IMG/VR virus record: IMGVR_UViG_3300032896_000432 | Span: 1-35,638 of that record | Length of the DNA stretch: 35,638 bases | Direction: 5' to 3' (one strand) | Source: a virus | Part shown: piece after piece, positions 1-35,638 of the stretch | How positions within the stretch are numbered: position 1 is the stretch's first letter | Layout of the letters: each line of letters opens with the position of its first letter | Program-made: the position numbers and the translations under genes | The notes under the pieces: generated by a model | Told to the model about the DNA's origin: nothing | Database searches by the model: none | Seen by the model: only the letters and a program-made list of their open reading frames with translations

Positions 1-519
1 GCCGCGGCGATGCTCGACAACCTCACCCCACAGCCGTACCGACCCATAGGCGACCGCCAGGGCCGAGGTCGACATCAGGCGCGCCTCGTCGCTCGCCCGA
101 TCGCGATCGGCGAACGCAAACACGCCATAACCGCGTTGCGGATCGCCGGTCATCAGGCCATCGGAGGGCCACAGATCACCCTGGAACGGGCTGAACAGAT
201 GCGTCCCGCGCACCAGCCAGAGCCGCCAGCCGGTTAGTTCGCCGAGGGTCAGGCAGGGGTCTTTGCCGGCTCCACGGGCGGCGAAGGCGTTGCCGGCGGC
301 GGTGATCGCGGCAGGATCGAAGGTGCCGTCGGCGCGCGGGAGGGTGACACCGGCTCGCGCAAGGGTATGACGATGTGCCGGCGAACGGGGACACCAATCT
401 CCATCAGGCTCACCTTCCGGGCTGCGATCGGCGACATAGAAGCGGATCATTGCGCAGAAGCGCGCGTCGAGGCAGGCCTCGCCCAACCCGGCTTCCGGAC
501 AACGCGCCGCAGCTTGCAT
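1..519 (-). CDS. Hypothetical phage-associated protein, 3' end cut by window edge
   Basis: The reading frame is open from an ATG at 519 to the left edge, so about 173 residues of a longer protein are present. A strong ribosome site (GAGGTGA, 6 nt upstream) and a 4-nt gap after the stop of the holin-like gene support this start. Near the visible end is the segment YGSVRLWGEVVEH, matching the V-x-LWG-x-V-x-EH pattern I recall from small uncharacterised phage and bacterial proteins; before it lies LFSPFQGDLWP. No catalytic motif, signal peptide or membrane segment was seen. It follows the lysis-type genes as the last visible member of the leftward operon. Function unknown. Other frames here give only arginine/proline-rich shadow peptides. 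Confidence 0.6.
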   Translation of the reverse strand, partial: MQAAARCPEAGLGEACLDARFCAMIRFYVADRSPEGEPDGDWCPRSPAHRHTLARAGVTLPRADGTFDPAAITAAGNAFAARGAGKDPCLTLGELTGWRLWLVRGTHLFSPFQGDLWPSDGLMTGDPQRGYGVFAFADRDRASDEARLMSTSALAVAYGSVRLWGEVVEHRRG

Positions 520-523
520 GCGG

Positions 524-724
524 TCACCTCGGTAACGGCCGGCCTGCGGTCATGTTCTCCGGCAGCAGCATCGCGGCCAGACCGGCAACCGCCACCAGCG
601 CCTGGATCGTGGCCTGCAACACGCCATCATTGACGTGAAGGCCGGCGGCGGCCAGCAATGCGCCGGCACCGGCATAGCTCGACGGCTCTTTCAGGCGAGC
701 CAGCACAAATGCAAGAATATTCAT
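524..724 (-). CDS. Small membrane protein, probable holin
   Basis: This 66-residue protein begins MNILAFVLARLKEPSSYAG and has two hydrophobic stretches. The first is around residues 17-30, rich in Gly/Ala. The second is around residues 40-56, ending before LLPENM. Small size, two potential membrane helices and a place at the end of the phage late operon are typical of holins, which permeabilise the inner membrane to time lysis. I recall similar small proteins starting with an ARLKEPSS/T segment in alphaproteobacterial prophages. The ATG at 724 has a GAGG ribosome site about 5 nt upstream, directly after an 18-bp tandem repeat. The holin role is inference from size, topology and position. Confidence 0.6.
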   Translation of the reverse strand: MNILAFVLARLKEPSSYAGAGALLAAAGLHVNDGVLQATIQALVAVAGLAAMLLPENMTAGRPLPR

Positions 725-736
725 GGCAACCTCTCT

Positions 737-772
737 TGGCAGTCGAAAAGATTGTGGCAGTCAAAAAGATTG
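737..772. repeat. Two adjacent 18-bp tandem repeats
   Basis: Two 18-bp units (737-754 and 755-772, tggcagtcgaaaagattg and tggcagtcaaaaagattg) differ at one base. They sit in the 116-bp gap between the 69-aa gene and the holin-like gene, just upstream of the holin ribosome site on the minus strand. A shorter 12-bp repeat (gccgaccccgca at 790-801 and 807-818) lies next to them. They may be a binding site or slippage product; the sequence does not decide. Confidence 0.7.
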
Positions 773-840
773 CACCGACCCACACCGCCGCCGACCCCGC
801 ATCGTTGCCGACCCCGCACCGCCGCCGGCCGGGCGGCGCT

Positions 841-1050
841 TCAGCGGCTGGCGACGACGATGCGCAGTCCGTCGGGGCCGAAATTGAACTCCTGGCTGGT
901 GCCGTTCGACTGGCGCAGCTGGCACAACCCGGTTTCGACACTGGCCGACAGGATCAGCCCGGGCACATCGGCCAGCGTGTCGCGGCGCACGATCTTGTAG
1001 CGGCACCGCTCGCTTTCGGGATCGACATTGGTCAGTTTGCGCGGCAGCAT
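841..1050 (-). CDS. Hypothetical 69-aa phage protein
   Basis: A 69-residue soluble-looking protein starts MLPRKLTNVDPESERCRYK and ends FNFGPDGLRIVVASR. The start at 1050 is chosen because GAGGAG lies 7 nt upstream; a longer frame upstream has no such site. No signal peptide, membrane helix or known motif is visible. It lies between the membrane coiled-coil gene and the holin-like gene in the putative lysis cassette. I cannot assign a function. Confidence 0.6.
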   Translation of the reverse strand: MLPRKLTNVDPESERCRYKIVRRDTLADVPGLILSASVETGLCQLRQSNGTSQEFNFGPDGLRIVVASR

Positions 1051-1096
1051 GGCATGCTCCTCGATGGGCGAGGCGGTTTGCCGGTGGGCGACACCC

Positions 1097-1414
1097 CTAT
1101 TTGCGGTCCTGCTTTTGCACGATCTGGGTTCGCAGATTGCCGATCGCATCGATGATCCGCCCCAGAGCGGTCCGCATTTCCTCGTGAAAGTCGCGCTCGT
1201 CGAGGCGGCGCTGCTCGACTGCGCGTTCGAGTTCCTGGATGCGCAATTCATGCGCGGCGAGCTCGACGCCGAAATTGACACGCAACTGCTCGATGTCGCT
1301 GCGCAGGCTGATATAGCTCGTCACCGCACCGCCGCCGATCGTCACCAGCAGCACCGCCGCCTGCAGGATGTGTCCGAAATTGATCTCCGGCGAAAAACGC
1401 GGCCTTGGCATCAT
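1097..1414 (-). CDS. Membrane-anchored coiled-coil protein, candidate spanin-type lysis protein
   Basis: The 105-residue product begins MMPRPRFSPEINFGHILQAA. It has one hydrophobic segment at about residues 13-34, followed by a charged, heptad-like helical region rich in Glu, Arg and Leu to the C-terminus. The ATG at 1414 overlaps the upstream stop by 4 nt (ATGA), which supports the start; the next ATG at 1411 is equally possible. A membrane anchor plus coiled coil next to a lipoprotein-like gene and a holin-like gene resembles an inner-membrane spanin, though the order relative to the lipoprotein is the reverse of the lambda Rz/Rz1 arrangement. It could instead be an uncharacterised small membrane protein of another kind. 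Confidence 0.6.
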   Translation of the reverse strand: MMPRPRFSPEINFGHILQAAVLLVTIGGGAVTSYISLRSDIEQLRVNFGVELAAHELRIQELERAVEQRRLDERDFHEEMRTALGRIIDAIGNLRTQIVQKQDRK

Positions 1415-1806
1415 GGTACAAAGGCTGCCGCCGGGGTCGCTTTCAGCAGCTCGGCCAGCACTCCGGCCCAGACCGGCTGACACGCCGCATCCTGCAAGGC
1501 GATCCGCACCGCGCGTTTTTCTTCGATTGCAGTCAAGAGGCCGGCCGAATTTCCGGCCGCCGCAATCGCCTGTCCGGTCTTGGCCAGGACCGGCCAGCAG
1601 GCCGCACCGGCACTGTCGCCGACCGCCGTCGCGACGGTGGTTGCGCTCTGCGCGTCATCGGCGGTGAATTGTCCGATCTGGGCGCAGCCGCCGAGCCACG
1701 ATGCCAGCGTCACCGCCAGCAGCAGCGCGCCGAGCGTGGCCGCCATATCACCGAGCGCCACCGCGCGATCGTCGATCAGATTCCATAGCTTCGACATCGG
1801 TTTCAT
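1411..1806 (-). CDS. Lipoprotein-like phage protein, putative lysis cassette
   Basis: The 131-residue protein starts MKPMSKLWNLIDDRAVALGD, then has a hydrophobic stretch ending in WLGGC (Cys41), which resembles a lipobox. The rest is Ala/Thr-rich and helical. The ATG at 1806 overlaps the tail-hub stop in an ATGA; an alternative ATG at 1797 has a better-spaced GGAG. If translation began at Met21 the segment up to Cys41 would look like a compact lipoprotein signal, but no ribosome site supports that. Its place beside a membrane coiled-coil protein suggests an outer-membrane lysis partner. That role is inference. Confidence 0.55.
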   Translation of the reverse strand: MKPMSKLWNLIDDRAVALGDMAATLGALLLAVTLASWLGGCAQIGQFTADDAQSATTVATAVGDSAGAACWPVLAKTGQAIAAAGNSAGLLTAIEEKRAVRIALQDAACQPVWAGVLAELLKATPAAAFVP

Positions 1807-4478
1807 GCTCCTGTAGTGCCAATAAACGTCCATGCCAGATTGGCGAGAGTGGGGTCCGGCGACGCCGGTGCCGTCAGCGTCAATACGTCTCCGGCATCGA
1901 ATGTCGTCGCCGCCGGCATTGTGAACGTCGCGGTGGTCGCGGCGGCGGCGAACACCATGCTGCCGACATCGGCACCGTTCTTCTGCACCGCGAACACGGC
2001 CGTCGCGGTGGCCGCAACGCCGGCCGTTCCCTGGCTGCCGGCCAACCCGGCCGGGAAGGTCACGGCGGTGGCGAAGACATAGCGCTGCAGCACCAGGTTG
2101 GCGCTCGGCTGGCCATTGACAAAAGTGCCGGTGACGACATTGGTCGTCGCCTGTCCGGCGCCGGTGATCGCATAGCTGTAGGCTGGTACCGATGCCAGAT
2201 CCTGAATTCCGCCACCGACGATGTTCAGCGAGACGAATTTCAAATAGATCGTCTGGCCGATCAGATTGGCTGGATAAGGGAAATGCCCGATTGCGCCATT
2301 GAGCAGGGCAAACTGGCTGCCCGACGCATGGTCGACGATTGCCGTGCCATAGGCACCGCGATAGAGCGTGGTCAGATCGTATTGCGATGTCCCGGTCAGC
2401 GTTGCGGTCTGGTAGGCGAGCAGCTCGCCGCCGAGATAGCTCAGCGTCGCCAGATTCTGCGCATCGGTCGGCGAGACCGAAATCAGCGAACCGCGGCTCT
2501 CGGTCAGATCGACCGCCAAAGTATCGACCGTATCCGGCGAGGAATTCGGCGGCAGATCCGCCGTCGAGACGCCCTGCGTCGCCGGCGCGTCGACCGTCCC
2601 GGCGAGCGCATAAGAGCTGCCGTCGCTCGAGATCCAGACCTGCGCCGAACCCCAGTTCGGGCCGCCCGACAAGCCGATCCAGATTTCGAGATCGCCCGAC
2701 AGGAGTCCGGCGGGCGGTTCGAAAATCAGCGGTGGGTTGATGCTGCCAGGTGCCGCATTGTAGTTCGGCACATAACCGGCGCTGGCCCCTTTGGGATAGA
2801 GCACGGCGGTGGAGTAGCCGCCGAAGTAATCCTCGGCGGTGATTGCCAGAGTGCCCTCGTCATCCTCTTCGACCGCAGTGACACGGACCGTCAGCGCGGT
2901 GGCGCCGAGCCGCGCATCGGTGATCTGGACCAGGTCCATCGGCTCGAGCAGGCAGTATTTCCAGCCGAGCTGAAACGTGTAGGTATTGCGGAAATAGAGG
3001 CTGCGCTGCAGCAGCAGTTGCGCCGCGATCGGTCCGGCATAGGTTGCATCGACGATCGCATTGGCCTTGAGCGAGGTGTTGCGACGCACGCCGTAAAGGT
3101 CGATCGAGGCCTGGTCGAAGGCTTCGACGATCGTGGTGTTGTAGCTGTTGGCGCGGTCGAGGCATTCCACCTCGATCATGTTGTCGGCATCGGCCGGCGT
3201 CGAGCGGACGATATGCACCGGATCGTCGGTAAAGCCGCCGGTGATCGGCCCGGCTCCCTGGCGCAGTGCCGGGCCGCCGGGATTGACCCCGAGATTGGTG
3301 CCGACGCTCGATTCCTGGATGACGAAATCATCCTCGCCGAAACTGTAGAGCACGGTCGTATTCGGCGTGTAGGTGTAGGGGGCGCTGGTCGTGCCGATGA
3401 TGATTTCCGAGGTGCCGCTGGCGCTGCCGCCGATCGTGGTGCCGCCCTGCAGCTGGACGATGACGAGGGCACTGACCGAGCAGGATGCGTAGATGCCGTA
3501 GCTGCTTAGCGCCGCAGTGCCGGCTACCTGCTGGGCGAGCCCGGCGGCAGTGCTGGTATAGGAGGTCTGGTCGGCGGTACTGGCGATGTAGCTGACGGTG
3601 ATTGGCGAGCCGCTGAGCGCCGGGTTGGTGAAGGTCAGGCTCAATACGTCGTCGGCGACGATCGTCCCGGAGATGGTGACGATCGTATAGGTGGCACTGA
3701 GCGGCTGGTCGCCATAGGGCAAGATCTTCAGCAGTGCACCGGACCAGACGATCGCGCTGTTGGTGATCTTGGTGATGTCGCCGAGCGACTGCTGCGCCTC
3801 TTGCTGGGTGTTGAGCAGCGGCGACAGAAACAGGCCGGCGGCGGCGCAATATTGCGAATAGCTGGCGAGGCTGTCGAGATTGACTGCGGGAAAGCCGGCG
3901 CCGTAGCGCGGATTGGTCAGGAAATCGGTGATGATCGCCGCCGGGTTCGCGTCGTATCCATTGATCCCGCTCGCCGCTTCAAGGCCGATGACCTCGAACG
4001 AGAAATTGGGCAGGGACGCGGTGCTGCCAAGCTGGTAGTTGTCGAGCGTGACATTGGCGGTGCCGGAATAATTGAGCACTGTGTCCGGATGGTTTGTCAC
4101 CCAGTAAGGGTCGGCCGGCTGGCCGTCGGCGCCGAGATTGATCGTGGACAATCCGGGCAATGTGCTGAGCGCTGCGGTGTTCTTGTTCCACCATACCGTG
4201 TTGATGCCGCTGATCGGCCCCTGGCAAACGCCAAGAATGACCGAGGCACTGTAATTGTATTGCCCGCTGCCGGTCTTGCCGCCGCCACCGCCCTTGCCCT
4301 TGAGCCCCGAGCTCGCCGGCGTTGCGGTGAAGTCGTCATACTGGATCAGATTGGGCGCGACCCGTGTCGTCCCGTAGACGAGCGGAATGACGCCGCCCTT
4401 TTGCGAAGTCTGGAATTGCAGCGAGCCGATCGCCGTCTTCTGCTTGGCGTTCGATCCGCCATGGAGAATCCCGGTCAT
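1803..4478 (-). CDS. Phage tail hub/tip protein (GTA gp15-like, Phage-tail_3 type)
   Basis: This 891-residue protein would form the distal tail hub that carries receptor-binding parts and opens on infection. The N-terminus has the phage hub signature IPLVYGTTRVAPN (about residues 31-43), then a Gly/Lys-rich stretch and YNYSASVILGVCQGPISGI, common in these proteins. The central part carries the repeated beta-rich segments of the family. The last ~110 residues (LVLQRYVFATAV...GDVLTLTAPASPDP) resemble a C-terminal beta module I recall from many phage fibre proteins. The start at 4478 has AGGA 7 nt upstream. It follows NlpC/P60 and DUF2163 genes, the same order as in the Rhodobacter gene transfer agent. 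A long open frame on the opposite strand is a shadow. Confidence 0.88.
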   Translation of the reverse strand: MTGILHGGSNAKQKTAIGSLQFQTSQKGGVIPLVYGTTRVAPNLIQYDDFTATPASSGLKGKGGGGGKTGSGQYNYSASVILGVCQGPISGINTVWWNKNTAALSTLPGLSTINLGADGQPADPYWVTNHPDTVLNYSGTANVTLDNYQLGSTASLPNFSFEVIGLEAASGINGYDANPAAIITDFLTNPRYGAGFPAVNLDSLASYSQYCAAAGLFLSPLLNTQQEAQQSLGDITKITNSAIVWSGALLKILPYGDQPLSATYTIVTISGTIVADDVLSLTFTNPALSGSPITVSYIASTADQTSYTSTAAGLAQQVAGTAALSSYGIYASCSVSALVIVQLQGGTTIGGSASGTSEIIIGTTSAPYTYTPNTTVLYSFGEDDFVIQESSVGTNLGVNPGGPALRQGAGPITGGFTDDPVHIVRSTPADADNMIEVECLDRANSYNTTIVEAFDQASIDLYGVRRNTSLKANAIVDATYAGPIAAQLLLQRSLYFRNTYTFQLGWKYCLLEPMDLVQITDARLGATALTVRVTAVEEDDEGTLAITAEDYFGGYSTAVLYPKGASAGYVPNYNAAPGSINPPLIFEPPAGLLSGDLEIWIGLSGGPNWGSAQVWISSDGSSYALAGTVDAPATQGVSTADLPPNSSPDTVDTLAVDLTESRGSLISVSPTDAQNLATLSYLGGELLAYQTATLTGTSQYDLTTLYRGAYGTAIVDHASGSQFALLNGAIGHFPYPANLIGQTIYLKFVSLNIVGGGIQDLASVPAYSYAITGAGQATTNVVTGTFVNGQPSANLVLQRYVFATAVTFPAGLAGSQGTAGVAATATAVFAVQKNGADVGSMVFAAAATTATFTMPAATTFDAGDVLTLTAPASPDPTLANLAWTFIGTTGA

Positions 4479-4506
4479 TCAGAGTCCTGCAATGAAAAGT
4501 CGGAGG

Positions 4507-4938
4507 TCAGCGGTCGGTGAAAGGGCAGAAAAATCGCGCATCGCGCCCGGCGAGCGGGCCCTGTCCGGCATCGGCATGGACGACGCCGGCATTGTGCCAG
4601 GCATGGATCAGCCGCGGCCAGGCAATGACGATCGCGCCATGGGCAAAGCAGCGGCCAAAGCGGAACAGCACCGCATCGCCCGGCATTGGCGGCCCGTCGA
4701 TCTCGCGCGCATGGCGCCGCAACCCCTCGAGATAGCGTTCGACCCCGCGGTGCAGATGCCAATCCGGCGGGTAGAACGGCACGTCCACATGCGAAATGAC
4801 GCCTGCCGCCTCATAGATTTCGGCCAGCAGCATCAGGCAGTCGACACCGCCGCCCTTGACCCGCGCCATGTGGTGATACGGCGTGCGCAGCCAGCTCGCC
4901 GCCTCGGCAACCACCGCGGCGCGGCGCGGATCGCTCAA
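4507..4938 (-). CDS. NlpC/P60-type phage tail peptidase (GTA gp14-like)
   Basis: A 143-residue cell-wall peptidase of the NlpC/P60 fold. The catalytic Cys is in GGGVDCLMLL (Cys34), the His in CFAHGAIVI (His100), and a third polar residue may be His112 in LIHAW. The N-terminal WLRTPYHH segment fits the family, whose phage members sit at the tail tip and cut peptidoglycan during DNA entry. The length matches GTA gp14-like proteins. The ATG at 4938 overlaps the DUF2163 stop by 4 nt (ATGA), so the two are translationally coupled, and the tail hub follows after 28 nt. Confidence 0.9.
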   Translation of the reverse strand: MSDPRRAAVVAEAASWLRTPYHHMARVKGGGVDCLMLLAEIYEAAGVISHVDVPFYPPDWHLHRGVERYLEGLRRHAREIDGPPMPGDAVLFRFGRCFAHGAIVIAWPRLIHAWHNAGVVHADAGQGPLAGRDARFFCPFTDR

Positions 4939-5789
4939 ACCGCCGACTCCGGGGTCGGCACGTAGGGAACCCCGCCGAAATGGTTCGGATTGTTAAAGAC
5001 GTTGGTGCAGGTGGCGAGCGAGCGGTCGCAGCCCGGCAACAGCTGGAACTGATCGCCCGTCGCCGGCGGCGACAAAAACGCGAGCTTGACGCTCACTGCG
5101 CCATTGCTCATTTGCGTGATCGTCCGGCTGTCGCCGGCGTTGGCCCCGCTCAGGCCGATGATGGTGCCCTGAACATAGAGCCCGGCCGGGGTCGGGTTGA
5201 CCGTGCTGAGGATCTGCGTCTCGCTCGAACCTGCGAGGCAGGCAAAGCTCGCCTGCAGGCTGGCACGGTCGAATTGGCACATCGCGTCACCAAACACGTG
5301 GTTGCACGATGGCTGCCACAGCCGCCGCGGCATCTGGATGTTCAACAGTTCGAGATGCGAGCGGCACTTCATGTCGATCGCGGTGCGGCTGCAATCGAGA
5401 TCGGAAATACGGCCGGCGAACAGGACCACCGTGCCGGGGCTGGTGTTGGAATAGACCGGCATAAAGGCGCGCTCGAGCTGCAATAGCGCGCCGTCGAGCT
5501 GGCCTTGCCAGGCTGCTTGCAGCCACGGCGTATCGCCGATCAGGTCGGTGGTCTCGGGGTAGACCTTGATATCGAGTTCGTCGACCTCGGTCCCGATCAC
5601 GGTCTTGGTCTTTGAGCGCTCGAATTTGGGGCCGAGGGCGAATGTAAAGCCATTGACGACGATCGCCGTTGGGGTCGCCGCGTAGCGCAGCACCCCGCCA
5701 CCGACCAGCGTAAAGGTGTAGAGATCGGCCATCGCGAACATTTCGGTCGAATTGAGGAGTGCTATCAGCGCCGGCGAGGCGGGTTTCAT
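4935..5789 (-). CDS. DUF2163/phage BR0599 family tail protein (GTA gp13-like)
   Basis: A 284-residue protein of the DUF2163 plus BR0599 type, part of the distal tail/baseplate. The N-terminus MKPASPALIALLNSTEMFAM leads into a beta-rich domain. The C-terminal part has the Cys-rich pattern typical of BR0599 (CNHVFGDAMCQFDRASL, then LPGCDRSLATCTNVF, then NPNHFGGVPYVPTPES). The start at 5789 is 13 nt after the stop of the glycosyltransferase-like gene; the ribosome site is weak. The frame continues upstream of this ATG but those residues do not look like the family. Its neighbours (DUF2460 upstream, NlpC downstream) match GTA-type tail modules except for the inserted glycosyltransferase-like gene. 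Confidence 0.88.
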   Translation of the reverse strand: MKPASPALIALLNSTEMFAMADLYTFTLVGGGVLRYAATPTAIVVNGFTFALGPKFERSKTKTVIGTEVDELDIKVYPETTDLIGDTPWLQAAWQGQLDGALLQLERAFMPVYSNTSPGTVVLFAGRISDLDCSRTAIDMKCRSHLELLNIQMPRRLWQPSCNHVFGDAMCQFDRASLQASFACLAGSSETQILSTVNPTPAGLYVQGTIIGLSGANAGDSRTITQMSNGAVSVKLAFLSPPATGDQFQLLPGCDRSLATCTNVFNNPNHFGGVPYVPTPESAV

Positions 5790-5802
5790 CGTCGATGCCC
5801 GA

Positions 5803-6882
5803 TCATTGGAACCGTGATGACCATTGCGACTGCGCAGCACTCGACCAGGCGCGAAGATCCTCGCTCTGCATTGCCAGACGCCGGTGCAGATTCGTATTCC
5901 AGACCGCGTCGAGCGCGGCCTCGATCGCCTCCACATCGCCCGGCGGAACCTGCGCGTAGCAACCGAGCCACGGGATCGCCGCCGACCCGACCACCGGCAG
6001 GCCCACCGCTGCCGAGTCCGCGGCGACGATGTTGAAGGTCTCGGAAAACGACACCTGCATCGAAATGTCGATAGTCGATGCGAGCTGCATCAGGAATTGC
6101 GGGTGCGGCAGCCAGTCCTGCTCGATCAGCACGTGCCGGCCGCCAGCCGAGCCGGCGAACAAGGCGCGCAGGTTATTCACGACCGGCGCGGCACCACCCT
6201 CGATGCGGCCGGCATTGATGTAGAAACGCAGCTTGCGGCCCTGCGCATTGGCGAAGGCGATTGCGGCGATAGCCTGCAGCAGGTGGTTCTTCAACGGGCG
6301 GATCGCCCCGAAGCAGCCGATATGAACCTCGTCTTTGGCCACCGGCGCATGCGGCACCAACGCCACCCGGCCAGGCAATGGGTAGAAATTCGGCCCATAG
6401 CTGACGAGCGCCTCGGCATCGCCGAAATCGGCGGCCATCACGCGCAGTTGCGCCTGGGCGGCCGCCGAGTTGCACATGATCTCGATACCGCGTTTCAAAT
6501 AGCCGGCGAGCCACCCGGTGGCGATTCCCTCATTGGCCAGGAACGGCGCCTCCGAATGGGTGCGCACGATCCATTGCACCCGCGGGTGGCGCTTCTTCAG
6601 TACGTCGAATTTTTCGGGCACGACCCATAGCGCTTCGATGATCGCGTGCGTGGCGCGATAGGCCGTGACCTCGCGATCGATCGCGTTGTTGTCGACGACC
6701 TCGACGAGTTCGGCAGCGACTCCCAGTCCGGCCAGCATCTCGACGAGAAAGGTGACCGAGTTGTGCAGACCCGAAGACAGGTCGCCGCCCGACTGCTCGC
6801 GCACTCCCCAATAGCCCCGGCGGCGCTTGCAGATGAACAGCACGCGCGAACGGCGCCGCGGCGCCGGCGATCTCAGCGGCAT
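5803..6882 (-). CDS. Phage-encoded GT-B glycosyltransferase-like protein
   Basis: A 359-residue protein with the layout of a GT-B (GT4-like) glycosyltransferase. The N-terminal half has RVLFICKRR (13-21) and VVDNNAIDREV (62-72), then IIEALWVVPEKFDVL and WIVRTHSEAPFLANEG. I recall these blocks from a widespread phage protein family. The C-terminal half has CFGAIRPLKNH (190-200) and SFSETFNIVAADS (278-290) followed by GLPVV. The second acidic position of the usual E-x7-E motif appears to be Asp289, not Glu. It starts in a TGATG overlap with DUF2460 and ends 13 nt before DUF2163, so it is cotranscribed with tail genes. Likely substrate, such as a host glycan or a virion protein, is unknown. Confidence 0.75.
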   Translation of the reverse strand: MPLRSPAPRRRSRVLFICKRRRGYWGVREQSGGDLSSGLHNSVTFLVEMLAGLGVAAELVEVVDNNAIDREVTAYRATHAIIEALWVVPEKFDVLKKRHPRVQWIVRTHSEAPFLANEGIATGWLAGYLKRGIEIMCNSAAAQAQLRVMAADFGDAEALVSYGPNFYPLPGRVALVPHAPVAKDEVHIGCFGAIRPLKNHLLQAIAAIAFANAQGRKLRFYINAGRIEGGAAPVVNNLRALFAGSAGGRHVLIEQDWLPHPQFLMQLASTIDISMQVSFSETFNIVAADSAAVGLPVVGSAAIPWLGCYAQVPPGDVEAIEAALDAVWNTNLHRRLAMQSEDLRAWSSAAQSQWSSRFQ

Positions 6883-7502
6883 CAGGTCCTCACCGAAATG
6901 AAGGTCAGTTTTTTGAGCTGCCAGAGCCGGTCCATGAAGTTTTCGAAATCGTAGCTGTCATCGACAAAGCGGCAGCGGAACCAGTACGAGAAATCGACGT
7001 CGATCACGACGCCGGTTGGCGGCGGAGTGGCAAAGGTCAGCAATCCGGTGTCGGGGTCGACGCTGTAACTGGATGGGTTCTGGACGATCCCGTTCCAATA
7101 GACTGCGTCGACCGCATTGGGCGCTACGATCGGCTCGACAAAGCCGCCATTCGACAACGCCGTGCCAATCGTGCGCTGCAGCTGAAATACCGCGGTGCTC
7201 GAATTGCCGGTGCCGAGGTATTGGCCGGTGATTTGATGGTCGCTCGGGTCCTGGAACAGGAACGTGCCATAGGCACCCTGGCACGACAGGAAGAAGCCGA
7301 GCAGGGTGCGCAACTCGTCAAACCCGGCTGCCGGGTTGTCGCGCAGAAAGGCGAAGACGAGAGCGAACTGCCACAACGGATAGGGGTAATCGAGCGCCCG
7401 CAATTCCCGGCCAGAGACCGCGCGCTGGATGCGGGTCTCGAAAATCGGCGTCTTGGTGACGCTCCAGGCGAGCCCGGGCAGGCTCGGAAAGACCAGTGCC
7501 AT
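6882..7502 (-). CDS. DUF2460 family tail protein (GTA gp12-like)
   Basis: This 206-residue distal tail protein matches the DUF2460 pattern. An N-terminal segment with FETRIQRAVSGRELR and YPLWQFALVFAFLRD is followed by GFFLSCQGAYGTFLFQDP, where such proteins have a conserved F-L-F-x-DP motif. The C-terminus has the family's FRCRFVDDSYDFENF segment. The ATG at 7502 shares one base with the tape-measure stop (TGATG). It is the first of the distal-tail genes after the tape measure, as in GTAs. Confidence 0.9.
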   Translation of the reverse strand: MALVFPSLPGLAWSVTKTPIFETRIQRAVSGRELRALDYPYPLWQFALVFAFLRDNPAAGFDELRTLLGFFLSCQGAYGTFLFQDPSDHQITGQYLGTGNSSTAVFQLQRTIGTALSNGGFVEPIVAPNAVDAVYWNGIVQNPSSYSVDPDTGLLTFATPPPTGVVIDVDFSYWFRCRFVDDSYDFENFMDRLWQLKKLTFISVRT

Positions 7503-9046
7503 CAGGCGCTCCGCAATGCCGAGCCGTTGCGCATCGCGCGATTGATCGCGGCGACCAGCTGGCTGCCGTTCGACTGGAAAAATTTGGACACCGACTGGCC
7601 GTCCATGGCGGAGACATTGAACATGACGTTGGCGCCGCCGCCATTGCCGCCGCCGCCATTGCCGCCGCCGGCGATCATCGATTGGAGCCCTTGGCTGATA
7701 TTGGCGGGCAGCACCATCTCATTAGCGTGCAGCATGGCGAGCGATGCCGAAGGCACCATCCAGCCGCCCTGCGCCGACGGCACGATGCCGCCTTGCTCGA
7801 ACCCGAACAGCGAGCCGATGCCTTTGAACAGGCTGCCGAACAGGCCGCCGCCCGAAACCAGGCCGCCGAGCCCGATGGCGCCGAGCAGGCCTTGCGAGCC
7901 GAACACGCCCTGGCTGAGACTGCCGCCGACGATGTCCTCGCCGGCGCCGCTGATCCCGCCCCAGAAATCCTGGCCACCGCCACCGCCGCCACCGCCACCG
8001 GTGCCGCCGCCGGCGAGGCTCGCGCCGAGCATCTTCCCAAGACCGCCGAACACGCTCTTGACTGCGGAATCGACAAATTCCGCAATGATCGATTGGGCTA
8101 GGTTCGACAGCGCCTTTTGCACCGTCGTCGTGCCCATGATGATGCCGGTAATCGAGGTATCGAGGGCGCGCTGGATCGGCTGCAGCAAGGCGGTCCACTG
8201 TTTCTCGCTGTTCTGGACCGCCTCGGTGTCGAGCTTCTCCTTGTCGGTCAGGTATTTCTGATAGGCGATCTCCTGCTGTTCGGTCAGCTTTTCCTGAGTG
8301 CCGGCGTCATCGCTCGCGGCGGCCAGCTTCTTTTCATAGTAGTCCTGCTGCAGGGCCCATTCACTGTCGAGCAGCTCTTTGAGCTGGGAAAGTTCTGTAG
8401 CGGTCGAGATCGTCCCGAGCTGCGCCTGCTGCTCGATCGCCGCCTTCTGGCGGGCATAGGCGGCATCGGTGACCTTTTCCCCGGCGGAGAGTGCGTCGAG
8501 CGAGTCGCGCTCGTTTTGCACGGCCAGCTGCTTTTCGAGCTGATAGATGTTGTTTTCGACCGCCAGCTGCTCCTTCGAGCCGGCCGTCGTCAGCGCCAGC
8601 TTGTCCTGCCAGAATGCCAGCTCCTGGCCCTTCGAATCGGCGAAATAGGACTGCTCGGCGGCAAGCTGGCCCTGCAGTTCGGAACGCCATTCTGCGAGGC
8701 GGTCCTGGCCACCGCCGGACTGCCCCCCAGCATTCGCCTCGGTGACCGTGAGGCCACCGCCTTGGCCGCTCCGGCCGCCGGCCGCCGCCGAGGATGTCGC
8801 GCCGCCAGTGCCTGCTGCGCCGGCCAGCCTCGCCGCTCGCGCCTGCAATGCACCGACGGCCGAGCCGATCTGCGCCGCCGCCGAACTGACATGCGACTGC
8901 GCCTGTTGTGCAGCGGCGCCGAGCCCGGCGAACTGGGCCTTCATTGCCTCGGTCGCGCTCGCCACCGAATCCGCTGCCGTTGCGAGCCCCGATTGCAGGC
9001 CGTCGGTCTGCGCGGTGATCGCGACGCTGGTCTCGATATCGGCCAA
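7502..9046 (-). CDS. Phage tail tape measure protein
   Basis: At 514 residues this is a short tape measure protein, which sets tail length and may form part of the channel for DNA. The first 110 residues are Ala/Ser/Gln-rich helix. Residues about 115-310 form a long charged coiled-coil region (AAEQSYFADSKGQELAFW, then YYEKKLAAASDD). The last third is Gly-rich with hydrophobic patches (FGGLGKMLGASLAGG, a run of nine Gly, GGLFGSLFKGIGSLFGFEQGG), ending with the MVPSASLAMLHANEMVLP segment often found in such proteins. It follows the frameshifted tail chaperone genes, the usual position. A U-tailed hairpin lies just upstream of the start. Confidence 0.88.
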   Translation of the reverse strand: MADIETSVAITAQTDGLQSGLATAADSVASATEAMKAQFAGLGAAAQQAQSHVSSAAAQIGSAVGALQARAARLAGAAGTGGATSSAAAGGRSGQGGGLTVTEANAGGQSGGGQDRLAEWRSELQGQLAAEQSYFADSKGQELAFWQDKLALTTAGSKEQLAVENNIYQLEKQLAVQNERDSLDALSAGEKVTDAAYARQKAAIEQQAQLGTISTATELSQLKELLDSEWALQQDYYEKKLAAASDDAGTQEKLTEQQEIAYQKYLTDKEKLDTEAVQNSEKQWTALLQPIQRALDTSITGIIMGTTTVQKALSNLAQSIIAEFVDSAVKSVFGGLGKMLGASLAGGGTGGGGGGGGGQDFWGGISGAGEDIVGGSLSQGVFGSQGLLGAIGLGGLVSGGGLFGSLFKGIGSLFGFEQGGIVPSAQGGWMVPSASLAMLHANEMVLPANISQGLQSMIAGGGNGGGGNGGGANVMFNVSAMDGQSVSKFFQSNGSQLVAAINRAMRNGSALRSA

Positions 9047-9061
9047 ATCAGCCTCTCAGAT

Positions 9062-9081
9062 AAAGAAAAACCGGCGGCCGG
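9062..9081 (-). terminator. Terminator-like hairpin before the tape measure gene
   Basis: On the minus strand a short GC stem (CCGG, loop CCG, CCGG) is followed by TTTTTCTTT (9062-9070), within a hairpin-rich 70-bp gap between the chaperone stop and the tape-measure start. The stem alone is only 4 bp. A larger inverted repeat (GCGGGCC/GGCCCGC) lies upstream in the same gap. The same U-rich tail occurs at the hairpin before the capsid gene. With only about 15 nt left before the tape-measure start, it cannot leave room for a separate promoter. Confidence 0.45.
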
Positions 9082-9117
9082 CACTGGGGTACCGCCCGGA
9101 TGGCGGGCCTGGCCCGC

Positions 9118-9812
9118 TTAGCCGGCCGGTTTGGCGCGGCGTTTCAGCTCGGCAAAATCGAGCATTGCGGGGGCGAGCCCGGCATGTACGTCACCCTGGG
9201 CGAAGCTCGGCCCGAGTGCCGCGAGCAAGGCACCGATATCGCCTCTCCGCTGCTGGTCCGGCCGGACGTTCGCGATAGTCTCCGCCGCGGTCGGCCGGCG
9301 GGCCGCGTTGCCGGCGCCGAGGCGCGCCGCCACCACCAGGTGCAGCGGTGGATGGTCGATCCAGTAACGGGTCAGCTCCTCGACTTCGAGCAAGGTCATC
9401 GCGTCGATGACCGGGTAGGAATATCCGCAGGCGGTGGCGAGCAGCCCATAGATGTGTCCCCAGCCGTCGCGATCGTCCGCCGCGCCCCCGAGCCCGGCTC
9501 GGGGGCCACCGCTTCCCCCGGCGGCGGCTCCTGCGCTCGCAGACCCGAGCCGGTCAGCACGGCGTTCAGCACCGTCCCGGCATTGCCGAGATCGAGCAGT
9601 CCTTCGACCGTCTCCACGGTCATGTCGGGGTAGTTTCGCTGCAATGCGGCGGTCACGATCTCGACGAGGACCGCGATCTGCGTCTCGCCCATTTGCGCGC
9701 CGATCTCGGTCAGTTGCCGCACCTTGGGCATCAGCCGGCGCAACTGGCCGAGCGTCAGCGGCGGGATGGTCCATTGCTGGCCGCCCATTGCGACCATGAT
9801 GCCGGGGATCAC
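9118..9812 (-). CDS. Tail assembly chaperone, long form by -1 frameshift (gpGT-like)
   Basis: Joining the zero frame (9812-9513) to the -1 frame (9513-9118) gives a 231-residue fusion. The -1 frame has a convincing protein sequence after the junction: GWGHIYGLLATACGYSYPV, then VEELTRYWIDHPPLHLVV, then AMLDFAELKRRAKPAG. Upstream of the junction the same frame is Arg/Asp-rich nonsense, so the second part has no start of its own. The frame relation is -1, as for lambda G-GT. The site and hairpin are listed separately. Efficiency cannot be judged from sequence. Confidence 0.75.
9396..9812 (-). CDS. Tail assembly chaperone, short form (lambda gpG-like)
   Basis: The 138-residue zero-frame product begins with GTG at 9812 (GAGG 8 nt upstream); an ATG at 9797 is an alternative. 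Residues 1-100 look like a folded helical protein (WTIPPLTLGQLRRLMPKV, then QIAVLVEIVTAALQRNYPD). Beyond residue 100 the sequence becomes Arg/Pro/Thr-rich and low in quality, which fits a read-through tail after a frameshift site. Its position between the tail tube and tape measure genes is where lambda G and its relatives lie. These chaperones bind the tape measure during tail assembly. Confidence 0.82.
   Translation of the reverse strand: MIPGIMVAMGGQQWTIPPLTLGQLRRLMPKVRQLTEIGAQMGETQIAVLVEIVTAALQRNYPDMTVETVEGLLDLGNAGTVLNAVLTGSGLRAQEPPPGEAVAPEPGSGARRTIATAGDTSMGCSPPPADIPTRSSTR
9484..9519 (-). promoter_or_regulatory. Programmed -1 frameshift signal (slippery G GGG GAA plus hairpin)
   Basis: Read on the minus strand, the zero-frame codons are CCG GGG GAA, giving the heptamer G GGG GAA (9519-9513). 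Six bases later a perfect 10-bp stem begins (GCCCCCGAGC / GCTCGGGGGC, 9506-9484) with a 3-nt loop. Slippery heptamer, 5-9 nt spacer and stem is the standard layout. The Gly codon re-pairs perfectly in the -1 frame; the Glu tRNA would face GGA, a weaker match. That it is used is inferred from the coding quality of the downstream -1 frame. Confidence 0.7.
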
Positions 9813-9849
9813 CTGCGGTCCCTCACGGCCGGCACCTTGCGCCGCCGCA

Positions 9850-10596
9850 TCATTCGACCGTGCTCAGGTAGCCGATCGTGCCCGACGCGTCGGCGAACGC
9901 GCTGAAATCGAGCTCGCTGATCGACCAGTCGTCGATCTTGGTCGGCAATGACAGCTTGTTGGCGGTGCACGCGTTGAGCCGCAAGGCCAGACCCTCGCCG
10001 CTATAGGTTGTATAGAACGTGGACTTGAAGGTCGGGGTCGTCCCCATCAGCTGGTTGGTCAGGGTGAGCTGGTTGCCGCTGGTCGTGACATTGTAGGTGT
10101 AGGAGATCAGCACCGCGGCATTGGCGTCGGCGGCCGAGAACGTGTAGATGCCGGTGGCGAAATCGACCGAGTACTGGCCGGCGGCCGACGGGGTCGTCAC
10201 CCGGTTGAAGCGCTGCCCGGAGCCGGCATAGGCGACGCCGAGATCGTCATTGTAATACGCGGCATTGGCCACGGTCACAGTGAACGGCGTCGTCGCCGGC
10301 ACGCTCCCCGCTTCGAGCTGTGCTACTGCGAACTGGCCGGTCGCCGCGGTCGTGCCAAAGAAGATGTCGGAATAGAGGAGACCGAGGATCTGGGCGAACT
10401 TGGCCTTGCCGCTGATCTTGCCCTGGCCGCGCGCAATTGCCACCGGGAACTGGAGCTGGCCGTAGAGCTCCTTGTCGGTCCAGTCGAAATCGATCTGGAT
10501 GTCCTGGAGCACACCAAACTGGCGCGGGCCGATGCCGGAGCCGGTCGCGTCGGTGCGTTCGCCCCACACCGCCCCGGAGCCAAAGCTGAGCTGCAT
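9850..10596 (-). CDS. Major tail tube protein
   Basis: A 248-residue beta-rich protein starting MQLSFGSGAVWGERTDATG, with the motif FGVLQDIQIDFDWTDKELYG, a tube-protein segment in which an N-terminal label is followed by a strand pairing. It continues with GQGKISGKAKFAQI and long Thr/Ala/Tyr-rich strands. It lies upstream of the tail chaperones, the usual place of the major tail protein, and a small gene precedes it with a one-base gap. It should polymerise around the tape measure as the non-contractile tube. Confidence 0.82.
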   Translation of the reverse strand: MQLSFGSGAVWGERTDATGSGIGPRQFGVLQDIQIDFDWTDKELYGQLQFPVAIARGQGKISGKAKFAQILGLLYSDIFFGTTAATGQFAVAQLEAGSVPATTPFTVTVANAAYYNDDLGVAYAGSGQRFNRVTTPSAAGQYSVDFATGIYTFSAADANAAVLISYTYNVTTSGNQLTLTNQLMGTTPTFKSTFYTTYSGEGLALRLNACTANKLSLPTKIDDWSISELDFSAFADASGTIGYLSTVE

Positions 10597-10597
10597 G

Positions 10598-10846
10598 TCA
10601 GATACTCCTTTGCAAGTCGTCGCCGCGGGTTTCCGCGACCGTGGTCTCCGCCTGCGGCGAACCGCCGGCCTCGTTTCGCGTCTCGGTCAGCAGCCGCTTC
10701 AGGGTTTCCTTTGCCGCATGGGCGATATTCCATGCCGCGGTATCGCGGGCGATCGCCGAGCCCGGGAAATGATTTTCCCACCATCGCTCGATCAGCTGGT
10801 CGAGCGGATGCGCAAGCCGCACGGGCGGCCTTTCGACCCGATCCAT
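10598..10846 (-). CDS. Hypothetical 82-aa phage protein before the tail tube gene
   Basis: The start is placed at the ATG at 10846 because a GGAGG lies 5 nt upstream; the longer frame starts with TTG at 10858. The protein begins MDRVERPPVRLAHPLDQLIE, is helical and charged, and ends in a Glu/Thr-rich tail. The stop is one base away from the tail tube start, so it is cotranslated. No known family was recognised. A tail-completion or regulatory role would be a guess. Confidence 0.6.
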   Translation of the reverse strand: MDRVERPPVRLAHPLDQLIERWWENHFPGSAIARDTAAWNIAHAAKETLKRLLTETRNEAGGSPQAETTVAETRGDDLQRSI

Positions 10847-10929
10847 GATGTCCTCCAATCCTGCCGGTCAGTATTCGTGCCGCGACGCGGCGACGGGTCC
10901 GCGCCGGCGGGTGGCGTGGCCGCCAACAA

Positions 10930-11364
10930 TCAGACGCAGAGGATCTCGACCGGGACGATCGCGATCGCCTGGTCGCCGAGCACCCCCTCATCGGTCTCGA
11001 TCTTCCCGGCGATGTAGGCGTGCTGCACCATTTGCGGCAGCCCGAGGTTCTGCACCCCGGTCGTCGGCGACGGCGCCAGCGCCGCCTCCAAAGCGTCGAG
11101 CAGCGGGTTCAGCAGCATTGCCGGCGCGGCGTAGGGATCGTCCGAATGGACATAGACGTAGAAATCGGCATAGAGCGTCCAGACGGTCGGCGCCCCTAAT
11201 GCCTTGATCTGCGCCACGCCGCCTTTTTCGCTCATGAACAGGGCCGGCTGCTCGGCTGGCCCCAGATCAGTCCAATGCCGCAGCCTACGGTTGGCGCTGG
11301 CAAAGCCACCCGCAGTCGCCGCCAGCGTCCATAGCGTCGAATAGATCATTTCGCGGACGATCAT
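10930..11364 (-). CDS. Tail terminator/completion protein candidate
   Basis: A 144-residue protein (MIVREMIYSTLWTLAATAGG) with a mixed alpha/beta pattern and the segment TLYADFYVYVHSDDPYAAP. It starts in a TGATG overlap with the HK97 gp10-like gene. Length and place between gp10-like and tube genes match tail terminator proteins, which cap the tail tube at the head end. I see no decisive motif, so the assignment is mainly positional. Confidence 0.6.
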   Translation of the reverse strand: MIVREMIYSTLWTLAATAGGFASANRRLRHWTDLGPAEQPALFMSEKGGVAQIKALGAPTVWTLYADFYVYVHSDDPYAAPAMLLNPLLDALEAALAPSPTTGVQNLGLPQMVQHAYIAGKIETDEGVLGDQAIAIVPVEILCV

Positions 11365-11843
11365 CAGCTCATCGCCTGTCGCAGTGCATCTTCGATGCCC
11401 GTGCCGATATCGGTGCTCATGTCGTCGAGCGCCGAGCGCAGGAACGAGCGCGCCGGCAAGTCCATCCGGCGGCTGTGCGCGGCGACGCTGATGGTCTTGG
11501 CCGAGATCGGGCGGCCGAACGCTTCCTTGATCTGGCGCAGGCTGGCCTTGACATTGACCACGCCGAAAAAGCCGTATTCCTGAGCCGCGGCATAGTCGAG
11601 ATCGCTAGCCACGGTCGCGGTCACGCTGCTTGCGGTCTGAGCGACCGACATCGCGATGCTCGATTTCAGGTTGCCGCTGCGGACCGCCAGCACCTGGCCG
11701 CTGAGCTTGTCCTGCTGGACATGGTTCTGCAGGTCGAGGCCGAGCTTGGCGATCGCCCGCGCGACCCCGCTATTGGCCTGTCCGGCGAGCCCGCGCAGCC
11801 GGTCGAGCGCCGGTGCGGTGCCCAAGAGTTCGGCCGAAATCAC
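11364..11843 (-). CDS. HK97 gp10-like head-tail/minor tail protein
   Basis: The 159-residue protein starts with GTG at 11843, which overlaps the upstream stop in a GTGA; the longer frame upstream reads as shadow. The sequence (LRGLAGQANSGVARAIAKLG, then VQQDKLSGQVLAVRSGNLKSS) with YAAAQEYGFFG and a C-terminal RSFLRSALDDM fits the gp10 family pattern: GxLxxS segment, aquatic-like E-x-G middle, R-x-F-L near the end. Such proteins act in head-tail joining. Confidence 0.75.
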   Translation of the reverse strand: MISAELLGTAPALDRLRGLAGQANSGVARAIAKLGLDLQNHVQQDKLSGQVLAVRSGNLKSSIAMSVAQTASSVTATVASDLDYAAAQEYGFFGVVNVKASLRQIKEAFGRPISAKTISVAAHSRRMDLPARSFLRSALDDMSTDIGTGIEDALRQAMS

Positions 11844-12484
11844 AGCGCCCCCGCAAGCACTGCCGGGTCGGTGCTGGTCGGCGCGATCACGATCGGCGTG
11901 CTGGCGACCGGAGCGACGACGCGGTATTGCTGCAACAGGGTCGCGATCGCCGGGCTCATGTCCTTTTGCACATAGCTGACCGTCTCGCCGCCGCCCAGCG
12001 ATTTGCTGGCCTCGCCAATGCGCGTGCGTTCGCGGTAGCGCAAGGCGACGAGCTCGATGCATGCCTGCGCGATTTCCGGCGGGGTTGTGAGGTAGCCGGC
12101 GGTGTAGGTGACGAGCACATTCTGCGGCCGGCGCGTAAAGCGGTAGCCGCGCACCACCAGCTGCGTCGGCGAGAACACGTATCCGGCGGTCAAGCCGGTA
12201 CTCGGCAACGGCGGCGGCGCCGGCGGGATCGTGATGCCGTCGATCGTCAGCGACAACACCGCCGAGACCGGGAAGCAGCCGAATTGCAGTCGATGGCCGC
12301 CGGTGCCGTCACGGATTTCGAGATAGTCCGATTGCGCGATCGAGCGGTTGAGCCAGGTCTGGATGTACTGGCTCGCCGCCGTGATTAGCCGGGTCAGCAA
12401 TGCGTCGTCGGTTGGCGGAAACGCACTCTGCCCGGTCTGCAGCCAGGCCTTGACATCGGCCAGGGTGGTCAGATCGCCATACAT
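11840..12484 (-). CDS. Head-tail connector protein (gp6-like)
   Basis: A 214-residue protein with the gp6/YqbG-type start LTTLADVKAWLQTGQS, then LLTRLITAASQYIQTWLNRS, typical of phage head-tail connectors that form a ring under the portal. A Pro-rich beta segment (ITIPPAPPPLPSTGL) is followed by VTYTAGYLTTPPEIAQACIE, also seen in this family. The ATG at 12484 shares a base with the upstream stop (TGATG). Confidence 0.82.
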   Translation of the reverse strand: MYGDLTTLADVKAWLQTGQSAFPPTDDALLTRLITAASQYIQTWLNRSIAQSDYLEIRDGTGGHRLQFGCFPVSAVLSLTIDGITIPPAPPPLPSTGLTAGYVFSPTQLVVRGYRFTRRPQNVLVTYTAGYLTTPPEIAQACIELVALRYRERTRIGEASKSLGGGETVSYVQKDMSPAIATLLQQYRVVAPVASTPIVIAPTSTDPAVLAGAL

Positions 12485-12765
12485 CAGGCGTGCCCCTGCG
12501 GTTCGGCGCCCGGCTCGCCGTCCAGTGCCAATAGCGGCGCCCAGGCGCGCTCCAGCCGCGTCACCTCTTCATACATTCGGCAGCAGGCGGAGCGTGCCTC
12601 GTCGCCGCCGACCGCGGCGATCAGCAGCGACATCAGGATCGTGCTGACCGCGTCGAGTGCCGCCGGCCAGCCATGCGTTTCGGCGGCTCCGGTGACGGCG
12701 GGATTGATTTCCTTGATCGCCCGTCTGACACTGGCGGCATAGGCCTTGCTGTCGGCTTCAGACAC
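12484..12765 (-). CDS. Hypothetical 93-aa protein in the head-tail module
   Basis: The start is uncertain between GTG codons at 12768 and 12765; GGGGGTGA upstream favours 12765. The helical protein (MSEADSKAYAASVRRAIKE from the second GTG) contains AALDAVSTILMSLLIAAVGG and Cys-Cys in ACCRMYEEV. It overlaps the preceding gene by 8 nt and the following start by one base. No family recognised; position suggests a minor head-tail role. Confidence 0.6.
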   Translation of the reverse strand: MSEADSKAYAASVRRAIKEINPAVTGAAETHGWPAALDAVSTILMSLLIAAVGGDEARSACCRMYEEVTRLERAWAPLLALDGEPGAEPQGHA

Positions 12766-13204
12766 CACTCACCCCCTTTTGTCGGCCGCTGGCCGTGGGC
12801 TCTGTGCGCCGCCGCGGCCGGTCGTCGCGCGGCGCCGGACGGCTCTGCCCGGCGGGAGCCGCCGCCGGTACGAAGCCATGTGCGATTAGCTCCGCCGCCG
12901 CCGCCGCCGGAACCAGCACGTCGCCATTGGCGTCGCTCGGATATTGGCATCCGGCAAAGCTGCACCCGACGGCATCATCATGATGCAGCCGGACGAGGCC
13001 ATTGGCGCCGGAGCCATCGGGCCCGGGATCCGCGGTCGTAACCGTTTGGCTCTTCGCCAATGCAAACCCTCCTACCGCAACAAGAAAGTGCACTGCTTCC
13101 GGCGGCACCTGGACGATGCCCCGAGGATTGACGCGATAGCGCATCATGCCGTGATTGGCCTCGTCCTGGCCAAACCAGGCACGCAGCGCTACCAGCGCGG
13201 ACAT
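12758..13204 (-). CDS. Hypothetical phage structural protein
   Basis: This 148-residue protein follows the capsid gene. It has RYRVNPRGIVQVPPEAVHFL near the N-terminus, and NGLVRLHHDDAVGCSFAGCQ, where two Cys flank FAG, before a segment VPAAAAAELIAHGFVPA. The C-terminus is Arg/Pro-rich and likely disordered. The start ATG at 13204 has AAGG about 9 nt upstream. Likely a small capsid-associated or head-completion protein; no family name can be given with confidence. Confidence 0.6.
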   Translation of the reverse strand: MSALVALRAWFGQDEANHGMMRYRVNPRGIVQVPPEAVHFLVAVGGFALAKSQTVTTADPGPDGSGANGLVRLHHDDAVGCSFAGCQYPSDANGDVLVPAAAAAELIAHGFVPAAAPAGQSRPAPRDDRPRRRTEPTASGRQKGVSGV

Positions 13205-13236
13205 TGAATCAGCCTTCGGGAACCGGCCGCGGGGAA

Positions 13237-14736
13237 TCAGCCGTTAGCGATATTGGTGATGACACCCATGGCAAACGGCGCGTAGACGGCCAGCACCTCT
13301 TCGGCGTAGACACCGACCTGCCGTTGCCGGGTCACGATCGGCCAGTCGATCTGGTAATAATCCTGCCGGGTTTTGACCTCGGCGACATTCGGCACCTCGT
13401 TCGACTGGTACTGGATCGGCAAATTCTCGGCCCAGCCGATGATCGTGCCTGGCGGAACGCGCGGATGGATCCGGATCGGGATCCGCAACCCGCCATAGAT
13501 CGCAAACGGATTGTAATAGAACTGTACCGTTCCCGATGCAGTCAGCTGGTACTCGCCCTCGCTGCCATCCGCCGGCGTATCATAGCGCAACAACGGGCCC
13601 GAGCTGTTCGACAATACCTTGGTCGTGATGTTCTTCAATTCCTGGGAATTGACGTAAAGCACAGTCGGGGAGAGCTCGAAATTGTTCCACATTGCCTGGA
13701 ACATCATGTCGATTTCGACGACCGAGCCGCGGCCTGAGGCGGTCAGCGGCGTCCCGGTCCCGGCGGTGCCGGTCGCCATGATATTGACGTAGGCGTTCGA
13801 GCCGTCTTTCAGCGCCGTCGTTAACAGCCCGTCATAGGCGTAGCTCGGATTGGCCGAATTGTCGGTGGTGATGGCACTCTGCGACTGGGTCCCGGTGGTG
13901 AGCGGTGCGGCAATCGCCAGGCTGTTGATCGTCGTGATCGCCTGCAGCGTCTCCGCCCCGGAGGCGGACCCGACATACCAGGCATAGGCAACCGCACCCT
14001 GGATCGGGGCAACGCTGCAGAACAGCGTCTGCCCGAGCGTCACTGCCTGGCTCGCTTCGCCACTGATGTTCGAGGAACCGCCCGAGAGCGTGAAGGTGTT
14101 GTTGTCGACGCCGGTGATCGTCTTCGTCGTGGCGACACCCGCCGAGACGCTTGAATTCTGGTAGCCCTCGAGGGTCAGCGCCGCGACCTTGACGTAATAG
14201 GTGGCGCTCGGCAGCGTCGCGGTGGCGCCCGAGGCCGACAGGGTCGGGGTTGCCGGCGTGCCCAGCACCAGCGAGGCGTTGCCGGCGAGGATCGCCATCT
14301 CCTCCTTCAGCATCATCTTTTGTAAGAGGCGAAACGTCATCCGCGCCTGGATGTCTTCGAATTCGCGGCCGGCAGAGATCGCTTCGAAAGTCGCGGCGTC
14401 TTCCTCGCCGATGGTCACGAACGTCGCCGACTTGTTCGAGGTCGAATACGACATCTGGCCGGAACGCTGGCCTTCCGGGACCCAGCCCATCGCGTCGAAG
14501 CCCGAGCCGATGATGGCGTTGACCTGGCGCCAATTGGTCGCGGTGCCGGTGCCGCCGCCGACCCGCGGCATCACGTTGCGGATCGGAGTGACGAACGGGT
14601 AGAGGTTTTTCGCCGGCGCTTGCAGGTCGTAGGCGACAAGACCGGTCGCGGTCGAGATCGATTTCGCGAGCAGGTCGTTGGGATGCCGGAGCGCCATCTT
14701 GCACAGCTCCAGCGTGTCCTGGGTGATCGAACTCAT
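13237..14736 (-). CDS. Major capsid protein with an inserted Ig/fibronectin-like domain
   Basis: A 499-residue HK97-fold capsid protein. The N-terminal arm and E-loop region (about 1-155) include PFVTPIRNVMPRVGGGTG and a helix FRLLQKMMLKEEMAILAGN. From about 160 to 285 there is an extra beta-rich domain (LPSATYYVKVAALTLEGYQN, then QGAVAYAWYVGSASGA), with the Y-x-V-x-A pattern of Ig/fibronectin III folds. After it the capsid core resumes (VVEIDMMFQAMWNNFELSPT, then IRIHPRVPPGTIIGWAENLP). GGAGG lies 7 nt upstream of the ATG. No separate decoration gene follows. Upstream lies a terminator-like hairpin. Confidence 0.85.
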   Translation of the reverse strand: MSSITQDTLELCKMALRHPNDLLAKSISTATGLVAYDLQAPAKNLYPFVTPIRNVMPRVGGGTGTATNWRQVNAIIGSGFDAMGWVPEGQRSGQMSYSTSNKSATFVTIGEEDAATFEAISAGREFEDIQARMTFRLLQKMMLKEEMAILAGNASLVLGTPATPTLSASGATATLPSATYYVKVAALTLEGYQNSSVSAGVATTKTITGVDNNTFTLSGGSSNISGEASQAVTLGQTLFCSVAPIQGAVAYAWYVGSASGAETLQAITTINSLAIAAPLTTGTQSQSAITTDNSANPSYAYDGLLTTALKDGSNAYVNIMATGTAGTGTPLTASGRGSVVEIDMMFQAMWNNFELSPTVLYVNSQELKNITTKVLSNSSGPLLRYDTPADGSEGEYQLTASGTVQFYYNPFAIYGGLRIPIRIHPRVPPGTIIGWAENLPIQYQSNEVPNVAEVKTRQDYYQIDWPIVTRQRQVGVYAEEVLAVYAPFAMGVITNIANG

Positions 14737-14760
14737 GCAAAGTCCTCCCGAAAGGGGGGC

Positions 14761-14787
14761 AAAGAAAAACCCGCCATCGGGCGGGTT
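14761..14787 (-). terminator. Rho-independent terminator-like hairpin before the capsid gene
   Basis: On the minus strand AACCCGCC, loop CGAT and GGCGGGTT form an 8-bp perfect stem (14787-14768) followed by a U-rich run (TTTTTCTTT, partly overlapping the stem). It lies between the protease gene stop (14810) and the capsid start (14736). Only 24 nt separate it from the capsid ATG, so a promoter between them is not possible. It must be read through, attenuate, or serve RNA processing. Confidence 0.7.
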
Positions 14788-14809
14788 CGGTTACGGCCGG
14801 AAGGCCGAT

Positions 14810-16981
14810 CTATTCACCGCGCAATGGTTTCGCCGCGGCGGTGCCGGGCGGGCGGATCGGGTTGGCGTGGCTCGCCTTGATCAGCGCCAGGGTCTGCTCT
14901 TCGTTGCTCATGCTGGCGAGCGCCTGGGCGAGGGCCTCCGGGGACAACCCGCCATCTCCGGCGCTGCGGTCCTGCTGCTTGGTGATCGCCGTCAGGTTCC
15001 GGCTCATCGTCAGGGGCGGCAGCGGCGTGCGGGCGATGTCTTCGACCCGCATTGCCAGCTGGTCGAGGCGCGGCACGATGTCGGTCAGGGTCGCAATCAG
15101 CGCTGCCTTTTCCGCACGTTCGTTCGCCAGAAGCTTGGCCAGATGGCCCGATGCCTTGCCGGTCTCGAATTCCGTTCCCTGCCATTCCGCCTCGGGCGCA
15201 AAGCCGGCGGCGTCGCATTTGGCACCGGCGGCAACGAGGTGGTCATGCGCCTCGGCCAGATGCTGCAAGGTCTCCTGCGAGTGCCGTGCGCCGGCCTTGG
15301 CGGCACCGCACAAGGCTCCGTCGCTCAGCTTGCCGATGCAGTCATGGGCCACATCCATCAGCGCCTGATGCCCCGCCCCGCGCTTGCCGAGAGCGGCCGC
15401 GATCATCTCGATCACGCCGTTCGCCGCGGCAGTGGCCGGCTGTCTTGTGCTGTCGACCGTGGCGTTTTCGCCGGGTCGGAATTCCGGTGCCGGCGGCCGC
15501 ACCATCGGCACCGGGCTCAGCGGATTGCCGGCGGTATCGACGGTCGCCTCCTCGCTCGGCATCGCACCCGCCGCCTTGAGCGCGTCGCGCGCCTGGGCCA
15601 GATGGCTCCGTTCGGTGAATAAGAGACCATCCATCCCGATACATTTGTCGACCGCATGGTGCGCGAGGTCGAGCAGCGCCTGATCGCCGAGGCTGTGCCT
15701 CGATTTGGCCAGTAATGACGCGGCGAGCTTGCGCAGCCTGGGGCCGCGCGTGCTGCACAGATCGGCAATGCGGGCGGCACCGGAGGCGCCGGCGGCCATG
15801 ATCAGCACATCTTCGACGACCGGGCTGTCGGCAGCGCTGCCGATCTCGGTATCGTTCAGGATCTCGCCGGTCTCTTCGGCCACCAGCGCATTCAAGAAGC
15901 CGCAAAGCTCGGAGATGATCGCTTGCAGCCGCGCCGGCTGCGGTGAGCTGTCGCCTTCCATCGCCGCCTCGACCGCCAGGCTCTCCTCGAGCCAGTCGAG
16001 ATCGAGAATGATCCGGGCAACGTGCCCGACATCCCATAGCGCCTTGGTCAGCGCGAGCCGGGTCGGGTTCGCCCCGGCCTTGCGCTGCCTGTCGGAGGCG
16101 GGCGGTCCGGCCGGGTCGATCCTCTCCTTCCAGGCGGCGATGATCCGGGCCTTGATCTGGTCGAGCTGCTCCGGGGTGTAGCGGCTGGCGTTGCCCGGGC
16201 GGTTGATAAAGCTCCAGGCAGCGCGGATATGCCGCTCGGTATCGATCGGATAGCGCTCTCTGCCGTCCGGCTGATAACCGGGATCGGCGTAAGGGACGGT
16301 GCCGTAAGGGGCATCGGCCCGTGCCTGGGTGCCGGCCTTGGCGAATGCTCCTTCGGCGTTGGCGACCGCACTCCTCGCCGCGGCGATCAGTGCCTCGCCG
16401 GAATATCCGCTCTGGCCGCCCAAAGAAGCAGCGCCGGCCGCCGTCCCACTCTCCTGACATTTGATCGCGTCGGCCTTGGCCAAGTGGCGGTGCTCGGGCA
16501 CGCCGCAGGCCCAAATCTGGATCGGCGAGTTGAACCGGGTCTCGGGCATCTTGCGCGCTCCTGCGGCTTTCCAATAGTCGAACACCGCTTCGGGATTGGC
16601 CGGGCGGTCGACCAGAGAGATTTCATTCAGCACCAGACCGGTAATCGTCGTGTAATCGACCGGATCGCGCTGGGTCACGACACCGCCGATCGAGTAGCCC
16701 TTGTAGACACCCTCGACGACCTTTTGCCATGCCTGGTCGTCGACGATGCGGGCTCCGATATAGAGACCCTTGTCATCGACCGCCGCCTCGCGGGCGACGC
16801 CGACCGCCGACAGCTGGTGCATCTCGCGAATGTTGGCAAAGCGCATGTAATCGCCGAGCGCTGCCATCAGGGCTTCGCGTTTGACGATCTCACCCTGGTC
16901 GTCGCGGGCTTCGGTCGAGGCATAGCCCCAGACCTCGCGCCGTTCCGCATCGACCTTTGCGATCGGCAAATAGAGTTTCAT
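14810..16981 (-). CDS. Prohead protease fused to a long C-terminal (scaffold-like) region
   Basis: The 723-residue protein starts at ATG 16981 (MKLYLPIAKVDAERREVWGY). Residues 1-145 resemble phage XkdF/prohead proteases; His55 in REMHQL and Ser97 in KGYSIGG are candidate catalytic residues, and LNEISLVDRPANPEA closes the domain, a segment widespread in these proteases. A DUF6582-like segment follows (about 227-290: YADPGYQPDGRERYPID and TPEQLDQIKARIIAAWKERI). Two related helical segments with HHAVDKC and AHDCIGK, each followed by a HLA-A/E-R/H helix, suggest internal duplication around 455-605. The C-terminal 100 residues are Ala/Leu-rich and helical, as expected of scaffold. The first frame residues upstream of 16981 read as shadow. 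Confidence 0.8.
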   Translation of the reverse strand: MKLYLPIAKVDAERREVWGYASTEARDDQGEIVKREALMAALGDYMRFANIREMHQLSAVGVAREAAVDDKGLYIGARIVDDQAWQKVVEGVYKGYSIGGVVTQRDPVDYTTITGLVLNEISLVDRPANPEAVFDYWKAAGARKMPETRFNSPIQIWACGVPEHRHLAKADAIKCQESGTAAGAASLGGQSGYSGEALIAAARSAVANAEGAFAKAGTQARADAPYGTVPYADPGYQPDGRERYPIDTERHIRAAWSFINRPGNASRYTPEQLDQIKARIIAAWKERIDPAGPPASDRQRKAGANPTRLALTKALWDVGHVARIILDLDWLEESLAVEAAMEGDSSPQPARLQAIISELCGFLNALVAEETGEILNDTEIGSAADSPVVEDVLIMAAGASGAARIADLCSTRGPRLRKLAASLLAKSRHSLGDQALLDLAHHAVDKCIGMDGLLFTERSHLAQARDALKAAGAMPSEEATVDTAGNPLSPVPMVRPPAPEFRPGENATVDSTRQPATAAANGVIEMIAAALGKRGAGHQALMDVAHDCIGKLSDGALCGAAKAGARHSQETLQHLAEAHDHLVAAGAKCDAAGFAPEAEWQGTEFETGKASGHLAKLLANERAEKAALIATLTDIVPRLDQLAMRVEDIARTPLPPLTMSRNLTAITKQQDRSAGDGGLSPEALAQALASMSNEEQTLALIKASHANPIRPPGTAAAKPLRGE

Positions 16982-17037
16982 GGCGTGATTTCCGACCCTC
17001 GCTTTGATGGCGTTAAGACGCTGCCGCCCGCCGGCGT

Positions 17038-17415
17038 TCAGGGGCTCGTCGGCGCGCACAGAACCGTGGAATTGAGCTTGAGCACCCGGCCGTCGCTGAG
17101 ATTGGCGGTGGCCTCGAGCACGTAGGTGGCGCCGCTCGCCGAGGCCGGCATGCCGCCGACCGTGGCGACCGAAAAGAAACCGGCCCGAATCTGCAGCGAG
17201 CCGTCGAGCGGCGAGCGCAGCTGGATCAATGTCGCAACTGAGGTCGCCAGGACTCGCGCCTGCGGTGTCGGATCGGTCGCCGTCTGGTAGGGTGCCAGCG
17301 AGCAGGTCCAGCTCGTCGACAGCATCGTTGCCGCCCCGATATCGGCGGTGAAATCGAAGGCGAAATTGTCGATCTCGCCGGGCTCGATCGGATCGAACGC
17401 CTGGGGCAACCGCAT
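17038..17415 (-). CDS. Small phage structural protein, fibre-tail adaptor-like
   Basis: A 125-residue protein starting MRLPQAFDPIEPGEIDNFAF, with a central FTADIGAATMLSTSWTC segment and a C-terminal YVLEATANLSDGRVLKLNST. This pattern (Asp-rich start, D-F-T, S-T-W-T, then a short beta domain ending in a polar strand) recalls phage fibre-tail adaptor proteins. AGGAG lies 8 nt upstream of the ATG, one base after the stop of the fibre-like gene, supporting a paired role. The role is inference. Confidence 0.6.
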   Translation of the reverse strand: MRLPQAFDPIEPGEIDNFAFDFTADIGAATMLSTSWTCSLAPYQTATDPTPQARVLATSVATLIQLRSPLDGSLQIRAGFFSVATVGGMPASASGATYVLEATANLSDGRVLKLNSTVLCAPTSP

Positions 17416-17416
17416 C

Positions 17417-18574
17417 TCAGCTTCTCCTGACCAGACGGACCCGGCCCGGTGTCGCCAGCAACCGGATTCGGCCGGGCCCGGTTTCGAGCGACAACAGGAC
17501 TGCAGCCAGCGCCTGCCGGACTTCGAGCGGCAGCAGCGCATCGGCGATGAGGAGGGTCGCGCCCAGCAATTCGGCGGGCAGGCTGCCGTCCGCACGCGCC
17601 GCGCTCAGCGATTCAGCCGACGCGCCGCTCTCGCCATGGAGCGATCCGATGCTCTCGGTTGGTACCGGGTGGTCCCCACGCAGCGCACCGAGAACCGCAA
17701 TCGGGACGAAATTGTCATCGGTAACCAACACCGCGCCGATGCTTTCGAGCGGCGCAGCGGCATCGGCGCGGACGGCCGCCAGCCATTCGATCCACAGCGG
17801 CGGGAGTGCCTGCGAGGCAAGAGACTCGAGCTGGATTTCGGCATCGGTCATGAGGCCGGCGGCGAATTCCACCGGCACCGCGCTGTCGGTCTCGACCGCC
17901 AGAGACCCGGCGAATTCCGCCGGCACTGCGCTGTCGGATATGACCGTCGTGCCGGTCGTGAACGCCGCGATCCCGGCGCCGCTCGAATCCGCGGGGCTGA
18001 GGTTGAACCCAGCCGCCACACCGCCGGCCGCGGCGGCGGTCTGGTACTCCATGATAAAGTTCGTGCCACCGCTCGGCGGCCCGATCTGGGTGAACCCGGT
18101 GCCCGCCGTCGATGTCGTGCTGCCGCTCTCAGTCGCAATGAACCCGATGACAAAATCACCGGGGAGCGTCGTCGTGACGCCCGGCGAGGATGGCGTTGTG
18201 GTGCTGGTGTTGTTTTGGAACCCGTTGGCGTCGAGGCCATAAATGCCGGCCACTTCGGCAATGACCATCTGCGGGTAGGATATCGACGGCGCTTCCAGCA
18301 CGATCGCGGTCGGGGCATTGGTGATGTCGAGCGCGTAGGCAAGCCCGATCTGGTAGGTGCCGCCGGCCGCGGTTGTGCCGAAATTGGTTACAGTATAAAC
18401 GTTGCCTTGATCATCGGTGACTGAGATACCGTCGTCGCTCTCACCAAGGTTGCCGAGAAACACCACGACTGCGTTACCGACCCCGACCGCTTGGTCGAGC
18501 GACACCGACCAGCTGGTGCCAGCACTGCCGTTATTCAGGTATTGCGCGGCGGTTTGGACGATAGTACCAGACAC
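17417..18574 (-). CDS. Fibre-like phage protein with degenerate C-terminal repeats
   Basis: The 385-residue protein begins at GTG 18574 (GGAG 7 nt upstream; the TTG at 18577 is an alternative). The first ~210 residues are beta-rich (SWSVSLDQAVGVGNAVVVFL) and contain Thr/Ser-rich loops. From about 215 on, at least seven degenerate units of about 20-25 residues occur, each with a small-hydrophobic stretch and a Pro-x-Glu or x-Glu-Ser/Phe/Leu core (VPAEFAGSL, VPVEFAAGL, QLESLAS, APLESIGAV, PTESIGSL, SAESLSAA, PAELLGAT). It ends in an Arg-rich tail (PGRVRLVRRS). The arrangement suggests a fibre stalk or a scaffold for partners; function unknown. Confidence 0.65.
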   Translation of the reverse strand: MSGTIVQTAAQYLNNGSAGTSWSVSLDQAVGVGNAVVVFLGNLGESDDGISVTDDQGNVYTVTNFGTTAAGGTYQIGLAYALDITNAPTAIVLEAPSISYPQMVIAEVAGIYGLDANGFQNNTSTTTPSSPGVTTTLPGDFVIGFIATESGSTTSTAGTGFTQIGPPSGGTNFIMEYQTAAAAGGVAAGFNLSPADSSGAGIAAFTTGTTVISDSAVPAEFAGSLAVETDSAVPVEFAAGLMTDAEIQLESLASQALPPLWIEWLAAVRADAAAPLESIGAVLVTDDNFVPIAVLGALRGDHPVPTESIGSLHGESGASAESLSAARADGSLPAELLGATLLIADALLPLEVRQALAAVLLSLETGPGRIRLLATPGRVRLVRRS

Positions 18575-18577
18575 CAA

Positions 18578-19564
18578 TCAGCTCCCCGGCGGCGGCAAGG
18601 TCCAGATCGCGACTCGGCTGATATTCGTGACCTGCCCCGTGCCGGTTGAAACCATCAGACAATAATGCTCGTTCGGTATCGGCGAATACGTACCCGCCGG
18701 CATGCCGAGGGCCGTGCCGTCGGCGACTGGAACCATTGTCGGGCTGTATTCGAGCGTGTCGTAGGCGATATCCGCCGTCGCCCGCTCGACGAGGCCAATG
18801 CCCCCGTTCATCGCCGGCGTGATCACCAGCGTGCCGTTCGGGCTGCCGCCGACCGCAGGTAGGTTGTAATCGTAGTCGGTGCCGGATAGTTCGCCATTGT
18901 CATAGGTGTAGTCATGCAGCGTGCGCCCGTAGGGCGATTCGTAAAGGTCGATCTCGGTGGCGCGCACTGGAGAGCTCTGCCCGCCGCCAAACCATTCCTC
19001 GCCCAGCATCCACGCGATCGACCAGCCGGACCAGGCTTGCGGCGGGATAATCGTCCCCGAATAGGAATAGCTGACGTCAATGTAAAACGGCGGCTGAAAG
19101 GTGGTCCCTGCGACCTCGCTACCGTTCCAATAGCAGGTGTTCCACATCCACCACGGGTATTCGTTGCCCGAGGCGGTGCTGTCCATCGTCAGCCCGAACC
19201 CGTTGATCGTGTAGTCTTCGGGCTGCGCCACCTGCGGCGGCCAGCAATAGGGTGCGGCCTTCTCGGTTGGGCAATCGGTCTGGACCGCATTCGGCATGTT
19301 GTTGTGGTCGTACCAGTGGAAACCGGGACGGCGCGTGTCGCCGATGTCGAACGTCGCCGGGTTCGACATATCGTCGACAAAGATTTCGCAGGTCAGCCCC
19401 CAGGCCGCAGCGATCGCCGGTGCCGGGTCGGTGCCGGGGCAGGTGTAGAGCGGCGCTGACGGCGCGCCGGTGGTCTGGCCGACCACCGACAAGGCCGCCC
19501 GAGCCATGCTCGGGGCGAGCGCCAGCATCGCGGCGAACGCCGCGCAGACGAGAAGCGCGCGCAT
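18578..19564 (-). CDS. Secreted GH16-like (beta-glucanase fold) protein
   Basis: A 328-residue protein with a Sec signal peptide (MRALLVCAAFAAMLALAPSM then ARA). In the mature part, PFYIDVSYSYSG and WSGWSIAWMLG precede EIDLYES (Glu204, Asp206, Glu209), which matches the E-x-D-x-x-E catalytic pattern of GH16 hydrolases on a concanavalin-type fold. Its likely role is binding or cutting a beta-glucan-like surface polysaccharide. The start ATG at 19564 overlaps a 29-codon ORF stop in TGATG; no clear ribosome site is seen, so coupling may be needed. Whether it is hydrolytic or only a binding module cannot be told here. Confidence 0.7.
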   Translation of the reverse strand: MRALLVCAAFAAMLALAPSMARAALSVVGQTTGAPSAPLYTCPGTDPAPAIAAAWGLTCEIFVDDMSNPATFDIGDTRRPGFHWYDHNNMPNAVQTDCPTEKAAPYCWPPQVAQPEDYTINGFGLTMDSTASGNEYPWWMWNTCYWNGSEVAGTTFQPPFYIDVSYSYSGTIIPPQAWSGWSIAWMLGEEWFGGGQSSPVRATEIDLYESPYGRTLHDYTYDNGELSGTDYDYNLPAVGGSPNGTLVITPAMNGGIGLVERATADIAYDTLEYSPTMVPVADGTALGMPAGTYSPIPNEHYCLMVSTGTGQVTNISRVAIWTLPPPGS

Positions 19565-19653
19565 CAGGAATTCGTGTAGGGCAGCAGAGTGTGTTGCAGC
19601 GCCATCGTCGCGATCGCGATCGGCTGGCCGCAGGACGGTTTGAGCGTAGTCAT
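19564..19653 (-). CDS. 29-aa micro-ORF coupled to the GH16-like gene
   Basis: A 29-codon frame (MTTLKPSCGQPIAIATMALQ and nine more residues) starts 3 nt after the DUF1906 stop and its own TGA overlaps the GH16-like ATG (TGATG). It fills the only gap between these genes. There is no strong ribosome site. It may be a real small protein or a leader that enables translation of the next gene. No homologue recognised. Confidence 0.4.
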   Translation of the reverse strand: MTTLKPSCGQPIAIATMALQHTLLPYTNS

Positions 19654-19656
19654 CCG

Positions 19657-20373
19657 TCAGCTCGCGATGCGTGGTGCTGCGATCGCCGCGGGTGATGGGG
19701 CGAGCCATTGCGGCAAGTCACCGAAATTGTCCGCGAGGGTCACGTCGCGATCGATCGCAATGGCGCCGGCGGTGCCGGTCGCGATTGGCGACGGTGCCAG
19801 CGCCTGCGCCATACAGTAGCCGCGATAGGAAATGTCGGGCACGATCGAGGCGGAACGCCAATAGCGTTGCACCCGCAGCCGCCAATACAGCTCGTCCGCG
19901 GTCAATGGCTGGTTGGCGCCGACATAGATTCCGGGCTGATAGCCGGCAGCCGCGACGGCGCCGGCCCAGCTGTTGACGTGAGCGATCGTGTCCGCGGCCG
20001 TTGCGTATGCCGCCACACCTTCGAGATCAAACCACAACGTGATCGGCGGCGGCAGACCGACCGACCGCGCATTGATGACTGCCGCTGCACCATAGCTGCC
20101 GCCGAGCTCGGCCGAAGGTGCCCAGCCTGACCGTGGGCAGTGCTGGACCGCCATCAGTGCCAGCCCGGCATCGAGGATCGTCGCAACCTCGGGCGCGCCG
20201 AGATCACCGGGATTCTGCGGGGTTGTGCGCGATAGATACCGCACCGCAAAGCGAAACCCCGCCGCAAAGAGAGCCGCGGCGGCGCCGGGATCGATCGTCG
20301 TGTCGCTGTCGAACCCTTGAGCGCCGGCGGTCGCGGCGGCGGCGGTGCCGCCTGATATCGTCCCGTCGATCAT
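19657..20373 (-). CDS. DUF1906 glycoside hydrolase-like protein, endolysin candidate
   Basis: A 238-residue protein of the DUF1906 (Rv2525c-like, GH25-related TIM barrel) family. It opens with GFDSDTTIDPGAAAALF, then FRFAVRYLSRT, and has ILDAGLALMAVQHCP and PPPITLWFDLEGVAAYATA, where Asp and Glu (F-D-L-E) sit at the barrel's active-site position. The C-terminal half has GYQPGIYVGANQP. No signal peptide. In phages this domain is found in candidate endolysins. It follows small ORFs including a membrane peptide and starts in an ATGA overlap with a minimal ORF. Peptidoglycan cleavage is a plausible but unproven role. Confidence 0.75.
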   Translation of the reverse strand: MIDGTISGGTAAAATAGAQGFDSDTTIDPGAAAALFAAGFRFAVRYLSRTTPQNPGDLGAPEVATILDAGLALMAVQHCPRSGWAPSAELGGSYGAAAVINARSVGLPPPITLWFDLEGVAAYATAADTIAHVNSWAGAVAAAGYQPGIYVGANQPLTADELYWRLRVQRYWRSASIVPDISYRGYCMAQALAPSPIATGTAGAIAIDRDVTLADNFGDLPQWLAPSPAAIAAPRIAS

Positions 20374-20412
20374 CCGGCACCTGCCCGTGAAAGCGGAAAA
20401 GCCATCTTGATA

Positions 20413-20499
20413 TCAATCCTTTGGACAAAGAACGAGGCAAACGATGACAAGCGCTGTGACGATGCAGAACACTTCCCAGGCGAGCGCGTTGCCGGTCAT
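20413..20499 (-). CDS. 28-aa single-span membrane peptide
   Basis: A 28-codon frame reads MTGNALAWEVFCIVTALVIV then CLVLCPKD, a single membrane helix (about residues 9-25) with three Cys. Its ATG shares a base with the stop of a 19-codon ORF (TGATG), and it lies just upstream of the DUF1906 gene. It is too short for standard gene calls. The membrane peptide next to a lysin candidate suggests a lysis function (holin- or pinholin-like), but it could also be a different small protein. Its only evidence is hydrophobicity, coupling and position. Confidence 0.55.
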   Translation of the reverse strand: MTGNALAWEVFCIVTALVIVCLVLCPKD

Positions 20500-20558
20500 C
20501 AGACGGCCGGACGGATTGGTGTCAGGAGCTGGCTGGCTGTGCCCGTGACGCTGGTCAT
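20499..20558 (-). CDS. 19-aa micro-ORF upstream of the membrane peptide
   Basis: A 19-codon frame (MTSVTGTASQLLTPIRPAV) begins 8 nt after the stop of the structural gene and ends in a TGATG overlap with the 28-aa membrane peptide. It has no membrane segment and only a weak purine stretch upstream. It is best seen as a possible leader peptide for the next gene. Confidence 0.3.
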   Translation of the reverse strand: MTSVTGTASQLLTPIRPAV

Positions 20559-20566
20559 CTCGCCGC

Positions 20567-21652
20567 TCAAATCGTCGTGCCCTGCGCGCGCAGATCCGCG
20601 CTGCCCTTGTAGGCGGCGGTTCCGGCCGGCAAGGTCAGGCGCAGCCACACACCTTGGGCGTCGGCCGCGGTGCCACCCGCCGGCAGATTGCCCGGCGCCG
20701 GCACATTGACCAGCGACGGTTGGGTCACAAACGGTCCGGCCCCGGCAGCAGGTGCAGTTTGCCGGTTGCTCGTGGTGCTGGTGTCGCCGAGTGCGGTGCA
20801 CAGGCTCAGATCCAGCAATGCGCCCGCCGGCAGCGCCGGGGTCTCGCTGGCGATTTCGATCTGCGCGCCGGTCAAGGCGGTCGTGGTGTTATTGTTGACA
20901 ACGAATACCTTTTCGTAGAAGGCGCGCTGCGAGCCGCTTGGCACATCAGCCGCGGCGGTCGCGAAGCAGCGGGTGATCGCGGTCACCGGGTTTGGCGAGA
21001 CCTCAAACAGCATGCCCTGCAGGATGCTGTAGATGCTGGTGGCGTCGGGGATCGACCCGGACGGCGTGGTCCAGTCGCGGCTGACCGCCACGGTATCGGT
21101 GCCGTAGCCGGACGTGGCAATGATCATGCGCAGCGTGTTGGCGCCGGTGCCGCCGGTGATGCGGATGATCATGCCGGGCGAGACACTGGCGCCGTCCCCG
21201 GATTGGAGCTTGAACAGCGGTGGCGTCGTGCCCGAGGTGTTGCTCGATCCGGCTTGCGCGGTGTGGCCGCTGATCACCGCGGTATCGGCGTAGACCGCGA
21301 CATCACCGACTGCGGCCGTCCCGCCGGGGCTGGTCAGGCCGGCAATGGCGCCGCCGGTGATGACCGCGGCCAGCAACCGCTCGAACGTTTGCGAGCCGGT
21401 CACCGGGGTTGTTCCGTTCAGTGTCATGGCCGCCGGCGTTTGGATCACGCCGCTGCTGTCGCGGCCCATGACCTGCATCATTGTCGCGGTGTCGCTCGAC
21501 GAGCTCGACACGGCATCGACCGTGCCCGACGGCGTGATATCGTAGAACGCGACGCGCTTGGTGAAATCGACCGCTCCGCCGACGGTCACGCCATCGGCCT
21601 CGGGCATATCGGTCGAGCCGTAGACGACGATATTGTTCGCAGTGACGCTCAT
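20567..21652 (-). CDS. Phage structural protein, unknown role
   Basis: A 361-residue beta-rich protein starting MSVTANNIVVYGSTDMPEAD, chosen over longer upstream frames because AGGAG lies about 10 nt before the ATG at 21652. I recall phage proteins with this NNIVVYGSxxMPExD start near tail or fibre genes, but no function. The body has many small residues (TSPGGTAAVGDVAVYADTAV, then ITGGTGANTLRMIIATSGYG). Near the C-terminus it has GVWLRLTLPAGTAAY. No signal peptide. It is separated from the portal gene by 195 bp holding an inverted repeat. Candidate decoration or fibre protein. Confidence 0.65.
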   Translation of the reverse strand: MSVTANNIVVYGSTDMPEADGVTVGGAVDFTKRVAFYDITPSGTVDAVSSSSSDTATMMQVMGRDSSGVIQTPAAMTLNGTTPVTGSQTFERLLAAVITGGAIAGLTSPGGTAAVGDVAVYADTAVISGHTAQAGSSNTSGTTPPLFKLQSGDGASVSPGMIIRITGGTGANTLRMIIATSGYGTDTVAVSRDWTTPSGSIPDATSIYSILQGMLFEVSPNPVTAITRCFATAAADVPSGSQRAFYEKVFVVNNNTTTALTGAQIEIASETPALPAGALLDLSLCTALGDTSTTSNRQTAPAAGAGPFVTQPSLVNVPAPGNLPAGGTAADAQGVWLRLTLPAGTAAYKGSADLRAQGTTI

Positions 21653-21790
21653 CGATAGAGGCTCCTGTTGACGCGTCGGGCGGATGTGGGCCGCGAGGGC
21701 ACGCAGAACGGCAATCGGCGTCGGCCGCGGCGATTGCCAGCGGCCGGCAGCGTCCCGGCGTTGTCGTCGTGATGCGTGGCCCGCGGTGAT

Positions 21791-21824
21791 CGTCGCAGCC
21801 TGATGCGGTGCAAATGCTGCGACG
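21791..21824. repeat. 9-bp inverted repeat in the portal downstream gap
   Basis: CGTCGCAGC (21791-21799) and GCTGCGACG (21816-21824) form a perfect 9-bp stem with a 16-nt loop. It lies in the 195-bp gap downstream of the portal stop on the minus strand. No U-run follows, so it is not a typical terminator. It may be an RNA structure or a protein-binding site. Confidence 0.55.
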
Positions 21825-21847
21825 GAACGCGGCGGCAAACGGCCGGG

Positions 21848-23215
21848 TCAGCCTTGCCCCGACCCTGCACCCGATATCTGCGGCGATAGCCCGGCCGGAA
21901 GCGGTGCTGGCCCGTGCGAGGTTTGCACCAGCGGCTGATCACCACCGGCAACCGGCGGAAGGCCGAGAATTTCGCGCGCCTCATTGAGAGTATAGACGCC
22001 GTCCTTGACCAGGATATCGAGGATCGACGCCTGGTCCTTGGGATCGGTCGCTCGCGCATCCGACCAGACGAATTCGAGGTCGGGGTGCCCCATCCGGTCC
22101 TGGATCACGCCGTCGACCAGTCGCTTGACCCAGTTCGACAGCGGCGCCAGCCCCTCTTCGATGGCTGTCTGCTGCGCCGATTGCGCAGTCGCCCGGTTGA
22201 CCTGCGGCGTGAACGCGGTCGGCGGCAGCGAAAAGGCATAGCAGACGATGCGGGCCAGCCATTCGTCGAACTCGTCCTTGTACGGGGCTTCCTTGAACGC
22301 CTGGTACTTGGCTCCGGTCGGTGCCCAGATCAGCCGGGTGCGCGAACCGGTATTGCCGGCGAGGATCGAGTCGAACCACTCCTGGAATTGCCGGATCTGC
22401 TCGGCATTCCACCCATCCGGCGCGTTCAACAGCCCGGGCGGCACATTGCCGTCGGTGAAATGCTGCAGTTGCATCAGCTGGCGCCGCAGGCCGATATTGA
22501 TCGTCATCAGGATCTGTTCACACGGCCCAAAGCCATAGGCCTTGTGCGGCCGCTTGTTGCGCGGCAGGTAGAGCAGCTGGTCGGCCGTCAGCAAACGCCA
22601 GGGCCGGCCGTGAATGATCTGCTCGTAGGCCGGTGCCGGCGGCAGCGGGCGCCGCCCGGTATCATCGATCAGCACCTTGATCGTGGCGCCATCCACGGCG
22701 TCGAGGGCAACGATCTCGCCGGCCCGGTTGCGGCGGATCTCAAGGGTCGGTGCGTCGAGCACCAGGAGATCCTCGAGCAATTCGCGCAGCCAGGTGGCAA
22801 AGGGCTGCTCGCCGTCGGGCTTGCGCCAGAACGCGGTCAGCGCGGCGATGCGTTCGGCTGCACCGGCCGCCGGCTGCTTTTCGTTGCGGGACTTGATCGT
22901 CCAGTCGAGCTTTTCGATCTGGTCCTTGCGCGTCTCGATCGCCAGCCGCGTGATGTCATGGTTTTCGGCCAGCGCGCGCAATTCGTGAAAACCGACCGGC
23001 TCGTAGGAGCGCGGGGTATAGATCGTGTTGTAGCCAACCGGAAAATCCCACACCCGCACCCGCTCGCGCTCGGGCGGGACCAGCGGATAGCCGGGCGAGA
23101 AGATCCCTTGGTCGGGCTGGAACACATCGCGGAACTGGGTAATGTCGTTCTGCGTGCCGAACCCGCCCCAGCTGTAGGAGGCGAGCGACGTGCGTTTTCC
23201 ACCAGGCGGGGGCAT
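21848..23215 (-). CDS. Phage portal protein
   Basis: This 455-residue portal forms the dodecameric entry ring of the head. Motifs typical of portals in this sequence: YEPVGFHELRALAENHDITR, IETRKDQIEKLDWTIKSRNE, YLPRNKRPHKAYGFGPCEQI, and the region IVCYAFSLPPTAFTP followed by NRATAQSAQQTAIEEGLAPL. The start at 23215 is supported by GAGGTGA 7 nt upstream and lies 4 nt after the upstream stop; the earlier in-frame ATG at 23236 has less support. It is separated from the terminase genes by about 6 kb of fibre and exported-protein genes, an unusual place. Confidence 0.9.
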   Translation of the reverse strand: MPPPGGKRTSLASYSWGGFGTQNDITQFRDVFQPDQGIFSPGYPLVPPERERVRVWDFPVGYNTIYTPRSYEPVGFHELRALAENHDITRLAIETRKDQIEKLDWTIKSRNEKQPAAGAAERIAALTAFWRKPDGEQPFATWLRELLEDLLVLDAPTLEIRRNRAGEIVALDAVDGATIKVLIDDTGRRPLPPAPAYEQIIHGRPWRLLTADQLLYLPRNKRPHKAYGFGPCEQILMTINIGLRRQLMQLQHFTDGNVPPGLLNAPDGWNAEQIRQFQEWFDSILAGNTGSRTRLIWAPTGAKYQAFKEAPYKDEFDEWLARIVCYAFSLPPTAFTPQVNRATAQSAQQTAIEEGLAPLSNWVKRLVDGVIQDRMGHPDLEFVWSDARATDPKDQASILDILVKDGVYTLNEAREILGLPPVAGGDQPLVQTSHGPAPLPAGLSPQISGAGSGQG

Positions 23216-23219
23216 CGGA

Positions 23220-24167
23220 TCACCTCGGAAAGCCATGTGCGGCGTTGCGCAGCGAGCGGGTCGCCGCGGCGACCCCGGCCACTTCGGCCATCATGTCGTC
23301 GTCCGGAAAAACCAGGAACCCGAACGGATCCTGCAGCAGGTCGAAGATCGCCTGGTCGGCCAGCACCGTGTTCCAGGCGGCAGCGAACAACAAGGCCCCG
23401 TCGAGGTAGCTGGCCTCGTTGGTGCCGGCGACGATGGAATTGCCGAAGTTGGCCTCGTCCCATTGATTGACGCCTTTTGCAGCGCCGGTGATCGTGCTCT
23501 TGGTCTGGCCGAAGAACATGCTGGCGGTGCCGCTCGGGTAATCAAGGGTCAGCGCCGCGGCAAAAGGCTGGCCCAGCACGACCGATTGCGAAAAGGTCCC
23601 GGTGGTGGTCGTTGTGGTCACCCAGTCGATGAAAAAGCTCGTGCTGTTTGCGGCGATTTGCAGCGAGGCACGCCGCGCCACCGCATGTCCCTCGATGCCG
23701 AACAGGGTCTGTGCCGCTTCCTGCACGTCGTCGAGTTGGGCGACGACGAGCATCGTCTGCTGGGCCGGACTCGCCGACCACGGGCCGCGTCCGGCACCGA
23801 TCGAGGTCCAGATGTATTGCGAACTGCCGTTGAAGCCGCAGGCCTGGCCGGCCGTCGTGGTCTCGGGACTGAAGGCGGCAAATTGCGTCCGGTAGGGATA
23901 GCCGCGCAGCGACAGGCCCCATAGCGGCGCGCCGAACGGACCCTGCGTCACATCGTAGGCCGACCCGTCGAAATGCCAGGCGTCGGCCAGGAATGCGGTG
24001 ATCGGATCATTCGCCAGCCGGGGAAACCCGGGCGGCCGGTAGAGCCCGCGATAGGGCCGCAGCGGCTGCTCGAACGCCGGCGCTGGGCGGGGTGCGAGGA
24101 GCGCCGCGCCGCTACCAAGGAGGCCGGTCATGAACCGCCGCCGGCTCGTCCACCGCGATCGGCCCAT
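23220..24167 (-). CDS. Tat-signal LamG-like (concanavalin-type) protein
   Basis: The protein of 315 residues from ATG 24167 begins MGRSRWTSRRRFMTGLLGSG. SRRRFM matches the twin-arginine (S-R-R-x-F-M) motif, followed by a hydrophobic stretch and an A-x-A site (PAPAF), so it would be exported folded. The rest is a LamG-like jelly roll: WHFDGSAYDVTQG, CGFNGSSQYIWTS, then an AAWNTVLADQAIFDLLQDPF segment typical of LamG-type phage proteins. A longer TTG-started frame reaches back to about 24245; the Tat motif favours 24167. It lies directly upstream of the portal gene. A glycan-binding role is inferred from the fold. Confidence 0.7.
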   Translation of the reverse strand: MGRSRWTSRRRFMTGLLGSGAALLAPRPAPAFEQPLRPYRGLYRPPGFPRLANDPITAFLADAWHFDGSAYDVTQGPFGAPLWGLSLRGYPYRTQFAAFSPETTTAGQACGFNGSSQYIWTSIGAGRGPWSASPAQQTMLVVAQLDDVQEAAQTLFGIEGHAVARRASLQIAANSTSFFIDWVTTTTTTGTFSQSVVLGQPFAAALTLDYPSGTASMFFGQTKSTITGAAKGVNQWDEANFGNSIVAGTNEASYLDGALLFAAAWNTVLADQAIFDLLQDPFGFLVFPDDDMMAEVAGVAAATRSLRNAAHGFPR

Positions 24168-24238
24168 CTGCAGTGTCGCGCTCGGCGCCTCGCTCGAACC
24201 CTTCGCACCCGGCCGCTGCCGACGCCGCCGCGTTACGA

Positions 24239-24778
24239 TCAATATTGCACCGCGGTCGGGGCCAGCACGATGCTGTTGCCACTGGCGTTCAGGGTCTGGC
24301 CGCTGTTGTTCTGGCACAGCACCTTGAACCGCAATGCCGGCAGTCGGACCAGCCCCTGCGACAGGAACATCTCGGTCGCGCTGAGAGAAGCGGGCGGCAG
24401 CGGGAAAACGACGTCGGGTGCGCGCGGCGGCGACGTGGCAGTATTCTCGAAGGTCGTGCCGTCGACCGATTGCAGAAACCAGCAGGATAGATTGCCCCCG
24501 GTCTGGAACGCACCGGTGGTCGGACCGAGGGTCAGCAGCAGCGGCGACCAGATGACCTGTCCGGTATTGGCGTTGCTGAACACTCCGGCGGCACCGCCGA
24601 CGCTGCTCACCGCCACCGCCCCGGAGGCGACCGCGTCGAGCTCGCTCGACATCAGCGTCAGGGCCGGTGCGTAGAGGCCGTTATTGGCGGTGCCGGGCTG
24701 CCACAGAAACGGCGATGCGGCCTGCGCCGACAGCGATATGCAACAGGCGACGACGGCGACAAGCCATTTTCGCATCAT
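24239..24778 (-). CDS. Secreted phage-operon protein, unknown function
   Basis: A 179-residue protein with a Sec signal peptide (MMRKWLVAVVACCISLSAQA then ASP). The mature part is beta-rich with polar loops (NNGLYAPALTLMSSELDAV, then WSPLLLTLGPTTGAFQTGGN) and contains FLQSVDGTTFEN, like small phage virion proteins. Its ATG shares a base with the upstream stop (TGATG). No catalytic motif was seen. It is one of five consecutive genes with export signals. Confidence 0.65.
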   Translation of the reverse strand: MMRKWLVAVVACCISLSAQAASPFLWQPGTANNGLYAPALTLMSSELDAVASGAVAVSSVGGAAGVFSNANTGQVIWSPLLLTLGPTTGAFQTGGNLSCWFLQSVDGTTFENTATSPPRAPDVVFPLPPASLSATEMFLSQGLVRLPALRFKVLCQNNSGQTLNASGNSIVLAPTAVQY

Positions 24779-25731
24779 CAGTTCACCCAGGAATTGCCGT
24801 TTGCATCGCAGGTCACCGCCCGTGCTTCGTAAGGCGGGATGCCGGCGGTGCTGGCGTTCATGACAAAGCTGGCGGCGCCGTCGATCGTTCCGCTCGCGGG
24901 CGTCAGCGTGATCGCGTCAGTGGCGTCATTGCCGGCACCGTCCTTGACCATCAGCGTGAAGCCGGGCGCGCAGCTGTAGTTGACCGTCGTCGGCTGCGGC
25001 GTCGTCTTGTCGATGACGATCAGGTAATCCGTTGTCGGCGAAACCGTCACCGGCCCCACCGCGGTCACCACCCGGATCGGAACGTAAAGCGATCCATTCC
25101 AGGTCGAGGTGCCGGAATAGACATTGTCGCCGGTAAAGCTGGTGTTGGCGGGCAGAACATTCGGCAGGCGCGCCGCGGCCAACGTGCCCGAAGTGATGTT
25201 GCCGGCATTGGTCGCGTCGGTTGCGCAGGACGGTGCCGCGCCGGCCAAATCGCTGCAGGACGGCTGCGACGCATGCGGCACACCGGCAGTCGAGATGCTG
25301 TCGAGCCATTGATGCGCGACTGCGGTGATGCTTTCAACACCGCCAAGACTGGCGGAGCCCGGCGGCGGCAGGTCGGCACCAACGATCGCCCGTGGTGCGA
25401 TCGCGCCTGCCGCGCCATTGGGTGAGGCGAGAAACAGATTGGCCGGCTCCGCAGCGCTGCCGAGCGACAGCGTCCCCGAGGAGACGACCGGCGAGCCGGT
25501 GACGGAAAGCCATGACGGCGCCGCCAGGCCGACGCTCGAGACGGTGCCAGTCGGGCTCCCGCCGTCGCGGATTTGCCCGGTGCCGGCCCAGACTGCAGCA
25601 TCACCGATGGTGACCGGGCCGGATTGGACGACGCTTTTGACGGTGCTGGCCGGCCCATATTGAACCGACTGGGCGTGGAGTGGTGCGGCATTGGCGAGCA
25701 CCAGGGCGCCGGCGACGATGGCAAGCTTCAT
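24778..25731 (-). CDS. Secreted tail-fibre-like protein
   Basis: The 317-residue protein begins at ATG 25731, overlapping the upstream stop as ATGA; a longer frame upstream reads as shadow. A Sec signal peptide (MKLAIVAGALVLANAAPLHA then Q) is followed by a repetitive Gly/Ser/Thr-rich body. It contains NITSGTLAAARLPNVLPAN, a segment common in phage tail fibres, and a later TTDYLIVIDKTTPQPTTVNY segment as in fibre tips. It is probably a virion or surface fibre protein with an export signal. Confidence 0.7.
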   Translation of the reverse strand: MKLAIVAGALVLANAAPLHAQSVQYGPASTVKSVVQSGPVTIGDAAVWAGTGQIRDGGSPTGTVSSVGLAAPSWLSVTGSPVVSSGTLSLGSAAEPANLFLASPNGAAGAIAPRAIVGADLPPPGSASLGGVESITAVAHQWLDSISTAGVPHASQPSCSDLAGAAPSCATDATNAGNITSGTLAAARLPNVLPANTSFTGDNVYSGTSTWNGSLYVPIRVVTAVGPVTVSPTTDYLIVIDKTTPQPTTVNYSCAPGFTLMVKDGAGNDATDAITLTPASGTIDGAASFVMNASTAGIPPYEARAVTCDANGNSWVN

Positions 25732-26120
25732 TGCGCGCGAGCCTTGAAAAAGGCGGTCGGGCTGGCGGTTTTGGTGAAGCATCCGGTCGAGCTGAATACG
25801 GCAACAATGCCAATCGAATAGATGTCCGGCGGACCCTCGAAATTGATCGAGACGGTGCTGTCGGCAGGCGCCACGACGCATTCGACCGGGGTTACCGCCC
25901 CGTCCGCCGGGGCCTCGTCGGCATTGAAGGTCATGACATATCCCGCAATGTCACCGGTGGTCACGTAGAGCGAATAGAGGTTGCCCGGTGCCGCCTTGAT
26001 CAGATGGCTTGCCTCCGGCATGGCGGAGGTGGTCGGTATGATGCCGGCCTGGTAGGCGAGGGCGGGTGCCGCGCTGCCGGCACAGACCAGCAGACAGGCG
26101 AATGCCGTCACGGTGCGCAT
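25728..26120 (-). CDS. Secreted small virion-type protein
   Basis: A 130-residue protein with a Sec signal peptide (MRTVTAFACLLVCAGSAAPA then LAYQ). The mature part has SHLIKAAPGNLYSLYVTTGD and ends TGCFTKTASPTAFFKARAQ. I recall similar proteins (AAPGNLYSLYVTT, CFTKT) in alphaproteobacterial prophages as single-domain virion-like proteins of unknown function. The ATG at 26120 is 9 nt after the spike stop; the next gene overlaps by ATGA. Confidence 0.65.
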   Translation of the reverse strand: MRTVTAFACLLVCAGSAAPALAYQAGIIPTTSAMPEASHLIKAAPGNLYSLYVTTGDIAGYVMTFNADEAPADGAVTPVECVVAPADSTVSINFEGPPDIYSIGIVAVFSSTGCFTKTASPTAFFKARAQ

Positions 26121-26129
26121 CGCCGATAC

Positions 26130-28700
26130 TCAGAAGGATGACAGCGCAGCGCGCTTCCAGGTATTGGGCGCGGTGCAGAAATAGAGATAATTGCTGTCCG
26201 CCTGGAGCTGCCCGATATTGCAGGCAGCACTGCTCGATGCCGGGGTGCCCGGCGAGATCAGGCCGCCGAGATCGTTGATCGTCTGCGGTGTGGCGCTGGT
26301 GATCCGGAAATTGCTGCCGTCGAAGCGCAGTTGCAGGAATTCATAATTCTGTCCGGCGGCGAGTGCGATCGAACTGGTCGATATCCCGCCCTGCGCCGGT
26401 TCGAGGATCGCGCCGCCGGAGACGCCATTGACGTCGATCGCCAGCGGCTTGCCATTGTCGGTGGCAAATCCCATCGTCCACCCGGCGCTGATCGCGGTTG
26501 TCGAGGGCAGGGTGACGGTCAGCCCGGCGCCGGTGTTGTAGCTCGACAGCGCATTGCCGTTGTCGCTCTGCCCGGCGCTGTAGGTCGCCGCGGTCGGAAA
26601 GTTCCACCGGTTGATGTCGGGTGTGGCGCCGGCGAGGCCGATCAGCGCCGCGGTCGCCGGGGTCGCTTCGGTGACGCGGAAATTCGACCCGTCGAACCGA
26701 AGCAGCAGAAACTCGTAGTCGCCGGTTGCCAATGTCGCCGAGGTCACCGACGTGCCGCTGCCCGGATAGAGAATGTGGCCCCCGGCGGTGCCATTGACCT
26801 GGACCGACATCGTCTTGCCGTCGTCGGTTGTCAGCCCCAGGGTCCAGCCCATCGGCAGCGAGGTGGTCGGCGGCAGCGTCACCGCCATATACGAGGTCGG
26901 GCTGTTGTCGCTCGACACTACATTGCCGTTGTCGGCCAATGTCGCGCTGTAGGCACTGGTCGCCGGAAAGCTCCAATGGCTGGCCGAGGCCGCGCCGATC
27001 ATTCCGATCGACTGTGCCGTGGCCGGCGTCGCGCCGACGACCCGGAAATTGCCGCTGCCGTCATATTGCAGCACCAGGAACTCGTAGGCGCCCTGGCTGG
27101 TGTTGGCGAGAGCGACCGTGGTCGCGGCCGCACCCGATCCCGGCCACACGATATGCCCGCCGGAAACCCCGTTGACCTGGACCGTCAGCGATTTGTTGTT
27201 GTCGGTCGCAAATCCCATGCTCCATCCGGTCGGCAGGCCGGTCGTCGATGGCAGCGTCACGGCGAGTCCCGAGGGGGTATTGTAGCTCGACAGAATGTTG
27301 CCATTGTCACCGAGTGTCGCGGCGTAGCCCGAGCTCGTCGGATACAGCCAGTTGCTCGGCCAGGGGGGCGGCTCGAACCCCATGTTCAGTCGCGTGTTGC
27401 GTGTCGAGGAGACGATCCGCCAGTTGTTGCCGTCGGACTGGACCCGCAGATATTCGTAATTGCCGCTGCCGAGCGTGACGGTCGTGACGAGTTTGCCGCC
27501 TAGCACGAGATTGCCGCTGGGGGCGGTGACCGTCATCCCCTTGCCATTATCGGTGGCAAAGCCCATCGACCAGCCCGGGGCAACATTGGCGATCGGCGGC
27601 AGGGTCACGGCGAGCGACGTGCCCGGTGCATTGAAGCTGGAGACCGACATGCCGTCGTCGATCGGCGCCGCCGTATAGGTCGCGCTCGCTGGAAACATCC
27701 ATTGCGGGCGCGAGCCGGTACCCTGGACCGCGATACCGACCGAATTCGGACCGTAATTGACGACATTGCCGCCGTAATTGGGATTGATCAGGGTATTGCC
27801 GACACTCGCCGTCGCATTGACCGCTGTGACACAGTCGAAATAAGGTGAGACAAAGGTGTTGAGGCCGTTGTGATCAAACGTGATCGACAGGCAGGTCGGC
27901 GAGGCTTCGAGATCGAGGCCGACAAACGTGTTCGAGAAATTATAGCCGTTCTCCAGCACCAGGGCGCGGCCGCCGGTCGCAGACGCGGTGCCGGCACCGG
28001 AAATGTGGGAAAACTGCAGCTGCTCAAAGGCCATGCCGGCGCCGCCACCAGCGGTGTCGCAGACCGCGTAGATGTCGCTGTCCAATACGTAATTGAACTG
28101 GCAGGCACCCGCACCAGCGCTGCTGCTGGCGTTGTTGACGATCAGATGATCGATCTTGGCCGAGTTGTGCGCATCGGAAAAATCCGGCTTGCCAAAGACG
28201 ACGGCATAGGAAGGAGTATCGGCTTCGATAAACAGCGAGCCCTCCTCCTTGAAGTAGAAGCAGCCGGTCGGGCTGGCGGGAGTGCCGCCGCTGCACTGGA
28301 TTTGCAAGACCGGCCCGGAGGCGACGGCCCGGCCGTCGATGACGGCACCCTGCGAGATCAGACGAAAGCCGTTGCTTGCCTCTCCGGCGTAATCGATCGT
28401 CAGCTCGCTGGTGACCTTGTAGGTCCCGGCCGGGATGTACATCGGCCAGTCGTGGACGATGGCGGTATTGATCGTGGTCTCGATCGCGCTGGTGTCGTCG
28501 TGCGTGTCGTCGCCGACGGCACCATTGCAGCGCACGTCGATCCACGGCCGCCCCGAGCACATCAGCACATCGCCGCCGAGCGTCGCGGTGCCGCTCGTCG
28601 ACAAGGTCGAGAAATTGCCTGGTGATTGTGCCAAGCTCGGCTGCGCGAGAACGACGCCGACGACGCACAGGCACAGCGAGACGGCGAGAAGGAGCTTCAC
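26130..28700 (-). CDS. Tail spike with beta-helix domain, four repeats and a signal peptide
   Basis: An 856-residue protein starting with GTG at 28700 (AGGA 9 nt upstream). A Sec-like signal peptide (MKLLLAVSLCLCVVGVVLAQ) precedes a Pectate_lyase_3-type start (VRCNGAVGDDTHDDTSAIE, then MYIPAGTYKVTSELTIDY), so residues about 55-320 should form a right-handed beta-helix. Then four repeats of about 100 residues occur (about 334-432, 451-555, 577-677, 699-802), each with W-x-F/Y-P, VTLP, GW-S/T-M/L-G-F/L, and YEFL or similar followed by N-F/W-R-V/I. The C-terminus (NYLYFCTAPNTWKRAALSSF) matches common phage fibre ends. Host polysaccharide binding or cleavage is likely; the signal peptide is unusual for a spike. 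Confidence 0.8.
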   Translation of the reverse strand: MKLLLAVSLCLCVVGVVLAQPSLAQSPGNFSTLSTSGTATLGGDVLMCSGRPWIDVRCNGAVGDDTHDDTSAIETTINTAIVHDWPMYIPAGTYKVTSELTIDYAGEASNGFRLISQGAVIDGRAVASGPVLQIQCSGGTPASPTGCFYFKEEGSLFIEADTPSYAVVFGKPDFSDAHNSAKIDHLIVNNASSSAGAGACQFNYVLDSDIYAVCDTAGGGAGMAFEQLQFSHISGAGTASATGGRALVLENGYNFSNTFVGLDLEASPTCLSITFDHNGLNTFVSPYFDCVTAVNATASVGNTLINPNYGGNVVNYGPNSVGIAVQGTGSRPQWMFPASATYTAAPIDDGMSVSSFNAPGTSLAVTLPPIANVAPGWSMGFATDNGKGMTVTAPSGNLVLGGKLVTTVTLGSGNYEYLRVQSDGNNWRIVSSTRNTRLNMGFEPPPWPSNWLYPTSSGYAATLGDNGNILSSYNTPSGLAVTLPSTTGLPTGWSMGFATDNNKSLTVQVNGVSGGHIVWPGSGAAATTVALANTSQGAYEFLVLQYDGSGNFRVVGATPATAQSIGMIGAASASHWSFPATSAYSATLADNGNVVSSDNSPTSYMAVTLPPTTSLPMGWTLGLTTDDGKTMSVQVNGTAGGHILYPGSGTSVTSATLATGDYEFLLLRFDGSNFRVTEATPATAALIGLAGATPDINRWNFPTAATYSAGQSDNGNALSSYNTGAGLTVTLPSTTAISAGWTMGFATDNGKPLAIDVNGVSGGAILEPAQGGISTSSIALAAGQNYEFLQLRFDGSNFRITSATPQTINDLGGLISPGTPASSSAACNIGQLQADSNYLYFCTAPNTWKRAALSSF

Positions 28701-28711
28701 CGGTCGATGTC

Positions 28712-29149
28712 CTACCAGCGCCGTGCTGCGAAGGCCTGGCCGCTGCTGGCGCCGTAGAGGCTGACGGCACCGGCGGGCTTGTACCCGGGCGGGGTCGCGA
28801 AGATCGCGCCGGGGGCGACTGGGATCGACGCGCCGCCCGCCGTCGCCGCGCCGACGTCGCAGACATAGATCGGCGCGTCCGAGTTGTTGGCGACGAGCCA
28901 GCCATTGCCCGGCACGATGCCGCCAAATAGAGTCTGCGCCGTGCCGCCGACCCCGACCGTGCTGCTGCCATCGATGGCGCTTGCTCCAGCAGTGTTGATC
29001 ACCGGCAGCGGGGCCGCGGCGCTGACCGGCGTCGCCACCCCGGCGACAACCGCCGCCGGCGTGTGCACCGGCACCAGGTTGCCGACGCTATCGAGCCCGG
29101 TCGACAGCGCCTGGATGGTCGTATTCGCATCTTTGACGAGCAGCGTCAC
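28712..29149 (-). CDS. Hypothetical virion-type protein
   Basis: A 145-residue protein starting GTG at 29149 (AAGGAG 7 nt upstream), MTLLVKDANTTIQALSTGLD. The body is Ala/Gly/Val-rich with a C-terminal FATPPGYKPAGAVSLYGASS. No signal peptide, unlike its downstream neighbours. I recall short phage proteins with this V-K-D-x-N start near tail-fibre genes. Possibly a fibre partner or head-fibre protein. Confidence 0.6.
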   Translation of the reverse strand: MTLLVKDANTTIQALSTGLDSVGNLVPVHTPAAVVAGVATPVSAAAPLPVINTAGASAIDGSSTVGVGGTAQTLFGGIVPGNGWLVANNSDAPIYVCDVGAATAGGASIPVAPGAIFATPPGYKPAGAVSLYGASSGQAFAARRW

Positions 29150-29182
29150 CGGTTGGCTCCTTTGCCGTGGCAGGCGGATGGG

Positions 29183-30553
29183 TCAGTCGGGCGGCTTGCG
29201 GCGAGGCGGTTGCGACAGCTCGCGGTTCAGCCGGCGATAAACTTCATAAATTCCCTCGCCGGCCATCGGCTCGACGAGGAGGTCGGTCAGCGCCCACACC
29301 AGCGCGTCGGCCCGGTCGGGAGACCCTCCCGTCCGGCGGCCATCGCGGTTGGCGGCCGCACCGCGAACAAGATTGCACATCTGGTCTTCGAGCCGTGCGA
29401 ACGAGCCGAGATGATGGACGCGTCCCTGCTCGTAGAGTGCCGCGACCGGCTCGGCGCGGGTCACCTTGCCGCGCGAGGCATGCACCGCGGCGAAGGGCAG
29501 GTCCGGTTCCACCATCCGCAGGGTCGCCTCGACCATCTCGCCGCCATTGTTGACCTCGGCGACGATCCGGTCGGCGCGATGCGCGCGATAGGCGGCGACC
29601 GCAGTCCTGGCCCATTCGGCCGGCTGATAGCGCCCGGACAGATCGGCCAGCACCCAGCCATGACCTTGCGTGTCCTTGCCGGCGACAATGATCCCGGTCT
29701 CGTCGGCATCCCGGCCCGAGCTCGCGGCGGGATCGATCGCGACGACGATCCGCGCCAGATCGGGCGCCTCGCTGGCGCGCGCGGCCTCGATGAGACCGTG
29801 GTTCCACAGACCGCCCGGCAGGTCGTCGAGCAGCTCGGCCTCGATCTCCTGTCGCCCGATCCGGGTCCCCTCGTATTTGCGGACGATCTGTTCGATGAAA
29901 TCGGGAGCGAGATTGGCGCGGTTCTCGTAAGTGGTGCCGCGCGTGACCGTGACGGTCCGGTCCGCGGTCAGTTGGCGCAACAGTTTGGTCGGCCGCGGCG
30001 TTGTCGTCACCACGACCCTGGGGTCGGTGCCGAGGCGCAGCCCGAACATCAGCATGTCCCAGGCTTCGGGATGGCGCCAGCTGGCGAGTTCGTCACACCA
30101 TCCGGTATCGTGCTGCGGCCCGCGCAGCCGCTCCGGTTCGTCCGCGCTGTAGAGCGTCGCGATGGCACCGTTCGACCAGGTCAGCCGCCGTTTCGAGGGT
30201 TCGTAGCGCGGGCGGTCCCAGGGTGGCGAGATCGCCAGGATGCCGCTCTCGCCCTCGACCATGACATCGCGAGCGTCAGCGGCGGTCGGTGCGACGAGTG
30301 CCACCCGCCGTGCCGTCCCGCTGGCCACCCGGGCGCGGATCAACTCGGCACCGGTTCGGGTCTTGCCAAACCCGCGTCCGGCGAGCAGCAGCCACACGCG
30401 CCAATCGCCAGGCGGCGGCAGCTGATTGGGCCGCGCCCAGAACGGCCAATCATAGAGCAGTGCGCGCGCCTCGTCCTGGGTCAGCGCCTCGACCAGGCTA
30501 TTCCTCAGCGCCTCCGGCAGCGAGGCGAGCCAAGCGGCGTGCAAGCACCTCAC
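29183..30553 (-). CDS. Terminase large subunit
   Basis: This 456-residue DNA-packaging motor has an ATPase and a nuclease domain. Walker A is in LLLAGRGFGKTRTGAEL (about 58-65) and Walker B in GWCDELASW (Asp154-Glu155). A nuclease Asp is in VVAIDPAASS (Asp274); later acidic residues include Asp in SPDRADALVWALTDL. GTG at 30553 is chosen because GGAGG lies 6 nt upstream; the upstream ATG would extend it by 11 Arg-rich residues. It overlaps the small subunit end by 56 nt. The sequence resembles the GTA-type terminase family. Confidence 0.93.
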   Translation of the reverse strand: MRCLHAAWLASLPEALRNSLVEALTQDEARALLYDWPFWARPNQLPPPGDWRVWLLLAGRGFGKTRTGAELIRARVASGTARRVALVAPTAADARDVMVEGESGILAISPPWDRPRYEPSKRRLTWSNGAIATLYSADEPERLRGPQHDTGWCDELASWRHPEAWDMLMFGLRLGTDPRVVVTTTPRPTKLLRQLTADRTVTVTRGTTYENRANLAPDFIEQIVRKYEGTRIGRQEIEAELLDDLPGGLWNHGLIEAARASEAPDLARIVVAIDPAASSGRDADETGIIVAGKDTQGHGWVLADLSGRYQPAEWARTAVAAYRAHRADRIVAEVNNGGEMVEATLRMVEPDLPFAAVHASRGKVTRAEPVAALYEQGRVHHLGSFARLEDQMCNLVRGAAANRDGRRTGGSPDRADALVWALTDLLVEPMAGEGIYEVYRRLNRELSQPPRRKPPD

Positions 30554-30965
30554 GCGCGTCCTCCGCGAGCCCGGCCGGCGCGCCATCCTCCTGCCGCCGG
30601 GGTGGTTGCACGAACATTCCGAGATGGCGGGCGATCGCGTCGAGCGCCGCCTTCTTGTCGTAGAGCTTCACGCGGTAGCTCCCGGTCCCGCCGGCAGCGG
30701 GGGTGATCTCCGAAATCGCAGCGGCATCGGCATCGCTCAGCGTCTCCGGTGTCTTCAACACAAACCCGTCCGGTCCCCAATCGGCGACGCGACGCAGATC
30801 GGCAAAGGCAATGCGCGCGTATTCCTGCAGCACCCGCTCGGGTGTGACCCCGAGCCGGGCGGCACGTTCGACGATCTCGTCCCGTGGCGGTGCCAGCGAA
30901 CCCGGTGCCGGCGAACCCGGTGCCGGCGAACCCGGTGCCGGCGAACCCGGTTGTGGCCCTGGCAT
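30498..30965 (-). CDS. Terminase small subunit, without a recognisable N-terminal HTH
   Basis: A 155-residue protein from ATG 30965 (AAGG 8 nt upstream); an in-frame TTG at 31040 would add 25 basic residues. The C-terminal half is typical: GVTPERVLQEYARIAFADLR, then KTPETLSDADAAAISEITP, then VKLYDKKAALDAIARHLGMF, as in Terminase_2-type small subunits. The usual N-terminal DNA-recognition domain is missing; in its place is a PGSPA repeat encoded by four 15-bp tandem units. An in-frame stop at 31077-31079 limits the frame upstream. Loss of the DNA-binding domain may mean relaxed or GTA-like packaging, or that recognition lies elsewhere. Confidence 0.82.
   Translation of the reverse strand: MPGPQPGSPAPGSPAPGSPAPGSLAPPRDEIVERAARLGVTPERVLQEYARIAFADLRRVADWGPDGFVLKTPETLSDADAAAISEITPAAGGTGSYRVKLYDKKAALDAIARHLGMFVQPPRRQEDGAPAGLAEDAREVLARRLARLAAGGAEE
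30889..30948. repeat. Four 15-bp tandem repeats inside terS
   Basis: The unit ggtgccggcgaaccc occurs four times in a row (30889-30903 with one substitution, then 30904-30918, 30919-30933, 30934-30948), followed by a diverged partial unit. In the small terminase frame it encodes PGSPA-type five-residue repeats. Such repeats can change length by slippage. Confidence 0.9.
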
Positions 30966-31076
30966 GCGCGCGGCCTTGCCGTCCTGGCGCCCGGGTCCTG
31001 CCGCGCGTTGTGCCGGCTGCCGACCGGTGCGAGATGCCAAATGCGATGCTCTTGCCTGTGATTGCCAATGGCGCCG

Positions 31077-31163
31077 TCATGCCCGACCCGGGCACGCGGC
31101 GCAGCCGGGCGGAGAGCGCCCACATCCGTGCAAGCCGTCCGTGCCAGGCCAGAGGCCCGGCAT
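31077..31163 (-). CDS. 28-aa micro-ORF between DUF6456 and terS
   Basis: A 28-codon frame (MPGLWPGTDGLHGCGRSPPG and eight more residues) starts in a TGATG overlap with the DUF6456 stop and ends in an ATGA overlap with another frame start at 31080. It is Pro/Gly/Cys-rich and could be a chance frame; coupling is the only support. Confidence 0.25.
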   Translation of the reverse strand: MPGLWPGTDGLHGCGRSPPGCAACPGRA

Positions 31164-31864
31164 CAGCGCCGCGCCGATGGTGAAGGCGGCTGTGGCGCCG
31201 GATCGCGGCCCGGCCTATCGCCGCCAGCGGCACCGCCCGGCACCGCCAATTTCGCCGTCTTATACGCGATCGATCCGAATTTGTCAATTGGAAAATTCGA
31301 TTTTCGCAATTCTGCATCGCGCTGGTAATGGCCTTCGAGTGCGCCGAGTGCGGCAATCAGGATGCCGGAGGCTGCTTCCTGGCTGACCCGGCGGCCGCTC
31401 CACCCCTGTTCGAGCGCCCATTCCTTGAGCGATTGTTCCCAGCCGACAACGTGCCACAGGCAGGAGCCGGCCGGCGAGCCGATGCCGCCGACCGCGAGGA
31501 TCGCCCGCCACACCCGGTCCCTGGCTCCTTCGGCCCGCGATCCCGGCTCCTCGCCGCGCCGGCGCGAGACCGCCGCCCCGTCGCGCGGTCGCGAATAGTC
31601 GAGCGCCCGCAGCGGGTCGAGTTGGGCGACGGCAAAACGGGCCCGGAAATCATCCCCGGCCTGCCGCATCGCAGCGGTGATCGCGCCGCGGCGCTCCATC
31701 AATGCCAGGATGTCGATCGCCCGGTAGGGGCGCGCCGCGCGGCCGGCGGGATCGGCAATCGGCCGTTCCAGTTGCTCGACCGCACCGCGCTCGCGGCGCT
31801 CGGCAGTCGGTCCGCTGCCGGTCTCATCCGCAGAGGGCAGGGGGTGGACAGCGCGACGAGTCAT
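31163..31864 (-). CDS. DUF6456-type regulatory protein
   Basis: A 233-residue protein with GGAGGA 6 nt before its ATG at 31864. The N-terminal 45 residues are polar. The middle has YRAIDILALMERRGAITAAM (HTH-like) and ARFAVAQLDPLRALDYSR, and the second half has RVWRAILAVGGIGSPAGSCL then EWALEQGWSGRRVSQEAASG, a pattern I recognise from DUF6456 proteins of alphaproteobacteria and their phages. Its 3' part (about 31259-31311) is AT-rich and holds a promoter and palindrome for the next genes. It follows the GcrA-like gene by 33 nt in the leftward transcript and may regulate late genes. Function inferred from domain type. Confidence 0.7.
   Translation of the reverse strand: MTRRAVHPLPSADETGSGPTAERRERGAVEQLERPIADPAGRAARPYRAIDILALMERRGAITAAMRQAGDDFRARFAVAQLDPLRALDYSRPRDGAAVSRRRGEEPGSRAEGARDRVWRAILAVGGIGSPAGSCLWHVVGWEQSLKEWALEQGWSGRRVSQEAASGILIAALGALEGHYQRDAELRKSNFPIDKFGSIAYKTAKLAVPGGAAGGDRPGRDPAPQPPSPSARR
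31259..31287 (-). promoter_or_regulatory. Probable late promoter, TTGACA-N17-TATAAG
   Basis: On the minus strand a consensus -35 (TTGACA, 31287-31282) is followed after exactly 17 nt by TATAAG (31264-31259), five of six to TATAAT. The start point would be near 31252, ahead of the terminase genes. It lies in the coding end of the DUF6456-type gene in an AT-rich island unlike its GC-rich surroundings, and has a palindrome just upstream. It most likely drives terS, terL and the long leftward operon. Confidence 0.7.
31286..31311. promoter_or_regulatory. AT-rich palindrome next to the late promoter, candidate operator
   Basis: AATTGGAAAAT (31286-31296), a TCG loop, and ATTTTCGCAATT (31300-31311) form an almost perfect palindrome with one extra base. 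It touches the -35 box of the late promoter. The minus-strand word AATTGCGA inside it also occurs on the plus strand in the repressor control region (32289-32296). No GANTC methylation site occurs here. Which protein binds is unknown. Confidence 0.55.
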
Positions 31865-31897
31865 GCAAATCCTCCGAACATAACAAGAACAATCCGG

Positions 31898-32218
31898 TCA
31901 CGAAAATTCCCGAATGGTGTGTTCGAGCTTGCTCAGAAAGCGTCGCGACGGTGCCATGCCGTTGCTGCCGCGCCGGCCACCGACCGCTGTTGCCAGTGCT
32001 TCCACCTCGCGCAGTCGCCTTGTTTCCGCGGTGCTGCCGCCCGCCACATGGCACAGCGCATGATGCTCCGGGCAGTAGGCCGAGCCGGGCCGGCACTCGG
32101 CCCCGCAACAGCGCCGCGGACCACCATCGTCGAGGATGAAGCCGCAGCCGGACTGATCGATGAGATCGAGATCGGGAAAGAACGAAACCGGCGGATGTCG
32201 CCGCGCCGCGCCTGCCAT
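31898..32218 (-). CDS. Small GcrA-like Cys-rich protein
   Basis: A 106-residue protein from ATG 32218, about 30 nt after the predicted start point; an earlier TTG at 32242 is in frame. It has the pattern C25-GFILDDGG, CC37-38-GAE-C42, GSAYC49-PEHH, C56, close to the Cys/His cluster at the C-terminal end of GcrA, which in Caulobacter acts with sigma-70 on methylated promoters. The N-terminal DNA-binding part of GcrA is not seen. After the cluster comes a basic helical tail. Probably a transcription-related phage protein. The GcrA link is from remembered motif, moderate confidence. Confidence 0.6.
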   Translation of the reverse strand: MAGAARRHPPVSFFPDLDLIDQSGCGFILDDGGPRRCCGAECRPGSAYCPEHHALCHVAGGSTAETRRLREVEALATAVGGRRGSNGMAPSRRFLSKLEHTIREFS

Positions 32219-32243
32219 CGCTTGCTCGCCTCTACTTGCCAAG

Positions 32244-32303
32244 ATCGCATTTTTATGATAGCGTGATTGGGATTGTTGTCAATATAGAAATTGCGATTAT
32301 GTT
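32244..32303. promoter_or_regulatory. Divergent operator region with ATCGCA/TGCGAT motifs
   Basis: The 60-bp AT-rich region holds ATCGCA (32244-32249) and its inverted copy TGCGAT (32292-32297), with a related GCGTGATT at 32261-32268 between them. A plus-strand candidate promoter (TTGTTG 32273-32278, GATTAT 32295-32300, 16 nt spacing) would start transcription close to the repressor ATG. No ribosome site precedes that ATG, so a leaderless mRNA is likely. Repressor binding to these motifs is inferred. Confidence 0.5.
32255..32282 (-). promoter_or_regulatory. Probable leftward early promoter, TTGACA-N16-TATCAT
   Basis: On the minus strand TTGACA (32282-32277) and TATCAT (32260-32255) are separated by 16 nt. 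The start point would be near 32247, giving a leader of about 30 nt to the GcrA-like ATG. It shares its -35 area with the rightward promoter of the repressor, so the two could exclude each other. Confidence 0.65.
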
Positions 32304-32972
32304 ATGGATACGCAGTGGTTCCACCAGGCGCTCGAACGCGCCGGCGCCACGCAGGCCGATCTCGCACGGCACCTGCGCCTCGCGCCGTCGGCGGTATCCC
32401 GCATGCTCAAAGGCGAGCGCCAGATGAAGCAGCTCGAAACCGTGCAGATCGCCGGCTTTCTCGGCGTCAGTCCGGATGAGGTGCTGGGTCATGCCGTGGC
32501 CGCAACCGGGGTGGGCGCGATCAGCGAGCCGCCGCGGCCGGGTCGCGGCCGTCCGCCTTCGGCCGCACCACTCGCGGCCCCGCGCGCGGCCGATCTGATC
32601 CCGATCCGCAGCGCCGGGCGCGGCGGCACCGACCAGGTGATGTTTCTCGATGACGGCCCGATCGGATATACGCCTCGGCCGGCCAATCTCGGCGGCGTCC
32701 GCGCGGCCTATGCGATCTACATGGTCGGCGACAGCATGCAGCCGCGCTACGAGCAGGGCTGGTTATTGCATGTCAATCCATTCAAGCCACCGACCCGCGG
32801 CCGCGACGTCGTCGTTTACAAGATCGGCGAGATCGTCCTGATCAAGCAGTTTGTCGGCTGGGAGGGCGACACCCTGGTGCTGCGCCAGTTCAACCCCCCC
32901 GACATCCTGCGGGTTCCGCGCGCCGAAGTGCGCGAATGCCATCTCGTCGTCGGCGCCGATCAGGAAGGCTGA
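32304..32972 (+). CDS. CI/LexA-type phage repressor (HTH plus S24 peptidase)
   Basis: The only phage gene on the plus strand. The 222-residue protein has an N-terminal XRE-type HTH (about residues 15-40: QADLARHLRLAPSAVSRML) and a C-terminal S24 autoprotease. The catalytic Ser144 is in MVGDSMQPRYEQG and the Lys is Lys181 in IVLIKQF; the 37-residue spacing equals that of LexA. A possible Ala-Gly cleavage bond is Ala104-Gly105 in the linker (IRSAGRGG). It should hold lysogeny and be cleaved after DNA damage through RecA. It faces the GcrA-like gene across the operator region and converges on clpB. Confidence 0.9.
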   Translation: MDTQWFHQALERAGATQADLARHLRLAPSAVSRMLKGERQMKQLETVQIAGFLGVSPDEVLGHAVAATGVGAISEPPRPGRGRPPSAAPLAAPRAADLIPIRSAGRGGTDQVMFLDDGPIGYTPRPANLGGVRAAYAIYMVGDSMQPRYEQGWLLHVNPFKPPTRGRDVVVYKIGEIVLIKQFVGWEGDTLVLRQFNPPDILRVPRAEVRECHLVVGADQEG

Positions 32973-32980
32973 ACGACCGA

Positions 32981-32999
32981 GCACCCGCAGTGCGGGTGC
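32981..32999. terminator. Hairpin between converging repressor and clpB
   Basis: GCACCCGC, loop AGT and GCGGGTGC form a perfect 8-bp stem right after the repressor stop (32972) and before the clpB stop (33044). There is no U-run on either strand, so it is terminator-like but not canonical. A second, overlapping GC inverted repeat (GCGGGG/CCCCGC) follows. The prophage-host junction probably lies in this 71-bp gap or near it. Confidence 0.5.
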
Positions 33000-33043
33000 G
33001 GGGCACACCCGAAGCACCCCGCGCCCAACCGCTCTGCTCAGGT

Positions 33044-35638
<2,595 letters not shown>

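Follow-up and report, generated by a model that had tools for sequence, protein, structure and literature searches.

The question raised by this locus is why a tailed phage should carry, between the genes of its terminase and its portal, five consecutive genes whose products begin like secreted proteins, and a sixth such gene elsewhere. Tailed phages are taught as building every part of the virion in the cytoplasm and releasing it at lysis. The locus lies in the IMG/VR virus record IMGVR_UViG_3300032896_000432, analysed here over its whole length of 35.6 kb (the window), in which the phage genes run mainly leftward on the minus strand. All five open reading frames (23220-28700) and the sixth are present on that strand, at the positions given in Table 1.

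Table 1. Features of the window, listed along the leftward order of the phage genes; the score is that of the rule-based signal finder.
Feature	Position	Strand	Remarks
clpA	33044-35638		right end; host-flank appearance
tRNA-Pro	32955-33041		right end; host-flank appearance
S24/HTH repressor	32304-32972	+	divergent; PF00717, PF01381
Promoter-like site of leftward operon	32255-32282	-	11/12 matches
terS	30498-31040	-	
Terminase large subunit (terL)	29183-30586	-	PF03237, PF17289
Conserved non-exported 145-aa protein	28712-29149	-	directly upstream of spike; no signal peptide
Core spike, predicted exported	26130-28700	-	score 6.98; Sec signal MKLLLAVSLCLCVVGVVLAQPSLA followed by Q; pectate-lyase-like domain; four ~110-aa repeats; tail-fibre-type C-terminal cap; 10 Cys
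Small all-beta protein (dec-type), predicted exported	25728-26120	-	score 5.71; 2 Cys, an invariant pair
Fibre-like protein, predicted exported	24778-25731	-	score 5.91; N-terminal motif QSG..T.GD.A.W..G.IRDGG; 4 Cys
Two-cysteine protein, predicted exported	24239-24778	-	score 6.45; 2 Cys
LamG/ConA-like protein, predicted exported	23220-24167	-	Tat signal SRRRFMTG and h-region; 1 Cys
Portal protein	21848-23236	-	PF04860
Endolysin-like gene	19657	-	beyond portal
GH16-like protein, predicted exported	18578-19564	-	score 5.84; EIDLYE motif; outside terL-portal block; 6 Cys
Protease	14810-17059	-	downstream of portal
Probable major capsid protein (MCP)	13237-14736	-	downstream of portal
Connectors, tape measure, GTA-type tail tip		-	beyond probable MCP in leftward order
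Gene with Rcc01698_C domain	1803-4478		GTA-type tail relative

The export signals have been assessed with a rule-based Sec/SPase I finder that looks for a positive n-region, a hydrophobic core and small residues at -3 and -1. The finder accepted 5/5 secreted and 0/2 cytoplasmic proteins of E. coli. It was positive for all five genes and the GH16-like gene (6/6, scores 4.6-7.0) and for 0/21 other genes of the phage, in agreement with the sequence-only reading, which had assigned Sec or Tat signals to these six products. Shuffled proteins pass at a rate of 2.6%, and core genes of the relatives at 3.8% (19/496) when any start within the first 60 codons is allowed; against the latter background, five consecutive positives have a probability of about 8e-8. 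No lipobox cysteine at +1 is found in the six window proteins, for which SPase I sites are predicted instead. By the rules of this finder, the Sec-type proteins of the window and their homologues show the features of Sec/SPase I substrates.

A set of 80 loci with related portals was taken from IMG/VR, of which 44 include both the end of terL and the start of the portal gene. The spike is situated between the two in 42 of these 44, the exceptions being L008 and L072. Spike homologues that reach the N-terminal part were obtained from 51 loci; 40 of them pass the finder, nine more show by eye a hydrophobic stretch ending in AQ with a start codon that is hard to place, and those of L028 and L040 end at the contig edge. 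The homologues thus do not begin past the hydrophobic N-terminus. In an alignment of 18 homologues, selected for a clear signal, the cleavage pair A24-Q25 is invariant (18/18); residues 2-23 have a mean pairwise identity of 25% and residues 26-60 are 78% identical. Such divergence of the signal beside a fixed cleavage site is typical of signal peptides that are cleaved. A TTG codon at spike residue 23 offers a conceivable start for a form lacking the signal.

The lyase domain of the spike belongs to PF12708 (Pect-lyase_RHGA; 4.7e-7, 30.3 bits against a cut-off of 27), which supports a predicted role in the binding or degradation of glycans, and the C-terminal cap matches phrog_17312, annotated as 'tail protein' (3.6e-11). 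The most conserved part of the spike is the mature N-terminus (first 35 residues), which exceeds even the lyase domain, and the cap is exchangeable. No N-terminal virion-anchoring domain was recognised: about 28 residues separate the cleavage site from the lyase domain, and no anchor family was matched there.

A search for the same gene set between terL and portal gave a divided answer. The spike recurs as described, and its companions are found in the same place in L002 and L003, with two of them behind the portal in L007; the spike is therefore core to this phage family and the companions are accessory. Every companion homologue with a complete start in L002, L003 and L007 retains its signal. 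This includes the homologues of the fibre-like protein in L002 and L003 and those of the two-cysteine protein, which have the signal peptide and 2 Cys in every case with a complete start. The twin arginine of the Tat protein is retained in all five homologous contigs, with the motif [ST]RRx[FLM] in the forms SRRRFMTG, SRRRFLTG, TRRYLLSG and SRRGLLTG, and GRRGLLTG in one homologue. The LamG-like label of this protein, which has no Pfam match, comes from a reading of the sequence, and the GH16-like label comes from the EIDLYE motif only, that protein having no Pfam, PDB or viral-contig relative; for both a role as glycan binder or degrader is plausible.

The dec-type domain has a wider distribution, and has been identified in 33 viral loci of other, mostly unrelated phages. 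Of the 29 genes that are complete, 28 have a predicted signal peptide and the last one is signal-like by eye. The cysteines C59 and C92 (numbering of the mature fragment) are invariant in 33/33 aligned sequences. Two of these phages (L084 and L092) have five or six genes in a row, most of them with a signal, and the run in L084 includes a predicted exported protein with a glycosyl-hydrolase core domain. The domain could not be placed in a known family, as it has no Pfam, PHROG or meaningful PDB match by sequence. Its AF2 model is all beta (pLDDT 91.5), and the Foldseek matches in PDB, the cement protein of phage KHP40 and the turret of HFTV1 (E about 0.01), are beta-sandwich lookalikes; among predicted models the match is an uncharacterised protein of Ralstonia phage RSK1 (E 6e-9, TM 0.86). 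A search of 385 alphaproteobacterial genomes, run without a positive control, gave no dec-type domain.

Cysteine parity was counted in the mature part of accessory proteins that contain cysteines and have homologues. The number is even in 31/33 signal-bearing proteins as against 52/108 signal-less ones (Fisher 1.3e-6). Since cysteines are common to homologues, the fairer figure is that per family, which is moderately significant (even in 15/17 signal-bearing against 15/28 signal-less families; Fisher 0.02). The counts are even in the Sec proteins of the window (Table 1). Beside these stands the single cysteine of the Tat protein, which as a Tat substrate would fold prior to export.

The conserved cleavage site beside a diverged signal, the kept twin arginine, the cysteine parity and the recurrence in unrelated phages together give strong support for export, and on these sequence features the products of the five genes and of the GH16-like gene are very probably built for it. 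Chance and wrongly assigned starts as the source of the signals were rejected on the shuffles, the same-genome controls and the conservation. The related notion that starts are misplaced, or that uncleaved hydrophobic N-termini work inside the virion, could appeal to the TTG codon and to those homologues in which the start is hard to place; it is the least credible of the explanations considered here, given the invariant A-Q pair, the Tat twin arginine and the cysteine parity, and most homologues have no start codon between the hydrophobic stretch and the conserved mature residues.

The five genes are tightly coupled between terminase and portal, as had been proposed. The spike follows the upstream 145-residue protein gene after 11 nt and is followed after 9 nt by the dec-type gene, which has an ATGA-type overlap with the fibre-like gene; the latter overlaps the two-cysteine gene by 1 nt, and the Tat gene overlaps the portal gene by 17 nt, the one looser junction being the gap of 71 nt ahead of the Tat gene. 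The proposal that the set stands in place of the usual head genes does not hold, as protease, probable MCP and connectors sit downstream of the portal. A scan for sigma-70-like sites over 21.5-33 kb gave a sole good promoter-like match (32282-32255, minus strand), back to back with the repressor promoter, and no match inside the terL-portal unit, although a lysogen promoter might escape such a scan. GC and GC3 of the five genes are like those of the adjoining phage genes. The hallmarks of a moron, namely an own promoter and terminator and a distinct composition, are absent as far as sigma-70-like sites can tell, and composition and operon structure speak against a recent gain of this kind. The tRNA-Pro and clpA at the window end and the S24 repressor inside give the window a prophage-like appearance.

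The explanation that we place first, holding it with about as much belief as doubt, is that of a soluble exported set of glycan-binding and glycan-degrading proteins which acts on the envelope or matrix of the producing cell and is freed at lysis. The leftward operon under the repressor would make the core spike and its changeable companions together with terminase and portal. The infected cell would export the set through Sec, and one member via Tat, with cleavage by signal peptidase I, and the Sec substrates would form disulfide bonds as they fold in the periplasm. The set is made up of phage-derived spike, fibre and lectin modules, the signal peptide of the spike taking the place expected of a virion-anchoring domain. 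Polysaccharides are suggested as the target by the pectate-lyase type of the spike, the LamG-like and GH16-like (EIDLYE) proteins and the glycosyl-hydrolase core in the run of L084. The exported proteins would most likely bind and degrade such polysaccharides of the producer before and during lysis, and their soluble release would keep progeny from being trapped on receptor glycans or debris. Since proteins made in the cytoplasm are also freed at lysis, we infer that the signal must serve folding or an action that precedes lysis.

One point that could be turned against soluble release is how strongly the start of the mature spike is conserved, a stretch of 35 residues that could act as a docking peptide for virions. 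On such a reading the proteins are virion appendages matured in the periplasm, exported for disulfide folding apart from the heads and docked after lysis, perhaps on the 28712-29149 product. A conserved mature N-terminus with an exchangeable cap is the usual layout of a virion-bound spike, and tailspikes of P22 join finished heads in vitro. The core spike gene also adjoins that of the conserved, non-exported 28712-29149 product (80% mean column identity over 35 sequences), which is a possible docking or decoration protein. This partner is putative. No anchoring domain is recognised in the spike, and ordinary spikes do not need export. The 28712-29149 protein has no PDB relative by sequence, its AF2 model is confident only from about residue 60, and as a spike base of the RcGTA type it was rejected for want of a sequence match or a convincing fold match. 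We regard the docked form as a serious rival, though a less likely one. A broader statement, that spikes are routed via the host Sec and Tat systems and folded with disulfides for either virion docking or soluble matrix clearing, and that this is widespread in uncultured phages, can be made with somewhat more assurance than soluble release.

The sequence-only reading had proposed that the lysogen or infected cell exports a glycan-binding or glycan-degrading set; export and, for the spike, the glycan role find support in sequence, while expression in the lysogen does not. Lysogenic conversion or superinfection exclusion, in which the lysogen would export proteins that mask or degrade phage receptors, is improbable. 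It draws on the prophage-like window and on known exported blockers such as T5 Llp, which is made early and not from a late operon (PMC9586334). Against it are the overlapping or near-abutting junctions inside the terL-portal unit, the lack of an internal promoter match and a composition matching the phage core. The arrangement in a single compact operon that also includes terS, terL and portal, and whose sole promoter match lies beside the repressor, favours late expression, and lytic-phase production fits better with this placement among packaging genes. Less probable again is an exported accessory lysis set that weakens the envelope ahead of lysis, as has been proposed for gp40 of Xanthomonas phage PBR31; this esterase has a signal at its N-terminus and is similar to tail-associated hydrolases (PMC10975493). 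Relatives do encode signal-bearing small membrane-protein and Rz1-like families downstream of the portal, but the spike and its companions are grouped with the packaging genes and not with lysis genes. A reading as defence genes was rejected, there being no PADLOC match to known anti-phage defence proteins.

Single exported phage proteins are already known. Llp of T5 is an exported lipoprotein that keeps progeny from adsorbing unproductively to cells already infected and to fragments of lysed ones (PMC9586334); it differs in being an early protein that acts on a protein receptor and is not a spike, and the window proteins have no lipobox. The signal-bearing esterase gp40 of PBR31 is alike in being a tail-type hydrolase with an N-terminal signal, but is one enzyme placed among lysis genes (PMC10975493). 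The detachable tailspike TspA of RcGTA is loosely held on the baseplate and has been proposed to be partly a soluble matrix-degrading enzyme; no signal peptide is reported for it (PMC13420450). The head spikes of RcGTA are glycan-binding and anchored through a short N-terminal peptide, with no mention of an export signal (PMC10218006), and their base protein has no detectable relative in the window. The link to both is the alphaproteobacterial GTA-type tail, represented in the window by Rcc01698_C. No signal peptides were found on the targets in a survey of phage DGRs (PMC6199706). Pectate-lyase tailspikes and depolymerases (PF12708) share the N-terminal pectate-lyase-like domain and the tail-fibre-type C-terminal cap; the present spike is unlike them in its signal peptide in place of an anchoring domain, its conserved cysteines and its gene position between terL and portal. 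No description of exported spike sets was found in the open-access literature, in line with the earlier statement that no system of this form is described. If the proposal is true, phages also secrete spike-type glycan-binding or glycan-degrading proteins, for the escape of progeny from the host matrix or for finishing of virions outside the cytoplasm. An exported spike would then be a testable explanation of why progeny do not adhere to the producer cell, and such sets a source of disulfide-stabilised depolymerases.

Named isolated phages share little with the set. The spike matches them only in the 46-residue C-terminal cap, which is common to a tail protein of Klebsiella phage Whistle, with an ordinary virion-fibre start and no signal, and to structural proteins of cyanophages. 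The dec-type, two-cysteine and Tat proteins have no relatives among them. Sphingomonas phage Scott encodes behind terL a signal-less protein that shares weakly (E 0.3) the post-signal motif of the dec-type protein of L086. Xanthomonas phage PBR31 has a weak relative of the dec-type protein (E 0.2) that lacks both a signal and cysteines. By portal similarity, the closest isolate is Brevundimonas phage Polewnik (44%), in which terL is directly followed by the portal gene and no signal-bearing gene was found among five checked. Spike homologues also occur in MAGs, labelled mostly as Alphaproteobacteria or Acetobacteraceae, with two others labelled Rhizobium sp. and Binataceae, and are strong in 10/43 genomes of the order containing one of those MAGs. 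The family is one of uncultured phages of soil bacteria.

At the right end of the window, clpA and a tRNA-Pro(CGG) gene lie 2 nt apart (32955-35638) and the tRNA gene is adjoined by the phage repressor gene. This region is likely to be the attachment site. No integrase has been identified within the window.

Tail-tip and prohead protease genes of the window
Feature	Position	Content
GTA-type (gene-transfer-agent) tail tip	1803-4478 and 4935-7502	Rcc01698_C, Phage-tail_3, phrog_2913, phrog_778
749-aa protein	14810-17059	prohead protease domain at the N-terminus, DUF6582 stretch and a long additional part

Amid the GTA-type tail-tip genes, the gene at 5803-6882 has a match to PF13692 (4e-4, weaker than the curated cut-off) and is a possible glycosyltransferase.

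Rows of five or six genes, most of them encoding proteins with a predicted export signal, are also found in two unrelated phages of 62-65 kb, L084 (5295-11827) and L092 (6874-13141). A signal-bearing protein of L092 (9691-10557), without a Pfam match, appears metalloprotease-like by eye, and another, encoded in the viral locus L015 (13735-14466), resembles GDSL esterases by eye (GDSITEC). The phage contig L107 encodes a protein (10346-10786) that combines a Tat-like motif with a lipobox-like ALAGC, and this protein is found again in a second phage contig.
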